Assembly (NCBI RefSeq): GCF_904846415.1 | Contig: NZ_CAJHAR010000009.1 | Coordinates: forward strand, 51,795-115,794 | Direction: 5' to 3' | DNA length: 64,000 nucleotides | Source: Psychrobacter piscatorii | Lineage (GTDB): Bacteria; Pseudomonadota; Gammaproteobacteria; Pseudomonadales; Moraxellaceae | Shown here: positions 1 to 64,000 of the stretch, piece by piece | How the letters are laid out: the number at the start of each line of letters is the position of its first letter | Numbering within the stretch: position 1 is the first letter of the stretch | Program-made: the position numbers and the translations under genes | Notes under the pieces: generated by a model | Database searches by the model: none | Told to the model about the DNA's origin: nothing | The model's input: the letters and a program-made list of their open reading frames with translations, nothing else

Positions 1-130
1 GTATTTAATAGTAAAAATATTTTTCAGATAAGGGTTTAATATTGAGCACAATGCGTTACTATTACCACCTAATTTGGTTAGACCTTTATATTTGATACTC
101 TGTATTAACACCCTAAGAAAAGGATAGGTT

Positions 131-1378
131 ATGCGCTATGAAGTTATCGTTATCGGTGCAGGTATGGTTGGCACGTCAATCGCGTGGCATCTACAAAAAA
201 ATAACTCAAATGTATTACTCTTAGACAAGAAATTGCCAGGGTCAGAGACCTCATATGGCAATGCAGGATTGATTCAGCGCGAAGCCATTCATACGCATCC
301 TTTTCCGCGTCAGCTGACAGAGATGATCCGAGTATTGCCGAACCAAGGAACTGATATTCGTTATCGCATACCGGCAATTCTGCGTTATCATCAAGCGCTG
401 CTGCAATACTGGAAATACTCTACGCCTGCGTCAGTCAAAAAAATCGAATCAGAGTGGCAGACGCTGATTGAGCATTGCACTAGTGAGCACCAAACCATGA
501 TTAGCGCTTCTGGTGCTGATGAGCTCATTACTCGTGATGGTTGGTTACAACTACATCGCTCAGAAGAGACGTTCAAAGAAGCGCAAGCATCCGCCATTGA
601 TGCGCGTAACCAAGGTGTTGAGCATAATGTATTAAACCTTGAAGAGCTAAAAGTAATGGAGCCTCGTGCCAATTTTGAAGGTTTCGTTGGTGCGATTCAT
701 TGGTTGAATTCATGGCAAGTATCAAACCCAAGCTCGCTGGTAAAAGCTTACGCAAAAAACTTCCAAGACATGCAGGGTACGATCAAAGAAAATGACGTAA
801 AAGAAATCGTCCAAGAAGCGGACGGCTGGAAAGTTATCACTGATAAAGATACGTATTATAGTGATAAATTGGTCATCGCAGCAGGTCCATGGTCTAACGA
901 TTTGATCAGACCACTTGGTTACAATCTGCCATTGTTCCCAATGCGTGGCTATCATCAGCATTTCAAAGTGACGGAAAAAAACACCATCCATCACAGTATG
1001 TTTGATATGGACAAAGGTTTTGTCATGGGGCCAATGCAGCAAGGTATTCGCATCACCACGGGTGCTGAGATGACCACCATGAATGCGCCAAAGAACTTTG
1101 GTCAATTGCAAACCGTATTGAAGCTTGCTAAAAAAATCTTGCCATTAGAAGATGCGGTTGAGAGCGAAGCATGGGCAGGGTCACGCCCTTGTATGCCTGA
1201 TATGAAGCCAGTCATCGGTCCTGCTGATAAGCATGACAAGCTTTGGTTTGCATTTGGTCACAGCCATCAAGGCTTTACCTTAGGGCCAATGACAGGCCGT
1301 CTGGTTGAAGAGATGATTCATGACAAGCCTTCATTGGTCGATCTTGCACCATTTAGTGCCCAGCGTTTTTCTAACTAA
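131..1378 (+). CDS. FAD-dependent amino-acid oxidoreductase (DadA-like)
   Basis: A 415-residue flavoprotein of the DAO/DadA family. The N-terminal Rossmann dinucleotide-binding motif GxGxxG is at residues 9-14 and is followed by a conserved acidic strand end (LLLDKK). The C-terminal part carries the family signature region with WAGSRPCMPDMKPVIG and a GHSHQGFTLGP segment near the flavin. Family members oxidise D-amino acids or related secondary amines to imino acids at the inner membrane face. A RidA protein follows on the same strand after about 160 bp, which fits imine production here and imine hydrolysis there. The start is preceded by an AAGGAT-type ribosome binding site. The exact substrate cannot be read from the sequence, and sarcosine- or opine-type oxidation is possible. 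Confidence 0.88.
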   Translation: MRYEVIVIGAGMVGTSIAWHLQKNNSNVLLLDKKLPGSETSYGNAGLIQREAIHTHPFPRQLTEMIRVLPNQGTDIRYRIPAILRYHQALLQYWKYSTPASVKKIESEWQTLIEHCTSEHQTMISASGADELITRDGWLQLHRSEETFKEAQASAIDARNQGVEHNVLNLEELKVMEPRANFEGFVGAIHWLNSWQVSNPSSLVKAYAKNFQDMQGTIKENDVKEIVQEADGWKVITDKDTYYSDKLVIAAGPWSNDLIRPLGYNLPLFPMRGYHQHFKVTEKNTIHHSMFDMDKGFVMGPMQQGIRITTGAEMTTMNAPKNFGQLQTVLKLAKKILPLEDAVESEAWAGSRPCMPDMKPVIGPADKHDKLWFAFGHSHQGFTLGPMTGRLVEEMIHDKPSLVDLAPFSAQRFSN

Positions 1379-1392
1379 GCGCGTATCTAATA

Positions 1393-1499
1393 TATAGTTG
1401 ATCCAATTTAAGAGCGGTACAAGGCAACCGAGTGCAGATGTATATGTCATACTTCAAGCGAGGTTAACGCTGTAACGCTTTTATAGTGGATTGACTATA
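1393..1499. repeat. MITE-like dispersed repeat with imperfect terminal inverted repeats
   Basis: A 107-bp unit whose ends are imperfect inverted repeats. Reading inward from each end gives TATAGTTGATCCA and TATAGTCAATCCA, and about 20 of the first 26 positions match. It lies between the flavoenzyme and RidA genes and carries no reading frame. I saw only one copy in this window. The sequence looks like a small repeat I associate with Psychrobacter genomes, but that is memory, not a search. Confidence 0.55.
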
Positions 1500-1538
1500 G
1501 TTAGCACAGAATTAAATTAATAAATAAAAGGTATAGAT

Positions 1539-1880
1539 ATGATTAAGAAGCTACATAGCAATCAACGTATGAGCAAAACCGTAATCCATAACCAGACGAT
1601 CTATTTGTGTGGTCAGGTCGGTAATGCAGAAGACGATATCAAAGCGCAAACGTTGACTTGTCTAGAAAAAATCCAAACGCTATTAGAAGAAGTGGGTAGT
1701 GATAAATCAAAGCTACTATCAGTAACTGTCTGGATCAAAGACATGGCAGACTTTGCTGCTATGAATGAAGTCTACGACCAGTGGTTTGAAGGTATTCAGC
1801 CACCAGCGCGTGCATGTGGCGAATCAGCGCTTGCACGCCCTGAGCTATTGGTTGAGATGATTGCTATCGCTGCCGAGTAA
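1539..1880 (+). CDS. RidA family enamine/imine deaminase
   Basis: A 113-residue YjgF/YER057c/UK114-family protein. RidA proteins are cytosolic trimers that hydrolyse reactive enamines and imines, such as 2-aminoacrylate, to keto acids and ammonia. The substrate-binding arginine of the family is visible in the PARACGE segment (about Arg91), followed by the typical C-terminal strand VEMIAIAAE. The protein is slightly shorter than the common 125-130 residues because the N-terminal strand is compact. A good AAAAGG ribosome binding site precedes the ATG. Its position behind a D-amino-acid-dehydrogenase-like gene suggests that it clears the imine product of that enzyme. Confidence 0.9.
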   Translation: MIKKLHSNQRMSKTVIHNQTIYLCGQVGNAEDDIKAQTLTCLEKIQTLLEEVGSDKSKLLSVTVWIKDMADFAAMNEVYDQWFEGIQPPARACGESALARPELLVEMIAIAAE

Positions 1881-1929
1881 TAAACGGCTCGCAGTACTTG
1901 TAGTATCGGTATTAAATAGAAATAAAGAA

Positions 1930-1960
1930 GGCCATGATAGCGATATCATGGCCTTTTTTA
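1930..1960. terminator. Rho-independent terminator after ridA-like gene
   Basis: A perfect 10-bp stem (GGCCATGATA / TATCATGGCC, loop GCGA) followed by a TTTTTT run. It sits about 50 bp after the RidA-type gene. The weaker A-run on the left may let it also serve the convergent crotonase gene. Confidence 0.85.
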
Positions 1961-2070
1961 TATTTGGCAATAAGCCAACTCGATTATTGAAAAGGAATAT
2001 GCTAGCTTTTTAATCCAAGCACACGCCGTATAACTTCAGCGAAGCAATACAATGATTAATACTATATGGA

Positions 2071-2883
2071 CTAACACCCTTTCCATACTGCTTGGCGTTT
2101 CTCAATAAAAGCATCAATCCCTTCACCCACATCGTCTGCCAACATATTGCAAGTCATTACGTCACTGGCATAGTCATAAGCGTCTTCGACACTCATATCT
2201 AGCTGCTTATAAAACATATCTTTGCCAGTTCTTACTGCTACTGGAGACTTGGTAGTGATTGCTGTTATCAGTGATTGTAGTGTTTGATCGAGTTGCTCTG
2301 CTGACGCAATTCGATTGATCAATCCATATTGCAAAGCGGTAGGCGCATCGATAAATTCACCTGTGATTAACATCTCAAATGCTTGCTTACGGGGCAAATT
2401 ACGACTGACGGCAACGGCAGGCGTAGAGCAAAAAAGTCCCACATTTATCCCAGAAGTAGCAAATTTTGCATTATCAGCGGCAACGGCTAAGTCACAAGCT
2501 GCGACTAGCTGACATCCTGCAGCGGTAGCAATACCTTGTACTTTTGCGATGACGACTTGCGGCATACGATTGATAGTAAGCATCATTTTGCTACATTGCT
2601 GGAATAGCGCACGATGAAATGCTGCATCTATGTGTGCGCGCATTTGTTTTAGATTATGACCCGCACAGAACGCTTTGCCTGTCACTTGAATCACGACTAC
2701 TTTGATCGTGTCATCCTGAGCGATATTGTCCAGCTCTGCTTGCATGGCAGATAGCACTTCAACGGACAACGCATTGAATTGTTTGGGTTGGTTTAAGGTA
2801 AGCGTGACTACGCCACTTTCTGTATTGTCTTCTCTAATAACCAAAAGGTCATCTATGTCTAAAGTAACGTCAGATTGAGTCAT
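2071..2883 (-). CDS. Enoyl-CoA hydratase/isomerase family (ECHDC3-like)
   Basis: A 270-residue crotonase-fold protein. The oxyanion-hole segments are present (FCAGHNLKQM and the GIATAAGCQLVAACDLAVA helix). At the two places where classical enoyl-CoA hydratase has catalytic glutamates I see Gln (AAGCQL instead of GGGCEL) and Gly (TSGINVG instead of QPEILLG). This matches the ECHDC3-like branch, whose reaction is not settled, so hydratase activity should not be assumed. The start follows a GGAT ribosome binding site. It is a single gene, convergent to the RidA gene, with no other beta-oxidation gene nearby. Confidence 0.85.
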   Translation of the reverse strand: MTQSDVTLDIDDLLVIREDNTESGVVTLTLNQPKQFNALSVEVLSAMQAELDNIAQDDTIKVVVIQVTGKAFCAGHNLKQMRAHIDAAFHRALFQQCSKMMLTINRMPQVVIAKVQGIATAAGCQLVAACDLAVAADNAKFATSGINVGLFCSTPAVAVSRNLPRKQAFEMLITGEFIDAPTALQYGLINRIASAEQLDQTLQSLITAITTKSPVAVRTGKDMFYKQLDMSVEDAYDYASDVMTCNMLADDVGEGIDAFIEKRQAVWKGC

Positions 2884-3083
2884 TTATCATCCTTGATAAT
2901 GGGTTGGTTTATAGTTTTATATATAGCTGACTAAATAGTAGCATGGCTCATATTCTATACAATAGATGGAGCACATAGAAAGCTCACAAAAAAATAGCGC
3001 ACTCAGGTAATGAATACGCTATTAGTTTTTCAGTTAGATATAAGTTTAAGCTAAACCTATACTAAGCTATGTTTAGCTTGAGA

Positions 3084-3584
3084 TTAGTATGCGCCTTCGC
3101 TATAGATAAGCTCGTAGCTGTGGCTGTATATCTCAACGATGTTACCGAATGGGTCTTCCATATAGATCATGCGGTAAGGTTTTTCGCCAGGGTAGTAGTA
3201 GCGTGGTTTTTCCATACGCTTTTTACCACCTGCGGCAACCATACGCTCAGCCAGTTCTTCAACGTTTGGATCTTGAACGCAGAAGTGAAAGATACCTGTT
3301 TTCCAATATTCAAAGTTGTTTTCAGGGTTTTCTTGATTTTTGAATTCAAAAATCTCAACACCGATACGGTCACCAGTAGATAGGTGAGCGATACGGAAGC
3401 TGCCCCAACCTGCACCGAATACTTCAGTACACATCTCACCAATCGGGCTGTCATCTTCAACGATCTCAGTTGGTTCCATGATTGTATACCAACCCATTAC
3501 TTCAGTATAGAATTTCACGGCTGCATCTAGGTCAGGGACTGACAGACCGATGTGCGAAAAGCTCCTTGGATAAACGTTGTTCAT
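3084..3584 (-). CDS. VOC (glyoxalase/dioxygenase fold) family protein
   Basis: A 166-residue vicinal-oxygen-chelate protein. Two beta-alpha-beta-beta-beta modules are visible: FSHIGLSVPDLDAAVKFYTEVMGW at the N-terminus and GIFHFCVQDPNVEELAERMVAAGG in the middle. The likely metal ligands are His11, a Glu in GVEIFEF, His in GIFHF and Glu in GNIVEIYS. The family includes glyoxalase I, ring-cleavage dioxygenases and resistance proteins; the substrate cannot be told here. It has a strong AGGAG ribosome binding site and is divergent from the LysR gene 108 bp away, so it is the probable regulatory target of that protein. Confidence 0.85.
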   Translation of the reverse strand: MNNVYPRSFSHIGLSVPDLDAAVKFYTEVMGWYTIMEPTEIVEDDSPIGEMCTEVFGAGWGSFRIAHLSTGDRIGVEIFEFKNQENPENNFEYWKTGIFHFCVQDPNVEELAERMVAAGGKKRMEKPRYYYPGEKPYRMIYMEDPFGNIVEIYSHSYELIYSEGAY

Positions 3585-3692
3585 AATTTGTGCTCCTGTT
3601 TGCTGTGCGTTTTCTTTAATGTGGAACTAGTATACAAATGCACAGTTATTATGTAAAATTATCAAATATTATATAAATAAGTATAAAACGTA

Positions 3693-4562
3693 ATGATAAA
3701 TATTATATGGCTACGAACTTTCTGTACGCTTGCTGAAGTTGGGCACTTTACCCGTACCGCTGAACGTCTATATATGACGCAGTCCGGTGTGAGCCAACAC
3801 ATAAGTAAGTTAGAAGAGCAACTAGATACAGACTTGTTGATTCGTCAAGGCAAGCAGTTCTCATTGACCAATGCAGGGGAGCAACTTTATAAAGAAGCAG
3901 GCGAGATATTGCAGCGATTATCGAATTTAGAACAGCGCATCGGTGAAGATCCGCCTTATGAAGGGTTGGTACGGTTGATGTCACCGGGTAGTGTGGGACT
4001 TAAACTATATCCGCAGCTTTTGACATTGCAGCAGCAGCACCCAAAAATAGTGATTGATTACCGTTTTGCTCCAAATTCTGATATTGAGCGGGCGCTGACT
4101 AATTACGAGATTGATATTGGCTTTATGACAGATATCTCAGACGATGAAACGGTTAGTTGTAAGCCTATAGCACAAGAAGCATTGATACTAGTAACCCCTG
4201 CGGCTACAGCAGAGCCTAATTGGGAGCAGCTTATCGAGCTTGGATTTATCGATCATCCAGATGGTGCCCATCATGCAGGCATGCTACTGACTGCCAATTA
4301 TGAGCAATTCCAGCATATCAATGATTTTGAGAAAAAGGGCTTTTCGAATCAGATTGGCCTGATTTTAGAGCCAGTCAGCAGGGGAATCGGCTTTACTGTT
4401 TTGCCAGCACATGCCGTGGCTGCTTATCCAAAGCCTGAGCTGATTAACAGTCATCATTTACCAGTTGCCGTTAGCGAAACGCTATATCTGGCAGTCAGAC
4501 GACAGCAGGCACTCTCTAATAGAATGCATACGGTCATTGGTGAAGTAAAAAAATGGCTATAG
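3693..4562 (+). CDS. LysR-family transcriptional regulator
   Basis: A 289-residue LysR-type regulator. The N-terminal winged helix-turn-helix (residues about 1-60) contains FCTLAEVGHFTRTAERLYMTQSGVSQHISKLE, typical of the family. The rest is a periplasmic-binding-protein-like effector domain starting near EGLVRLMSPGS. LysR genes usually control the divergent neighbour, here the VOC-family gene. The 108-bp shared AT-rich interval is where the operator should lie, although I could not pick out a convincing T-N11-A box. The effector is unknown. Confidence 0.9.
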   Translation: MINIIWLRTFCTLAEVGHFTRTAERLYMTQSGVSQHISKLEEQLDTDLLIRQGKQFSLTNAGEQLYKEAGEILQRLSNLEQRIGEDPPYEGLVRLMSPGSVGLKLYPQLLTLQQQHPKIVIDYRFAPNSDIERALTNYEIDIGFMTDISDDETVSCKPIAQEALILVTPAATAEPNWEQLIELGFIDHPDGAHHAGMLLTANYEQFQHINDFEKKGFSNQIGLILEPVSRGIGFTVLPAHAVAAYPKPELINSHHLPVAVSETLYLAVRRQQALSNRMHTVIGEVKKWL

Positions 4563-4578
4563 ATATTTTGAAAGTGAT

Positions 4579-4628
4579 AAATGCACAGCTAACGAAGGGT
4601 TAATAAAAGGCTCGATAGCTGTGCATTT
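4579..4628. terminator. Long-stem hairpin between convergent genes, no U-tract
   Basis: A perfect 13-bp inverted repeat (AAATGCACAGCTA / TAGCTGTGCATTT) with a 24-nt loop between the ends of the LysR and glycerate kinase genes. It has no clear U-run on either strand, so termination strength is uncertain. Confidence 0.5.
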
Positions 4629-4657
4629 AACAGAATAGTCTTATTTATAGATTGCGA

Positions 4658-5794
4658 CTATCTCAAAGTCTGCCCAAGTCTGATACTTGCAGCGATATTA
4701 GCAGCAGTCGTTTCAATGTTGTTATAAGCAGAACCCAACACATTATCGATCGTATCTACTTTTTGGATACTCGGCATGACCACATCGAACTGACTGGTCT
4801 GAGCAGGTTTTAGTCCATCGACACTGCCGCAGATAGCGATGACAGGAGTACGGCTAGCCTTAGCGATTTGGCTGATACCGCCTGCCACTTTACCCATGGC
4901 TGTTTGCGCATCGAGCTTGCCTTCACCAGTGATGACAAGATCAGTCTCTGCGATATGCTGTGACAGGTGAGCCACTTCGGCCACCGTATCGAAGCCTGAC
5001 TTTAGCTGAGCGTCAAAGAACGTCATCATCGCATAGCCAAGACCGCCTGCCGCGCCAGCACCTGCAACGTGTTGACAGTCTTCATAGCCATGCTGTCCAC
5101 ATATGGTCGCAAAGTGACTGAGTGCCTTGTCCAAGGTATTGACTTGCTCTGGACAGGCGCCTTTTTGTGGCCCAAATACTGCGCTTGCACCCAGCAAACC
5201 GCATAATGGATTGGTCACATCACAAGCAACTTCAAATACCGTGTCTGATATCTTTGCATGCAGGCTAGTATTATCGAGCTTATGTAGGCTGGCAAGTGCG
5301 CCACCACCATGAGTGAGTAGGCTATCATTGATGTCATGAAATGTTATGCCTAGCGCCATTAGCATGCCAAGGCCTGCATCATTGGTTGCGCTACCACCTA
5401 GACCGATAACGATACGCTTAGCACCTTCTTCTAACGCGTCTTCGATCAGCTCCCCAATACCATAACTACTCGCAATTACGGGATTACGCTCATCGGCTGT
5501 TAGTAGATGCAATCCGCATGCTTGAGCCACTTCGATAACAGCAGTCGCATCAGGCAATAACAGATACTTTGCAGTAATCGGTCTCATTAACGGGTCATGT
5601 ACTCTGACTTCCTTCCAGCGTCCGCCTAATAAATAAGACAATACCGCTGAGGTGCCTTCACCACCATCAGCCATTGGTAATAGCTTATAGTCTGCATCTG
5701 GAAACACTTGGCTAAAGCCAGATTGAATGGCGTGGCACACGTCCAGTGCTTCTAAACTTTCTTTAAACGAGTCAGGGGCGATCAAAATTTTCAT
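4658..5794 (-). CDS. Glycerate kinase (GlxK/GarK family)
   Basis: A 378-residue glycerate kinase of the GarK/GlxK type, which phosphorylates D-glycerate with ATP to 2- or 3-phosphoglycerate. Family motifs are clear: N-terminal KILIAPDSFKESL, the PMADGGEGT loop, GLGGSATNDAGLGML and the C-terminal ITGEGKLDAQTAMGK. It follows the GntP-type permease in the same direction, which makes a glycerate uptake-and-phosphorylation unit. A ribosome binding site AGAGAG precedes the ATG. Two hairpins fill the 112-bp gap to the permease gene. Confidence 0.93.
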   Translation of the reverse strand: MKILIAPDSFKESLEALDVCHAIQSGFSQVFPDADYKLLPMADGGEGTSAVLSYLLGGRWKEVRVHDPLMRPITAKYLLLPDATAVIEVAQACGLHLLTADERNPVIASSYGIGELIEDALEEGAKRIVIGLGGSATNDAGLGMLMALGITFHDINDSLLTHGGGALASLHKLDNTSLHAKISDTVFEVACDVTNPLCGLLGASAVFGPQKGACPEQVNTLDKALSHFATICGQHGYEDCQHVAGAGAAGGLGYAMMTFFDAQLKSGFDTVAEVAHLSQHIAETDLVITGEGKLDAQTAMGKVAGGISQIAKASRTPVIAICGSVDGLKPAQTSQFDVVMPSIQKVDTIDNVLGSAYNNIETTAANIAASIRLGQTLR

Positions 5795-5816
5795 ACGGCT
5801 CTCTTTGCATATCTTA

Positions 5817-5843
5817 ATGACACGATCATTGCGATAGTGTCAT
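5817..5843. promoter_or_regulatory. 27-bp palindrome upstream of glycerate kinase start
   Basis: ATGACAC-g-ATC-attgc-GAT-a-GTGTCAT: a nearly perfect palindrome with its near edge 23 bp upstream of the glycerate kinase start codon. It could be a regulator operator or an mRNA hairpin that limits translation or processing of the permease-kinase transcript. I do not recognise the motif. Confidence 0.5.
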
Positions 5844-5851
5844 GTTTTAAA

Positions 5852-5881
5852 ACGTTTATTTAACACTCATCAAATAAACGT
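5852..5881. terminator. Hairpin between gntP-type permease and glycerate kinase genes
   Basis: A perfect 10-bp inverted repeat (ACGTTTATTT / AAATAAACGT) with a 10-nt loop, 26 bp after the permease stop codon and upstream of the kinase. It has no U-tract, so it may be an mRNA-processing or stability element rather than a terminator. Confidence 0.4.
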
Positions 5882-5906
5882 ATATATAAGTACCCAATCT
5901 TATGAA

Positions 5907-7262
5907 TTAGATAAATACTAGGGTCAATAACCAGATAAATACGATGCTAGTCACACCTTGGATACCAGTAGCCATTGAATGAGCTTTGTACGCTTGCGCC
6001 ACGCTCATGCGACTAAACTGGCTAACAATCCAAAAGAAGCTGTCATTGGCATGTGAGATGGTCATGGCACCGGCACCAATTGCCATCACGCAGAACACGC
6101 GTCCAAGTTCACTGTCTAAACCAATCTGGCTTAATAGTGGGGCAACCATAGCAGAAGTCGTAACCAATGCGACTGTGGTTGAGCCTTGTGCTGTTTTTAG
6201 CGCAGCAGAGACGATAAATGGCATAAAGATACCTAAACCCAAAGCCGATAGCGTCGAACCTAGATAATCGCCAATCGGCGTCACTTTTAGCATGGCACCA
6301 AATGCGCCACCAGCACCAGTGATCAATAGGATAGGGGCTGCTACTACCAAACCTTGCGAGATACTATCGCTAATTTCTTGCGTTTTTTGGCTTGATTTAA
6401 TTAAGAAGAATGATAAGAACAAACCGATAAGTAGCGCAGTCAATGGGTTACCAATGAATATTAAAATCTCTGCTAGCGTACCACTACCGAACGGCGCACT
6501 TGGGAAGTTAGCAACCGAAGACAGGCAGATTAATATGATAGGAACAATGATAGGTAAAAACGCCATTGTCGCTGAAGGCAGATGACTATAATCGTCACGA
6601 GTCTTCATTCCTTCAGGCATGGCTGCTGGAGCGTCTACCGCATTGATATTATCAGGAGTCGCGTTAAGAAAGCGATTAGACCACCACCAGCCAGCCAGTA
6701 CAGCAACTGCTGTCACGACCACACCAACCATGATAACCAAACCTAAATTGGACTCTAGACCTAAGTTACCTGCCGCCGCGATTGGGCCTGGGGTCGGCGG
6801 TACAAAGGTATGGGTAGCATATAGACCAGTGGCCAAGGCAATACTCATCGCGACACTTGATACATGTAGGCGCTCAGCCAAAGACTCTTTTAGAGAGTTC
6901 AAGATAATATAGCCAGAGTCACAAAATACAGGTATCGAAACGACAGCACCGACGATAGACATGGTCAAAGTAGGGAAGCGTGGCCCTAGTACTTTGATGA
7001 CTGACTCTGCCATTACGATAGCAGCACCCGTTTTTTCAAGGATTAAGCCAATAATCGTACCAAATACGATAACAAGACCGATATAACCTAAGATGCCACC
7101 GAAACCATCAGAGATCGTTTTTGCGACCGTATTAAGTGGTACTTGATAAAATAGTGCGACCAAAAAAGCGGACAAAATTAACACTAAAAAAGGATGCCAC
7201 TTTAATTTTGCGGTAGCGAAAATAATAAAAAGAATGGTCAGCACAAGCCAAAATACAATCAT
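5907..7262 (-). CDS. GntP family permease (probable glycerate/gluconate transporter)
   Basis: A roughly 451-residue integral membrane protein of the GntP family of proton-coupled sugar-acid transporters. The family signature ATHTFVPPTPGPIAAAGNLG is present, along with CDSGYIILNSL and a GAGAMTISHANDSFFWIVSQFS segment near the C-terminus. Many hydrophobic helices run from the first residues to the end. The gene context, glycerate kinase directly downstream, argues for D-glycerate as the substrate rather than gluconate. The reading frame opens with GTG-ATG; I chose the ATG, but the start is open by one codon. Confidence 0.9.
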   Translation of the reverse strand: MIVFWLVLTILFIIFATAKLKWHPFLVLILSAFLVALFYQVPLNTVAKTISDGFGGILGYIGLVIVFGTIIGLILEKTGAAIVMAESVIKVLGPRFPTLTMSIVGAVVSIPVFCDSGYIILNSLKESLAERLHVSSVAMSIALATGLYATHTFVPPTPGPIAAAGNLGLESNLGLVIMVGVVVTAVAVLAGWWWSNRFLNATPDNINAVDAPAAMPEGMKTRDDYSHLPSATMAFLPIIVPIILICLSSVANFPSAPFGSGTLAEILIFIGNPLTALLIGLFLSFFLIKSSQKTQEISDSISQGLVVAAPILLITGAGGAFGAMLKVTPIGDYLGSTLSALGLGIFMPFIVSAALKTAQGSTTVALVTTSAMVAPLLSQIGLDSELGRVFCVMAIGAGAMTISHANDSFFWIVSQFSRMSVAQAYKAHSMATGIQGVTSIVFIWLLTLVFI

Positions 7263-7265
7263 CAC

Positions 7266-7595
7266 TGTCTCAATATGGTTTATATCTTAATGAGTTATTC
7301 ACGCAAACAGGCATCAATAACGATACGAAATTTTGAAGGGGCATATTTTATAGCAAATAGGCGTCACTAGGAAATACATTTGTCAAAGAGATGCTGTTTG
7401 TTATGGCGATATGAACATTTTCTGATGAGAATAGTGGCATTCTTATGTCTGCAGAGTTATCGTTTTTTCGAATTTCAGACCGCCTTTAATCAAGGTTTTT
7501 CACTAAAAAAAAGACTGACCACTATAGATGGCCAGTCTTTTATAAGGTATCGCTTATTTTTTTTGTTCAAGATGAGTTTTTATATAAATTCCAAC
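7266..7595. other. Intergenic region with one terminator
   Basis: About 330 bp between the permease start and the 79-residue gene end. Apart from the terminator near 7510-7540 I see no gene or repeat. The part nearest the permease should hold its promoter, but I could not define it. Confidence 0.5.
7503..7545 (-). terminator. Rho-independent terminator of the 79-residue gene
   Basis: AAAGACTG and CAGTCTTT arms plus an inner CC/GG pair form a hairpin flanked by an A-run on the plus strand, which is the U-tract for the minus-strand gene ending at 7596. Confidence 0.75.
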
Positions 7596-7835
7596 CTAAG
7601 CAATCTTATCGAAGAACGCTTTATTGTCAGTGGCTATCATAGAGTCGAAGCTTACGTAAATACCTTTATCATCTAGCGTTGCATACCAGTGATCATCATC
7701 GCCACTGGTCAGTATCTGAAAGTATTTATCATTAACGATTCTACCTACCGTATAGATCTCACCCTCTGAATAGAAATCGTTACCTTTGACACAAAGTAGT
7801 TTATCGTCAGTGTTTATTTCATCAGTGTTGGTCAT
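7596..7835 (-). CDS. Small hypothetical protein, phage-like KGN..F-x-G-x-IYTV motif
   Basis: A 79-residue soluble, acidic protein of unknown function. The core DKLLCVKGNDFYSEGEIYTV, followed by HWYATLDDKGIYVSF, resembles the small beta-strand proteins common in phages and plasmids, by memory only. There is no signal peptide or membrane segment. It stands alone, with its own terminator 50 bp downstream, and the ribosome binding site is weak. Codon use looks like the neighbours, and the terminator argues that it is a real gene. Confidence 0.6.
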   Translation of the reverse strand: MTNTDEINTDDKLLCVKGNDFYSEGEIYTVGRIVNDKYFQILTSGDDDHWYATLDDKGIYVSFDSMIATDNKAFFDKIA

Positions 7836-8156
7836 ATTATAGTACTCTATTAACGAAAAATATAAAAATAGAGCATGAACTCTACTCGTTATGGCGAATA
7901 CAATTATATAGACAGTATCTTGTTGGTTGGTATAGCGTTTTTAATTGAGTTGTTGCAATTAGTTACTGCAAGATATCATGCTGACAAATAGTATTGAATA
8001 CGGCTTTCAGTAATCGATTGATACTTACAAGGCATCAAGAAAACTCTGATGTAATGGGAAAACATTATGATCGCATGTATAAAATATCGACATAAAAAAA
8101 GCCAGCAACACAAGGTCACTGGCTTTTTTATAGACTGAGTCTAATTATCTAGAAGA
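7836..8156. other. Intergenic region
   Basis: About 320 bp between the 79-residue gene and the end of rplI. It holds the rplI-side terminator near 8100 and presumably the promoter of the small gene; nothing else stands out. Confidence 0.5.
8094..8130 (-). terminator. Terminator of the rpsF-rpsR-rplI operon
   Basis: GCCAG and CTGGC arms, extended by flanking A and T runs, form a classic bidirectional hairpin about 30 bp downstream of the rplI stop codon. Confidence 0.85.
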
Positions 8157-8663
8157 TTACTCTTCAGAATAATCTTCGTCAGCTTCTTCTTCGTCAGCTG
8201 AATCTTCGTTGTTACCATCTTCAGAAAGAATAGTCACTAAGATGCTAGCAGTAACGTCATGGTGTAGCTGAATATCAACATTGTATTCACCAACTTGACG
8301 TAGAGTGCCTTCAGGTAGCTTGATTTCAGCACGGTCTACTTCTAGACCTGAGTTAGTCAATGCTTCAGCGATATCACGAGTACCGATAGAGCCGAATAGC
8401 TTGCCTTCGTCACCTGATTTCGCACGCATGATAACATTAACGTCAGTTAGTGCATCAGCACGCTCTTGAGCAACTGCGATCTCTTTTGCTTCTTCAGCTT
8501 CAAGCTCAGCACGACGTGCTTCAAACTTTTCAATGTTAGCTTTAGTCGCAGGTAGAGCGCGGCCTTGAGGGATAAGAAAGTTACGACCGTAACCTGGTTT
8601 TACATCGACAGTTTCACCGAGTTTACCAAGGTTGACGATACGCTGTAACAAAATAATTTGCAT
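8157..8663 (-). CDS. rplI: 50S ribosomal protein L9
   Basis: Ribosomal protein L9, 168 residues. The N-terminal domain reads [32 protein letters not shown], which is diagnostic, followed by the long connecting helix and the rRNA-binding C-domain. L9 is usually about 149 residues; here the end carries an extra strongly acidic tail (about the last 20 residues, mostly D and E). It is the third gene of the rpsF-rpsR-rplI operon, 20 bp after rpsR, with ribosome binding site AGGAA. Confidence 0.97.
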
Positions 8664-8683
8664 GAGTCATTCCTAGTTAGCGG

Positions 8684-8914
8684 TTAACCTTGATGGTTAT
8701 CAGTGTATGGAAGTAGCGATAAATAACGAGCTTGCTTGATAGCAGTCGCTAGTTGACGCTGATATTTAGTAGACGTACCGGTAATACGGCTTGGTACGAT
8801 TTTGCCATTATCACTAATGTACTGTTTTAGCAATTCAACATCTTTATAGTCGATGTGAGTGATGCCTTCAGCAGTGAAACGGCAGAATTTGCGACGGCGA
8901 TAGAAACGTGCCAT
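8684..8914 (-). CDS. rpsR: 30S ribosomal protein S18
   Basis: Ribosomal protein S18, 76 residues, the normal length. The N-terminus [13 protein letters not shown] and the core [26 protein letters not shown] are diagnostic. S18 forms a heterodimer with S6 on the 30S platform. It lies 16 bp after rpsF and 20 bp before rplI, with a strong AAGGAG ribosome binding site, the classical order apart from the missing priB. The S6:S18 complex is also the likely ligand of the leader hairpin upstream of rpsF. Confidence 0.98.
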
Positions 8915-8930
8915 GAGTATTCTCCTTTAA

Positions 8931-9335
8931 TTAGTCTTCACTGTTGTCGTTGTCGTCATTATCGTTTTCACGATTGTCTGGACGACGAGTAGTTGCTTTG
9001 CGTGCGCGTTTTTCATCGGCATTCTTGGCTAACTGCGACTCTTCAGTGACAGCTTCGTCACGGCGCATAACTAGACTACGAATGATCGCGTCGTTATAGC
9101 GGAATAATTCTTCAAGTTCAGCCAAAGTCTCGCCGTCAGTTTCAATGTTGAAAAGAACGTAATGAGCTTTGTGAATCTTGTTGATTGGGTAAGCCAATTG
9201 ACGACGGCCCCAATCTTCTAGACGATGGATAACACCGTTGTTGTCTTGAACTAACTTGATGTAGCGCTCAACCATGCCAACCACTTGGTCGCTTTGGTCT
9301 GGGTGTACAAGTAACACCAGTTCGTAATGTCGCAT
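8931..9335 (-). CDS. rpsF: 30S ribosomal protein S6
   Basis: Ribosomal protein S6, 134 residues. It opens with [18 protein letters not shown] and carries [23 protein letters not shown], typical of S6. The C-terminal tail after about residue 105 is extended and changes from basic ([10 protein letters not shown]) to very acidic and Asn-rich. In Escherichia coli the S6 tail is modified by RimK with glutamates; whether this tail replaces or receives such additions is unknown. It is the first gene of the operon. Its ribosome binding site AAGGAG is buried in a leader hairpin. Confidence 0.97.
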
Positions 9336-9340
9336 TATGA

Positions 9341-9386
9341 CTCCTTACGGATTAGTAGCTATTAACCCTATGTTAATAGCAAGGAG
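9341..9386 (-). promoter_or_regulatory. rpsF leader hairpin matching the S6:S18-binding RNA motif
   Basis: Read on the minus strand, CTCCTT (9386-9381) pairs with AAGGAG (9346-9341), which is the rpsF ribosome binding site. Inside it a 9-bp stem GCTATTAAC/GTTAATAGC (9380-9372 and 9366-9358) is closed by a 5-nt loop. Between the stems the 3' side has an 11-nt bulge containing CCG. This layout, a CCG-bearing one-sided bulge between two stems with the outer stem sequestering the ribosome binding site, is that of the known rpsF leader that binds S6:S18 and represses translation. Confidence 0.85.
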
Positions 9387-9452
9387 ATTTATAAGGTAAG
9401 CCCACGTTCTTAAAAATATAGTAAGAAATAAGCTTAGTTTATAAAGCGCCGT

Positions 9453-9481
9453 ATTATAACAGTACTTGGCGATTAACACAA
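9453..9481 (-). promoter_or_regulatory. Probable sigma-70 promoter of rpsF operon
   Basis: On the minus strand, a perfect TATAAT -10 box is preceded at 17 bp by TTGTGT as a -35 box. The start point would give a leader of about 110 nt that includes the S6:S18-type hairpin. Confidence 0.65.
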
Positions 9482-9545
9482 AGGTTAATAACCAGGCGGC
9501 TGTCAATAAAGTTGAGAAATCATATAATTATTGTGTTTACTCAAT

Positions 9546-9577
9546 AAAAAAAGCTGCGATCATACGCAGCTTTTTTA
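9546..9577. terminator. Bidirectional terminator upstream of the rpsF promoter
   Basis: AAAAAAAGCTGCG / CGCAGCTTTTTT hairpin with a 6-nt loop, about 30 bp beyond the stop codon of the GYF/RDD gene. It isolates that gene from the ribosomal operon. Confidence 0.88.
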
Positions 9578-9609
9578 TGACTATCATGAATTATATGGTT
9601 AAAAAATAT

Positions 9610-10581
9610 TTACTCAGATTTTGATTTTTTTACCAGTTGGCTACTGTCTGCTTTGACCACTAAGGTTTTGGCAAGTTTGTCATGCCAACCGATATTCTCA
9701 GGGCTTTTTGATGCCATGTAATAATGAATAGCAATAATCACAAAACCCAAAAAGCTAGTAAACGAAAACAGTAGATTATAGATAATAAACAACAGTAATG
9801 TACGTGTGCCGACAAGCTTAATGAACGAAGGTAGACGATGTGTGGTCTGATCCACAACCCGAATACCAGTGATTACTTTGCCTAGTGATTGACCACGCAT
9901 GGTGATAAATACCAGCTGCAGTGCAAACAAGCCAAAAACCATGACTTGCGACATCATCAGCGTGCTACTAGGAAGGCTTTCCATCAATGTCATTGAGTAT
10001 TGATAAGCAGCATCCATATCTTGGATGTTTTGGAATTTGGTATAGTCCACATCCATTTTGGTCAATGCCATTACTAATGGCAATATGGCCAATACATACA
10101 GCAGCCCATTAAGCGCAGTCGCCAATACTCGCGACATAATCGGGGCAAGTACCACGTTGCCAACGGTTTTATCTTTGTCCGTGGCAGCCTTTTTAATAGT
10201 CGGCTTGCTTAATGATACATTGTTGTGTGGCGTCTGATGACGATTGGTCGTCATATCGGCCTTCACATTTTTAGAACGTTCAGGCTTGCCATATAGTCTA
10301 TCTAATGATACTGAATTATTATCTTTAGTATTGCTGGTCGTCTCCTCAGGGAAGACGGTCACATTATTGATAATAGAATCATTCGCATCAGGGGTGGTGG
10401 CACCAGTCGGTCGATAAACCGTTTGATTATTGGTCACATTTCCTACGCGCTGCCACTGATCTAAGCCTTCATGCCACATTAAATCATCAAGCAATACTTC
10501 GCCTGATGCCAGCATGATATTGAGCTGTTCCAAATTGTATGGACCAGCTTGTACGTTATTTCGAGCAAGGAAAATCTGCAT
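9610..10581 (-). CDS. GYF_2-RDD family membrane protein
   Basis: A roughly 323-residue protein with two parts. The N-terminal 50 residues form a GYF_2-type domain (FLARNNVQAGPYNLEQLNIMLASGEVLLDDLMWHEGLDQWQRV), a putative peptide-binding module. A polar linker of about 90 residues follows, then an RDD domain from about residue 145 with three or more membrane helices and the usual RGQSLGKVITGIRVVD loop. RDD proteins are inner-membrane proteins, some of them transporters; the role here is unknown. I chose the second ATG of the frame because an AGG lies just before it, while the first ATG, four codons earlier, has no ribosome binding site. Confidence 0.82.
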   Translation of the reverse strand: MQIFLARNNVQAGPYNLEQLNIMLASGEVLLDDLMWHEGLDQWQRVGNVTNNQTVYRPTGATTPDANDSIINNVTVFPEETTSNTKDNNSVSLDRLYGKPERSKNVKADMTTNRHQTPHNNVSLSKPTIKKAATDKDKTVGNVVLAPIMSRVLATALNGLLYVLAILPLVMALTKMDVDYTKFQNIQDMDAAYQYSMTLMESLPSSTLMMSQVMVFGLFALQLVFITMRGQSLGKVITGIRVVDQTTHRLPSFIKLVGTRTLLLFIIYNLLFSFTSFLGFVIIAIHYYMASKSPENIGWHDKLAKTLVVKADSSQLVKKSKSE

Positions 10582-10601
10582 AATTGCCTGCATAGTTAGT
10601 C

Positions 10602-10615
10602 ATGTCTTAAGACAT
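10602..10615. repeat. 14-bp palindrome upstream of GYF/RDD gene
   Basis: ATGTCTTAAGACAT, a perfect palindrome about 20 bp upstream of the chosen start codon. It is a possible operator, but a chance palindrome of this size is not excluded. Confidence 0.3.
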
Positions 10616-10620
10616 TATAT

Positions 10621-10653
10621 TAGGGTCTATTTGAAAAAATCAAATAGACCCTA
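10621..10653 (-). terminator. Strong hairpin downstream of ppsA, no U-tract
   Basis: A perfect 14-bp stem (TAGGGTCTATTTGA / TCAAATAGACCCTA) with a 5-A loop, 55 bp beyond the ppsA stop codon. It is probably the end of the ppsA message, either as a terminator or as a 3' stabilising structure. Confidence 0.6.
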
Positions 10654-10707
10654 GTAGTGGTATCTTTAATGACTGTGTGAGTTACCGCTACGACTGAACG
10701 TAACGGT

Positions 10708-13092
10708 TTACTTTGCTTCTTCACCAGCTAGGAAGAACCAAGTATCTAGCACAGAATCAGGGTTCAATGATACCGAGCTGATACCTTGCTCCATTAGCCA
10801 GAACGCTAGATCTGGATGGTCCGATGGGCCCTGACCACAGATGCCAACATATTTGTTTTGCTTACGGCAAGCGTCGATAGCCATAGTGAGCAATTTCTTA
10901 ACAGCAGGGTCACGCTCATCAAATAGATGTGAGACGATACCTGAGTCACGATCAAGACCAAGCGTCAACTGAGTCAAATCGTTAGAGCCGATTGAGAAAC
11001 CATCGAAGTACTCTAGGAACTCTTCTGCTAATAGCGCGTTGGTTGGTAGCTCACACATCATGATGATGCGCAGACCATTCTCACCGCGTTTTAGACCGTT
11101 TTTCTCAAGTAGCTCGATCACTTGTGCCGCTTCGCCAGTGGTGCGAACGAATGGAATCATAATCTCAACGTTGGTTAAGCCCATCTCATCACGAACACGT
11201 TTTAGTGCTTTACACTCAAGCTCAAAACAGTCACGGAAGTTATCAGACACATAACGGCTAGCACCGCGGAAACCAAGCATTGGGTTTTCTTCTGATGGCT
11301 CGTACAGCTTACCACCAAGTAGGTTGGCATATTCGTTTGATTTGAAATCTGACATACGAACGATAACTGGCTGATCCATAAAGGCAACGGCTAGGGTTGA
11401 GATACCTTCAACCAACTTATCAACATAAAAGTCAACAGGTGAAGCATAGCCTGCGATACGCTCTTGAATGGCTTGCGCTATCTCACGTGGCAAGCTGTTC
11501 ATGTTTAGCAGCGCTTTTGGATGCACACCAATCATACGGTTGATAATGAACTCTAAACGCGCAAGACCAATCCCTTCATTTGGCATTTGGGTGAATGAGA
11601 AGGCGCGATCTGGGTTACCAACGTTCATCATGACTTTGAATGCAAGCTCTGGCATAGACTCAACTGAGTTGGTCTGTACTTCAAAATCAATCTGGCTTTC
11701 ATAAATAAAACCAGTGTCGCCTTCAGCACAAGATGCAGTCACTTCTTGACCGTCAACCAATAGCTCAGTGGCGTTACCACAACCAACGATGGCTGGCACA
11801 CCTAGCTCACGCGCGATAATCGCTGCGTGACACGTACGACCACCACGGTTGGTAATGATGGCAGAAGCGCGCTTCATGACTGGTTCCCAATCTGGATCAG
11901 TCATGTCAGATACAAGAACATCGCCTTCTTCTACTTTGTCCATCTCGTTTAGGTGAGTAACGATACGGACTTTACCTGAACCGATGCGCTGACCGATTGA
12001 ACGACCTTCACACAATACTTTTGCCCCAGTCGTGTCGATGACATAACGCTCCATGACATTGCTGTCTTGACGGCTCTTAACGGTTTCAGGACGTGCCTGA
12101 ACGATAAAGATTTCACCGCTGTCACCGTCTTTTGCCCATTCGATATCCATCGCGTGGCCATAATGCTGCTCGATCGTGACCGCTTGCTTGGCAAGAGAGG
12201 TTAGCTCTTCAGTCGATAAAGAGAACTGCATGCGATCTTGTTTTTCAACATCGACCGTTTTCACTGATTTTGCGGTGCTGCCTTCATCACCATAAACCAT
12301 TTTCTTGTGCTTGCTGCCTAGATTACGACGGATAACAGAAGGCTTCCCATCGGCTAGTAGACGTTTTGAGATGTAGAATTCATCTGGGTTAACCGCGCCC
12401 TGTACAACCATTTCACCTAGGCCATAGCTTGACGTGATGAACACGACTTGATCAAAACCGCTTTCGGTATCTAGCGTGAACATAACACCAGCCGCGCCAG
12501 TCTCTGAACGTACCATACGCTGTACGGCAGCAGACAATGCCACGCCTTCGTGCTCAAAACCTTTGTGTACACGGTAAGAGATTGCACGGTCGTTATATAG
12601 CGAGGCAAATACTTCTTTAATAGCAATTAGGACGTTATCAATACCGCGAATGTTCAAGAAGGTTTCTTGTTGACCAGCAAATGACGCATCTGGCAAATCT
12701 TCGGCAGTCGCAGAAGAGCGTACCGCAACAGCGATGTCTTCGCCGCCGCTCATGGTTTCAAATGACTGACGTACTTCTTGCTCAAGATCTTTTGGCAGTT
12801 CTTGCTCGATAATCCACGTGCGGATTTTTTTACCAGTCGCCGCAAGCTTGTTAACATCATTGACATCCAATGTGTTTAGCTCACTGTTGATTTTTTCTAG
12901 TAAACCTGTTTCTGTCAAAAAGCGATTGAACGCATTTGAAGTGGTGGCAAAGCCGCCTGGAACACTAACGCCTAAATCAGAAAGGTGGCTGATCATCTCG
13001 CCAAGTGAGGCATTCTTGCCACCAACCATTTCGATGTCGTCTTTTCCTAGCTGATCAAGATTGATTACAAGTGCTGTAGATTGCGCTGCCAT
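10708..13092 (-). CDS. ppsA: Phosphoenolpyruvate synthase (pyruvate, water dikinase)
   Basis: PEP synthase, 794 residues, full length. It converts pyruvate, ATP and water to PEP, AMP and phosphate at the entry to gluconeogenesis. The N-terminal ATP-grasp domain ([33 protein letters not shown]), the phosphohistidine swivel domain ([23 protein letters not shown], catalytic His) and the C-terminal PEP/pyruvate TIM barrel ([19 protein letters not shown], and the catalytic Cys in [11 protein letters not shown]) are all visible. It is divergent from ppsR, which codes for its regulator, across a 584-bp interval. Confidence 0.97.
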
Positions 13093-13676
13093 GATAACTC
13101 CAGAAAATAAGGTTATTTAGTAAAGATTATAACGGTGAATTATACCGCCATATTAGGAGGAATTCGAGGGGTTTTACCAAAAAACTTGTTAAAAATACAC
13201 AAATTGTAGGAATTGCCCTATAAATTAAGGCAAGTTTCTAAAGATATTACCTTTAGCAAGATAAAAAATATCAGTAGTACAGATGATGATATGTATTAAT
13301 AACTGCTAACGAGGCTAAAAATAGACATATCTAACGCGAGCTTATTTGAATTATTCGCAAAATTTCTACCTTTATATACGACATGTGATATCAACAGCAG
13401 ATAATTGATCATAAATTACAGGTGATGTATGAACTTAAAACAGCATGAGTCTCTAAGTGTACACCTGCAACATTGATTTCTATTAGGGTGCTAATATGCG
13501 TATAATGTAGCGGATAGATAAGTGATGCATATGGCTATATAAATGTGCAATAGCAGCGCTGCCATCGTTCTGTATTTAAAAGAAATAAGGCAGCCAAAGT
13601 TAGATAAACGCTATTAGATCCATACTAAAAATGAAATGAAGATCATTATTGAGTTTTCAACCGAGGTGTCAACGTT
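13093..13676. promoter_or_regulatory. Divergent ppsA-ppsR control region
   Basis: A long AT-rich interval without a reading frame I would defend. On the ppsA side two overlapping TATAAT-like -10 boxes lie near 13126-13144 on the minus strand; on the ppsR side a TATAAT is at 13501-13506, about 170 bp upstream of the start. None has a convincing -35 box. The length leaves space for regulator binding, but I recognise no known operator. Confidence 0.4.
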
Positions 13677-14573
13677 ATGTACTCAAGCAATCCATCTGAA
13701 CAAGTCAAGTCCACTATCCAAAATCGTCATGCGCTAAACTTGGACAGCTCACAAGCCATCAGAACGGCGTTTTTTATCTCAGATGGCACCGCGATTACGG
13801 CTGAGACTCTCGGACGCGCTATTTTAAGTCAGTTTGCCTCGGTCCCTTTTGAGACAAGAGTGTTGCCATACGTCGATAGCCTAGAGCGTGCTGATGATGC
13901 CGTAGAGCAGATCAACATGGCATATCAACGTGATGGGTCGTTGCCGTTGGTGTTTGATACGATCGTCAATCCAGAGATTCGTGAAAAAATCAATTCAGCA
14001 CACAGCTGTAATTTGGATATGTACGAAGGGTTGATTGGCCGTGTTGCAGAAGAGACTGGCGTAGAGCCAGATGGTCATTCAGGTCATGCGCATGATGATG
14101 TTGATTCTGAGACATACAAAGAGCGTATCGATGCAGTCCATTTCGCCTTAGACAATGACGATGGGGCGCGTACTCGTCATTATAATGCAGCCGACATTAT
14201 CTTGGTGGGTGTGTCACGCTCTGGTAAGACGCCGACTTCTCTATACTTAGCATTACAATTCGGTATTCGAGCCGCTAACTATCCTCTGACCGAAGATGAT
14301 CTATACGACAATCAACTACCAAAAGCGCTGCGTGAGCATAAAGACAAACTGTTTGGTTTACTCATTGATACGGATCGCTTGGTAAAAATCCGTCAAGAGC
14401 GCCGTGCAGGCAGTCGTTACTCAAGTTATCAGCAATGCCAGCAAGAACAGCGTGCGATACAGGGAATTTATATCACGCATGGTATCCCAAGCTTAGATGT
14501 ATCAGAGATGTCTGTTGAAGAGATTGCGACGCGTATCTTGCAGATGACAGGTCTTAAACGCCGCATTGGGTAG
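13677..14573 (+). CDS. ppsR: PEP synthase regulatory protein (pyruvate, water dikinase kinase/phosphorylase)
   Basis: A 298-residue DUF299/PpsR-family protein. These bifunctional enzymes inactivate PEP synthase by ADP-dependent phosphorylation of a threonine next to the catalytic histidine and reactivate it by phosphate-dependent dephosphorylation. FFISDGTAITAETLGRAIL at the start of the domain and the P-loop GVSRSGKTPTSLYLA are diagnostic. About 25 residues longer than the typical 270-275, mainly at the N-terminus. A GAGGTG ribosome binding site precedes the ATG. The divergent position beside ppsA confirms the pairing. Confidence 0.95.
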   Translation: MYSSNPSEQVKSTIQNRHALNLDSSQAIRTAFFISDGTAITAETLGRAILSQFASVPFETRVLPYVDSLERADDAVEQINMAYQRDGSLPLVFDTIVNPEIREKINSAHSCNLDMYEGLIGRVAEETGVEPDGHSGHAHDDVDSETYKERIDAVHFALDNDDGARTRHYNAADIILVGVSRSGKTPTSLYLALQFGIRAANYPLTEDDLYDNQLPKALREHKDKLFGLLIDTDRLVKIRQERRAGSRYSSYQQCQQEQRAIQGIYITHGIPSLDVSEMSVEEIATRILQMTGLKRRIG

Positions 14574-14637
14574 TAGCGTATCAGTTTGAAAAAAATCACG
14601 AACTCATTACCTAACACAATATCATATAGAGAGTACT

Positions 14638-15039
14638 ATGATTTCAGCCTATCAATCTATAAAGCCATCGTTGTTTCTGGCAGGTTTAATCAGTGCAGCG
14701 ACTTTACTGAGTGCTTGCCAAACGTCACCATTTGCAAAGGATCCAGTACCTGAGCCACGTTATATTCCAAGTATCGTATTGGGAGAGTCGCAGACATTAA
14801 CGATTATGCCAAACCGTGTAGCCTGTGCTTCGACTTTGCCAATGCAGTGTTTACTTGCTAAGGCTAAAGACGGCAGTGTGTTCCAAATTCCTTACGATTG
14901 GATCGATGATTTTACGCCAAGCCTTGGCACAGAGTACGTAATCAGTGCTCGTCCACAGATTGATGAAGGACAGCAGAGTATTACTGGACATTGGACATTG
15001 CAAAAAATATTGTCACAACGTATGGTAAGCATGCCTTAG
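14638..15039 (+). CDS. Small putative lipoprotein
   Basis: A 133-residue exported protein of unknown function. A lipoprotein signal peptide ends in the lipobox LLSAC with Cys27 as the lipidation site, followed by QTSPFAKD. Residue +2 is Gln, so outer-membrane sorting is expected. The mature part is mainly beta-strand-like, with two Cys (ACASTLPMQC) that could form a disulfide. It lies between ppsR and sthA, all on the plus strand, with an AGAGAG ribosome binding site. I do not recognise the family. Confidence 0.75.
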   Translation: MISAYQSIKPSLFLAGLISAATLLSACQTSPFAKDPVPEPRYIPSIVLGESQTLTIMPNRVACASTLPMQCLLAKAKDGSVFQIPYDWIDDFTPSLGTEYVISARPQIDEGQQSITGHWTLQKILSQRMVSMP

Positions 15040-15115
15040 TGTTATGACCTTGACATATCTGTGTACTGGTTCATTCACACTCTAAATACCCGATCTTTAA
15101 ATACATAAAGAGGAC

Positions 15116-16768
15116 ATGATGGTAAGTAAGAATATAAGTGACGCAACCAATGATACTGGTAAAGACGTCCATACTGAAGTATCGAATAAATCTAATGGTC
15201 GTTCGCCCAATCCTGAACATACTGAAGGTAAAGACACAAAACAGAAAATCGAGCAGACGCATGAGCAGGTCACTGAAGATATCATGCATCACCCTGATCT
15301 CATCAACCCGCTTGATGACACTCGTATTGATATCAAATCTGGGTTTACCAAAGATTCTCGTCGACTAAAAAGTGACGATCACGAGTATGAATATGATGCG
15401 GTGGTTTTAGGGGCGGGTCCTGCTGGTGAAGCGGCTGCCATGAAGTTGACCAAATCTGGTAAAAGAGTGGTGGTCGTTGATCCACGAGATCAGGTAGGTG
15501 GTAACTCTACTCATGTTGGTACCATTCCCAGTAAAGCATTGCGCCAATCAGTATTTAACTTAATTAACTTCCGTCGCGATCCAATGTTTACCAAAGCGAT
15601 GGAGTATAAGCAAGTTCCGCTAAATGAAGTATTGGCTAAGGCTCGTCAAGTAATCCGTCGTCAAGTCAGTACGCACACCCGCTTTTATGAGCGCAACCGT
15701 ATCGAAGTCATTCAAGGGTGGGCAAGTTTCATTGACGCTCATACGCTGCGCATTGAAGTCGACGACAATGTCTACGAAACTATTACCTTTAATAAAGCCA
15801 TCATCACTGTCGGTAGCCGTCCTTACCGTCCTGAGATTTTAGACTTTAACCATCCACGCGTTTTTGACTCCGACAAAATCTTGCAAATGGATTATGTGGT
15901 CAAAAAAATCATCATTTATGGTGCAGGGGTGATTGGTTGTGAGTACGCGTCTATCTTTACGGGTCTTGGCTACAAGGTTGATTTGATCAACAATCAAGAC
16001 CAGTTGCTCAATTATCTAGATAGCGAAATTAGTGATGCGATCGCGCATGACTTTAGGCAGTTCGGTGTGCTTATCCGTAGTAATGAAGAGATTGATCATC
16101 TTGAGACTCATGATGACTATGTGGTGCTACACTTAAAGAGTGGCAAGCGCATCAAATCTGATGCCATTCTTTGGTCAAATGGTCGCTCAGGTAACACCGA
16201 AGGCTTGAATTTAGAAGCCATTGGGTTAAAAGCAAATGGCCGTGGTCAGCTAAAAGTAGATGACACTTACTGTACGGACGTCGACAATATCTATGCGGCG
16301 GGCGACGTAATCGGTTGGCCATCACTAGCCTCTGCTGCCTATGACCAGGGTCGCTGTGCCGCTGCCTTTATGGTTGGTGATAGTGATGCGGAACCAGTAT
16401 CTAGTGTGCCAACTGGTATTTATACGATTCCTGAAATCTCTTGTATCGGTAAGACAGAGCAAGAGCTCACGGATGAAAAAGTTCCGTATGAAGTGGGTCA
16501 GGCATTCTTTAAACATCTGGCACGTGCCCAAATCATTGGTGAACGTTCGGGCGTATTAAAGATATTGTTCCATCGTGATACGTTAGAGATTCTAGGCATC
16601 CATTGCTACGGTAACCACGCGTCAGAGATTATTCATATTGGTCAAGCAGTGATGAAATGTAAGAGCAACAATACGCTTGAGTACTTTGTAAATACGACCT
16701 TTAACTATCCAACGATGGCAGAAGCATACCGTGTGGCAGCATTAAATGGTTTGAACCGAGTGTTTTAA
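15116..16768 (+). CDS. sthA: Soluble pyridine nucleotide transhydrogenase
   Basis: A 550-residue flavoprotein of the soluble transhydrogenase (SthA/UdhA) branch of the disulfide oxidoreductase family; it balances NADPH and NADH in the cytosol. The FAD motif [10 protein letters not shown] is at residues 99-108, the second nucleotide motif is [13 protein letters not shown], and the C-terminal dimerisation domain is complete. The usual length is about 465: this protein has a hydrophilic N-terminal extension of about 90 residues with no recognisable domain. At the position of the redox disulfide loop it reads [16 protein letters not shown], with Ser131 where Escherichia coli SthA keeps one Cys. 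AAAGAGG serves as ribosome binding site. Confidence 0.9.
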
Positions 16769-16795
16769 ACCACCGCTATTTATATCGTATGAATG

Positions 16796-16834
16796 AAAAA
16801 AAGCGCCTACTAACATTAGCAGGCGTTTTTTTAT
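16796..16834. terminator. Bidirectional terminator between sthA and exporter operon
   Basis: CGCCT-a-CTAA-ca-TTAG-c-AGGCG hairpin flanked by seven A and seven T; it serves sthA and the convergent ABC-2 permease operon. Confidence 0.88.
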
Positions 16835-16861
16835 GCTCATAGATTTAATTCATTTGAAGAT

Positions 16862-18052
16862 TTATAAGCCGCTCTTTTTTTGCGGAATACGCTCGCGTAA
16901 AAATAGCAATAAAACAAAATAGAGCAACCACAAGCCTGCCAATGCATAAAACCCTATGGCGACTTGAGAGAGGCTTGCACCCATTTGGTTAAGCTGTACA
17001 GAGGTGTTGATCGCAGGGGTAGTTGGTACGATCCAGCGTATTACTTGCAAAACTTGAGGCAACTGGTCGGCTGGCCATGGATAGCCACTTAAGAAAAATA
17101 TCGGTAAGGAGATAAAAATTAATATCTGCATACTGCGCTCACGCTGCCGGAACCATAGCCCAAGTACGCAGCCCAGCGTTGCGACTGTCGGACAAAATAA
17201 TGCTAAAAACAATAGCGTTCCGAGCATATTTTGCCCACGTGGATAATGATGCAGCTCAAAAGTCCAGCCATAATAAAAGCAGCCAATGATAAAGCTTAGC
17301 GTGCTCAGCGCTGCGATACGTCCGAGCCAACCGCGTACACTTGCAGCATGACGGCGCTGCTCATACCAAGTGCCAATCAGCATGGCGGTCGCCATCAGCA
17401 GTGTCTGCTGTAAGATAATGACGGAGACAGCTGGCACGACGTAGGCACCATAGCCCTCAGTTTGATTATAAAGTGGCATGATTTGTAGTGGTACCGCTTG
17501 AGCGCTCTGTGCTGCGGTGGGTGCATAAGTGCCTTTCGCGATATTTTTCTTTACCTTGATCCCCGCTGATACGGTACCAACTGCTTTAGAGAACCCCAGT
17601 TGGACGTTTTTATTTAAAATAAAATAGCCGCCATTGCCGAGGACGCTGACATAGGCTTGCTGCCCTGACATGACTTGTTCTTCAAGGCCGCTTGGAATCA
17701 CCATATAACCTGCAATTTGATCGGACCATATGGCTTCTTTGGCTGCTTGTTCATTGATAAAGTGCTCAGTATCTAGAGATGGACTGGCACTTGCATAACG
17801 GGCGAGCGTACGCGACAAGTTACTATTGTCATAATCAACAATACCCACTGGAACATGGTTGACCACTTCAGTTGAGTAGGGCCAAGGATAAAAGAACCCA
17901 TAGATAATCGGGGCAATAATCAACATCAAAAGTACGCCTTTATCCCCAAAAACGTCTTTGAAAGTTTGAAGAAAGCTCGTCCAAAATGTTTGAGATGCTG
18001 GAGCGATGTCTGACTGAGGCTCTTTGCGCTTGATATTTGATTGTGCGGACAT
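16862..18052 (-). CDS. ABC-2 type transporter permease, second copy
   Basis: A roughly 396-residue ABC-2 membrane-family permease (YhhJ/YbhS-like). One N-terminal helix (LLMLIIAPIIYGFFYPWPY) precedes a large extracytoplasmic domain, and five or so helices fill the C-terminal half. The ATG at 18052 overlaps the stop codon of the upstream permease by one base (TGATG), and a GGGGAG ribosome binding site precedes it; an upstream TTG is less likely. With the companion permease and the HlyD-type adaptor it should form an export complex. No ATP-binding domain is present in this protein or its neighbours. Confidence 0.88.
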   Translation of the reverse strand: MSAQSNIKRKEPQSDIAPASQTFWTSFLQTFKDVFGDKGVLLMLIIAPIIYGFFYPWPYSTEVVNHVPVGIVDYDNSNLSRTLARYASASPSLDTEHFINEQAAKEAIWSDQIAGYMVIPSGLEEQVMSGQQAYVSVLGNGGYFILNKNVQLGFSKAVGTVSAGIKVKKNIAKGTYAPTAAQSAQAVPLQIMPLYNQTEGYGAYVVPAVSVIILQQTLLMATAMLIGTWYEQRRHAASVRGWLGRIAALSTLSFIIGCFYYGWTFELHHYPRGQNMLGTLLFLALFCPTVATLGCVLGLWFRQRERSMQILIFISLPIFFLSGYPWPADQLPQVLQVIRWIVPTTPAINTSVQLNQMGASLSQVAIGFYALAGLWLLYFVLLLFLRERIPQKKSGL

Positions 18053-19362
18053 CAGCGTGCTCCCCAACGTTCAGGATGCGCCAATGCGCGTTTGGTTAAT
18101 AAGGCTGCAAGTAGCATGGCTATCATGGTAGCAACCGCTAAACCATAGACAATGGGTAGGGAGATAGCAAGCGGCGCTTGCATTTGTAACTGGGCAATAT
18201 GCAGCTTGAGGTAATGTGTCAGCGGCAATGCATTCGACCAGTATTGCGCGCTATCACTAATCGCAATATAAGGAAAGGTCACACCGGCAAAGGCATAAGA
18301 AGGCGCTGAAATAAAACCAGTGGTTGATAAACCCATACGCAGTGAAAAGGAGTTCAAAGTAAAGATAGCACCAAGCCAGAATGACAGTATCATCAAGCAC
18401 AACAGGCCGATATATACTGCGATGATTGACCCAATGCTTATATTTTGGTTCGACGTTACAAGCCACAATACCAAAGCCGACCACAAGCTATAGGCCAATA
18501 TTGGCCAAAAATACTTACCTAATAGACCAGATAACAACACTGATATACTGACAGAATTGGGTATTTTTGATTCTGATGATGGTGCAGTGTTATTATTGCT
18601 ATCTTGTGTGGTATTCAGCGCAGCTGCTTTTTTAGAGGATTCAACCAAGGCTAAGTCAGGCGTACCTGTACTGATAAAGCGATACCAGCGACCAATATTT
18701 TTATCGCGCAGCTCGCGACCAATGGTAGTTGCCCCGACGACCATCGCTAATATATGTAGTAGTGCAGGTATGACGGTCGATGCCAAAAACTGCTGATAAT
18801 TGGTTGCAGCATTGAACAAACTAATACGCTGGATATTGATAGGCGAGTAAGCAGTCATGGCTTGCGACGGCCCTACGCCTTGCTTTATCAATCGCTTGAT
18901 CTCTACCCCTGCGGACAATGTGCTAGCGACTGCTTGGACAGCCGTTTGAATAATCCCTGAGTGTGTACCGTACTGGGCGTTTACTTGTAGGACTAAAGGG
19001 GCAGGCTTGTTAGATAAAATATTACGCGAAAAGTCCTCAGGAATGATGACAACCGCATAAATATCACGTTGCAAGATCGCAGCCTCTGCATCCGCTGGTG
19101 AATAATAAAGCTGTCTAACCGTAAGCGTAGGACTGGCTTCTAAGTAACGTACGGTAGTATTGGCAACAGCACTATTGTCTTGATCGATCACTCCAATGGG
19201 TAAGTCAGTAATCTGAGTCTGTGAAAATATCCACCAAATCAGCAGGACTGTGGCTAGTGGTATCCACACCACCATACTAAGGTCCCAATAGTTTTTGGCT
19301 AAAAAACGGCGCTCATAAGCGGCACTACGTAAAAAAGCCTCACTTAACTTAGTCAAGTGCAT
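18052..19362 (-). CDS. ABC-2 type transporter permease, first copy
   Basis: A 436-residue ABC-2 permease homologous to the next gene: N-terminal helix (WIPLATVLLIWWIFS), large periplasmic domain with IGVIDQDNSAVANTTVRYLEASPTL, and C-terminal membrane helices. The equivalent segment in the second permease reads VGIVDYDNSNLSRTLARYASASPSL, so the pair arose by duplication. A Ser/Asn-rich insert of about 40 residues (around 240-280) interrupts the region before the last helices. It starts three bases after the HlyD-type gene ends, so translation of the three genes is probably coupled. Confidence 0.88.
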   Translation of the reverse strand: MHLTKLSEAFLRSAAYERRFLAKNYWDLSMVVWIPLATVLLIWWIFSQTQITDLPIGVIDQDNSAVANTTVRYLEASPTLTVRQLYYSPADAEAAILQRDIYAVVIIPEDFSRNILSNKPAPLVLQVNAQYGTHSGIIQTAVQAVASTLSAGVEIKRLIKQGVGPSQAMTAYSPINIQRISLFNAATNYQQFLASTVIPALLHILAMVVGATTIGRELRDKNIGRWYRFISTGTPDLALVESSKKAAALNTTQDSNNNTAPSSESKIPNSVSISVLLSGLLGKYFWPILAYSLWSALVLWLVTSNQNISIGSIIAVYIGLLCLMILSFWLGAIFTLNSFSLRMGLSTTGFISAPSYAFAGVTFPYIAISDSAQYWSNALPLTHYLKLHIAQLQMQAPLAISLPIVYGLAVATMIAMLLAALLTKRALAHPERWGAR

Positions 19363-19365
19363 GGC

Positions 19366-20565
19366 CTACTCTTGGTTCTGATTGATAGGATTAATATGCA
19401 CGACCACACTCATTCCTGAGCGAATGCGAGTATCGGGCGTGGCTGGTCGTGCTTTGACCTCAAAGGTACGCACATCAAAACCATCATCATTATTGGTCGG
19501 TCGCCAAGTGGCAAAATCAGATAAGGTTGATGTCGCATAAACAGTGAACTGCTTGCTATAAGGCCTATCTGCTGATGATAATGCGGGAATCGTACCTGTA
19601 AATGTCTGACCAATAGCGAACTTGTTTAAATACGACTCAGTGACATTGAGCACTACCCATTGGTCATTGGTATCCACCAACGTGAGCAAAGGAACACCTT
19701 GACCGATGACTTCTCCAGCACTAACGATGACATTGTCCACAATACCAGCGATAGGACTCTTTAGATTGGCTTCTTCTTTTGCTGCCAGTGCTTCATCTAG
19801 CTGGGCATCGACTTGTGCGACTTGAGCGGTAGCCGCTGATTTGTCTTCACTACGAGCGCCTTCTAATGCCAAATCATATTGCAAACGTGCGGCTTCAGTT
19901 TGGTCTTGAGTGGCTAGGTATTGCGCGTAAGCCTCATCGCGTTTTTGCCGTGCCATTAATCCTTCTTCATACAGGCGATTGACACGTTGATAGGTGTTTT
20001 CTGCCAAATCAGACGCGGCTTTATTGGCTTGCCAAGCGGCTTTGGCTTGAGCGATCTCTTGCGGGCGTGCCCCGTTTTCTGCTTTGTCCAATTGGCTTTG
20101 TGCGATTTGCTTACCAGCACGTGCTTGGTTGATCTTGGCATTAATTTCAGGCGAATCCATTTCGATGAGTTGTTGACCCACCGTAACCGTATCACCTTCT
20201 GTCACCATAATGTTAGCAATGCGGCCTGCTACCTTTGCAGCGATAGAGGTTTGCTGCATCTGCATTTGACCTTGGAGGGTGATGACTTCTGGTTCATTAT
20301 GCTGATTGCTTTTATAGAGACCGTACGCAATTGCGCCAAGAACACCTAATACAAACAGTATGAGCAATATCTTTTTCATACGAGCAGATTTATCAGCTTT
20401 TGCGTTACCACGACTATAAGCGGGTACAGATTGCTCTGGAACGTCAGACCCACCAGATACATTTTCTACTGGATCGACGGAGGCTTTTGCATCTCGAGAG
20501 GTCACTGACTCGGTTGAATCAACTGATTTATTTGAGTTGTCTGATTCGTTTGGAAATTCAGTCAT
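19366..20565 (-). CDS. HlyD/EmrA-family periplasmic adaptor
   Basis: A 399-residue membrane-fusion protein. A cytoplasmic N-terminus of about 65 polar residues leads to a single helix (ILLILFVLGVLGAIAYGLY), then a lipoyl-like half motif (ISAKVAGRIANIMVTEGDTVTVGQQLIEMD-type), an alpha-helical hairpin rich in Ala/Gln, the second lipoyl half (LKSPIAGIVDNVIVSAGEVIGQGVPLLTLVD) and a beta-barrel. It should connect the inner-membrane permeases to a TolC-type channel, and a TolC-family gene lies two genes upstream on the same strand. It is the first gene of the permease operon. Confidence 0.9.
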   Translation of the reverse strand: MTEFPNESDNSNKSVDSTESVTSRDAKASVDPVENVSGGSDVPEQSVPAYSRGNAKADKSARMKKILLILFVLGVLGAIAYGLYKSNQHNEPEVITLQGQMQMQQTSIAAKVAGRIANIMVTEGDTVTVGQQLIEMDSPEINAKINQARAGKQIAQSQLDKAENGARPQEIAQAKAAWQANKAASDLAENTYQRVNRLYEEGLMARQKRDEAYAQYLATQDQTEAARLQYDLALEGARSEDKSAATAQVAQVDAQLDEALAAKEEANLKSPIAGIVDNVIVSAGEVIGQGVPLLTLVDTNDQWVVLNVTESYLNKFAIGQTFTGTIPALSSADRPYSKQFTVYATSTLSDFATWRPTNNDDGFDVRTFEVKARPATPDTRIRSGMSVVVHINPINQNQE

Positions 20566-20613
20566 GACGGTGTGATTCCTAAAGCAGCAAAGTTGAGAAC
20601 AAAAGATTTATGA

Positions 20614-21480
20614 TTAGTACACTCGAACAGCATAAGGTTTGGCATTGTCTATGGCTTCAGAATTAAAAATCGCACCAAAAGCGACGATAAATGCCGAATA
20701 ATACAGCCAAAGCATAATGACCACCGCCGCTGACAGCGCCCCAAACTCAGCACTATAGTTGTTGAAGTTTTGCACATAAATCGAAAACAGTACGGACAAT
20801 ATAATCCAAAGAATGGTCGCGAGCGTTGCTCCTGGAACCAGTTTTTTTAGTGCAACGGCATCGCGATTTGGTGCTAGGCGATAGAGACCTAAAAAGCTTA
20901 AAAAGATAATACCCGCTAATACAGGCCATCTGGCCCACAGTGCAACCGTTTCAGCCACCTGAGGAAAGGGGAAGTAATTCGCTGCTACAGGGATAATAGC
21001 AATAGAAGACACCGCTATCATCAAGACGACTACCGCACCAAAGGTCAGGCTCACTGCTCGAATCGTGCCTTGTATAAAGCTGCGCTCTTGGGTGATATGA
21101 AAAGCAAGATTGACAAGGGCAATCAAAGATTTGATGCCTTTGGAACCAGCATAAAGGGCAAGTAAGGTCGATATGATCAGACTAAATGTCAGCGTGGATT
21201 TGGTATTAGAGACCAACTCGCTTAGGCGCGAATTAAGGACTTCATATACTGTATCAGGTATAAATGGACGCAAAATGGAGATATGCTCCTGCATCTCAAC
21301 AGGTGAAAATACGAGACCATAAATCAGCACAAATACTGCCATTGCTGGAAAGATGGATAAAAAACCAAAAAATCCGACACTGGCGCAATGTGCCCAAACG
21401 TTAGTGGTATTCGCAATAGGCCACGTTTTTAATAAAGTTTGTAGCCAGTTATTTATCGATTTGGACGTTGGTTTTTTCAT
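20614..21480 (-). CDS. YihY/BrkB family inner-membrane protein
   Basis: A roughly 288-residue integral membrane protein of the YihY (virulence factor BrkB) family, once misnamed ribonuclease BN. About six hydrophobic helices are visible, with the family segments WAHCASVGFFGFLSIFPAMAVF, SKGIKSLIALVNLAF and PGATLATILWIILS. Function is unresolved. It is close to the HlyD-type gene (48 bp) and co-directional, so it may be in one transcript with the exporter, upstream of it. The frame opens with GTG five codons earlier; I chose the ATG, but neither has a clear ribosome binding site. Confidence 0.85.
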   Translation of the reverse strand: MKKPTSKSINNWLQTLLKTWPIANTTNVWAHCASVGFFGFLSIFPAMAVFVLIYGLVFSPVEMQEHISILRPFIPDTVYEVLNSRLSELVSNTKSTLTFSLIISTLLALYAGSKGIKSLIALVNLAFHITQERSFIQGTIRAVSLTFGAVVVLMIAVSSIAIIPVAANYFPFPQVAETVALWARWPVLAGIIFLSFLGLYRLAPNRDAVALKKLVPGATLATILWIILSVLFSIYVQNFNNYSAEFGALSAAVVIMLWLYYSAFIVAFGAIFNSEAIDNAKPYAVRVY

Positions 21481-21645
21481 AAAACAGTGATTCACTATAG
21501 TAATAGTATGGTTTATTGAGCGTTATTTTTTGGTAGCGTCATGCGGATTTGGTATATATCTTCGCTCATTAGCTTGGTAACACTTAAAATTGAAACAATG
21601 ACATGGCACTTATTCGTATACTTCATGAGCTTTCATATACGATCA

Positions 21646-23322
21646 TTATTCAGTGTACAACGTCGGCAGTTGGATATCAGCGGCATTAAGATAAGCGTTA
21701 AAAGCAAGCGGCGTACCGCAGCTCTGCATGAGTGCGGCCAATGACTGTACATAACTGTTGGCAGCTTGCGCTTGCTCAGTACGTGCTTTAAGCGATTGCG
21801 TTTGTGCTTGTACCACATCGACTGTGGTATTCACGCCTTCTTGTAGTCCTAAGCGGCGCAATCTTAAAACTTCTGCAGCCAAATCAACGTTACTTTGTAG
21901 CGCTTGATAGCGTGATTGAGCATTGTTAACATCGTGCCAGTTTTTTTCTACCAGCAGTAGCAGGTTGTCGCTGACTTCAATCTCAGAAAGATCTGCCTGA
22001 CGTATTTGAGCATTGCTTGATGCCAATGATGCGGTTTTATCAAGTCCGCCCCACAGTTTCCAACTGGCAGAGATACCAGCGACCCAGCTTGGGTCTTTTT
22101 CGAGCTGACCATAACCATATAGCAAGACTGTCGGCTTATAGCCAGTATCTGATAATGCATGCAACTGCTGAGCCTGCGCGCGTTTGGCGACGACCTTTTG
22201 TAATCCTGGATGATTATTCAATGCCAAATCCTGAAAATAGCTAACGTCTGGTAGAGGACGGCTAGAGACAAATAATGGCGTCGTCGGTTTAATACGATAA
22301 TCAGTACGTAATAATCGCTGTAACGCAATCATAGCTAAGCGCGCGTCATTATTGGCATTGACGGACTCGCTTTTGGCATCAGCAAGCGCAGACTGTGCTT
22401 CTAGTCTATCGACGCGCGAAATAAAGCCTTCTTCAAACAAGCGTTCTGCCATATGATCGGTTTGCTGCAAGGTATCGTAAGCATCCTCACGTAAGTAAGC
22501 AGCGATAATCGCCAATTGAGCCTTAAAATACCGTTCAATTAACGTATTATAGAGCTCGTTTTTATCAAGAATGCTATCGGCGACTGCTTCTTGGGTGCGT
22601 GCATCCGAGGCGCCAGTCAATGCATCCGTACGCCCAGCGGTATAAATAGGCCAGACCACACCAAGACCTGCGCCCGTTGTGGACCCTGAGCGCTTGACAT
22701 TATAAGAGTCTGGAATTCGCTCACCGACCAACTCCCCAAAGTTTGGTAAATCTGGCAGGTCTGCAATCGGAGGAACCGCGTTATCGACAGTATTATTTAC
22801 TTCATTGACGATACCGTTTCTGAGAGACGATAGATCTATATCCTCATCCAGATGGTAAGCGCTGGCAGAGACGCGCGCAAATACGAGAGGATTATCGATA
22901 GTTCTGAGGGCGTCAGTTTGGTATTCGCTGGCAGCAATGGCTGCTTGATTGGCCGCCATTTTGGGCGAGACTTGGACCAAAAGTTTTTGCGCTTGCTCTA
23001 AGCTTAAAAAGCTAGAGACTTCTAGTGGATAGCTATTATCCACGGCTTTGTGTGTGACTGGATCGATAAGGGTGTTTAATGCGCTTTGCTCAGCATGAGT
23101 CTCTGCTAATGTATGACTAGGTGCCATTGCTATCTGAGCTGTCTGAGCTGTCTGATTATTAATCTGATTATCGGCATCTACAATTTTTGTCACAGTCACT
23201 GGTGTCATGTCATCTGGTGATTCTATATTATCTGAGCCCGTGCTCGCATAAGTCACTACAGGGCCGCTCATGAGTGCAACTGTCATCATAGCAGTCGGTA
23301 GCGCTGATAAAGTGAATTTCAT
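21646..23322 (-). CDS. TolC family outer-membrane efflux protein
   Basis: A 558-residue outer-membrane channel of the TolC/OEP family. A signal peptide (ALPTAMMTVALMSGPVVTYA) is followed by about 70 low-complexity residues, then two OEP repeats of long helices with coiled-coil character (SLEQAQKLLVQVSPKMAANQAAIAASEY; GFISRVDRLEAQSALADAKSESVNANNDARLA; EGVNTTVDVVQAQTQSLKARTEQAQAANSYVQSLAALMQSCG). Longer than most members because of the N-terminal extension. With the YihY protein, HlyD-type adaptor and two ABC-2 permeases downstream on the same strand it forms a complete envelope-spanning conduit, apart from an energising ATPase. Confidence 0.9.
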   Translation of the reverse strand: MKFTLSALPTAMMTVALMSGPVVTYASTGSDNIESPDDMTPVTVTKIVDADNQINNQTAQTAQIAMAPSHTLAETHAEQSALNTLIDPVTHKAVDNSYPLEVSSFLSLEQAQKLLVQVSPKMAANQAAIAASEYQTDALRTIDNPLVFARVSASAYHLDEDIDLSSLRNGIVNEVNNTVDNAVPPIADLPDLPNFGELVGERIPDSYNVKRSGSTTGAGLGVVWPIYTAGRTDALTGASDARTQEAVADSILDKNELYNTLIERYFKAQLAIIAAYLREDAYDTLQQTDHMAERLFEEGFISRVDRLEAQSALADAKSESVNANNDARLAMIALQRLLRTDYRIKPTTPLFVSSRPLPDVSYFQDLALNNHPGLQKVVAKRAQAQQLHALSDTGYKPTVLLYGYGQLEKDPSWVAGISASWKLWGGLDKTASLASSNAQIRQADLSEIEVSDNLLLLVEKNWHDVNNAQSRYQALQSNVDLAAEVLRLRRLGLQEGVNTTVDVVQAQTQSLKARTEQAQAANSYVQSLAALMQSCGTPLAFNAYLNAADIQLPTLYTE

Positions 23323-23819
23323 AAGTCACATAAGCCATTAATTAGAATGTAAGGTATTATAAAATAACGGACAGCATCAATAGATTTGATCGCTTAGAAT
23401 ATAAAGCGGTCATACTATTATAAACGATTTGCTAGTAAGCGAATAAATGATGCTGAAATAAAGTATTTGTACTGAAATATCAAAATGTGTGCTAATACGA
23501 AAGCACTAAAACGTATCATTCAAAATAAGGCGTACACTGTAGAGCCACAATGGTGACGGGTCAATGCTCAGTATTCTGCTATTCTCTATTGTGTCATCCC
23601 TGGCGGTATGATAGAGGTTTGAGCTGTTTTTTAAATATTCGTTTATAAGTAATATCATAGCTTAGCGTTAACCAATTTAAATCAACGTACTTTTATTTTT
23701 ACCATTAAATAATTTGGCCAATCACTTATAAAATATACAGTGATAGATTAACAGCAAACAATGAATAGCCACTGGTTTTCATCAAATAGAACCAACAATA
23801 TCAGTAGAGGGTATGCGTA
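23323..23819. other. Divergent intergenic region, TolC-family gene and glpK
   Basis: About 500 bp, AT-rich, without a defensible reading frame. It must hold the promoters of both divergent genes; several TATAAA-like boxes occur near 23730-23745, but I see no operator or RNA gene. Confidence 0.4.
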
Positions 23820-25466
23820 ATGGCAGGATATATTTTGGCGTTAGATCAAGGGACAACATCGAGCCGCGCGATATTATACGATGATCATGCGCGCCCTATT
23901 AAAATGGCACAACAGCCAACGACGCTACAAACGCCAAAAGCTGGATTTGTTGAGCAAGACGCACAGCAAATCTGGCAAACTCAGATCAGCTGTGCGCATG
24001 ATGTTATCAATCAGGCAGGATTGCTTGCGACTGATGTCACCAGTATCGCGATTACCAATCAACGCGAGTCTATTGTTATGTGGGACAAACAAACAGGGAA
24101 GCCGCTGGCTCCCGCTATTATTTGGCAAGACAGACGCACGGCAAACTATTGCAAAACACTCGCTGCTGAAAGCGCTGATAACAGCATGAGTAAAAGTGGC
24201 AATCAAAATACTAATCAAGGCACCAATCACAATGATCTCAACAATGACCTTCAATATGATATGGCAGCGGAAGTACAACGCATCACAGGTTTACGCTTAG
24301 ATCCGTACTTCAGCGCCAGTAAAATTGCTTGGCTGCTCGAAAATAATCCCAAACTCAGCGTACGTGCTAGTAAAGGAGAGGTTGCCGTTGGCACCATTGA
24401 TAGCTGGCTGATTTATAAGTTAACCGGCGGCGAGCATGTCATCGACGTGACCAATGCTTCTCGTACTTTGCTATTTGATATTCATAAATTGGCATGGTCA
24501 GAGACGCTTTGCGATCGGTTTGCCATTCCTATGACTATATTGCCTAAGGTACTACCATCTGACGGTGATTTTGGCAAAACCAAAAAAGGCCTATTTGCAA
24601 AGCAAATACCCATTCAAGCGGTGCTCGGCGATCAACAAGCCGCGCTTTTTGGGCAAGGCTGTCTCGATGCTGGCATGGCCAAAAATACTTATGGCACAGG
24701 TTGCTTTATGCTGATGAATATTGGTCAGCAGCCAAAACTGAGCGAGCACAAGCTGTTAACCACCATTGCATGGCAGCGAAAAATATCGCCAACTCGTCCA
24801 GACAATTTATCATTTGATCAAATCGTACAGTCAGGTAAGCGAATGCTACAGCCACCCAAAAAAGAAGTTACCTATGCTTTGGAGGGTAGTGTTTTTATGG
24901 CAGGAGCTATCATCCAATGGTTACGTGACAATTTGGGTATGATTCAACAAAGTAGCGATGTCGAAGATTTAGCTCGCCAAGTAGACAGTAGCGAAGATGT
25001 GGTGCTGTTACCTGCTTTTACTGGATTGGGTGCGCCTTATTGGCGTTCTGATATCAGTGCCAGCATCATTGGTATGAGCCGCGGTACTACCAAAGCCCAT
25101 ATTGCCCGTGCTGCGTTGGAAGCAGTTGCCTACCAGACTTATGATGTGCTCATCGCCATGCAAAAAGACAGCCCTCATCCCTTGACTGAGCTTAGAGTAG
25201 ATGGCGGGGCGGCAAATAATGATTTGCTGATGCAGTTTCAGGCAGATTTGCTAGATGTTCCGGTGCTACGCCCAAGAGACACAGAGATTACGGCAAAGGG
25301 TGCAGCACTACTTGCTGGTTTAAAAACTGGGCTTTACGATGAGTCAACCATGAAAGCCTCATGGCAAGTGGATCGTGTTTTTGAGCCAAGCATGTCGATT
25401 GATGCTCGTGAGCAACATCTTGATAAATGGCAACGTGCCATCGCAAGGTCATTAATGCAGATATAG
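23820..25466 (+). CDS. glpK: Glycerol kinase with two insertions
   Basis: Glycerol kinase, 548 residues, converting glycerol and ATP to sn-glycerol 3-phosphate. The FGGY-kinase signature runs through the protein: ALDQGTTSSRAILYD at the N-terminus, AITNQRES, IIWQDRRT, GDQQAALFGQGC, KNTYGTGCF and GLGAPYWRSD, with LRVDGGAANNDLLMQFQADLL near the end. The usual length is about 500; the excess comes from an Asn/Gln-rich stretch at about residues 117-148 and a second segment at about 321-344, just before the YALEGSVFMAGA motif. No glpF or glpD is adjacent. An AGAGGG ribosome binding site precedes the ATG. Confidence 0.94.
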   Translation: MAGYILALDQGTTSSRAILYDDHARPIKMAQQPTTLQTPKAGFVEQDAQQIWQTQISCAHDVINQAGLLATDVTSIAITNQRESIVMWDKQTGKPLAPAIIWQDRRTANYCKTLAAESADNSMSKSGNQNTNQGTNHNDLNNDLQYDMAAEVQRITGLRLDPYFSASKIAWLLENNPKLSVRASKGEVAVGTIDSWLIYKLTGGEHVIDVTNASRTLLFDIHKLAWSETLCDRFAIPMTILPKVLPSDGDFGKTKKGLFAKQIPIQAVLGDQQAALFGQGCLDAGMAKNTYGTGCFMLMNIGQQPKLSEHKLLTTIAWQRKISPTRPDNLSFDQIVQSGKRMLQPPKKEVTYALEGSVFMAGAIIQWLRDNLGMIQQSSDVEDLARQVDSSEDVVLLPAFTGLGAPYWRSDISASIIGMSRGTTKAHIARAALEAVAYQTYDVLIAMQKDSPHPLTELRVDGGAANNDLLMQFQADLLDVPVLRPRDTEITAKGAALLAGLKTGLYDESTMKASWQVDRVFEPSMSIDAREQHLDKWQRAIARSLMQI

Positions 25467-25714
25467 GGTTGATTTCTATAGTAAATATATCAATGCTAAG
25501 CCCATACAATTACCCAAAGTATGAGCGCACTGTACATAGACGTCATAAAGATACAGGCTGTAACGCAATACAATCGCAACACGGACACAGTTTACATAAT
25601 CAGGCTATCTGTCTCTACCTATAAGTTTCTATACTTCAGTTGGATTTAGCAAAATCGCTAATCTTTTAGCAAATAAATAATTCAACAAATAATAAATAAT
25701 TTAGGGACAATACT

Positions 25715-26227
25715 ATGAGCAACCATGACGCTATCGATCGCAGTGAAGTAAAAAACATGTCTAAAGAGACAAAAGAAGATTTGAATGCAGACATCATCAC
25801 GGGTGAGCCAGGCTCACATCCAGTAGGTACAGGTATTGGCGGTGTAGGCGGTGCAGCAGCAGGTGCAGCCATCGGTACAATGGCAGGTCCATTAGGCACA
25901 CTAATTGGTGGCGCTATTGGTGCTATCGTTGGTGGCGGCGCAGGTCATGCAGCAGCCGAAGCCATTGATCCAACACACGAAGAAGCTTACTGGCGTGCAG
26001 AGTATGCAAACGCTGACTATCATAGAGAAGATTATGACTTTGATCGCGATATGCACCCAGCGTATGCGGTAGGCTATGCAAACCGCGCTCGCTATCCAGT
26101 AGATGCACGTTTTGAAGATCATGAAGCCGACTTAGAGCGTTCATGGCATGAAGTGAAAGGCGACTCTCGTTTGGCGTGGGATGAAGCGCGTCTAGCATCA
26201 CGTGACGCATGGCATCGTGTATCGTAG
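25715..26227 (+). CDS. Glycine-zipper protein of unknown function
   Basis: A 170-residue protein. The N-terminal 45 residues are polar. Residues 47-80 form a long Gly/Ala-rich amphipathic segment (GTGIGGVGGAAAGAAIG, then GPLGTLIGGAIGAIVGGGAG) typical of glycine-zipper domains that insert into or sit on membranes. The C-terminal half is rich in Tyr, Arg, Asp and Trp (EEAYWRAEYAN, HPAYAVGYANRARYP, WDEARLASRDAWHRV). It has no signal peptide. Such proteins often turn up as stress-induced small proteins in Moraxellaceae, but the function is unknown. It is a single gene with its own terminator 200 bp downstream. Confidence 0.7.
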   Translation: MSNHDAIDRSEVKNMSKETKEDLNADIITGEPGSHPVGTGIGGVGGAAAGAAIGTMAGPLGTLIGGAIGAIVGGGAGHAAAEAIDPTHEEAYWRAEYANADYHREDYDFDRDMHPAYAVGYANRARYPVDARFEDHEADLERSWHEVKGDSRLAWDEARLASRDAWHRVS

Positions 26228-26433
26228 TACGTATTTTACAAAAAAGTTAAATGTTAAAAATATTTAAGAATATGACTACTGTTTACTCAATGACTTTAAT
26301 AGATAGCCAGTTTGATAGGCGATCGGTCTTTTAAAAAAGCTGACAAGAGATTACTATTTCGTTGCTGAAAATAGATTGATTGTACGATTGGTTCTATTAA
26401 TGACTTTGACCAGCAGTATTTATGTTATTTTAA

Positions 26434-26466
26434 AACTTCCAAAGTTAACCTTTGGAAGTTTTTTTT
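26434..26466 (+). terminator. Rho-independent terminator
   Basis: AACTTCCAAAG / CTTTGGAAGTT, a perfect 11-bp stem with 5-nt loop, followed by a T-run. It lies 207 bp after the glycine-zipper gene. Confidence 0.85.
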
Positions 26467-26500
26467 GGCATAAAATTTGCTATGAATCTATATGTATGAA

Positions 26501-26520
26501 TATAATATAATATAATATAA
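26501..26520. repeat. Pentanucleotide tandem repeat (TATAA)4
   Basis: Four perfect copies of TATAA in a row, 26 bp upstream of the start codon at 26546. The array contains three overlapping TATAAT boxes, so copy-number change by slippage could shift promoter or leader geometry. Confidence 0.8.
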
Positions 26521-26545
26521 GAAAAACAAGAATGACAGGGGACTT

Positions 26546-27565
26546 ATGACTAATAATGACGGTAGTAAACAGTTTTATATTGCCACAGCTAATTTATTGA
26601 ACTTTGCTAACCCTAATCGCATTTATTATGAGAATGCCCCAGCTTATGATAATAAAGCCTATGAGCATAAGCTAAGTGGTCTGACAGACCTACTGGCTAA
26701 AGCACACGCTGATATCATTGCCGTACAAGAAGTATGGGATAGCAATGCACTAGAAGCACTAGCTGTCTCACTAGGATTTGAACCAGAACAGGTGGTCATT
26801 CCGCTTGCAAGCAATGACACTGCAAGTCCATATACTCAAGGTAGAGGCGCACAGGATACGCCAGCCGTTGGTATTATTAGTCGATTTGAGCAGTTAGAGA
26901 CGACCTTATTAGAAGAGATTGCACTAAAAGCTGTGATTGATATCCCTGATATCGGGCCTCATCAGCATTTTAATCGTCCACCTTTGATATTGCGTGTTGA
27001 CGCATATGGTCAACCAATAACGATCATCACGGCGCATCTGAAAAGTAAACGTGCGTTTTTCTTACGTGACGAAAATGGTCACCTATTAGAAGATATGGAT
27101 GATCCAAATATCCGTATTCGTGCCAAGCTTCGTAGTTTGTGCATGCGTGCTGCAGAGGCGGCATCTATTCGTATGTCTATTATGGAACGTTTGCATCACA
27201 CGCGTGAGCCATTGATACTGCTTGGCGACATGAATGATGTGACTGGTAGCGTAACGACTCAGCTCATGACTGAGACTGGCGAGGTTAATTATGATAAAAG
27301 TATGCGTGATGTCGCACTTTTTGACGCCGCTCGTATTCAAGCTCGCTATGGTTGGATGAAAGATGTGGCTTATACCCATATTCACCAAGGTATGCCAGAA
27401 GTGATCGATCAGTTGTTTGTCTCAGAAGAGTTCTTACCTGATAGCAAGTTTTCGCTCGGTCAGGTCGAAAGAGTTGATTATTTCAACGACCATCTTAAGT
27501 GGGATTATTCAGATAGGGTGACTGATCATGGTATTATAAGAGCGAAAATTAAACTGAATGATTAA
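26546..27565 (+). CDS. Endonuclease/exonuclease/phosphatase family protein
   Basis: A 339-residue EEP-superfamily protein (DNase I-like fold). Conserved motifs appear in order: IATANLLNF (Asn), DIIAVQEVWD (metal-binding Glu), ITAHLKSKR (His), LLGDMNDVTGS (catalytic Asp-x-Asn) and VTDHGIIRAKI (Asp-His pair). No signal peptide is seen, so a cytosolic nuclease or phosphodiesterase is expected; the exact substrate cannot be told. The AGGGGA ribosome binding site is good. The upstream TATAA repeat is discussed separately. It is probably a single gene, as the TetR gene follows after 237 bp. Confidence 0.87.
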   Translation: MTNNDGSKQFYIATANLLNFANPNRIYYENAPAYDNKAYEHKLSGLTDLLAKAHADIIAVQEVWDSNALEALAVSLGFEPEQVVIPLASNDTASPYTQGRGAQDTPAVGIISRFEQLETTLLEEIALKAVIDIPDIGPHQHFNRPPLILRVDAYGQPITIITAHLKSKRAFFLRDENGHLLEDMDDPNIRIRAKLRSLCMRAAEAASIRMSIMERLHHTREPLILLGDMNDVTGSVTTQLMTETGEVNYDKSMRDVALFDAARIQARYGWMKDVAYTHIHQGMPEVIDQLFVSEEFLPDSKFSLGQVERVDYFNDHLKWDYSDRVTDHGIIRAKIKLND

Positions 27566-27802
27566 CTTCATAAAATTAGATAGTTAACTCTAGTAGAGTG
27601 TTAATCGATACATTAACTTTTAACCCATTCATGTCCCTTGCTTGATAGTGTACAAGCGTTTATGATGCCTCCTCATTGAGGTTAGTAGCGATAATATTGG
27701 CTTTGTATTGCAGTCAATAACTCGTAATCCGGTCATTTAGGATGAATACTATTCGATGAGGATTATATTTATAAAATAGGGCGTAACATTAAGAGACTTA
27801 TA

Positions 27803-28495
27803 ATGAGTGATAACAAAGACGAAAAAATTGAAGATGTGTTGGTAGACTCGGAATTGGCAAAAAAACTTGTACCAAACAAGTTTAAATTTACCAGTCAGCA
27901 GGGCCGCGCACGTCGTCAAAAACTTTTGGCTGGTGCCAAAAAGTTGAGTGAAACACAAGCCATCAATGATATTACTTTGGCGGCTGTGTGTGAAGAAGCA
28001 GGCATACCAAGAGCGTCTGCTTACCATTTCTTCCCTAACATTGAAGCAATATTTTTAGCATTGCGATTTTTGAATGCGATTGAAATATTAGAGATGGTAG
28101 AAACCGTTGATATCGGTAACTACGATAGATGGCAAGGATATCTAACCGCGCTGATTGATCAATGCGTGACGATATTCCACAACGATGAGACCAAAGCCAA
28201 ACTCATCTATGACACCAATACACCTGATTTTGAAGGTGATGAATTTGGTGAAGATATGGACCATCAAATTGTTGACTTGGTCTATAAGCGTTTATCAGAA
28301 CGTTATGAGATGCCAAATTTTGAGGATATCCAAAACACGTTATTGATTGCTTATAGCATTGTTAATGCGATATTTACCTTGTCTTATCGTCGTCATCAGA
28401 ATATCACTGAAGACTATATTCAAGAAGCAAATACAGCATTTATCGCGTACTTACGCTGCTATCTACCAGAAAAACTACCACGTAAAAACCGCTAA
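27803..28495 (+). CDS. TetR/AcrR family transcriptional regulator
   Basis: A 230-residue TetR-type regulator. After about 30 polar residues the DNA-binding domain reads GRARRQKLLAGAKKLSE, then TLAAVCEEAGIPRASAYHFFPNIEAIFLAL, matching the TetR helix-turn-helix with the conserved YHFF. The C-terminal ligand/dimer domain contains many acidic residues. No efflux or enzyme gene is divergent, so the target is unclear; the EEP-family gene upstream or a distant gene may be controlled. Ribosome binding site AAGAGA is modest. Confidence 0.87.
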   Translation: MSDNKDEKIEDVLVDSELAKKLVPNKFKFTSQQGRARRQKLLAGAKKLSETQAINDITLAAVCEEAGIPRASAYHFFPNIEAIFLALRFLNAIEILEMVETVDIGNYDRWQGYLTALIDQCVTIFHNDETKAKLIYDTNTPDFEGDEFGEDMDHQIVDLVYKRLSERYEMPNFEDIQNTLLIAYSIVNAIFTLSYRRHQNITEDYIQEANTAFIAYLRCYLPEKLPRKNR

Positions 28496-28513
28496 TTTTA
28501 TCTATATTAGACA

Positions 28514-28545
28514 CAAAAAAGCCGACAAATCTGTCGGCTTTTTTA
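28514..28545. terminator. Bidirectional terminator between tetR-type gene and surface cluster
   Basis: GCCGACA / TGTCGGC 7-bp core with 4-nt loop, flanked by A6 and T6, between convergent genes. It ends the surface-protein cluster on the minus strand. Confidence 0.92.
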
Positions 28546-28568
28546 TATCTGTCATTTAGTAAGGCGCT

Positions 28569-29354
28569 TTAATTATCAGGCGTTAGATCTTGTCCGCGGC
28601 AGATATCATCACTGGCATCTAAAGGCGCATACTGCTTGTAGTAGCTGACGATAGATTGCTCTAAAGCCACGTTAGTCTGTGAATCGTGAGCATTCACATA
28701 AGCTTCGCGTGCTTGCTCAAGCCAGCGGTCTGCCATACGAAAATGTATGCCTGACTCGCGCCACCCTCGCTTACATTGATTGGTCGCCGCCCAAATTAAC
28801 GCCACTTCACTAAATGCCATCTCACGTGGCGCTGACTCTATACCGCCACTGTCTTTTAGCGCACTCAGCGTGGCCCACAGATCAGGTCGCATTAGAGCAG
28901 AGGTAGTAGGGATATCTTGCTGTAGTTTGATGTTTTGTGCTGTATTATTTTTTAGTGACTGTAATATATTCTCAGCCATTTCTACTGCTAATGGGCCCGC
29001 AGCTGATCGGCTATTCATACTGTCTTGATGAATAGCATAAGTAAGCCATGCTTGTGCTTTGTAAGCGAGGTACTGCTGATGAGCGGTTTTGTCTTTTTGC
29101 TGATAGGGCTGTAGTTGCTCTACCATACAGTTGAGTACACGTTGCTGTGTGCTTTGATATTTATAAGAAGGCGCTTGAGCCTGAATATCATCACGACAGT
29201 CTACAGCACTATTCGTATCAACGATTTGAGCCGTGTTGTTAGCGATGCTATCTTGTGCTGAAGCAAGGGATGCGACACTCAAAAGTAACAGTGCTGAGAG
29301 TGCAGTATATACTGGTTGTTTATAAGCAGTGGTTTTAATGGCAGCTTTAAACAT
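28569..29354 (-). CDS. Exported protein of unknown function, last gene of surface cluster
   Basis: A 261-residue protein with a clear signal peptide (LSALLLLSVASLASAQ, cleavage after about residue 33). The mature part is mostly alpha-helical and carries four Cys (AVDCRDD, LNCMVEQ, NQCKRGW, DDICRGQ) that may form two disulfides in the periplasm. Segments such as QQYLAYKAQAWLTYAIHQDSMNSRS and ALEQSIVSYYKQYAPLD look like helical repeats. I do not recognise the family. It follows the 1768-residue barrel protein after 123 bp and ends at a bidirectional terminator. It could be a periplasmic helper of the cluster. Confidence 0.72.
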   Translation of the reverse strand: MFKAAIKTTAYKQPVYTALSALLLLSVASLASAQDSIANNTAQIVDTNSAVDCRDDIQAQAPSYKYQSTQQRVLNCMVEQLQPYQQKDKTAHQQYLAYKAQAWLTYAIHQDSMNSRSAAGPLAVEMAENILQSLKNNTAQNIKLQQDIPTTSALMRPDLWATLSALKDSGGIESAPREMAFSEVALIWAATNQCKRGWRESGIHFRMADRWLEQAREAYVNAHDSQTNVALEQSIVSYYKQYAPLDASDDICRGQDLTPDN

Positions 29355-29417
29355 GATGCAAACCTTATCTGAAGGTAATGAGTGTGGGTATTTACCATTA
29401 TTAGGGCTGACTCTGCG

Positions 29418-29459
29418 ACTCCTGTCTAATCGCTTATTATATTGCCATTAGACAGGAGT
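29418..29459 (-). terminator. Perfect 13-bp hairpin after the barrel protein gene, no U-tract
   Basis: ACTCCTGTCTAAT / ATTAGACAGGAGT with a 16-nt loop, 19 bp downstream of the stop codon. No U-run follows on the minus strand. It may reduce read-through to the 261-residue gene or protect the upstream message. Confidence 0.55.
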
Positions 29460-29477
29460 TAAGACGCTATCATTGTC

Positions 29478-32400
29478 TTACAAGGTAGTCGTATTAACTT
29501 GCGTAGAGTCACTTTTTAAACGCTTGTTCTTACGTGGGTCTTCACGCTTGAATAGATTTTCATCAAACTTGAAACGCAATCTAAAGTAAGCCCCTTCTTG
29601 AGTACTATCGTCATAGGCGATGTCTTCATCTTCAAAGCCCATAAAATTGTAGCCAAGTGACAACCAAAGGTTGGTCATTGGGCTATAGCCCACTTCAGCA
29701 CCTAACATATAAGACAGATCATCTGCTTGCTTATTCCAGTAAGTACCCGCTTGCAAACCAACATCCCAACGTTCGCTAATATCGTAGAGACCGCGACCAT
29801 AAACGGCATGAGCAGTGTTGTCACTGGTAATGTTGTCTGCTTCATATTCTGTATACTTACCCGCATAGCGACCAGACAAGGTTAGGGCACGCGTTGGATG
29901 GTAGTTACCATTCCATGACCAGACAGTGGTGTCTTTTTGATAAGTATCATCACCCGTGTTATTGTCATCCAAACGATACTCAAGCTTTGCAAGCATGTCT
30001 AGTTGGTTGCTGTCGTAATCACGATAAGCGGCACCAAGTTGGAAGCGATTAATCGTGCGATCACCATCATTATAGTCGATGCGCGAATAGGTATCTTTAG
30101 CCAATAAGGTAATCTCATCGGTATAACGATAGGCAATACCTGCGCTACCAAGTAAAGTGTCGCTTGTCTCGCCCCAACGTTTCTCAACACGTCCTGATGC
30201 TTTGTAGTTTTCTTTGGCAAGATACTCAACGCCAAAACCTGCCGCAGTGGCGGTGTTGTTCTCTTCGCCTTCTAATGACTCAACGCGCTCAAGCAACGTA
30301 TTTAGAGTCAGACCTTCTTGTACATACCACTTGTTTTTTAGACCGATAGCGGCTTCCGCTTCACGCGCACTGATCGCGTCACGCATGCGGTATTCGCTAT
30401 AGACTTTACCGTCTTTCATATAATTGGCGTCAAAGCCAACAACGGTACGTTGACGCTCATCAGTATCATCAAGACCGTAGCTACCAGACAAGCTATTGAT
30501 CAAATCATGACGTGCATACAGACGACCCAAGCCACCGATTGGTGTCTCACCACCGATGGACGTCGCGTTACGTGAGCTATTTTCAATATCTTGCTCATAC
30601 TCTGCAAATACCAAGCTATTATTTAGCTTGGGTAGGCGAGAGGTGATACGGGCACGAACCGTGGTGCCTTCGATGTCTTTGTCAGCATCACTAACGCCAT
30701 TCAACGCTGATTGGTTGATAATGTCGTCATTGAACAGCGTGTCATCAGTAACATCTACCACATCTGTGGCTGCTTGGTTATTGCGTGAGGCAGCAGTGGC
30801 ATCTTGTTTGTAGTAACGCACACCGATTTCACCAACGACGTTTTCACTCAAACGTTGCTCGATACTGGCTTGTACGCCTTCACGACTCGCATCAGTAGTA
30901 TGATCTTTGGTGCGTACACCTTCTAATTTTAGCGCTGTTTTCTTGTCGTTGAATGTATGGATGACTTCTACGCCAGACTCCGTACGTCCAGCAGTAAGCG
31001 GTGACGCACCAGTGACAAATCCTTTATCTGCATCATTGTAATAAGCCTTGGCACGCGTGTCTTTCTTATTATCAAAATCAAGCTCGACACGTAAGGCATT
31101 GCCCTCAACATTGTTATCGTCTAATTCTGTGGTGTTGATCTGATTACTTGGCTGAAAGTTAGGGTTCTCAGCTTTGTTCATCGCGTATTCAGCGACGAGC
31201 TTTAGCTTATCGTTGAACTTGATAACGCTATTGACACTAGCCAGCTCTTCTTTGTTCAACGGATCGTCGCTATTAATATAGCTACCACCGATAGCGACTT
31301 TATTAGTCAGTTGCTGTTTGGCAGCGATACCACCAACCAAATAGTCCTCACCACCTTCATCCACTTCTACTGTGACACGAATGTAGATAGGATTGCCTTC
31401 GAGATCTTGACTCGCAATCGGTGATTTCAAAAATAAGCTGCGGCTAATTGGGTCTATCTCATAATCAGCAAAACGAGTTAGCGTCTCACGGCTGATGATA
31501 AGACCGGGATTATTGGCATCACGAGTAATAACTTCGACGATTTCAGAGTTTTCTAGTACTGCGTCAAAGTTCTCCGCTAGTGGGTAGGGACCTGAAATAC
31601 CTAAGCCGCGAGTCTCATTAACGCGCTGGCTAGTACTGGTCTCTGCTAGAAATGCAGTTACGCGAGTATTATTATCTTCAAATTGCGTCTTTAGACCAGT
31701 CAATGTACGGTTGTATTGACCCAGTTTGATGCCTTCATCATTGTCAATTTGTGTTTTTAGGTCGCCATACATAGCAAATGAGCGACCTTTGTCTAGACGC
31801 ACATAGAGCTTACTGGTTGATTGCGCATCAAAGCCTTTGGCAGATGAGTCACCATAGACAGGGTAATATTCGCCAGGCTCGATATCACGGAATAATCGCT
31901 CACCTTTTTTGTCACTGTCATAAGCCAGCGTCAGCAAATAGTCGCCGCGTACTTTGCCTTTCAAGAACATCGCCGCACGACCAGATGCGGTATAGTCATC
32001 ATTACCGGCAAAATCATTCAGCTCTTGTTCAAAGGCACCTTGAGCATCCGTAATACTGCTACCGTCAAAGTCTTTGAGTGAGATGGCACCTTCGACGATA
32101 CCCACAGCAATGAGTGGACGCAGCTTAGCCGTAAACTGTAGTGGAATTACCTGCTTATTGTTTCCAGTGTTGATGACCAGCTCCCCTTTGCCAGGTGCTG
32201 TTGGCGCAGTGATAGGAATGAGCAGCTCGCCGCCACTGACGGTTACTTGTATGCCTGCTTGGTCTTTGTTGGTGTCGGGTAAATTGATACGACCGATATT
32301 GGTATCTAAAGTGATGGGGGTATCGGCAATAAAGGGTAGGTTACCCAAATCTTTTAGGCTAATGACCACTTGATATTCGCTGAAGCCATCGGCTTCGACA

Positions 32401-34784
32401 AAGATGTCTTGGGTACGATAGTCAATGCGTTGCAGACTATCAGGGGCAATCACCTCGATACTTTGTTCGGAAATAATGCTACCTGTGACATCGGTTGCGA
32501 CGCCGCGCAAAGTATTGCGGCCACGGTCGAGGGCCACGGCGTAATAGTCGAAAGCCGTGACTTGCTGTTTTTCTTGCTCAGCGGTCTTGCCAATTTGACT
32601 ATCAGATATGGCCTTGCCATTGACGTAAAGTGTGAAGCGACCCCCAAGCGGTGCCTGAACTTGCACCAACTGCTTATAAGTAGCCAGCTGTTGTCCGGAT
32701 TGTAGATTGAGAAATAAGACCTCGTTATTAGGTACTTTTTTGAGGTATTCTTCAAGCTCGATTGCTTTTGGTGGCGTGATGGTGCTCACACTCATTTTTA
32801 TACGCGGTGTGGTGCTGTTAGTATCTGCTACGATGGCTGAATCGCAATTTAAGCCGCTATCTAGGTCATCGTTAGATTTGCAGCCACTAGCATCAATATT
32901 ATCGTTATAGTCGCGGTTGTAGTCTGGCTCTAGGGTCAGATCACGCTTAATCGCCTGCTCTAAGGCATCGTTTTTGGCATCAACTTGCTTGCTACGTGCA
33001 AGAAGATTCTGGTTTAAAAGTTCTGTGCTGTCGCCCATGCCGCCAACGATAGCAAAATCTGCACGATGTAGCTCACCATATTTTAAATCGACGAAGCGGC
33101 TGCCTGCGTCACCAGCATTACGACTGCTTTGGGTAATCAGATGTGTACCAACAGGTAGTGTTGTACGGTCGACTTTGAGCACATGAGTTTTGGCGCTGAC
33201 ACCGTAGAAGTTATATTTACCTTCAGGATCGGTCACAATGAAGTTACCGTTTTCCATGTAAATGCGTACGCCCGCCACACCTAGCTCGCCATCATCTTTT
33301 TGCTGGATGCCGTCGCGGTTGATGTCATGATATAGTTTACCGATGATGATACCGTCGGTATTCATTACGCCGCGATCGACATCGACATGCCATTGCGCCT
33401 CTCTTGAGCTTAGGATTTGGTCGTTATTCATGCGCGTGGTGGCAACAGCACGGTTAACTCCATCGCCACCCAGCGCTGATGACCCAATCAAAACGCGATA
33501 GGTAATCTCTCTGCTCGTACCTTGAGGTAAGTCTCCCAAGTGCAGCACTTGGTATTTGCCTTCTGCCTGAAACTCTGTGGTTTGCATGCTATTGATAAGC
33601 AAATCGTTATCCGCATAGCGTACACTGCCTTTCACATATTCAAAGCCGCGCGGTAGGGCATCCTTTAGCTGTACGTCATAAGCGGTAGCTGCGCCATTAT
33701 TGGTGATATTAATAGTGTAATTGACATAGTCACCAAGCGCTGCCGATTTGAGATCGCCTTCTTTTTTGACTTGTAGGCTTGGGTTGTTATCGACAATACT
33801 AATCTCGCTGCTGTAACCACTGATATTGGTGGTAAAGTCGCTTTTGCTCGGCGTCTCATCTAAACCGACAGACGGATCGATACACGCAACCAATTTAGCT
33901 TGTAATGTATCGCCAGTCATCGTTTGGATAATGCTGTCTTTGATAGCATTGGCATTTTTTTCGGTCGGTGCTGACAGACGGTATTTGCCTGTATTATTGC
34001 CCGTCTCAATACCTTTTAATGAATAAGTGTCGCCCGTAGTAGGTGAGGTGATGGTCACCCAAATTTGATCAGGCTTATCCGTCTGCACGTTACATTGCGT
34101 GTAACCAGCTTCAAGATATACATTATCATTGATTTGTGTGCTGCTTTTGTCAGATAAAAAATCTGGGGTGGTAAAGTGTACGCCGGGGGCAACAATGACG
34201 AAGCTGTCTTTTACTGAGGCGGTTACTGAGCTGTCTTCTAATACTGTTGCGCCAACTTTGATGTCGGTGCTGCTACCATCACTGGCATTGCTATTGGTGA
34301 CGGCTTGAATGATTAAATCAAGACGCTCACTTTGTCCCAATTTGATTTGGTCAAGACCTGTGATAAGGCGGTCACTTGCATCAATAATGCCGTTTTTATT
34401 AAGATCTTGATAGACTTCAAAATTCGATAGGCTGCTTGGGTAGTTAAAATTTAGGTTAATAGTAACCGCATCATAGCCTGTGTTGGTGATGGTGTTTTTC
34501 CAAGTAACTTTGCTACCTGCCATGACAGTTTGTTTGCTGCCAGCGTCAAAAGATATACTGTATTGGTCAGCATTGACAGTTTGTAGTTGGACGGTATTTG
34601 ATGCCACGCTTAAAGTGGTTTGTGTGTCGTTAATAGTATAGCGCGCATCTGCAGTGTTATTGATAGTATCAATTATCACAGGTGCTGCAAATGCAGAATG
34701 TGATTGCATAAGCAACATAGCTACTGTCAAAGCCGATAGCTTAGCTACTAAATGAGTAGACGGGACAATGCAGTTTGATATCAT
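29478..34784 (-). CDS. Giant DUF11/SdrD_B protein with C-terminal outer-membrane beta-barrel-like region
   Basis: A 1768-residue exported protein. A signal peptide ends in HSAFA (residue 33). The first 330 residues contain Ig-like strands and an EF-hand-like loop (DLNKNGIIDASD). A DUF11 domain follows at about 335-460 (LQVKKEGDLKSAALGDYVNYTINITNNG), then an SdrD_B-like domain at about 475-560 (GKLYHDINRDGIQQKDDGELGVAGVRIYME). After further Ig-like segments, from about residue 900 to the end, there are alternating polar/aromatic strands with turns, typical of a large outer-membrane barrel, ending in AYFRLRFKFDENLF and a basic tail. I infer an outer-membrane anchor or translocator carrying surface domains. 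The role is unproven. Confidence 0.75.
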   Translation of the reverse strand: MISNCIVPSTHLVAKLSALTVAMLLMQSHSAFAAPVIIDTINNTADARYTINDTQTTLSVASNTVQLQTVNADQYSISFDAGSKQTVMAGSKVTWKNTITNTGYDAVTINLNFNYPSSLSNFEVYQDLNKNGIIDASDRLITGLDQIKLGQSERLDLIIQAVTNSNASDGSSTDIKVGATVLEDSSVTASVKDSFVIVAPGVHFTTPDFLSDKSSTQINDNVYLEAGYTQCNVQTDKPDQIWVTITSPTTGDTYSLKGIETGNNTGKYRLSAPTEKNANAIKDSIIQTMTGDTLQAKLVACIDPSVGLDETPSKSDFTTNISGYSSEISIVDNNPSLQVKKEGDLKSAALGDYVNYTINITNNGAATAYDVQLKDALPRGFEYVKGSVRYADNDLLINSMQTTEFQAEGKYQVLHLGDLPQGTSREITYRVLIGSSALGGDGVNRAVATTRMNNDQILSSREAQWHVDVDRGVMNTDGIIIGKLYHDINRDGIQQKDDGELGVAGVRIYMENGNFIVTDPEGKYNFYGVSAKTHVLKVDRTTLPVGTHLITQSSRNAGDAGSRFVDLKYGELHRADFAIVGGMGDSTELLNQNLLARSKQVDAKNDALEQAIKRDLTLEPDYNRDYNDNIDASGCKSNDDLDSGLNCDSAIVADTNSTTPRIKMSVSTITPPKAIELEEYLKKVPNNEVLFLNLQSGQQLATYKQLVQVQAPLGGRFTLYVNGKAISDSQIGKTAEQEKQQVTAFDYYAVALDRGRNTLRGVATDVTGSIISEQSIEVIAPDSLQRIDYRTQDIFVEADGFSEYQVVISLKDLGNLPFIADTPITLDTNIGRINLPDTNKDQAGIQVTVSGGELLIPITAPTAPGKGELVINTGNNKQVIPLQFTAKLRPLIAVGIVEGAISLKDFDGSSITDAQGAFEQELNDFAGNDDYTASGRAAMFLKGKVRGDYLLTLAYDSDKKGERLFRDIEPGEYYPVYGDSSAKGFDAQSTSKLYVRLDKGRSFAMYGDLKTQIDNDEGIKLGQYNRTLTGLKTQFEDNNTRVTAFLAETSTSQRVNETRGLGISGPYPLAENFDAVLENSEIVEVITRDANNPGLIISRETLTRFADYEIDPISRSLFLKSPIASQDLEGNPIYIRVTVEVDEGGEDYLVGGIAAKQQLTNKVAIGGSYINSDDPLNKEELASVNSVIKFNDKLKLVAEYAMNKAENPNFQPSNQINTTELDDNNVEGNALRVELDFDNKKDTRAKAYYNDADKGFVTGASPLTAGRTESGVEVIHTFNDKKTALKLEGVRTKDHTTDASREGVQASIEQRLSENVVGEIGVRYYKQDATAASRNNQAATDVVDVTDDTLFNDDIINQSALNGVSDADKDIEGTTVRARITSRLPKLNNSLVFAEYEQDIENSSRNATSIGGETPIGGLGRLYARHDLINSLSGSYGLDDTDERQRTVVGFDANYMKDGKVYSEYRMRDAISAREAEAAIGLKNKWYVQEGLTLNTLLERVESLEGEENNTATAAGFGVEYLAKENYKASGRVEKRWGETSDTLLGSAGIAYRYTDEITLLAKDTYSRIDYNDGDRTINRFQLGAAYRDYDSNQLDMLAKLEYRLDDNNTGDDTYQKDTTVWSWNGNYHPTRALTLSGRYAGKYTEYEADNITSDNTAHAVYGRGLYDISERWDVGLQAGTYWNKQADDLSYMLGAEVGYSPMTNLWLSLGYNFMGFEDEDIAYDDSTQEGAYFRLRFKFDENLFKREDPRKNKRLKSDSTQVNTTTL

Positions 34785-34856
34785 TATGCGTGCCTATACA
34801 ATCAAATCAGAGAATACAGCGACGATCATCATTATTTTCATCGCTATGAGGTGGGT

Positions 34857-34888
34857 AGACTGTCCATAATCTATGCTATGGACAGTCT
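34857..34888 (-). terminator. Perfect 12-bp hairpin between two surface-protein genes, no U-tract
   Basis: AGACTGTCCATA / TATGGACAGTCT with an 8-nt loop, 21 bp after the 699-residue gene stop and 72 bp before the barrel gene start. Without a U-run it is more likely an attenuating or stabilising element inside an operon than a full stop. Confidence 0.5.
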
Positions 34889-34909
34889 GATATTACAAAT
34901 TATCAAGTC

Positions 34910-37009
34910 TTATGGCGTAGTACCATCTGGGTTGATTTTCACAGCAAATACCATTGCCGCGTATGTTTGTGGCGCTAGTGTGGTTACGGTACCATTTACT
35001 GCCGTACCATCATTGGCGGCACTATATTTATTAGTTGCAGGTATCGCGGTAGCATTTGCCGCATCGTCTAGCCTGATAGCGTATGCAGGAGTCGTGCTGC
35101 TGCTAAGCACCTGCGCTTTATTGTTAAAGCGGTCGGTGGTATCTTTAATCACGACATTGTCAAAGCTAAAGCGTGCATCAGTAGTTGCGAACTGGTTGAA
35201 CGCTGTGATTTTGTACACAATGCAATCACCAGGTTTTGCCGCTACTGGTGACTGGGTAAAGGTCAATGAAGCTGTTGCTGAGCACGTGGTGTTCAATGCT
35301 TGTTCTTTGATCAGACCTAAGCCTTTGACTGTGGTGGTGTTTTGTACTGAGCGATCACCGACGGCTGGCGCGTCTTGACCACCGACCACTAGGTTAACGG
35401 TTGTAGTTTCTGTTGAGTCAAGCAGTGCATTAGAGGATGAAACGTTATACTGGATTGTTACGCTTGAATTTGGTGCCATACCTGTCCATGCTGGTGCGCC
35501 ATCGACAGGCGTAGCGGTAGATAAGTCGTATTCACCATTACCATTTTTAACAAGAGTGTACGTTGCATTTGGCGTTGCTGGATTGTTATCCGCATCATAG
35601 ACAATACGTACACTTCCATCAACTTGTGTAATCTTGTCGTTCGCACCCTCAGTGATGGTGAATTTTATTTCACCTGCCTGATCACCTTCAGTTTCTTTAC
35701 CCGTGTTTTTAATCACAGCGGTTTGTGTGATTTGTGTACCTGTGGTGGTGGTGGTTGGGATTTGTTTACTACTTGGTGATTCGAGGTTTATGGCACGTTG
35801 GTTTGCTACCAAGGGTGCAGTTGAATCGCCACCGATCGCATTGTTCGCAGTACCGTTAATGACTTCACTGTCATCTGTTGATGGATAGAAATTAGCAGTA
35901 TTTTGATTGGTATCTGTTGGATCAGTGGTATCATAAATGACCTGCCCGCCGCCCAAGTCAAGCGTTGCGACCGCATGATTGACTGTGCTCTTTAAATTGG
36001 CAAGGTTTTCTTCTGAGTCTTTTTGCACATCAAAGGTAATGATAGCTTCTTGACCTGGTGCTAGGTTAAGCAAAGTCACACGAATACTGTCTTGTTCAAA
36101 ACCTGTGCCTGCACCATTAGTACCTGCAACGATGGTAGCGTTGTTGCTGGCGCTTAGATTTGGCTGCTCGGCAAGACGTAAGCCTGCTGGCAGGTTGTCA
36201 ATCACCACGATGTTATTTGCAGCTATAGCATAAGCGGCACGCTCGTCGTTACGAACTTTGATGGTGTACGTCACTTTCGAGGTTGGGTCGTTTAGGTTTA
36301 GCGTGCTGCTGACCGTGCTGGTAATCTTAAACACAGGTACTTTAGTTGTACTGTTGTTGATGTTGGTCAATGTCGCTTTGGTAGTGTCTGCACTACTGAA
36401 GAAAGTACTGACCGCAGATAGCGTTAGATTCTGGGTGTCGCCGCCCACGTTACCCGAGGTTTTTGCCGCAACAGAGATGTCTGCATACTCGTTCGGGCGT
36501 AGTGTAATGGCGCGGCTTTGGAACTCAGTACCCGTAACCGTTGTCGTGCTCTTCAGCGTGCCATCAGCATTGTAGATGGTGTACGTGACGTTGCTCGTTG
36601 CCAAGTCATAAGCACCGCTGCCTTGTGGGCTATTTGGGATATTGCCACCTTGAGCTAGGCTTAGAGTATAAGTGTCTTGAACGTTACCTGAGTTGGTCAA
36701 GGTGTGGTTAAAGGTCACAATACCTTTAGGAGTTACGGTAAGCCCCTTGTTATAGTCATCAGTCAAGTCGCCGTCATCATTCTTAGCAACTAAGCTGAAA
36801 GCTGCGCTTTGGGTGATGTTTACGGTGACTTTGTTTGACTGTACAGGGTTCTGTGCGACACCAGCGATGCTGTAGGTCGCTGTTGCAATGTTGTCAATGG
36901 TCGGCGTCGAGTCAGCGGTAGACTTTGCCGCGTTTGCAGTACCAGCCAAGCCGAACGCGCTGATAACGCTGACGGCTAGTACGGATTGTTTGAATAAACG
37001 TTTACTCAT
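34910..37009 (-). CDS. DUF11-type secreted surface protein, 699 residues
   Basis: A secreted, Thr/Asn/Ala-rich protein with signal peptide ending at GLAGTANA (residue 28). At least three DUF11/Ig-like repeats can be seen (VTFNHTLTNSGNVQDTY, VTYTIKVRNDERAAYAIAANNIVVIDNLPAGL, then TQTAVIKNTGKETEGDQAGEI and CIVYKITAFNQF). The only two cysteines, Cys576 and Cys596, lie in the last repeat in the pattern C-x19-C with KPGDCIVYKI, the same module that ends the 1044-residue protein. The N-terminus (TIDNIATATYSI) resembles that of the barrel protein. Ribosome binding site GGAG. It lies 43 bp after the 154-residue gene, so they are likely co-transcribed. Possible fibre or adhesin subunit. Confidence 0.78.
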   Translation of the reverse strand: MSKRLFKQSVLAVSVISAFGLAGTANAAKSTADSTPTIDNIATATYSIAGVAQNPVQSNKVTVNITQSAAFSLVAKNDDGDLTDDYNKGLTVTPKGIVTFNHTLTNSGNVQDTYTLSLAQGGNIPNSPQGSGAYDLATSNVTYTIYNADGTLKSTTTVTGTEFQSRAITLRPNEYADISVAAKTSGNVGGDTQNLTLSAVSTFFSSADTTKATLTNINNSTTKVPVFKITSTVSSTLNLNDPTSKVTYTIKVRNDERAAYAIAANNIVVIDNLPAGLRLAEQPNLSASNNATIVAGTNGAGTGFEQDSIRVTLLNLAPGQEAIITFDVQKDSEENLANLKSTVNHAVATLDLGGGQVIYDTTDPTDTNQNTANFYPSTDDSEVINGTANNAIGGDSTAPLVANQRAINLESPSSKQIPTTTTTGTQITQTAVIKNTGKETEGDQAGEIKFTITEGANDKITQVDGSVRIVYDADNNPATPNATYTLVKNGNGEYDLSTATPVDGAPAWTGMAPNSSVTIQYNVSSSNALLDSTETTTVNLVVGGQDAPAVGDRSVQNTTTVKGLGLIKEQALNTTCSATASLTFTQSPVAAKPGDCIVYKITAFNQFATTDARFSFDNVVIKDTTDRFNNKAQVLSSSTTPAYAIRLDDAANATAIPATNKYSAANDGTAVNGTVTTLAPQTYAAMVFAVKINPDGTTP

Positions 37010-37052
37010 GGGTTGGTTCTCCTAGGTGTCTGACACAAAATAACGGTTGGGT

Positions 37053-37517
37053 TTAGTTAACGACAGTATTTAGAGCAACGTCTGCTGACTTATTGGCAGG
37101 CAGCCATTTGATGTTCCAGCGAAGTGCTTTGTATTCTGACAATGGAACTTTCACCAGTTTGCCATTTACCTTGCGCATTAGCGGCATGTCGGCATAGTTT
37201 TTACCGTCTGTGCTTGCTTGTGCGCTGGCAGGAGACACTTCACCAGTAAAAGTCATATTCGCAGGAATAGGTAAGGTGACCGCAAGATCACTGATGTTTT
37301 GATTGGTAGTATTGGTATAGTTTGCTTTGTATTGAATCACTGTACCTGCTGGTGCATTACGTACCGAAGTGTAGCTGACTTTGCCATCTGCGTTTTTAGT
37401 AACCTTGTTGGCGGTCAGCTCCATCTGCAATGCGTCAGCAGCATAAGCACTATTGAGCAATACAGTAGAGGCGACAATCGCAATCAGAGCGTGGCGTAAA
37501 CGATAAAACGGCTTCAT
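37053..37517 (-). CDS. Small single-domain DUF11-like exported protein
   Basis: A 154-residue exported protein with a signal peptide (RHALIAIVASTVLLNSAYA, cleavage near residue 26). The mature part is one DUF11-like domain: AGTVIQYKANYTNTTNQNISDLAVTLPIPANMTFTGEVSP, a central DGKNYADMP hairpin, and a final strand SADVALNTVVN. I selected the ATG at 37517, which has an AAGGAA ribosome binding site five bases upstream, over one 34 codons earlier that would put a charged stretch before the signal peptide. Its size suggests a minor or cap subunit beside the larger DUF11 proteins; this is inference. Confidence 0.75.
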   Translation of the reverse strand: MKPFYRLRHALIAIVASTVLLNSAYAADALQMELTANKVTKNADGKVSYTSVRNAPAGTVIQYKANYTNTTNQNISDLAVTLPIPANMTFTGEVSPASAQASTDGKNYADMPLMRKVNGKLVKVPLSEYKALRWNIKWLPANKSADVALNTVVN

Positions 37518-37702
37518 ACGAGATTCCTTGTTTAGTTCATTATTGTCAGACACAAGCCAGATAACTTCCTGTAAATATGGACAATCAATAAATAAACGTT
37601 GATTGATAGTAGTGAGCATTTATTGTAGCTGGCATTATTACAAAACAATTACATACAGTCACTAAAAAAATGACAAAAGGTAGTTTCAGGTGTGTAAATG
37701 GA

Positions 37703-37731
37703 AACACCTCAATAGTGGCTATTGAGGTGTT
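37703..37731. terminator. Perfect 13-bp hairpin between surface-protein genes, no U-tract
   Basis: AACACCTCAATAG / CTATTGAGGTGTT with a 3-nt loop, 45 bp beyond the stop of the 1044-residue gene. The stem is strong but is not followed by a U-run; it may still end the first transcript, as 186 bp remain before the next start codon. Confidence 0.6.
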
Positions 37732-37775
37732 CTTATCAAAAAAATAAAATACTAAAGTTAATTCATTAAGTTGAC

Positions 37776-40700
37776 TTATGGGGTGCTGGTCGTGGTGCCA
37801 TACTTGCTATTAAAATAAAGCGAAGCTTTGGTCGGCACTGTTGTGGCTGTAGGCACTTTGACCAAATCAAACTTGTCTGACACGATAGTACCGTTGTTGC
37901 CCATGACAGCTGAAGTATTGCTGCTCTGATAAACATTGCTAGGATTACCTGTTGGTTTTGGCAACTGAAAGGTCGATATAACGGGTGCTGTTTGCAATAT
38001 ATCTTTAATCTGTACATCGACGATATCAATATGCCCACGGTTATAAGCATCAATCTTATAAGCGATACAGTTACCAGGTTTGACATTGTTGGCAGCATTC
38101 ATACTAAAGCCAGTATTAGGATCATTGGTGTCACCTATACTTGCATAATTGAGCGATGCGTTGCATTGATGGACGTACTGAGATTTTTTTAATACCAGCG
38201 TCGCGTTTTGTGATTTTAGCTCACCAAAATCAAGATTACGCGTAATAACCCCAGACGTATTTTTTTCTGTTTTGTAGTCGTAAACATTTGACGCTAGCGT
38301 TACTTCTCTACTGTCTGCAGTAGTGTCTATCGGATATTCCCAAGTATTGGGCTCTGTCTCAATAATACAGACTTTGGTCTTATTCAATAGCACACTTGGT
38401 AATACCGTAAAGCTGTATTGGCCTAGTGTACCTGCAGCGTTTGAGACCGTTTGCGGGTTGGCAGATGTCGTAGAGAGATTGTTACCGCTACAATCAGTCA
38501 GTCTGACTTGTAAGCCACTGACATAAATGCCAGATTCGTTGCTATCAAATACGCCGTTAGCATAATTGCCATTGCCCGTAAAAGTCGCTGAAGTGTCATA
38601 CTGATTACTGCTACTAGCAGTAATCCCACCGTTGTCGTTAAAGACAAAGCCTGAGAAGTTATATGTAGCAGGACTGTTAGTAATCGTACATGTGATTTCA
38701 TCGCCATAGTTGACATTGGCGAGCGTAAATGAGCGAGTTTTGTTTGTCGCGTCATAGCTCATAGCGACAGTGGGCATAATCGTTGTACTATTAGTTGTAG
38801 CGTTGGTACAAGCATAAGTCGCGTTGTAGTTTGCTACATCACCAAGAGTTGTACCATTAAGTACATTTTCAGTAATAGTATATATTGTAGATTCGGCTAA
38901 GCTTAACAGATCACTAGTACCATTAGTAATAGTGTTAGCAGTACCGGTAGTGGTAAAAGTATTAGCATCTAAAGCGTTTCCAGTAACTTTTATCTCAAAT
39001 TGATCACGTTTGGTATCAGTATCATTGACTCGGCTACCGTTTAGTGATTTTTTTACGATAAGTTTTGGCGGTGCTAGGCAGAAATAAAAATCAGAATAGC
39101 CGACAACATAAGCACCAGCAGCAGTAGAAGTAGATCCTACAGATGGGTTGCCATGTGTAATAGCAAAAGGTGTTTGCGCAGACTTATAGCCCCAGTCTAT
39201 ATTGAAATTACAAGGACTAGCCGTATTGCAGTTATCCCAAGCAGTACCTGAAATGGTTTGATTACCATTAGAGAGCTGGAATGGCTTGCTCTCTATTCTC
39301 GAAAAAACACCGCCAGGAGAAGCTAGTGATATCGACTCTATATATTGTCCGGCTTCGTTAGCGTCTAGATCTTGAACAACGAAACCATATTTGGATACAG
39401 GCTTGTTGATAGTGGCTGTCAGCCTATGATCAATATTTGTACGAAAGCTATTGTGAAACATATTTAATGCATTAGAGGTTGTATTCGTTACATCAACAGA
39501 AGAGGGGTAGCCTGAAGCTAAATTAACAATATTTGTGAAAGAAAGTTTGAACTCTGTTTTATTAAAAGTATATGTTTTTTCTGGATCACCCGCTGTCCAA
39601 CCAATTGGTAGTGTCTCTTTAGGAGTATAGCTTGGAGGGTTACTACCAATATAGAACATCTTATGCCCACTCGGACAGCTAGCCGGTGCTACAGGAGAGC
39701 CACCGCTAAATATAGAGGTAACGGTATTAGTATCACTTGCACTCTTTAGTTCTAGATTGCTTGCTTGTATAGTAGCAGTGTTGGTAACTGTTGACCCTTC
39801 GGAGGCTGTTATTCTAGTTGGCACTTTTATACTATAAGTCTTTCCTGTCGCAAGACTTGAGATAGTAAAACCGCTTGTACTTTCCAACTGCGTTTTGGTT
39901 GGTGCTGTGGTGCAAGTGTTGGTATTATCTGTCGTATCACAGGTAATGTTGTCTTGTTTGGTAAGACCAGTAACAATCGGATCTTTTAAGATAATATTGG
40001 ATAATGGCGTATTACCATTATTAGTCACTTTGATAATATAATTTGTAGTGCTACTTGTACCTATACTGGATATACCGTCATCTTTGGTAATTTCATATGA
40101 TGCGGGCTGATAGCAATAGCTGTCTAAACGAAAGTCAATTATTCGACTGGTGATATTGGTACTTACATCATTATTTGTATTGGTATAGATTATCTTTACT
40201 GACTTTACAGGCTCACTAAAAACTACCGATCCTTGACAGGTGGATTCTAGAGTGCTTCCACAGTTAAAGTCTGTACCTAGTCGTAAGCCTTCCCCATTGG
40301 TATTGATGACACTAGAGTTAGCTATCGTCTGAAATACACCACTTATAGGAGCATTACTTTGCGTGGTCCCGACAAACTTGACATTATCATCCCAATAACT
40401 GCTTGTATTAGTTAATTTATCAATATCAAAAACGCTGAGGGCGACTTTGTTCAAGAAAAGAGGTTCGCTGGTTGAACTGTTTTGAAATTCTAGTGAGATT
40501 TCATTGCGAACTGAGGTATTAGCCGCGCTTCCAGTAAACCTAATGGCAGTATAGCTACCGCTAGTTAGCGTAGCAACGCTACTGCTCCTACTGTTATTAA
40601 AATCAGCAATACTCATCTTGATTCTTAGAGGGACTGAGACAGATGATCCGTTTGTGCTCTCACTAGATACAGTTTGATAGTTACTACTGCTAAAACTCGT

Positions 40701-40910
40701 GACAAGATTGTTATAACTAGAATTAGTTAAAATACCTTTAGTTGAGCCAGCAGGGCAAGTGGTAGCAGAGCCATTATTTAGAGTAAGCGCATGAGATGAG
40801 ATGCTCATCAATGACAATATTACAAAGCCTATCAAATTCAGTATTCGAGATTGATACTTACTGGAGGAAAAAGCATTCATTATATTTAAGGGTTTTTTAG
40901 CTTTATGCAT
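37776..40910 (-). CDS. Large DUF11-type secreted surface protein, about 1044 residues
   Basis: The first gene of the cluster. A signal peptide ends at SISSHA. Two related modules of about 200 residues are each framed by Cys (C52-C266 and C412-C611): both start with C-P-x-G, contain an acidic loop (VFDIDKL, VQDLDANE) and end in a Cys before a DUF11 strand (ASYEITKDD, PKLIVKKSL). DUF11-like and SdrD_B-like segments follow (FSGFVFNDNGGI, SGLQVRLTDCSGNNL), then a C-terminal module with C916 and C948 in KPGNCIAYKIDAYN. The frame opens at a TTG seven codons earlier; I chose the ATG with AGGA eight bases upstream. It looks more AT-rich than its neighbours. Confidence 0.76.
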   Translation of the reverse strand: MHKAKKPLNIMNAFSSSKYQSRILNLIGFVILSLMSISSHALTLNNGSATTCPAGSTKGILTNSSYNNLVTSFSSSNYQTVSSESTNGSSVSVPLRIKMSIADFNNSRSSSVATLTSGSYTAIRFTGSAANTSVRNEISLEFQNSSTSEPLFLNKVALSVFDIDKLTNTSSYWDDNVKFVGTTQSNAPISGVFQTIANSSVINTNGEGLRLGTDFNCGSTLESTCQGSVVFSEPVKSVKIIYTNTNNDVSTNITSRIIDFRLDSYCYQPASYEITKDDGISSIGTSSTTNYIIKVTNNGNTPLSNIILKDPIVTGLTKQDNITCDTTDNTNTCTTAPTKTQLESTSGFTISSLATGKTYSIKVPTRITASEGSTVTNTATIQASNLELKSASDTNTVTSIFSGGSPVAPASCPSGHKMFYIGSNPPSYTPKETLPIGWTAGDPEKTYTFNKTEFKLSFTNIVNLASGYPSSVDVTNTTSNALNMFHNSFRTNIDHRLTATINKPVSKYGFVVQDLDANEAGQYIESISLASPGGVFSRIESKPFQLSNGNQTISGTAWDNCNTASPCNFNIDWGYKSAQTPFAITHGNPSVGSTSTAAGAYVVGYSDFYFCLAPPKLIVKKSLNGSRVNDTDTKRDQFEIKVTGNALDANTFTTTGTANTITNGTSDLLSLAESTIYTITENVLNGTTLGDVANYNATYACTNATTNSTTIMPTVAMSYDATNKTRSFTLANVNYGDEITCTITNSPATYNFSGFVFNDNGGITASSSNQYDTSATFTGNGNYANGVFDSNESGIYVSGLQVRLTDCSGNNLSTTSANPQTVSNAAGTLGQYSFTVLPSVLLNKTKVCIIETEPNTWEYPIDTTADSREVTLASNVYDYKTEKNTSGVITRNLDFGELKSQNATLVLKKSQYVHQCNASLNYASIGDTNDPNTGFSMNAANNVKPGNCIAYKIDAYNRGHIDIVDVQIKDILQTAPVISTFQLPKPTGNPSNVYQSSNTSAVMGNNGTIVSDKFDLVKVPTATTVPTKASLYFNSKYGTTTSTP

Positions 40911-41476
40911 GTCACTATTCCTAAGAATCAAGGTTGCTCAGTCAATATGGAGCTTAACTATACTTATACAAATATACCAGTATGAGATACTAATAAGCAA
41001 TTTATGTTAAATCCAGTGCAAAGTTCCTAATGGTCGATTTAGCATGACAGGAAGTATATTTTGGTTAAGGAATTACACGTAGCTGTCTTTTGAGTAAAGA
41101 GACACACTGTTTTTATTATCATTTTCCAAAAAACTAATCATTATTTATTTAAAAAATACTTGTTATTTATCCATTTCTCTACAGCCATAAACAATTGCCT
41201 CGCAAACGCTTATAATAGAGTGTCAAAATCATCCATGACTGAATATACAGGGACAACAGTATGATCTGTTTTGTAGTTTCGTCCATTTGACGCATATGTC
41301 AATTCTCAGTGGCACTATTTTGTATAATCTAGCTGTATCTCACCGTATGAAACAAGGGAATGCTTGGACATAGCAAGGAAGTCATAAGTAAACCGATATC
41401 TCACTTCACACCAGTATTTAACAAAGCCCTACCGTCTAGATAGGTAGGTATGACTGATATAAAAGGATCGACAACA
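40911..41476. promoter_or_regulatory. Divergent region between surface cluster and aceE
   Basis: About 565 bp without a defensible gene. It should hold the promoter of the whole surface cluster and that of aceE. On the aceE side there is a TATAAT at 41323-41328 and, 20 bp upstream, a perfect inverted repeat TTGAC-N6-GTCAA (41287-41302). No riboswitch fold that I recognise. Confidence 0.45.
41287..41302. promoter_or_regulatory. Inverted repeat TTGAC-N6-GTCAA upstream of aceE
   Basis: A perfect 5+5 inverted repeat with a 6-bp spacer, placed just upstream of a TATAAT box. The spacing is two bases too long for an FNR/ANR box and the sequence is not the PdhR box, so the binding protein, if any, is unknown. 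Confidence 0.35.
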
Positions 41477-44290
41477 ATGAATTATTACAAGGATGCTGAT
41501 AGCACCGAGACCAAAGAGTGGTTACAAGCCTTTGAGTCTGTTCTCAAACATGCAGATAAGGATCGCGCTCAGTTTCTTCTAAAAGCCTTGTACAATATGG
41601 CTGTTCAAGAAGGGCTACCATTTAATAGATTGGATACCGCGTATATTAATAGTATCGCTGTTGAAGATGAGCCAATGTATCCAGGCGATCTTGGTATGGA
41701 GCGTAAGATTCGTGCGTTGATTCGTTATAACGCTTTGGCAATGGTCATGCGTGCCAACAAAAACGATGATGATTTGGGTGGTCACTTGGCGTCATTTGCC
41801 TCTAGTGCCACGCTTTATGAAACAGGATTCAACCATTTTTTCCGTGCGGCAAGCGATCACTTCGGTGGTGACATGATTTATTATCAAGGTCACTCAGCGC
41901 CAGGTATCTATGCACGTTCTTATTTAGAAGGTCGCCTAACTGAAGATCAGCTCGATAACTTCCGCCGTGAAGTGGGTGGTAAAGGCTTATCAAGCTATCC
42001 ACATCCATATTTGATGCCTGATTATTGGCAGTTCCCAACGGTATCAATGGGCCTAGGTCCGATCATGTCGATCTATCATGCTCACGTGCATCGTTACATG
42101 GAAAACCGTAAACTGTTAGAAAAAGAAGGCCGTAAAATTTGGGCATTCTTAGGTGATGGTGAGACGGATGAGCCAGAAAGCTTGGGTGCAATCTCTCTTG
42201 CTGGTCGTGAGAAGCTGGACAATCTAATTTGGGTTGTTAACTGTAATTTACAGCGTCTTGATGGCCCAGTACGTGGTAATGGTAAAATTATTCAAGAGCT
42301 AGAGTCGGTATTCCGCGGTGCTGGCTGGCGTGTGATTAAAGTCATTTGGGGTGGTAAATGGGATAGCCTGCTTGCCAATGATGATACTGGTGTTCTCAAA
42401 CATCGTATGGAAGAAGTGGTCGATGGTGAGTACCAGCTATATGAAGCGCGTACGCCTGAATTTACTCGCAAAGAATTCTTTGGTAAATATCCTGAATTAA
42501 AAGAAATGGCAGATGCACTGACTGATGAAGATATTGCACGCCTAAACCGTGGTGGTCATGATCCACAAAAAGTGTATGCTGCGTTTAGCGAAGCGATGAA
42601 AACCAAAGGTCAGCCAACGGTTGTACTGGTCAAAACTGTCAAAGGCTATGGTTTGTCCAGCACAACACAAGCGGTCAATAAATCGCATCAAATCAAGAAA
42701 CTTGATCAAGAGGCGCTCGTTTATTTCCGTGATCGCTTTGATTTGCCATTTACCGATGAGCAACTAGAGACCTTACCATTTTACCGTCCTGAAGAAGGCT
42801 CGGCGGAAATGAAGTATCTAAAAGGTCGCCGTGAAGCATTGGGTGGTCATCTACCAAATCGCCGCAGTGGTCATATTCCGCTGAATATCCCTGAGCTATC
42901 GATATTTGATCGCGTCTTAAAAGGCAGTAATGGCAAAGAACAATCAACGACGATGGTATTCGTGCGTTTGTTATCAGCCATGCTGAAAAACAAAGATATC
43001 CAAGACCGTGTTGTGCCAATCGTACCAGACGAAGCGCGTACCTTTGGTTTAGAAGGCATGTTCCGTCAATTGGGTATTTACTCTGCAGTTGGACAGAAAT
43101 ACACGCCAGAAGATAGCGAAGCATTGATGGGCTACAAAGAAGCGATCGATGGTCATATGCTAGAAGAAGGCATCAACGAAGCGGGTGCGATGAGTACTTG
43201 GATTGCCTTAGCAACCAGTTACTCTGTAAATGCGTTGCCAATGATTCCGATGTACATCTATTATTCAATGTTTGGTTTCCAGCGCATAGGTGATTTGGCT
43301 TGGGCGGCAGGTGACTGTCAGGCACAAGGCTTCTTACTAGGGGCTACTGCGGGTCGTACGACTTTGAATGGTGAAGGCTTGCAGCATCAAGACGGTCATT
43401 CACAGATTTTATTTAACGTGGTACCAAACTGCGTGTCTTATGATCCTTGCTATGGTTATGAGCTGGCTGTTGTCGTACATGATGGCCTACGCCGCATGTA
43501 TGGAGAAGGCGAGCGCGTTTATTATTACCTAACGCTAATGAACGAAAACTACGACCAGCCTGCCATGCCAGAAGGAAGCGAGGAAGGTATCAAGCGCGGT
43601 ATGTATTTACTTGAAGATAATGACTCAACTCAGGTACAGCTATTGGGTTCAGGCGTGATCTTACGTGAAGTACAAAAAGCGGCTCAGATCCTAAAAGATG
43701 AGTTCAATATCACATCAAACGTTTGGAGTGTCACCAGCTTCAACGAGTTGACTCGTGATGGTATGGTTTGTGACGACTACAACCGTCTACATCCAATGGA
43801 TGAAGAAAAAGTGCCATGGGTTACTGAGCAATTAGCACCGCACGAAGGTATCGTAGTTGCAGCAACCGACTACATGCGTAACTACTCAGAACAGATCCGT
43901 GCTTGGTTACCAGACAACCGTCCTTATACCACGCTTGGTACAGATGGCTATGGCCGCTCTGATACTCGTGAAAACTTACGCAGCTTCTTCAACGTTGATG
44001 CGGCTCACATCGTTGTTGCTACGCTTAAGCGCTTAGCGGATGAGGGCGAAGTGGAAATGCGTTTGGTTAAAGATGCAATTTCAAGCTTAGGCATCGATGC
44101 GGATCAGCCACCTGCATGGCACCAACAGTCTTATTATGATCATTCTCCAGATGCACCAGCACCAGGCAAAGTAAACCCAAGTCCTGTGCCTGAGTTCGTT
44201 GCTGACGACGATGAAGAAATCAGCGATGAAGGCCGCGCCGAAGATCAAGCAGATGCAACCTTGCTCAATGACGGTGATGTCAAAGAATAA
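41477..44290 (+). CDS. aceE: Pyruvate dehydrogenase E1 component
   Basis: Homodimeric-type E1 of the pyruvate dehydrogenase complex, about 937 residues. It uses thiamine diphosphate to decarboxylate pyruvate and acetylate the lipoyl groups of E2. Visible motifs include YYQGHSAPGIYARSYLEGRL, the ThDP-binding GDGETDEPES...NLIWVVNCNLQRLDGPVRGN segment, and the transketolase central region GINEAGAMSTWIALATSYSVN. The C-terminus has an acidic extension beyond the catalytic core. I chose the ATG with AAAGGA nine bases upstream; an in-frame ATG nine codons earlier has a poorer site. It is followed by aceF after 25 bp. Confidence 0.97.
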   Translation: MNYYKDADSTETKEWLQAFESVLKHADKDRAQFLLKALYNMAVQEGLPFNRLDTAYINSIAVEDEPMYPGDLGMERKIRALIRYNALAMVMRANKNDDDLGGHLASFASSATLYETGFNHFFRAASDHFGGDMIYYQGHSAPGIYARSYLEGRLTEDQLDNFRREVGGKGLSSYPHPYLMPDYWQFPTVSMGLGPIMSIYHAHVHRYMENRKLLEKEGRKIWAFLGDGETDEPESLGAISLAGREKLDNLIWVVNCNLQRLDGPVRGNGKIIQELESVFRGAGWRVIKVIWGGKWDSLLANDDTGVLKHRMEEVVDGEYQLYEARTPEFTRKEFFGKYPELKEMADALTDEDIARLNRGGHDPQKVYAAFSEAMKTKGQPTVVLVKTVKGYGLSSTTQAVNKSHQIKKLDQEALVYFRDRFDLPFTDEQLETLPFYRPEEGSAEMKYLKGRREALGGHLPNRRSGHIPLNIPELSIFDRVLKGSNGKEQSTTMVFVRLLSAMLKNKDIQDRVVPIVPDEARTFGLEGMFRQLGIYSAVGQKYTPEDSEALMGYKEAIDGHMLEEGINEAGAMSTWIALATSYSVNALPMIPMYIYYSMFGFQRIGDLAWAAGDCQAQGFLLGATAGRTTLNGEGLQHQDGHSQILFNVVPNCVSYDPCYGYELAVVVHDGLRRMYGEGERVYYYLTLMNENYDQPAMPEGSEEGIKRGMYLLEDNDSTQVQLLGSGVILREVQKAAQILKDEFNITSNVWSVTSFNELTRDGMVCDDYNRLHPMDEEKVPWVTEQLAPHEGIVVAATDYMRNYSEQIRAWLPDNRPYTTLGTDGYGRSDTRENLRSFFNVDAAHIVVATLKRLADEGEVEMRLVKDAISSLGIDADQPPAWHQQSYYDHSPDAPAPGKVNPSPVPEFVADDDEEISDEGRAEDQADATLLNDGDVKE

Positions 44291-44315
44291 TAATCATAAG
44301 ACTAGGAGATAAAAC

Positions 44316-46010
44316 ATGGACATTAAAGCCCCCGATCTGGGTGTCGATAGTGCTGAAGTCAGCGAAATTATGGTAGCAGTGGGTGATGTCATCGCAAAAG
44401 ACGACAACATCGTTCTGCTAGAGTCTGACAAAGCTTCAGTTGAAGTACCAAGCTCTGCTGCTGGTAAAGTCACCAAAATCAATGTTGCCATTGGCGATCA
44501 AGTCAGCGAAGGCATGGTATTGATCGAAGTAGAGAGTGCTGACGCAAGCGATGACAATGACGACACTGCTGAAGAAGCTCCTGAGGCAGAACAAGCAGAC
44601 GATAATAATGAAGACGCATCTGTTGAAGATGATGCAGAGGAAGAGTCGACTGATGATGCTGGCGAAGGCGCATCGACTACCCATGCACTGCCAGACATAG
44701 GCGTTGATGAAGCGCAAGTGGCTGAGATCATGGTGAGTGTAGGCGACACGGTCAGTGCCGATGAGTCTATCCTACTGATTGAGTCAGACAAAGCCTCAGT
44801 CGAAGTGCCTGCACCAGAAGCAGGCGTGGTCGAAAAAATCTTGGTTAATGCTGGTGACACTGTTGCTAACGGTCAAGACTTTATCGTTATTAAAGCGGCA
44901 GGTACTCCTAAGGCAAAACCGAAAGCGGATACTGCTAAAACTGAAGATAAAGCGGACAAGCCTGCACCGAAAGCTGAAAGCAAGTCACAGCCAGCCCCAA
45001 CAGGCGAGCCAAAGCAAGCGTCTGCACCGACCTCAACTGCTGCGCCTGCGGGCAAAAAATTGAGTGAAGCGGAAGTCAATGAAAAGTTGGTTGATGTATA
45101 TGCAGGTCCTGCTGTACGTAAACTGGCTCGTCAGCTTGGCGTGGATATCACACAGGTAAATGGTTCAGCGCTAAACGATCGCATTCTAAAAGAAGATCTG
45201 TTTGCGCATGTCAAAAATCGTTTGACCACCCAACAAGCAGCGCCAGCTGCTCAGGGCGCTGTTAGCTCAGGTCTGCCAAAGCTACCTGATATGAGCAACG
45301 TTGAAATCTGGGGCGAAACAGAAACCCAAGATTTAAGCCGCTTGCAAAAAGTGTCAATCCCGCAGCTGAACTACAATACGTATCTACCGCAAGTGACACA
45401 GTTTGATTTGTCTGATATCACCGAAACTGAAAAACTACGCGGTGAGCTAAAGGGTGACATGAAGGCGCAAGGTATTGGCCTGACTATTTTGGCCTTTATT
45501 GTTAAAGCAACTGCTTACGCTTTGACCCAGCACCCACGCTTTAACAGTCATTTGAGTGATGACAATACGCAAGTGATTTTGCGTAAGAGTGTTAACATGG
45601 GTATTGCTGTTGCGACTGATGACGGCCTAGTGGTTCCTGTGATTAAAAATGCACAGGACAAAGGCATCAAGCAGATCGCCATCGAAATTGGTGAGTTGGC
45701 AGGCAAAGCACGCGATAAAAAGCTCACTACTAAAGACATGCAAGGTGCAAGCTTTACCATATCAAGCCAAGGTATCTTGGGCGGTACAGCATTCACGCCA
45801 CTGGTCAACTGGCCACAAGTGGGTATCTTAGGCGCATCAGAAGCGACTATGCAGCCTGTTTGGAATGCGGCTAAGCAGACTTTTGAGCCGCGCTTGATGC
45901 TGCCATTGTCATTGTCTTATGACCATCGCGTCATCAATGGTGCGGATGCAGCGGTATTTACTCGTTATGTCGCTACATTGCTTGCTGATCCACGCCGTAT
46001 TTTGCTATAG
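44316..46010 (+). CDS. aceF: Dihydrolipoamide acetyltransferase E2 of pyruvate dehydrogenase
   Basis: E2 core of pyruvate dehydrogenase, 564 residues. Two lipoyl domains are visible, each with the lipoylated lysine in ESDKASVEVP (about Lys40 and Lys160), joined by acidic and Pro/Ala-rich flexible linkers. The peripheral subunit-binding domain (VYAGPAVRKLARQLGVDITQV) follows, then the catalytic trimer domain with the active-site SYDHRVINGADAAVF and ARRILL-type end. Escherichia coli E2 has three lipoyl domains, so this is a two-lipoyl form. Ribosome binding site AGGAG. No lpd (E3) follows; the operon ends in a terminator. Confidence 0.97.
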   Translation: MDIKAPDLGVDSAEVSEIMVAVGDVIAKDDNIVLLESDKASVEVPSSAAGKVTKINVAIGDQVSEGMVLIEVESADASDDNDDTAEEAPEAEQADDNNEDASVEDDAEEESTDDAGEGASTTHALPDIGVDEAQVAEIMVSVGDTVSADESILLIESDKASVEVPAPEAGVVEKILVNAGDTVANGQDFIVIKAAGTPKAKPKADTAKTEDKADKPAPKAESKSQPAPTGEPKQASAPTSTAAPAGKKLSEAEVNEKLVDVYAGPAVRKLARQLGVDITQVNGSALNDRILKEDLFAHVKNRLTTQQAAPAAQGAVSSGLPKLPDMSNVEIWGETETQDLSRLQKVSIPQLNYNTYLPQVTQFDLSDITETEKLRGELKGDMKAQGIGLTILAFIVKATAYALTQHPRFNSHLSDDNTQVILRKSVNMGIAVATDDGLVVPVIKNAQDKGIKQIAIEIGELAGKARDKKLTTKDMQGASFTISSQGILGGTAFTPLVNWPQVGILGASEATMQPVWNAAKQTFEPRLMLPLSLSYDHRVINGADAAVFTRYVATLLADPRRILL

Positions 46011-46039
46011 CTGATACGCTACTCTAAAAGCTAAAACCA

Positions 46040-46073
46040 AAAAAAAGACTGCCTAAGGGTGGTCTTTTTTTTG
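46040..46073 (+). terminator. Terminator of aceE-aceF
   Basis: GACTGCC / GGTGGTC stem (two G-T pairs) flanked by A8 and T8, 35 bp after the aceF stop codon. Confidence 0.82.
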
Positions 46074-46109
46074 AGCAGTACTGTATTTGAAATAAGCAAA
46101 TGTTAGCCA

Positions 46110-46141
46110 CAAAAAAGCCAGCATCAGCGCTGGCTTTTTAT
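46110..46141 (-). terminator. Terminator of OmpW-type gene
   Basis: GCCAGC / GCTGGC stem with 6-nt loop, flanked by A6 and T5, 33 bp beyond the stop codon of the porin gene on the minus strand. Confidence 0.85.
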
Positions 46142-46173
46142 ACTTAGATTATCGAGGTTAATACGGTTTGTGA

Positions 46174-46800
46174 TTAAAACTGTTTGACAAATGCAACGCC
46201 ATATACCCAAGGGCTGATATCGATTTCACCGATATCACTGCCATCTAAAGTAGCATCTGTTTTGATGTCCATATAACGCGCATCGATACGGAAAGCTTCA
46301 GTTGGAGCGAAAGGAATGTCCAAACCGACATGACCGGCCACACCAACGCTATCATCAAGATCTAAATCACCACCGGTAGAGATTCTTTCTTTAAAAAAGG
46401 TCGTATAGTTCACGCCAACACCAACGAATGGCTTGATATTCATTGGCATGTTGTCAGAGTCAAAGTGATATTGCACAGAAAGAGTTGGTGGTAAATGTTG
46501 GGTTTTACCTGTTAAAACTTGTGTGCCATCAGCACTATTTAGATCAAAATCATGATGAAATGGAAGTGCTGCGAGTAGCTCAACACCGACATTGTTGGCA
46601 ATGAAATACTCACCACTGATGGTTGGTTGTATATCGCCGTCAACATCAACAGACAAACCATTATCTAGAGTGCCATTATCACTTTTAGGGTCAACATAAT
46701 GTGCACCAGCCGCAATAGACCAAGTGCCAGCAGGCACAGCAAAAGCAGTAGTCATGGTAAGGGCAGTAGCAGCGGCTAAAACTAGGGATTGTAGTTTCAT
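46174..46800 (-). CDS. OmpW family outer-membrane protein
   Basis: A 208-residue small outer-membrane barrel. A signal peptide (LVLAAATALTMTTAFA) precedes an eight-stranded barrel with the OmpW-family landmarks GTWSIAAGAHYVDPKSDNG, YFIANNVGVELLAALPFHHDF, LPPTLSVQYHF and KPFVGVGVNYTTFF, and a C-terminal aromatic residue (VAFVKQF) for BAM recognition. OmpW proteins pass or receive small hydrophobic molecules; the substrate is unknown. Ribosome binding site GGAA. It is a single gene with its own terminator. Confidence 0.93.
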   Translation of the reverse strand: MKLQSLVLAAATALTMTTAFAVPAGTWSIAAGAHYVDPKSDNGTLDNGLSVDVDGDIQPTISGEYFIANNVGVELLAALPFHHDFDLNSADGTQVLTGKTQHLPPTLSVQYHFDSDNMPMNIKPFVGVGVNYTTFFKERISTGGDLDLDDSVGVAGHVGLDIPFAPTEAFRIDARYMDIKTDATLDGSDIGEIDISPWVYGVAFVKQF

Positions 46801-47182
46801 GATTTGGTTCCTTAATATATTAAAAGGTTATCAGTGCTAAATGAGGGATGACATTGCACACTGATACATAATGTTATAATGGATGATAAAGCGGTAACAT
46901 TATGACTCTATTATAGTATAAAACCACAATTACTGTAAGGTTTTAATTGTGCTTTACTAAGTTTTATTTAATTATTTATAGTAAAGATGATAACTGTATA
47001 ATTATTTTGATTATTTAAAAAATAATTATTGTGAGGTAGGGTATAAGCGTGTTGTGATATTCTGAAAATAGATAGCTAAGAATTATATTGATGATTGCTA
47101 ATGTCTAAACGGTAGAATTGGAAATAAATGGTGATGGCTTACTGAATTGATATTCATGATATGACAAGAGGCGTAATATATT
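46801..47182. other. AT-rich divergent intergenic region with inverted repeats
   Basis: 382 bp between the OmpW-type gene and the zinc-ribbon gene. Two inverted repeats are clear: CACAATTA/TAATTGTG (46925-46951) and ATAATTATTTT/AAAATAATTAT (46998-47029). They may be operators or extruding AT-rich palindromes. I see no gene here. Confidence 0.45.
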
Positions 47183-47410
47183 ATGCTCGGTTATTGTAGC
47201 AACTCTCCACTACGCTGTGAGAATGCGCGTTCTGCAAAGATACTGACTCAGGTAGATTCTTGTTGCCCTGAATGTCATTTATTTTTGGTGCCTGCTCAAG
47301 ACATAACCCAGCAATTGCTCGCTGATGAGCAGTTTTTACGATTTTCTGTTTTATTAATAGTATTGGTGCTATTAATAGCGGTCTATGTTCACTATTTGCA
47401 TGTCACATGA
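47183..47410 (+). CDS. Small zinc-ribbon protein with C-terminal membrane anchor
   Basis: A 75-residue protein. The N-terminal part carries Cys in YCSNSPLRCENA and DSCCPECHLFL, which could bind one zinc in a ribbon-like C-x6-C...C-x2-C arrangement. Residues about 52-70 (FSVLLIVLVLLIAVYVHYL) form one membrane helix, so the ribbon faces the cytosol if the positive-inside rule holds. No family name comes to mind with certainty. It lies 175 bp (to the chosen start) upstream of the Kv-type channel on the same strand, whose own C-terminus ends in CPHCGEVL. A real gene is supported by the clean domain layout, although the ribosome binding site is weak. Confidence 0.62.
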   Translation: MLGYCSNSPLRCENARSAKILTQVDSCCPECHLFLVPAQDITQQLLADEQFLRFSVLLIVLVLLIAVYVHYLHVT

Positions 47411-47585
47411 GGGTTGATTGTGGTTGGTGCTCAATGATTCAGTGTTGCTATTGGCAATTTGAAACTATCTCTATCTTAATTTTTATTGAGATGAGCTGTT
47501 TTGTGACAGAGCGTTCAAGACATATTTTACGATAGTGACTTTATTTTATTTATATAACACCGGTATTTCACCGAATAGGGATGGC

Positions 47586-48569
47586 ATGCTACTCAAATCT
47601 ATAAGGCGCTTGCGTCATTTTGTTTATGATACTTTGCAAAATGATGAACATGACACTTTGTTTAGCCGCTATATTGATTATTTTCTCATATTCCTGATTA
47701 TGACTAATGTGGCCGCTGTGATTGCCGAGTCAGTTGATAGTTGGTATTACCCTTATCAAGATTATTTTACTTGGTTCGAAAACTTCTCCATTGTGATCTT
47801 TTCTATTGAATATTTGCTGCGGCTATGGAGTGTTGCTGAAGCCAAACCGGACAATACAACGTGGAGGCAGCGCTGGGATTGGGTGAGAAGTCCTTCCGCA
47901 CTCATTGATTTGGTAGCCATTGTTCCAGCCTTCTTAAACTTCTTTGTCAATATTGATCTGCGTTTCTTACGTATTTTGCGTTTGTTCCGTATTCTCAAAC
48001 TGACCCGCTATTTTGCGTCCATGCGTATCCTTTTGGTGGTCATCAGTAAAGAACGCGGCTCGTTCCAAGCAGTTATTTTTATATTAATTATTATGATTGT
48101 GACCGCCTCGAGTGGCATTTATTTGGTCGAAAATCATGCGCAGCCAGAAGAGTTTGAGTCAATACCCAAGGCGATGTGGTGGGCTGTGGTAACGCTCACG
48201 ACCGTGGGTTATGGGGATGTCACACCAATCACTAATGCTGGCAAGATATTGGGTGCTATTATTACGATATTGGGTGTGGGTCTAGCGGCACTGCCTGCGG
48301 GTATTTTGGCAACGGGTCTTGCAAATGAGTTGGCGCAGCGCCGTGAAGAGCTTGAGCAACATTTTCGTGAGCAACTGATCGATAGCGACTTTGATTTGGT
48401 ACAAAATCAGATGATGATTGATAAGATTCGCCGAGAGCTAGGATTAGACAAAGAGCAAGCACAAAATATCGTATTACAAGTACTGCGTGAACAAGAACTT
48501 GAGCGGCGAGAAAGAGAAGTAGAAGTGCGTCAAAAGAATTTTTGCCCACATTGCGGTGAGGTTTTATAG
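47586..48569 (+). CDS. Kv-type six-helix potassium channel / ion transporter
   Basis: A roughly 327-residue voltage-gated-type channel subunit. Six membrane segments are visible, with an S4-like helix (RFLRILRLFRILKLTRY) carrying regularly spaced arginines, and a pore loop with the potassium selectivity filter TTVGYGD. The cytosolic C-terminus is a long charged coiled coil (ELAQRREELEQHFREQL to EQELERREREVEVRQ) that probably tetramerises, ending in CPHCGEVL, a half zinc ribbon. The ATG at 47586 with AGGGA upstream is preferred over a GTG 17 codons earlier. Confidence 0.88.
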   Translation: MLLKSIRRLRHFVYDTLQNDEHDTLFSRYIDYFLIFLIMTNVAAVIAESVDSWYYPYQDYFTWFENFSIVIFSIEYLLRLWSVAEAKPDNTTWRQRWDWVRSPSALIDLVAIVPAFLNFFVNIDLRFLRILRLFRILKLTRYFASMRILLVVISKERGSFQAVIFILIIMIVTASSGIYLVENHAQPEEFESIPKAMWWAVVTLTTVGYGDVTPITNAGKILGAIITILGVGLAALPAGILATGLANELAQRREELEQHFREQLIDSDFDLVQNQMMIDKIRRELGLDKEQAQNIVLQVLREQELERREREVEVRQKNFCPHCGEVL

Positions 48570-48644
48570 CTCAGTATCTATCAGGCAATCATAGAAATTT
48601 ATGCTTAAAATTTCTAGAAACAAGTATATTTGGCAGGAAACATA

Positions 48645-48682
48645 AAAGGGTACTGTGTGATTGAGACGCAGTACCTTTTTTA
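48645..48682. terminator. Bidirectional terminator between channel and TerD-family genes
   Basis: GGTACTGTGT / ACGCAGTACC stem (one G-T pair) with a 7-nt loop followed by T6, between convergent genes. Confidence 0.85.
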
Positions 48683-48702
48683 GATTTTATGATTGGCTAA
48701 CG

Positions 48703-49350
48703 CTATATTCCTTGAGGAATCGGTAGCGCCCGTGCCAATTCATGTGCGACTTCTTGTGCTGCATTCGATAGATCTTCAGCGCTCAATGGTAAGTTTTGTA
48801 GGGTTAAATGCCAATCATCAACAGATCGGCGCAAATGAGCCACCCAAAGCGTCTTACAATCACGTGGGAGCTGCTTTAGGTTGACTTCAAAACAGCGGTT
48901 ACCCTCATCATCACTCAAATGAATCTCACCTTTTTTGACCCTAGAGAGTGAATGCCCGTGATAGGAGTTGGCAATCAAAGCGATATGAGTGATATGTAAG
49001 GGAATTTCTTCTAGCTCCAGTCTAATTTGTTCTTGATCAAGCGGAGCCAAATACATGGCTTGCTCTCCGCGATCCTTACCGTTTAGACTGTCTCCTTGGT
49101 GCTTGACGGACTCAGCTTTGTCACGTAATTGTTTGAACCAGACAATATCACTAATGATGCAATTGTCATCATACAATACGCAAGCCAAGTCGATATCTAC
49201 CGCGCTTTTGTCCTTTTTAAAACGCTTAAACAACCCTTTTGGCTCGATCTTAGTAAACTCATAGTTGAGCGCAAAAAATAACGTTCCCGTATCCAAGCCC
49301 AGTCCTCTTAAACTGTCGGAAAGCAGCGGTGATGGGGCAGTGGTCGGCAT
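48703..49350 (-). CDS. TerD family stress protein
   Basis: A 215-residue protein with the TerD fold. Family landmarks: VDIDLACVLYDDNCIISDIVWF, then HQGDSLNGKDRGEQ (the calcium-binding GD.L.G region, with fewer acidic residues than in canonical TerD), IRLELEEIPLHITHIALIANSY, and FEVNLKQLPRDCKTLWVAHLRRSVDDWHL. TerD proteins respond to tellurite, oxidative stress and phage. This one stands alone without the rest of a ter operon and follows the WYL regulator gene after 49 bp with a GGAA ribosome binding site, so the two are likely co-transcribed. Confidence 0.85.
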   Translation of the reverse strand: MPTTAPSPLLSDSLRGLGLDTGTLFFALNYEFTKIEPKGLFKRFKKDKSAVDIDLACVLYDDNCIISDIVWFKQLRDKAESVKHQGDSLNGKDRGEQAMYLAPLDQEQIRLELEEIPLHITHIALIANSYHGHSLSRVKKGEIHLSDDEGNRCFEVNLKQLPRDCKTLWVAHLRRSVDDWHLTLQNLPLSAEDLSNAAQEVAHELARALPIPQGI

Positions 49351-49399
49351 AATATTCCTTTTTAATTTTTAGTGGTTAACGATTATTGTCATTCGAGTG

Positions 49400-50524
49400 T
49401 TATTCGTTATTCGTCATTGCAGGTTGGTCCAATACTGCTTGATAAAGGAGTGCAGGCTTGGCGTCCAACAGGCCACTGCCAAAACCACGTAACCACCAAA
49501 CCAGCTGTGAGGTCAAATTAACAGTCGCTTTTATCGTCAGGGTGTCGTCGTTTGATGTGACGATTTGATCATCACTCAGCTTGCTCTCCGTGAGGCTTCT
49601 GCCTGCCTGTTGCGTAAATTGTAGCTCAACAGCTGTATTTTTACCACGCTCAGCCAGTTCACCAAACAACGGATGGCTAAAGCCCATGCTGCCTTCATCC
49701 AAATAAGTATCGAGCTGAAAGTTATCTGGTGTCTGTGCTGCGCTCTCTAAAATCTCGACTCTATCAAATCGATGCAGCGCAAAAGTGCGGATGGTGGCTT
49801 TTGGGTCATCGGTACGAGTCGCCAGTAGGTAAATAATCACGCCACGCTGGATAATGGCAATAGGATTTAGTGTGTATTCACTGGCCTCTGACTTATTGCT
49901 GCGAGTGTAGCAGGCATTAATTTGCAACTGATAAAACAATGCATGGTAAATGTTGTCTTTGCTATCTAAATCTATATCTGGGGCAATAAGTGGTTGGGTA
50001 GCAGGTTCGATACGCACGCGGTCTATCCATGAATGCGTGACTTTACTGTTTTTGAGCTGTCTTCTTGCTAGATCAAACCACGGGAATAGCTCATCTAAAA
50101 TCACAGGTGGCAACAGCTGAGTGAGATTGGCCTCAACCATGTTAAAGGCAACTGCTTGCGATAGATTCATATGCGGCAAGCTTTGTAGCGGTGCGTCTTC
50201 CTTCCAGCGCCAACCTTGTGGATTGGCATTGTTTTTTTCGATAGGAAAGCGTTTGGCCAATGCGTTCAAATCACGTTGCACGGTACGCAGGCTAATGTCA
50301 AAACCGGCCATCATGAGCTGTTCATAAATATGTGTCGTACCTACCCAGCGATTGCGCTGCAGCTGTGACAGTACTTGCCATTGACGAGCCGTTGTTGCTG
50401 CCCCGTGACGATTATCTTGGGTCTCTTTTAACACATCATTTTCTGCCGCCTCTATGGCAATCGCTTGCTCATCAGAATCTGACTGAGCTTGGATGTTCTC
50501 GGCGTTAGTAGAATGTAAAGTCAT
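49400..50524 (-). CDS. WYL-domain transcriptional regulator
   Basis: A 374-residue regulator. After 45 acidic residues, a DeoR-type winged helix (RQWQVLSQLQRNRWVGTTHIYEQLMMAGFDISLRTVQRDLNALAKRF) leads to a WYL domain (about 195-300) with NPIAIIQRGVIIYLLATRTDD and FALHRFDRVEIL, then a C-terminal WCX extension ending near WWLRGFGSGL. WYL domains sense nucleic acids or nucleotides and often control stress or defence genes. The downstream TerD gene is the obvious target. An 11-bp tandem repeat array lies about 100-170 bp upstream of the start, which has an AAGGGT ribosome binding site. Confidence 0.9.
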   Translation of the reverse strand: MTLHSTNAENIQAQSDSDEQAIAIEAAENDVLKETQDNRHGAATTARQWQVLSQLQRNRWVGTTHIYEQLMMAGFDISLRTVQRDLNALAKRFPIEKNNANPQGWRWKEDAPLQSLPHMNLSQAVAFNMVEANLTQLLPPVILDELFPWFDLARRQLKNSKVTHSWIDRVRIEPATQPLIAPDIDLDSKDNIYHALFYQLQINACYTRSNKSEASEYTLNPIAIIQRGVIIYLLATRTDDPKATIRTFALHRFDRVEILESAAQTPDNFQLDTYLDEGSMGFSHPLFGELAERGKNTAVELQFTQQAGRSLTESKLSDDQIVTSNDDTLTIKATVNLTSQLVWWLRGFGSGLLDAKPALLYQAVLDQPAMTNNE

Positions 50525-50607
50525 TAAAAAATACCCTTTATAAAGTCACAGGTCATTGTTCTACAGATTTTGGCTAGTTGTTTATCATCTCAGAAAAGTA
50601 TCAAAGC

Positions 50608-50693
50608 GTCTAGGGACGTTCGTATACATTTAGGCATCGTTTAGGCGCTGTCTAGGCGCCGTCTAAACATAGTCTAGAAACGTCCTAATTATC
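50608..50693. repeat. Array of degenerate 11-bp tandem repeats upstream of WYL regulator gene
   Basis: Six consecutive 11-bp units run from 50628 to 50693: ATTTAGGCATC, GTTTAGGCGCT, GTCTAGGCGCC, GTCTAAACATA, GTCTAGAAACG, TCCTAATTATC. A further copy, GTCTAGGGACG, lies at 50608-50618. T at unit positions 2 and 4 and A at 5 are almost always kept (the last unit has C at 2). The period is close to one DNA helical turn, so the conserved T-A steps face the same side. Confidence 0.72.
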
Positions 50694-50718
50694 ATTTTGG
50701 TGTGTTGTCATTGACACT

Positions 50719-53508
50719 TTAAGCTTCACTTTGCTCACGGTTATCAATGACGTCACTATCGTTATTTTCGCCTTTACGTTTTTCTTTTTTTATTTTGTCC
50801 TCTTTTTTTTGGCGCTTAGCTTTGCGTTTTTTCTTCTCTTTCTTTTTTGACTTTTTATCATCTACCTCATCGTCGCCGTCTTGGTTCTCATCCCATAGCA
50901 TCAGACGATTTAGAACTTTGCCAAATAGGGTGTCCTTGCGGTAGCGACCTTTTTTATTCATGGTATCGATGGGTAGGCCTGTCATCAAGGTCAATGCTTC
51001 ACTCAAGGTATAAACGCCATAAATATGAAAGTCGCCGTCTTTTACTGCAGCAATGATATCGTCGCGTAGCATGAGCTGTTTGACATTGGCCATCGGAATG
51101 ACCACGCCTTGAGCGCCCGTCAACTCTTGCTCACGGCACGCATCAAAAAAGCCGGCGATTTTGGCATTGATACCACCAACTGCTTGCACTTCGCCCAGCT
51201 GATTCATAGAACCAGTAATGGCAAAGGATTGATCAATAGGGATATTTGCTAAGGCGGATAGTAGCGCACAACCTTCGCTAACGGTGGCACTATCACCATC
51301 GATATGGGCGTAGCTTTGTTCAAACGCGAGCGAAGCGCTAAAATTTAGCGCATGGTGTTGGCTAAATAACGCACGCAAATAACTGGTCATGATCAACATA
51401 CCCTTAGCGTGCAAGCTACCACCCAAGTCTACATCACGCTCGATATCGAGGATTTCACCTGCGCCAATATTGGGCTGAATAACAGCAGTGAGGCGCGCCG
51501 GCATGCCAAACTCACTATCGGCATAGCTGACGACGGTCAGAGCGTTGACTTGCCCAACCGCACTGCCTTGGGTTTGAATCAGCTGCTGGCCGTTTTTGAG
51601 TTCGTCCCAGTATAGATCGCGCAAATATCCTGAGCGCTCATCCATGTCGTCGATTGCCTGAATGACATGATCTGCTGTCACCATTGTCTCATTATTTAAA
51701 CGAGCATGACGGTTTGATTCATGCAACAGTTTAATCAACAAATCACTGTGTAGGCTTAAACGGTCCTGCTCTTCGGCTTGCAAGCTCAAATGCTCAAGTA
51801 ACGTGGCTTGCGCGCTACTATCGAATGGATAAAGGTCGGCATAATCAATGATGTCTGCCATTTTCGCTACCAGTGCCAATTCATGCTCGCTGGTGCGCGT
51901 CACATCATCATGAAAGTCCGCACGAACTTTAAACACCGCATCAAACTCAGGCTCAAGCTCTAGCAGCTCATAATATAAGTCTGCTTCACCTAATAAGATC
52001 ACTTTGATATCAAGATCAATGGGCGCTGGTGATAAAGACAAGCTACCTGTTAAGGTCAGCATTTGCTCAAGGCTTGAGAGTTTGATTTTGCGTGACTGTA
52101 GCGCGCGCTTTAGACCCTGCCATGCATAAGGATGCTCAAGTAAATGGCTAGCTTCTAGCAGCAGGTAGCCGCCATTGGCACGGTGTAGGGCACCTGCGCG
52201 AATCATGCTGACATCCGTCGTTACAGTCCCTAATTGGGTAATTTGCTCAACATGACCCAACAAATTAAGGTGAGTCGGTAGGTCTTCAAAGACAACAGGT
52301 GCGCCACTGTCTGGTGCGTGACTGACAATGACATTGACCGCGTAACGGCTGGGTGTTGTGGTCAATACAGCTGTCACAAATTCTTCATCATCGCCGTTAA
52401 CGATACGCTCTACATGAGTAACCATATCGGAAAATACGGCTTTGAGATAATCAACAACAAGCGGGTGCGTGGCAAATTGCTCATAAACAGGCGCAAACAA
52501 AGGTTGTAATGCACGGCGCGCGATACTGCGATGCAGTGATTCTATCGCATCGTTGGCTTCGTCTTCTAACTGCTCTAACGCAATGGTTAGTTGACTGAGG
52601 CGCTTTTGCATATGGTTTTTCTGTACAAAGTTATTTAACTCAGCCTCGTACTCACTGTTACCATACTCAGAGTTTTGAGCGTTGTTTTGATCTTCATCAG
52701 GGTTAGTCTTATCGTTGCTCAGTATGTTGACTTTTTGGTTATCATTTCTTGGTGATAAGTCTTCATTATTGTTAGATGATTCAGAAGCCTTTATAGGGTT
52801 GCTGCTACTGTCTGTCGTCAGCTGACTGGGATGGACAAAAACTGCCTTATTATCAAATGAGCGAAACGTTAAGGCGAGGTCATACTGCTTGCCCTCAGCG
52901 TTTAGCGCGTCGTAAGCATGACTCTCTTTTTGGTGCGTGCTGTTCTTGATTGCTTCGATTTTGCTTTGATACTGGTCACTACGAAAGCGTTGGCTTAGTC
53001 GCTTTTTCGCTTGTTGCCACAAGTTATTGACCTGCTGTTGTAGCAAGGCGGCTTGCCCCGCAGGTAGACGCAGAGCCAGTGGCGTACGTGGATCAGTAAA
53101 GTTGTGCACATATACCCAATCATCAGGCGTTGGTGCATCGGCGGCAATACGGGCCAACAGGCGACTGATGACAGTACGCTTACCCAAGCCGTTCTCGCCA
53201 GCAGCAAACACATGATAGCCACTTGCTTTGATGTCTAACGCAGTGTGTAAGGCTTTGAGTGCACGCTGTTGACCGAAGCCAACATCTAAGTCAGGCGCAG
53301 TACGTGTGTCTGTAGGCAACTCATCAGGGTCGCTATAGCGTTTTAGTTGCTCAGCCGAAATACGGCAGCTTTTTTGAACCTCAGTAAAAATAGGATTTGG
53401 GGCGTTAGATGTTATTTGTCCGTCGTCTTGTGAGTCAGCGGTAGGTGGCACCATATTATTAGCGTCTTTTGATATTTGAGATATAGGGGTATAGGATTGT
53501 TCGGTCAT
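50719..53508 (-). CDS. Lon-like ATP-dependent protease (LonB/AAA_32 type)
   Basis: A 929-residue Lon-related protease. A degenerate P-loop AGENGLGKRT lies near residue 104, followed by a middle AAA region interrupted by a polar, Asn/Asp-rich insert (about 235-295). Next comes the VIQPNIGAGEILDIERDVDLGGSLHAKG segment, then the Lon proteolytic domain with Ser740 (DGDSATVSEG) and Lys783 (GGINAKIAGF) as the catalytic pair. The last 55 residues are an extreme Lys/Glu/Asp-rich tail. The N-terminal substrate domain of LonA is absent. It probably degrades regulatory or damaged proteins in the cytosol. It sits upstream of the WYL regulator gene on the same strand. Confidence 0.9.
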   Translation of the reverse strand: MTEQSYTPISQISKDANNMVPPTADSQDDGQITSNAPNPIFTEVQKSCRISAEQLKRYSDPDELPTDTRTAPDLDVGFGQQRALKALHTALDIKASGYHVFAAGENGLGKRTVISRLLARIAADAPTPDDWVYVHNFTDPRTPLALRLPAGQAALLQQQVNNLWQQAKKRLSQRFRSDQYQSKIEAIKNSTHQKESHAYDALNAEGKQYDLALTFRSFDNKAVFVHPSQLTTDSSSNPIKASESSNNNEDLSPRNDNQKVNILSNDKTNPDEDQNNAQNSEYGNSEYEAELNNFVQKNHMQKRLSQLTIALEQLEDEANDAIESLHRSIARRALQPLFAPVYEQFATHPLVVDYLKAVFSDMVTHVERIVNGDDEEFVTAVLTTTPSRYAVNVIVSHAPDSGAPVVFEDLPTHLNLLGHVEQITQLGTVTTDVSMIRAGALHRANGGYLLLEASHLLEHPYAWQGLKRALQSRKIKLSSLEQMLTLTGSLSLSPAPIDLDIKVILLGEADLYYELLELEPEFDAVFKVRADFHDDVTRTSEHELALVAKMADIIDYADLYPFDSSAQATLLEHLSLQAEEQDRLSLHSDLLIKLLHESNRHARLNNETMVTADHVIQAIDDMDERSGYLRDLYWDELKNGQQLIQTQGSAVGQVNALTVVSYADSEFGMPARLTAVIQPNIGAGEILDIERDVDLGGSLHAKGMLIMTSYLRALFSQHHALNFSASLAFEQSYAHIDGDSATVSEGCALLSALANIPIDQSFAITGSMNQLGEVQAVGGINAKIAGFFDACREQELTGAQGVVIPMANVKQLMLRDDIIAAVKDGDFHIYGVYTLSEALTLMTGLPIDTMNKKGRYRKDTLFGKVLNRLMLWDENQDGDDEVDDKKSKKKEKKKRKAKRQKKEDKIKKEKRKGENNDSDVIDNREQSEA

Positions 53509-53864
53509 AGGTTTTTGAGAAATCGTCTTAAAAGTATTGAAAGAGTATGAGGGACAATATATTTATTCTGGTCATGCGCGCATTGAACTTTTTATAATTA
53601 ATAGTGACATCTTACAAGATATAGTCACATTTTAGCGAAGTCATTAAGCGCAGTTTTGTATCATATTTACAGAAATCTTTGATCATGATAAACGAAAAAT
53701 AAAGAAACTAGGCAAGGCGTTTTATGCTGTTAACGCAGAATAACGCGTCATGAACGGTGCAGATAGTATAAGATGTCCCACATTGGCGCAATCTGCAACT
53801 ATTCAATGAGCAGACTGCATGATAAAATAGGCGGTTCACATGTCAAAACTGGATAACTCGTTGT
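53509..53864. other. Divergent intergenic region, lon-like gene and rsmG
   Basis: 356 bp. I see no gene, no parS-like site and no terminator here. It should hold both divergent promoters, which I cannot define with confidence. Confidence 0.4.
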
Positions 53865-54581
53865 ATGTCAGCTTCCGCTAAAACCTCTTCGTCGTCTACT
53901 AGCACGGGTCATATCAATATTGATCCGACTGGCTTTGTGAAGCTTGGCTCACAATTGCCAAAGCTGGCCAGTATCTTAGCACAAGCCGTAAATGAGCTAA
54001 GTCTATCACTAAGTGAGAAACAGCAGCGCACGTTATTATTGTACTTAGACCAGCTTTTGTTGTGGAATAAGGCGTATAATCTGACCGCCATCACCGATCC
54101 AGAAGAAGCGCTGATCAAACATGTGATTGATTGCTTGTCTATTATAACGCATTTGCCGACAGGGTCGCTGCTTGATATCGGTACAGGCGCAGGGTTGCCT
54201 GCAGTGATTATTGCGATTTGTCAGCCTGAGCGCCCGTGTACAGCCCTTGATAGTAATCAAAAAAAGATTCGCTTTATCAAGCAGATCAGCAGTGAGCTTG
54301 GCTTACGTAATATGCAACCGATCGCTTCGCGTATTGAAGCGCACGAAGCCAGCTATGATGTGGTGACTTCTAGAGCGTTTGCCAGTTTGATAGATTTTGT
54401 TGAAGTAGCGCAGCCGAGATTGGCAGATGACGGTTATTTGTGTGCTATGAAAGGCAAAGCACCGAGCGATGAAGAGCTGCAAGCGCTCGATAGTGATTGG
54501 CACATTAAGACGATTAAGCTGACAGTACCGCGTCTGCATGATAGTCGTCATTTGATTGAAATGTCTGCTAAAAATGCCTGA
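53865..54581 (+). CDS. rsmG: 16S rRNA (guanine527-N7)-methyltransferase
   Basis: RsmG (GidB), 238 residues. It methylates G527 of 16S rRNA using S-adenosylmethionine. The motif LLDIGTGAGLPAVIIAI (SAM site) and VTSRAFASLIDFVEVAQP are diagnostic, as is LDQLLLWNKAYNLTAITDPEEALIKHVIDCLS before them. It has about 25 extra Ser/Thr-rich residues at the N-terminus compared with most members. It heads the rsmG-parA-parB order common near replication origins; mnmG is not upstream here. Confidence 0.96.
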   Translation: MSASAKTSSSSTSTGHINIDPTGFVKLGSQLPKLASILAQAVNELSLSLSEKQQRTLLLYLDQLLLWNKAYNLTAITDPEEALIKHVIDCLSIITHLPTGSLLDIGTGAGLPAVIIAICQPERPCTALDSNQKKIRFIKQISSELGLRNMQPIASRIEAHEASYDVVTSRAFASLIDFVEVAQPRLADDGYLCAMKGKAPSDEELQALDSDWHIKTIKLTVPRLHDSRHLIEMSAKNA

Positions 54582-54700
54582 ATGGTAGATACTTCTCAGT
54601 CATGAAACAGCAGTCGTTTTTTTGTGAAACGCAGTTTACGTTTGTACCTAAATGGCATAGTATTTAAAAGCACTGAAAATATACAAACGAAAATTGGGTA

Positions 54701-54726
54701 ATTTATAAAAGAATTTTTTTATAAAT
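54701..54726. promoter_or_regulatory. AT-rich inverted repeat upstream of parA
   Basis: ATTTATAAAA / TTTTATAAAT, 10-bp arms with a 6-nt spacer, about 125 bp upstream of the parA start. It is the only structured element in the 270-bp rsmG-parA gap and may overlap the parA promoter. Confidence 0.3.
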
Positions 54727-54852
54727 GGCTGCCCTTCATGAAGCGCTGAGTTAGCAGCACTGCATAAGCATATAAGATTGAGCGGCAAATTCTGCGTCAA
54801 ATAAATTAAAAGAAAAAGTCAGTAACAGACCTTAATAAAATTGAGTGAGTGT

Positions 54853-55632
54853 ATGGAAATCATAGCAATTGCGAATCAAAAAGGCGGCGTGGGCAAAACC
54901 ACAACGGCGGTAAACTTGACCGCCAGTTTAGCTGCTAAGCGCAAGCACGTACTACTGATTGACTTAGACCCACAGGGCAATGCAACCAGCGGTACTGGTG
55001 TCGACAAAAACGATCTGACGCTTACCATAGCCGATGTTTTACTGGATGGTGTAGCGCTGTCTGAAGCCATTGTGACCAGTCCGGCAGGGTTTGATGTGAT
55101 CGGTGCCAATCGTGATTTGGCTGGCATGGATATCACCTTGATGGGTAAGACCGACAGTCATGAATTGTTCAAAACGGCCATGGCAGATTTGGTTAGCGAT
55201 CAAGCCACTACAAAAAAGCCGTCATACGATTATGTCATTATAGACTGTGCGCCAAGTTTGAACTTATTAACGATTAATGCGTTGGTCGCAACTGATAGTG
55301 TGATTATTCCAATGCAGTGTGAATATTATGCACTAGAAGGGCTAGCAGATTTGTCGCAGACGATTGAGCGTCTCACTGAATTAAACCCTAAGTTATATAT
55401 TCGCGGTGTTGTGAGAACGCTATTTGATGCGCGTAACACGCTTGCCCGTGATGTGTCTGCTGAATTAGAAGCGCATTTTGGCGATATTATGTATAAGACT
55501 CATATCCCAAGAAATATTCGCTTAGCAGAAGCACCTGCCCATGGTCTGCCAGTTATTGTATATGAGAGATGGTCGAAAGGCGCGCGCGCCTATCAAAAAC
55601 TGGCCGCTGAAGTGATGAAGCAAAGCAGCTAG
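54853..55632 (+). CDS. parA: Chromosome partitioning ATPase ParA/Soj
   Basis: ParA family ATPase, about 259 residues. The deviant Walker A KGGVGKTTTAVNL lies at the N-terminus (IIAIANQKGG), and Walker B is in YVIIDCAPSLNLLTINAL. It lacks an N-terminal helix-turn-helix, as expected for a chromosomal Soj-type protein. With ParB it moves origin regions along the nucleoid. I chose the ATG four codons after a TTG that opens the frame, because homologues begin with M-x-I-I-A-I-A-N. parB follows after 104 bp. Confidence 0.95.
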   Translation: MEIIAIANQKGGVGKTTTAVNLTASLAAKRKHVLLIDLDPQGNATSGTGVDKNDLTLTIADVLLDGVALSEAIVTSPAGFDVIGANRDLAGMDITLMGKTDSHELFKTAMADLVSDQATTKKPSYDYVIIDCAPSLNLLTINALVATDSVIIPMQCEYYALEGLADLSQTIERLTELNPKLYIRGVVRTLFDARNTLARDVSAELEAHFGDIMYKTHIPRNIRLAEAPAHGLPVIVYERWSKGARAYQKLAAEVMKQSS

Positions 55633-55736
55633 TTTTTCTATAAAAGCTTTTGAACAACAAAGCACTTAACATTGTATTTAGTAAGCCGCAGCAGTAATCA
55701 ATAGGCTTTTATTTTAGCGTTAGAGGATAGGTAATC

Positions 55737-56879
55737 ATGGCGAAGAAAAGAGGGTTGGCTGCCAATCGAGGCTTAGATGCCTTATTAGGGTCAATCAAGA
55801 AAGAAAAGCAAATCACCGCCTCTGCCTTGCAAGATGATATGGCTGCACGTGATATGGCCGTGCCAGCTGAAACGCTAGATACCAATATGCCTGTGAAAAC
55901 TGCACCCGTCGATGCGGCTGCGCCCAAAGCCAGTAAAAAATCGGCTGCAAAATCCACTGATAATGACACTACTGTCAGTAACAGTACTCGTTCATCACGT
56001 GTGACGAACAAGACGGCTAGCAACAAAACGCGTGGTAATAACACAGACGTAAACGCTTCAGAGGATCAAATCAGCCTCGTGCAGATCGATGTCACGCGTC
56101 TACAAGCAGGTAAATATCAACCGCGCCGTGATATGAGTGAAACAGCGCTTGCAGAATTGGCATCTTCTATTGAGCAGCATGGCGTGATGCAGCCTATCGT
56201 TATCCGCCCATTACTTGCCAATGAAGATAAGAGTGAAGCCTTTGTTACTCATGAAATTATCGCTGGCGAACGTCGCTGGCGCGCGGCAAAAATGGCAGGA
56301 AAGTCGGTTATTCCGGCGATTGAGCGTGCGCTATCTGATGAGCTTGCCATTGCACTGGCATTAATTGAAAATATCCAGCGTGAAGACTTATCTGTGATCG
56401 AGCAGGCAGCCGCGTTGCAGCGCTTTCATACAGAGTTTGGTATGAGTCATGCCATGATTGCTGAAGTGGTGGGCAAGGCGCGTACGACGGTGTCGAATTT
56501 ACTACGCCTAAATCAATTGCATGATACGGTAAAAGATCATTTGGCAAATAGCGCGCTAGATATGGGTCACGCCCGAACGCTATTGGCATTGTCTTCTGAG
56601 CAGCAGCCGATTATTGCACAAAAGATCATCGATGGCGGTATGACGGTGCGAGAAGCTGAAAAGCTGGTCAAATCCATTTTGAACCCTGCGCCCAAAGCCA
56701 ACCGTGTCGAACAAGCACAGTCTCGTGATGAAGAACGTCTCACGCAAAGACTGACAGATATGCTGGGTGCTGAGGTAAAACTTAAGCACAAAAAAGACGG
56801 GCAGGGTAGTGTTGAGATCTTTTTTCACAGTCAAGACCAGTTAGCTGCTTTGATTAAGCACATAGAAGCACAGGCTTAA
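55737..56879 (+). CDS. parB: Chromosome partitioning protein ParB/Spo0J
   Basis: ParB, 380 residues. The N-terminal KKRGLAANRGLDALLGS box (binds ParA) is followed by a long Ala/Thr/Ser-rich linker, longer than in most species (about 35-95). The CTPase/ParB domain has QYPRRDM-like YQPRRDM and EIIAGERRWRAAKMAGKSVIPAI. The helix-turn-helix reads SHAMIAEVVGKARTTVSNLLRLNQL. The C-terminal dimer domain is intact. ParB binds parS, forms CTP-dependent clamps and loads SMC. Ribosome binding site AGAGGA. No canonical parS was visible in the window. Confidence 0.96.
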   Translation: MAKKRGLAANRGLDALLGSIKKEKQITASALQDDMAARDMAVPAETLDTNMPVKTAPVDAAAPKASKKSAAKSTDNDTTVSNSTRSSRVTNKTASNKTRGNNTDVNASEDQISLVQIDVTRLQAGKYQPRRDMSETALAELASSIEQHGVMQPIVIRPLLANEDKSEAFVTHEIIAGERRWRAAKMAGKSVIPAIERALSDELAIALALIENIQREDLSVIEQAAALQRFHTEFGMSHAMIAEVVGKARTTVSNLLRLNQLHDTVKDHLANSALDMGHARTLLALSSEQQPIIAQKIIDGGMTVREAEKLVKSILNPAPKANRVEQAQSRDEERLTQRLTDMLGAEVKLKHKKDGQGSVEIFFHSQDQLAALIKHIEAQA

Positions 56880-56980
56880 GACAATACGCAAGCTAGTAGG
56901 ACTGATTTATTAATAACGACTATTTACGTATAAATCCATCTACGTAATAACTGCTTTGAAAAATATGGAAGAGAGCAAAT

Positions 56981-57694
56981 ATGTGGGAGTTAGTAAAGGC
57001 AGGTGGCTGGCTAATGACACCTATTGTCGTCTGTTCTATATTGGCGTTGGTTATCATTATTGAGCGTAGCCATACACTACAGTTTAGCAAGATTGTGCCT
57101 AGCAGATTGCGTGAACAGCTCATCACTCGCTTACGCGAAAATGGAGATATCGGCCGTACGCAATTGATGAATGTCAAAGAAAAGACGGCGCTTGGTGATA
57201 TCTTAGCGACAGGTTTGCTCTATCGTCAGTATGGTCTAGAATCTATGACCATGCATATGCAGAACCGTGCCAGCGTACAAGTTCACCAGTTAGAAAAAAA
57301 TATCAATATGCTGGGAACAATTGGTGCTATTGCACCATTGCTTGGATTATTAGGTACGGTATTAGGTATTATTTCTTCATTTTTGGCGATTACTGATGGT
57401 GCGATGCAAGATCCAACGATGCTTGCTGCTGGTGTCTCACAAGCGCTAATCACCACGGCTGCTGGTATGATCGTCGCTATCCCAGCGCTTGTCGCGTATC
57501 GATACTTTCAGCGCCGCATTATCGACATAAATGCACAGTTCGAGACTCAAGCAGGACTGATGATTCAAGAATTATACGACTATCAATTGCTCGATAATGC
57601 TAACGCAGCGGCCCCTGCTAATAGTACGACCACTATTGATGAGCGTGCTCCTGACCGGTTAAATATAGATAAAACCAATGTGGCGACAATATAA
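56981..57694 (+). CDS. exbB: MotA/TolQ/ExbB proton channel family protein
   Basis: A 237-residue inner-membrane protein of the ExbB/TolQ family. Three membrane helices: GGWLMTPIVVCSILALVIIIE near the start, then GTIGAIAPLLGLLGTVLGIISSF and AAGMIVAIPALVAYRYFQ with the conserved Thr/Ala packing. With ExbD it harvests proton-motive force, normally for TonB-dependent outer-membrane transport, but no tonB is adjacent here. The location next to msbA-lpxK is conserved in many gammaproteobacteria. Ribosome binding site GGAAGAG. Confidence 0.93.
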   Translation: MWELVKAGGWLMTPIVVCSILALVIIIERSHTLQFSKIVPSRLREQLITRLRENGDIGRTQLMNVKEKTALGDILATGLLYRQYGLESMTMHMQNRASVQVHQLEKNINMLGTIGAIAPLLGLLGTVLGIISSFLAITDGAMQDPTMLAAGVSQALITTAAGMIVAIPALVAYRYFQRRIIDINAQFETQAGLMIQELYDYQLLDNANAAAPANSTTTIDERAPDRLNIDKTNVATI

Positions 57695-57764
57695 TTGTCA
57701 TATTTTCTACCAAGTTTGATGCTCAAAGTACATTCGTAACAGCAGGTAAATATAAGAGATTCAT

Positions 57765-58196
57765 ATGCGTTTTAGAAAACCGACTGTTGAGCCGCTTGAA
57801 ATTAATCTGACACCGATGATTGATTGTTTATTATTCTTAATCGTCTTTCTGCTACTGGCTACCTCCTTTAATCATTTTAGTCGTTTAAATATTATCCTTC
57901 CTGAAGCAGAAGGTGTGGCACAGACAGAGCAAAAAAATAGTATAGAAGTAGCTGTACAAGAAGATGGCAGTTACTTGGTCAATGGTATTACGCTCGCCAG
58001 TAGCAATGAGGCTGAACTGACCAGCATGTTGCAGCAAGAAGCAGGAAGCAATCGCGATATGCTATTTGTCATCGCAGCAGATGCCAACGCTACCCATCAA
58101 TCTGTCGTACGGGTGATGGATGTCGCTGGTAAACTCGGATTTTTGAACTTAAATATCAGCACCGTTGTCCCACTTGGTCAAACTTTGCCGCAATAA
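57765..58196 (+). CDS. exbD: ExbD/TolR family biopolymer transport protein
   Basis: A 143-residue ExbD/TolR protein. The single N-terminal helix has the essential Asp in LTPMIDCLLFLIVFLLLATSF, and the periplasmic domain starts at RLNIILPEAEG. The start lies 70 bp after exbB. Together with ExbB it forms the motor subunit; the choice between ExbD and TolR rests on the absence of tolA/tolB nearby. Confidence 0.93.
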   Translation: MRFRKPTVEPLEINLTPMIDCLLFLIVFLLLATSFNHFSRLNIILPEAEGVAQTEQKNSIEVAVQEDGSYLVNGITLASSNEAELTSMLQQEAGSNRDMLFVIAADANATHQSVVRVMDVAGKLGFLNLNISTVVPLGQTLPQ

Positions 58197-58272
58197 CATT
58201 TGCCGCATCATTACTATAAACTGTGTATCAAGCACAGCCCATTCATGTCATGACACCTACATTGAGGCTTTT

Positions 58273-60060
58273 ATGAGCCAAGCTTATATACCTGACTCTA
58301 CAAAACCTTCTGCTAAAAAACCTTCAGCAGCTCCTTCTAGTCCGCCAAAAAGTAAGACCTTACTGCGTCTATTAAGATATCTAAAGCCGTATTGGTGGGC
58401 TTTGCTACTGACGGTTTTGGGCTTTGCTATCAACGCAGGAACTGAGATTTGGATTGCCAAGCTGTTGCAATACATTACTGATGCCATTAACCAAAGTGAT
58501 CGAAGCAAGCAGGCGTTATTTCCATTACTCATCATTGCTCTATTTTTTGTACGCGGTTTGGGCAGTTTTTTGGGTAACTATTACTCGGCTTTGGTCTCAC
58601 GTAATTTGGTTTATGAGCTGCGGGTCGAGGTTTTTAATAAGCTACTGCGCTTACCAAGTTCGTTCTATTTGGCCAATCCTGCTGGTACGATCTCATCCAA
58701 GCTGATATTTGATGTTGAGCAAGTCACTGCTGCCAGTACAGACTCAATGAAGACATTACTGCGTGATGGTTTGACGGTTGTGGCATTGATAGGCTTTTTG
58801 CTTTATAGCAACTGGCGCTTGACGCTCATTTTATTTGTCGTGTTGCCGCCTATATTGTGGCTCATCCGCATTGCCTCCAAGCGCTATCTTAAGCTCTCTA
58901 AAGGTATTCAAAAAACGATGGGTAGTGTCAGTCATATTACCAATGAGGTCATCAGTGGCTATCAGGTGGTAAAGAATTATGGCGGACAAGCATATGAAGC
59001 CGAGCGCTTTGATAAGACTTCAAAAAAGAACTTACGCCAAGGCATGAAGGTGGTCGTCACCAATAGTATCAATACCCCAGCAGTACAGCTGCTGATGGCG
59101 ATAGCCATGTCGGTGGTGGTATGGCTTGCATTGAGACCTTCAGTCATTAGCAATATCTCAGCGGGTGAGTTTATCTCTTACATTGCGGCGGCTGGTCTGC
59201 TGAGCAAACCGGTACGCTCACTGACTGATATCAATCAAAAATTGCAAAAAGGCATTGCTGCTGGTGAGTCGATTTTTGCATTACTTGATGAGCCAGAAGA
59301 AGAAGACACAGGCACTATTAGCAAGGCATTATCTGGTCAAATGTCGTTGGATAATATCAGTTTGGTATATCCAGACTCGACGGTTGCTCTGCGTGATTTT
59401 ACATTAAATATAAAAGCAGGCGAGACGGTTGCATTGGTGGGACGAAGCGGAGCAGGCAAGTCCTCCTTAGTGAATCTTTTAACGCGTACTCTGGAGACAT
59501 CCTCTGGGCAAATTACTTTAGATAACATACCAATTGAAGACATCAAATTAGAAAGTCTGCGTGCGCAAATTGCCATGGTGAATCAGCAAGTCGTACTATT
59601 TAATACGACAGTATTTAATAACATTGCTTATGGCGGCTTGGCTAATAAGAGCCAAGCTGAGGTCGAGCAGGCCGCAAAAGCGGCTTTCGCTCATGACTTT
59701 ATTATGAAAATGCCAAACGGCTACCAAAGCGAAATCGGGGCCGAAGGGCTTCAGCTATCTGGTGGACAGCGTCAGCGACTATCTATTGCTCGTGCGCTGT
59801 TAAAAGACGCTCCGATTTTGATTTTGGATGAAGCCACCAGTGCGCTTGATAATGAGTCAGAGTATTATATTCAGCAAGCCCTCGATAACGTCATGAAAAA
59901 CCGTACGACGCTAGTGATTGCGCACCGCTTAACGACTATTGAATCTGCAGATCGTATTGCTGTGATGGATGGTGGTCAGATAGTTGAGCTTGGCACCCAT
60001 AATGAGCTGATGCAGCTGCAAGGTCATTATGCGCAAATGTATGCTCGAGACTTTGAGTAG
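58273..60060 (+). CDS. msbA: Lipid A export ABC transporter/permease MsbA
   Basis: MsbA half-transporter, about 595 residues. Six membrane helices span residues about 40-330 and the nucleotide-binding domain follows with Walker A GRSGAGKSSLV, signature LSGGQRQRLSIARAL, Walker B ILILDEATSALD and the switch histidine in VIAHRLTT. It flips core lipid A across the inner membrane with ATP. I chose the ATG with TGAGG upstream; a frame-opening ATG 36 codons earlier would overlap exbD and add a non-conserved stretch. lpxK follows after 66 bp. Confidence 0.95.
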   Translation: MSQAYIPDSTKPSAKKPSAAPSSPPKSKTLLRLLRYLKPYWWALLLTVLGFAINAGTEIWIAKLLQYITDAINQSDRSKQALFPLLIIALFFVRGLGSFLGNYYSALVSRNLVYELRVEVFNKLLRLPSSFYLANPAGTISSKLIFDVEQVTAASTDSMKTLLRDGLTVVALIGFLLYSNWRLTLILFVVLPPILWLIRIASKRYLKLSKGIQKTMGSVSHITNEVISGYQVVKNYGGQAYEAERFDKTSKKNLRQGMKVVVTNSINTPAVQLLMAIAMSVVVWLALRPSVISNISAGEFISYIAAAGLLSKPVRSLTDINQKLQKGIAAGESIFALLDEPEEEDTGTISKALSGQMSLDNISLVYPDSTVALRDFTLNIKAGETVALVGRSGAGKSSLVNLLTRTLETSSGQITLDNIPIEDIKLESLRAQIAMVNQQVVLFNTTVFNNIAYGGLANKSQAEVEQAAKAAFAHDFIMKMPNGYQSEIGAEGLQLSGGQRQRLSIARALLKDAPILILDEATSALDNESEYYIQQALDNVMKNRTTLVIAHRLTTIESADRIAVMDGGQIVELGTHNELMQLQGHYAQMYARDFE

Positions 60061-60126
60061 AATAGATTTATTTGATAAAGCGTCAACGCCTAAGCAGCGA
60101 ATCGATAAGATACATGGCAATTATTC

Positions 60127-61248
60127 ATGAGTATTGAAACGACAGTTACTAATGCATGGCAACGTAAGGCCGCTTGGTTATGGCTTTTGCTACCTATTAG
60201 CTGGCTTTATGGATTGATCACATTACTTCGTCGTCACGCTTATAAAATTGGGCTGCTATCAAGTTATCGCGCACCTATACCCGTCATGGTTATTGGTAAT
60301 ATTAGTGTGGGTGGTAGCGGCAAAACACCGTTAATTATCGCCTTGGTCAATCACTTGCAAAAACGAGGCATAAAAGTCGGCGTCATCAGCCGCGGTTATG
60401 GTGGTGATACGAGCCAAATGCCAGCATTGGTTAGCACGACCAGTTTGCCTAATGTAGTAGGCGACGAGCCATGTTTGATTGTTCATATGACAGGTGTTGT
60501 CATGGCAGTATCTCCCAATCGCCAGCAAGCGATTACTACCTTGTTGGATGCTGATCCTGATTTGCAGTTAATTATCGCTGACGATGGGCTGCAGCATTAT
60601 GCGCTCAAGCGGGATATAGAGTGGATTGTGGTAGATGCCGCGCGAGGGTTTGGTAATGAGCAATTATTGCCAACCGGATTTTTGCGTGAGCCAATGTCAC
60701 GACTAGAAGGTGCTCATGTTATTTATCATGAAAAACCAAATACAGACTCGACTAAAAGTAGTAGTAAGCCACAGAATTCTGAGCGTTTGACCATGCGTTT
60801 GCAAGCTGATGAATTGCAACGTCTATGGCGTCCTCACTCATCTACCAAGCAAATAGATAATGTCGTACCTACCAGTAATAGTAGAGTACACGCAGTCAGT
60901 GGTATCGGCTATCCACAGCGTTTTTTTAATACGTTAGAGTCTCTTGGTTTTGAGGTGATAGGGCATCCTTATCCTGATCACTATGACTTTAATTTGGCTG
61001 AGCTTTTACAATACAGCGATTATCCTATCGTTGTTACTAGTAAAGATGCGGTAAAAATAAAAGCATTATTGTCAGACTATACGGCGGACCAAGCATCAAG
61101 TGATGAGTATACAGAACTCGTTAGCAGGTTGTGGGTTTTGCCTGTGACAGCCGTATTATCCGATAACTGTTATGATAATCTAAACCAGCAATTGAAAGCT
61201 TTGGGTATTGAGGCTGACTCTTATGTTGGTACAAAAATGCCATCATAG
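60127..61248 (+). CDS. lpxK: Tetraacyldisaccharide 4'-kinase
   Basis: LpxK, 373 residues. It phosphorylates the 4' position of the lipid A disaccharide at the inner membrane. The N-terminal amphipathic/membrane segment AAWLWLLLPISWLYGLITLLRR is followed by the P-loop GNISVGGSGKTPLI and the family blocks VGVISRGYGG, GDEPCLIVHMTGV, LIIADDGLQHYALKRDIEW and LLPTGFLREP. It is somewhat longer than the usual 330-340 because of a polar loop at about 200-250 and a C-terminal extension. It sits between msbA and kdsB, all LPS genes. Confidence 0.96.
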   Translation: MSIETTVTNAWQRKAAWLWLLLPISWLYGLITLLRRHAYKIGLLSSYRAPIPVMVIGNISVGGSGKTPLIIALVNHLQKRGIKVGVISRGYGGDTSQMPALVSTTSLPNVVGDEPCLIVHMTGVVMAVSPNRQQAITTLLDADPDLQLIIADDGLQHYALKRDIEWIVVDAARGFGNEQLLPTGFLREPMSRLEGAHVIYHEKPNTDSTKSSSKPQNSERLTMRLQADELQRLWRPHSSTKQIDNVVPTSNSRVHAVSGIGYPQRFFNTLESLGFEVIGHPYPDHYDFNLAELLQYSDYPIVVTSKDAVKIKALLSDYTADQASSDEYTELVSRLWVLPVTAVLSDNCYDNLNQQLKALGIEADSYVGTKMPS

Positions 61249-61295
61249 ATAATAGTCGATACGTCAAACTGAACCACAATTTTTAGGAATAAACC

Positions 61296-62108
61296 ATGTC
61301 GCTTGTCACCACACCTGCCAAAACCCATATTGTGATTCCTGCACGCTTTAAGAGCACACGGTTACCTGGTAAGCCATTATTGAGCATTCATGCTAAACCG
61401 ATGATACTTTGGGTGGCTGAAAAGGCAAAAACAGCAACCTTTGCTGACGATATGTGTATTGCGACTGATGATGAGCAAATTGCAAAGGTCTGTATCGATG
61501 CCGGTTTTGATGTTGTGATGACAAGTAGCGAGCATGCGTCAGGCACTGACCGCTTGGCGGAAGTGGCTGCTATTAAAGGCTGGGCTGATCATGATATTGT
61601 GGTCAATATGCAAGGTGATGAACCTCTTGTACCGCCCTTACTGCTTGAGCAGGTACAGGCGCTTTTGGTAGCGGATGAGGCCAGCGTCATGGCGACACTC
61701 TGTGAGCCTATCGACGATTACGATACGTTCCAGCGACCTTCTGTGGTAAAAGTGGTCAGTCAATATACTAACGATCTACAGCGCGCGCTTTATTTTAGTC
61801 GAGCACCGATTCCTTGTGATCGTGATATCGTATTGGCGGATGACAATCAAAGACAGCCACCAAAGAATGCGTATCGCCATTTGGGCTTATACGCCTATCG
61901 CGTTAGTTTATTACAGCAGTTTGTGCATTGGCCACAGACGCCACTTGAGTTACTTGAAAGTCTAGAGCAGCTACGTGTGCTGGAAAATGGCGAGCTTATC
62001 GCCATTGCAGAAGCTGCTTGTCAACTGCCGGCTGGTGTCGATACACAAGAAGATCTAGACCGTTTAAATGCGATGAGCTTAGCTGATTTTAAAAACCCTG
62101 CTAAATAA
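61296..62108 (+). CDS. kdsB: 3-deoxy-manno-octulosonate cytidylyltransferase
   Basis: KdsB, 270 residues. It activates KDO with CTP to CMP-KDO for LPS inner core synthesis. The N-terminal nucleotidyltransferase motif [16 protein letters not shown] and [12 protein letters not shown] (metal-binding Asp) are diagnostic, as is [13 protein letters not shown] and the C-terminal ETPESLEQL-like [18 protein letters not shown]. Ribosome binding site AGGAA. It lies directly behind lpxK, as in many gammaproteobacteria. Confidence 0.97.
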
Positions 62109-62203
62109 TGGTTTGAGTAAGCACTCGCACATTATCCAGAGTATCGTTAGCGTGCCGCATCCTAAATATCTAAAAACGTGATAGAGCCAATAGAGCTATA
62201 ACT

Positions 62204-63334
62204 ATGAATGATCTGACAGCAAATGTAGGCACGCAAGAGTGTTCAGACAGTATCTATTTTGAGCCCTTGCTGCCGTGGCAGCAGACGTTGTGGTCACAAT
62301 TAACACAGCGAGTATTGACGCAGCAGTCCTTGCCGCATGCATTGCTCGCTGCTGGTATGCAAGGGATGGGTAAACGCGCCTTTGTATGGCGGTTAGTGGC
62401 TTGGCTGTTATGCCGCGAGCGTGATACGAATCCACTAGGCGCATGCGGCGCGTGTGAAAGTTGTCAGTGGCTTAAGTCGGGCACTCATCCAAGCTTGCAA
62501 GTGCTGCCAATTGTGAGTATGCCAATCAATGTGGATAGCGACACCCTTCAGGACAAACCAAGCAGCGCAAAAGATAAAAAAAGTGCCAAGACCACAAGCA
62601 GCAGCGCGCTTAAAATCAAAGTGGATGACATTCGTGCCTTGCAGCCTTTTATTTATCAAGGCGGGCAAGGGGTGCGCATCTGTGTGTTGGACTACGCAGA
62701 GCAAATGACCGTCGCCGCTGCCAATGCGTTACTCAAGACATTAGAAGAGCCGCAAGCACAAGTTCACCTGTTTTTAATCAGTGATACGCCTGCTCAGCTA
62801 CTTCCAACGATTAAGAGCCGTGTACAACAGTTGGCATTACAGACTATTGAGCCTGCTGTTGCTATCGATTATGTGACCCGTGCTCTCGGTCACACCATCA
62901 ATCGTGAAGCCGTTGGTAAAATGGCGATTGAACAGCTTATACAGCTAGCGAACGGAGCGCCACTCGCTGCGATAGCACTGGCACAGGCATCGTGGTATGG
63001 CAAGCGATCCTTATGGCTGACCACATGGCAAGCGCTACGTAGTGGTAAGCGTAGTAGCGTAGCAGCAAGTGACTATTGGCAAAGTCAGTTAAGTATAAAA
63101 GAGTTTATCCAACTGTCTGAGCTGATGCTGCTTGATATGCGCCGCGTTTGTCTGGGGATTGGTGAACTCCAAAAAGATATCAAACTATCGGTTGCACTAG
63201 AATCTTATCAACCTACCGATAGCGGATTAGAGACATTCGCCACCAGCTTGCAGCAGACCAAAGTTGCTTTGCAACAAAATGTGCAAGAAAAATTTGCCTA
63301 TGATAAGCTAATGCAAGAATTAGCTGACTTGTAA
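62204..63334 (+). CDS. holB: DNA polymerase III delta prime subunit
   Basis: The clamp-loader delta-prime subunit, 376 residues. The N-terminal AAA+ domain begins LPWQQTLWSQLTQR with a P-loop-like GMQGMGKRAFVW and a zinc module with Cys in LLCRERD and CGACESCQW. A Lys/Ser-rich insert at about residues 112-135 interrupts the region before KVDDIRALQPFIYQGGQGVRICVLDYAEQMTVAAANALLKTLEEPQA. SRVQQL follows. It works with DnaX and HolA to open the beta clamp. The holB-pilZ order is conserved in related genera. tmk is not immediately upstream. Confidence 0.93.
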   Translation: MNDLTANVGTQECSDSIYFEPLLPWQQTLWSQLTQRVLTQQSLPHALLAAGMQGMGKRAFVWRLVAWLLCRERDTNPLGACGACESCQWLKSGTHPSLQVLPIVSMPINVDSDTLQDKPSSAKDKKSAKTTSSSALKIKVDDIRALQPFIYQGGQGVRICVLDYAEQMTVAAANALLKTLEEPQAQVHLFLISDTPAQLLPTIKSRVQQLALQTIEPAVAIDYVTRALGHTINREAVGKMAIEQLIQLANGAPLAAIALAQASWYGKRSLWLTTWQALRSGKRSSVAASDYWQSQLSIKEFIQLSELMLLDMRRVCLGIGELQKDIKLSVALESYQPTDSGLETFATSLQQTKVALQQNVQEKFAYDKLMQELADL

Positions 63335-63446
63335 AAGTCGTGATATAGCGCTTAATTATCGCTTATTCATTCACAATTGCTTTTATTTATAATCTCTCAA
63401 TAACTCATAAAAATATATTAGACCCAGTTGATAAAGGAAGCTGACT

Positions 63447-63794
63447 ATGGCAATGCCAGGACGCGGCGGGATCTTAACCTGTCACATTGAAAGTATCGAC
63501 ACGCTGTATGCCAGCTATTTATCTTTTGTGAATAACGGCGCATTATTTGTGCCTTCTGATCAGCCGCAGCAGCTGGGTAACGAGGTGTTTATCGCTATTA
63601 CATTACCCAACTCTAGCGAGCGCTTGCCAATGAATGGTAAGGTGGTTTGGATCAACTCCAAAACCCAAGGTGGTCGACCAGCAGGCTTTGCGGTGCAAAT
63701 TGGTAGTGATATCGCAGGCCAAAGAATTAAAAACGAAGTCGAGCGATTATTAGCGGGAAAAATTGACAGCTTACAATCGACTTATACCATGTAA
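63447..63794 (+). CDS. pilZ: PilZ domain type IV pilus protein
   Basis: A 115-residue single PilZ-domain protein. The core reads LYASYLSFVNNGALFVPSDQPQQLGNEVFIAITLPNSSERLPMNGKVVWIN and GGRPAGFAVQIG. The N-terminal RxxxR c-di-GMP motif of other PilZ proteins is missing, as is normal for the founding pilus PilZ, which acts with PilB and FimX in pilus assembly. Its position behind holB matches Pseudomonas and other gammaproteobacteria and supports the pilZ name. Confidence 0.9.
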   Translation: MAMPGRGGILTCHIESIDTLYASYLSFVNNGALFVPSDQPQQLGNEVFIAITLPNSSERLPMNGKVVWINSKTQGGRPAGFAVQIGSDIAGQRIKNEVERLLAGKIDSLQSTYTM

Positions 63795-63874
63795 TTCATA
63801 CTACTTCATTCAAAAACCTAGGCGTCTCTATCGATAGCCATCATGGTGATACTTTGTGATCAATAAAGTGATCC

Positions 63875-64000
63875 TTAGATTCAACATTGAAGTGCAACGC
63901 ACCCGAAGCTAGATTTTACCTCAAGCGGTGTTCTAAACCCTAGCACCTTTCTTGGTCGATTATTTAAACTGTCTTCAATCGACTGAACTAAGTGCCTGCA
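63875..64000 (-). mobile_element. Right end of an IS30-family insertion sequence (cut by window edge)
   Basis: The last 120 bp encode, on the minus strand, the C-terminus of an IS30-family transposase. The terminal inverted repeat of IS30 elements usually overlaps the transposase end, and ATTCAACATTGAAGTGCAAC at 63880-63899 is of that type, so the element boundary is probably near 63875-63880. The precise end and any target duplication cannot be fixed without the other end. Confidence 0.65.
63881..64000 (-). CDS. IS30-family transposase, C-terminal part
   Basis: 39 residues plus the stop codon are visible. LVQSIEDSLNNRPRKVLGFRTPLEV is the hallmark C-terminal block of IS30 transposases (LNNRPRK-LGF-TP-E), including the catalytic-domain end near the conserved Glu, and the reading ends with GCVALQC. 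The start and the DDE core lie beyond the window, so intactness is unknown. Confidence 0.82.
   Translation of the reverse strand, partial: CRHLVQSIEDSLNNRPRKVLGFRTPLEVKSSFGCVALQC

Follow-up and report, generated by a model that had tools for sequence, protein, structure and literature searches.

Split DUF11 domains and a predicted giant barrel in a conserved Psychrobacter gene cluster: a candidate covalent donor-strand fibre

Chaperone-usher pili follow a tip-shaft-base logic, with an N-terminal donor strand, an incomplete acceptor domain and an outer-membrane barrel, and type 9 secretion relies on a very large barrel, the SprA translocon, and on cargos that share a common C-terminal domain. 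In addition, the CLIPPER (DUF11) domain has a Lys-Asp-Asn triad, described with a crystal structure in the available part of its source (PMC12617251). A further relative is the archaeal thread of Sulfolobus (Saci_0406-like subunit), compared here by its published description only; the accessible part of that paper makes no mention of DUF11 (PMC9715654). The locus analyzed here shares elements with these systems, and its new point is that one DUF11 domain appears to be split between neighbouring gene products, which would offer a concrete route of assembly and assign a distinct role to each of the genes called here A, B, C and D. A literature search found no system made of a split-DUF11 fibre and a giant barrel, in agreement with the original prediction for this DNA, in which no named system of such composition was recognized.

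The five-gene cluster and its conservation

The window is a 64,000-nucleotide stretch of Psychrobacter piscatorii DNA. An ORF check located in it five open reading frames, all of them, like every feature given below, on the minus strand: A (37776..40910, 1044 aa), B (37053..37517, 154 aa), C (34910..37009, 699 aa), D (29478..34784, 1768 aa) and E (28569..29354, a helical exported protein of 261 aa). The length of A is counted from Met8 of a 1051-aa ORF, and its domain positions are given as ORF residues; that of B is counted from the second Met, the upstream ATG giving 188 aa. Each of the five proteins starts with a signal-peptide-like stretch, as judged by eye.

The original prediction had assigned DUF11 domains to A, C and D, a DUF11-like domain to B and an SdrD_B domain to D. 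With Pfam and NCBIfam profiles, the DUF11 label held for A (2.5e-6) and D (3.1e-12), both above the Pfam cut-off, and was marginal for C, which matched TIGR01451 only at the cut-off of that model and reached 25.4 bits with PF01345 in the genome search (cut-off 24.6). The SdrD_B domain of D (33141..33335, residues 484-548; 2.1e-6) lay just under its cut-off, and B under that of every family (TIGR01451, E 0.013). In A, a complete internal DUF11 (39717..40091, residues 281-405) is accompanied by a SpaA_3 prealbumin-like domain (38670..39062, residues 624-754; 2.1e-19) that the original prediction had not named. E had no Pfam or NCBIfam family above cut-off. The claimed absence of usher, chaperone, sortase and autotransporter was also borne out, in such a way that the family matches of the five proteins included no usher, sortase, cell-wall sorting signal, autotransporter or secretion model, nor, up to E 0.1, any PapD-type periplasmic chaperone. 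The usher matches of the same genome sit on another contig (C45). Genes B, C, D and E are mostly annotated as hypothetical or DUF11.

The cluster is real and conserved, as expected from the original prediction. The barrel gene D was found in 144 of 299 Moraxellaceae genomes and in 56 of 398 Pseudomonadota genomes. In 20 Moraxellaceae stretches hand-chosen around D, D always has a C-type gene before it and in 19 cases also B (the contig breaks off in the remaining stretch), and a relative of E follows D in 18, with one stretch lacking E and another ending there. All 15 same-genus genomes with an acceptor domain have D. Barrels regularly devoid of DUF11 partners would argue against a joint system, and they were a minority only: five Psychrobacter loci, picked for a missing acceptor domain or a missing start of D, have neither A nor C, and four of these also have a shortened N-terminus of D. 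In G314, D was kept with its donor and A, B and C were lost. A sister layout was also detected (L147-L149), with a giant DUF11 protein adjoining a barrel and the domain not split.

Acceptor and donor ends of the DUF11 proteins

In sequence and profile alignments, the C-termini of A and C correspond to a DUF11 domain with the isopeptide Lys and Asp that ends before the last strand, the bearer of the isopeptide Asn. This truncated domain, the acceptor, spans 37779..38219 in A (residues 905-1051; Lys916, Asp977) and 34913..35350 in C (residues 554-699; Lys568, Asp623, Cys576, Cys596). Terminal DUF11 copies aligned to the protein end (L069_02, L039_04, L040_08, L047_03, L069_00, L077_00, L048_13 and L049_01) halt at position 93-98 of the 135 of the model, the Asn column being near 106. 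There are counter-cases, as the terminal copy L040_05 aligns to position 113 and some internal DUF11 alignments also halt at 96-100 though the protein continues. The full Lys-Asp-Asn triad is present within one domain in the complete internal DUF11 of D (33357..33785, residues 334-476; Lys340 or Lys341, Asp375, Asn444) but is incomplete in the terminal domains of A and C. D does not end in an acceptor.

A model of the C-type C-terminus, searched with filters off, matched all 12 A-type proteins at their C-termini, 2-32 residues from the end and each with an iE of at most 4.7e-8. Among the terminal A/C-type acceptor matches aligned at those columns, the Lys is present in 36 of 37 and Cys576 in all 37, and Asn40, Lys568 and Asp623 belong to the 25 columns that do not vary across 40 C-type rows. 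Both Lys and Asp also occur in all 24 C-type proteins taken from other parts of the phylum, as read by eye from the sequences.

Mature C and D start with the missing last DUF11 strand (NxAxAxY), just after the signal-like stretch. The donor region covers 36812..36904 in C (residues 36-66; Asn40-x-Ala-x-Ala-x-Tyr) and 34587..34679 in D (residues 36-66; Asn43). In the profile alignment, Asn40 of C falls on the isopeptide Asn, and a donor Asn is present in 62 of 65 N-termini. A model of the C-type N-terminus matched the start of the window's D (iE 1.6e-8) and also internal DUF11 tails that directly follow a Lys...Asp head, among them that of L039_04 (2.7e-12). The score of the donor alignment beat 100 of 100 column shuffles for all donors, 99 of 100 for the C-type and 98 of 100 for the D-type. 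The hhalign probability for the 34-residue donor was 1-2% only (E 0.02-0.04), and the assignment of the donor strand therefore depends on the shuffles and the internal-tail matches. None of the 12 N-termini of A-type proteins was matched by the donor model. By these alignments, A is assigned an acceptor end only, C a donor and an acceptor, and D a donor only. B is a single, otherwise acceptor-like domain and likely a holder or cap; none of the 32 B proteins compared has the catalytic Asp.

The predicted barrel of D and the protein E

The original prediction had described the C-terminal half of D as barrel-like, which the AlphaFold2 model supports: a giant beta-barrel is predicted at 29562..32111 (residues 892-1741), with 39 strands of at least 8 residues by our own count of the listed elements (pTM 0.60). 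Ahead of it a pair of Ig-like domains is predicted (32124..32780, residues 669-887), and a conserved insert lies within the predicted barrel (31362..31631, residues 1052-1141). D is likely an outer-membrane anchor with a barrel of about 39 strands, its closure and membrane insertion being predicted. A fold search with D returned many barrels, SprA chains and usher structures among them, and no SprA-specific match. The family matches of D included neither the usher PF00577 nor an autotransporter or DUF560 barrel model (Type V, T11SS).

In other genomes, E homologues frequently have a C-terminal OmpA domain, which 6 of the 10 tested carry; the E of the window is without it.

Proposed assembly, alternatives and related systems

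We consider it probable, by a fair margin over even chances and on sequence grounds, that these exported-type proteins join head to tail by donor-strand complementation of the split DUF11 (CLIPPER) domain, forming an adhesive fibre, A-(C)n-D, in which Lys-Asn isopeptide bonds between the subunits would provide the lock and the predicted outer-membrane barrel of D the anchor. The donor of C would complete the acceptor of A or, if C polymerises, that of a further C, and the donor of D would complete the last C, in such a way that A is likely the tip adhesin, C the shaft subunit, D the outer-membrane base and B an inactive acceptor. Bonding would be driven by the acceptor Asp, as it is in known CLIPPER domains, which would make a sortase unnecessary. 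More tentatively, B, lacking the Asp, may hold or cap donor strands without bonding, E may link the base with peptidoglycan, at least in those homologues that carry the OmpA domain, and subunits may exit the cell through or along D. The original prediction had already taken the DUF11 proteins as fibre or adhesin subunits and D as their anchor or translocator, of which the subunit and anchor roles are likely; it had missed the split domain.

All 12 A-type proteins and the C-type ones terminate in the common domain, a position that would also suit a sorting signal. D, whose predicted barrel is of SprA-like size and whose fold search had SprA chains among its many barrels, would then act as an outer-membrane translocon that recognises the C-terminus of A and C and exports or tethers them as in type 9 secretion, with no fibre formed. 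We regard this as unlikely, as it leaves unexplained both the retention of Lys and Asp and why C and D start with the missing strand, its Asn retained, and none of the five proteins had a match to a T9SS model. Distinctly unlikely, in our view, is a donor-strand fibre lacking covalent bonds, with Lys and Asp kept for folding and stability supplied by the two cysteines of the acceptor. It would fit the constancy of Cys576 and the loss of triad residues in L039_04 (acceptor with Ile and Asn), L084_02 (Glu, with a donor Ser), L040_06 (donor Gly in place of Asn) and 4 of the 14 D donors of the phylum-wide set, which lack the Asn, but the invariance of Asn40, Lys568 and Asp623 in the 40 C-type rows and the Lys and Asp read by eye in all 24 C-type proteins elsewhere in the phylum argue against it. 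Since one chain of C carries both halves, its N-terminal strand might instead fold back into its own C-terminal domain, a circularly permuted DUF11, leaving closed monomers as separate adhesins near a porin-like D. This we hold to be very improbable: A, with an acceptor only, and D, with a donor only, would each depend on a partner, the predicted structure of C is a series of beta-sandwiches, and the gene order is kept.

If the covalent fibre is true, Gram-negative bacteria would build welded fibres with a split domain alone, sortase-free, the co-occurrence of DUF11 proteins with an unannotated giant barrel across Pseudomonadota would be explained, and the genes B, C, D and E would gain a function. 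It would also offer new natural protein-ligation pairs, and isopeptide joining of separate proteins in Gram-negative fibres could be tested directly on two small purified fragments. More speculatively, and with slightly less than even confidence, the locus may represent a phylum-wide, unnamed class of Gram-negative fibre, a natural serial SpyTag/SpyCatcher whose isopeptide domain is divided over consecutive subunits and in which strand insertion welds tip, shaft and barrel covalently and the dead copy B acts as a safety cap against periplasmic welding.

Among known systems, chaperone-usher pili resemble the proposed fibre in tip-shaft-base logic, in an outer-membrane barrel, here predicted, and in donor strand and incomplete acceptor, both read here from the sequences; they differ in that this locus has no usher or PapD-type match, a DUF11 domain with isopeptide residues serves as its putative acceptor, and its barrel is predicted with about 39 strands. 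Type 9 secretion shares the very large barrel, here predicted, and the common C-terminal domain of the cargos, whereas here no SprA or CTD family matched and the common domain is a truncated DUF11. The Sulfolobus thread, as far as the accessible part of its description goes, has head-to-tail donor strands and a proposed intermolecular isopeptide bond, also sortase-free, but its bond links an N-terminal Asp to an Asn two subunits along, and it is archaeal, with no outer membrane (PMC9715654). DUF11/CLIPPER domains (PF01345) share family and triad and, in the available part of the source, occur in surface-protein stalks with the triad in one domain of one chain, whereas here the head and the tail strand lie on different gene products (PMC12617251). 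Finally, in SpyTag/SpyCatcher an isopeptide domain is likewise separated into one strand and the rest of the fold, which join again covalently, but that pair was engineered from one protein, whereas the cut in this locus appears to be natural, serial and conserved.

The five-gene set and its distribution

The original prediction of five co-directional genes was confirmed, all five ORFs being present on the minus strand in the order A-B-C-D-E, and each protein has, as judged by eye, a start resembling a signal peptide. Family models matched DUF11 and SpaA_3 in A, and DUF11 plus, slightly below the cut-off, SdrD_B in D; C lies at their detection limit, and the same search gave no match above the cut-off for B or E. 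The closest named relatives of D, a predicted outer-membrane barrel, are Psychrobacter proteins. Its most conserved stretch (residues 1052-1141, window positions 31362-31631) is inserted into the predicted barrel and has the signature GTSGxYxL...SExVxIxVRDR...DYxIDYxxGxxxF and no Pfam match; it may be a plug.

D was matched in 56 of 398 genomes sampled from the phylum (E <= 1e-20), 20 of 145 from the order and 144 of 299 from the family, the family listing covering 90 of the 105 genomes of the same genus when the own genome is counted. The proposed conservation of synteny in Moraxellaceae held in most of 20 stretches hand-chosen among D-positive genomes, in such a way that a C-type gene lies upstream of D in all 20, B is present in 19 (the remaining stretch being cut by a contig end) and E lies downstream of D in 18. 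Outside the family, 14 loci with a D match of <= 2e-25 (L039-L051 and L053) yielded a B-type gene in 11, and none was found in L045, L046 and the contig-cut L050. A further phylum-wide sample comprised 18 stretches, one too short to judge; a C-type protein precedes D in 14 (one a contig-end fragment), together with a B-type gene in 10, and a contig end cuts two of the other four. The remaining three of the 18 (L147-L149) encode a giant DUF11 protein and a barrel without the split, that is, without a DUF11 divided between two gene products. This sister layout, in which the gene of a giant DUF11/SdrD_B protein comes immediately before that of a D-related barrel and no split domain occurs, was also seen in L036 and L037; in Eleftheria this barrel is annotated as 'OmpA family protein'.

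Some loci depart from the common arrangement. L084 (G256:C1:84001-104000) carries the set twice in tandem, B-C-D and then A-B-C-D, and in its first C copy the acceptor Asp is Glu and the donor Asn is Ser. A relative of the cluster on Acinetobacter haemolyticus plasmid p4 (L034, CP085288.1) adjoins arsenic-resistance genes; several short ORFs are annotated between its B and D, so its C-type gene may be broken. A second B-like gene (L072_06 in G147:C1, 175 aa) lies downstream of E on the opposite strand.

A DUF11 domain divided between proteins

The complete internal DUF11 of D (135 positions, isopeptide Asn near position 106) served as reference model. Most internal copies of the partner proteins align through positions 110-129, and some local alignments end at 96-100 or earlier while the protein continues. 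No terminal copy in the first listing passes position 98: six align to 95-98, with the protein ending at most 2 residues further, and the others align over the first part only because the loop diverges. In a second listing two more stop early at the protein end in this way, with L040_05, which reaches 113, as the exception. The model of C-type C-termini matched the C-terminus of each of the 12 A-type proteins, the matches ending 2-32 residues short of the last residue (32 in the window's A), fewer being listed under default filters.

The missing strand was traced with a donor model, a profile of C-type N-termini, which matches the start of the window's D (iE 1.6e-8) and of its relatives, and 0 of 12 A-type N-termini. 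It also matches internal DUF11 tails directly behind a Lys...Asp head in other proteins, so that homology identifies the N-terminus as the tail of a DUF11. In direct profile alignment Asn40 of C falls on the isopeptide Asn, and the score exceeded column shuffles in 100 of 100 cases for all donors, 99 for C-type and 98 for D-type, the hhalign probability for this very short piece being only 1-2%.

The donor Asn is kept in 62 of 65 cases (Ser in two, Gly in one). Among 49 terminal matches, nine B proteins and three divergent others, 12 in all, leave the Lys position unaligned; the 37 aligned there have Lys in 36 and the cysteine equivalent to Cys576 of C in all. The Asp position of all 49 holds Asp in 38, Asn in nine, Glu in one and Leu in one; nine of the 11 non-Asp cases are B proteins, the other two L039_04 and L084_02. 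The models had been trained on C-type proteins that are counted here as well, so the independent cases are A, D and the phylum-wide proteins. In the phylum-wide set, inspection by eye showed both Lys and Asp in all 24 C-type proteins; the donor Asn is present in 21 of the 22 with a visible start (one Ser) and in 10 of 14 D donors. The exceptions that speak against intermolecular Lys-Asn bonds are L039_04, L084_02 and L040_06, together with the D donors of L133, L135, L136 and L137. In the internal DUF11 of D, Lys and Asn are, by eye, lost together in L043 and L053.

Protein ends and reduced loci

A has only an acceptor end, C a donor and an acceptor, and D only a donor, end types that, as predicted from sequence, give a tip, shaft and base layout matching the gene order A-(B)-C-D. 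The Asp is missing from all 32 B proteins, and B has no Cys past residue 28; it is probably an inactive acceptor and may act as a holder, cap or terminator. Of the 10 E homologues tested, six have an OmpA domain at their C-terminus, which is absent from the other four and from the window's E. E would tie the base to peptidoglycan, a tie presumably lost or replaced in the window's system.

In its own genome strong acceptor domains occur in A and C only. The acceptor profile was found in 15 of 25 same-genus genomes searched, all 15 with D; six of the 10 negative ones are also without D and four have it (G392, G288, G290, G314). Five reduced loci were read: G392, G288 and G314 (not G290), where the acceptor is missing, and G220 and G316, where the D alignment starts late. 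A and C are absent from all five, B is retained in G288, G220 and G316, and D is N-terminally cut in all except G314, where it is intact. The NxAxAxY motif is still present in G288, with the domain behind it gone, and is left damaged in G220 and G316.

Two genomes also encode acceptor-ended A-type proteins at sites apart from their D (L107_05 in G386:C5, L108_07 in G324:C1), perhaps as alternative or spare tips. The window cluster is flanked by a 946-aa ORF in the region 41450-46010, apparently pyruvate dehydrogenase E1-like; ORFs of similar size (937-979 aa) near the reduced loci too (L102-L106) suggest that the cluster sits at a fixed chromosomal site.

Relation to known fibre systems

The family matches of the five proteins include none that would place the cluster among chaperone-usher, sortase, T9SS, type V or T11SS systems. 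The own genome has two usher (PF00577) matches about 12 kb apart, G000:C45:106-792 and 13240-14229 (L087, L088), corresponding to the first and last part of the family, with a stop inside one; possibly they are one interrupted usher gene, or two genes. The nearest mechanism seen is the archaeal thread (PMC9715654), whose proposed bond is unlike the one proposed here. The chemistry attributed to the cluster would be that of CLIPPER domains, DUF11 isopeptide domains with a Lys-Asp-Asn triad, as presented in PMC12617251, and its mode of working would resemble that of donor-strand pili. The A-E cluster is filed as a putative variant of donor-strand fibres.
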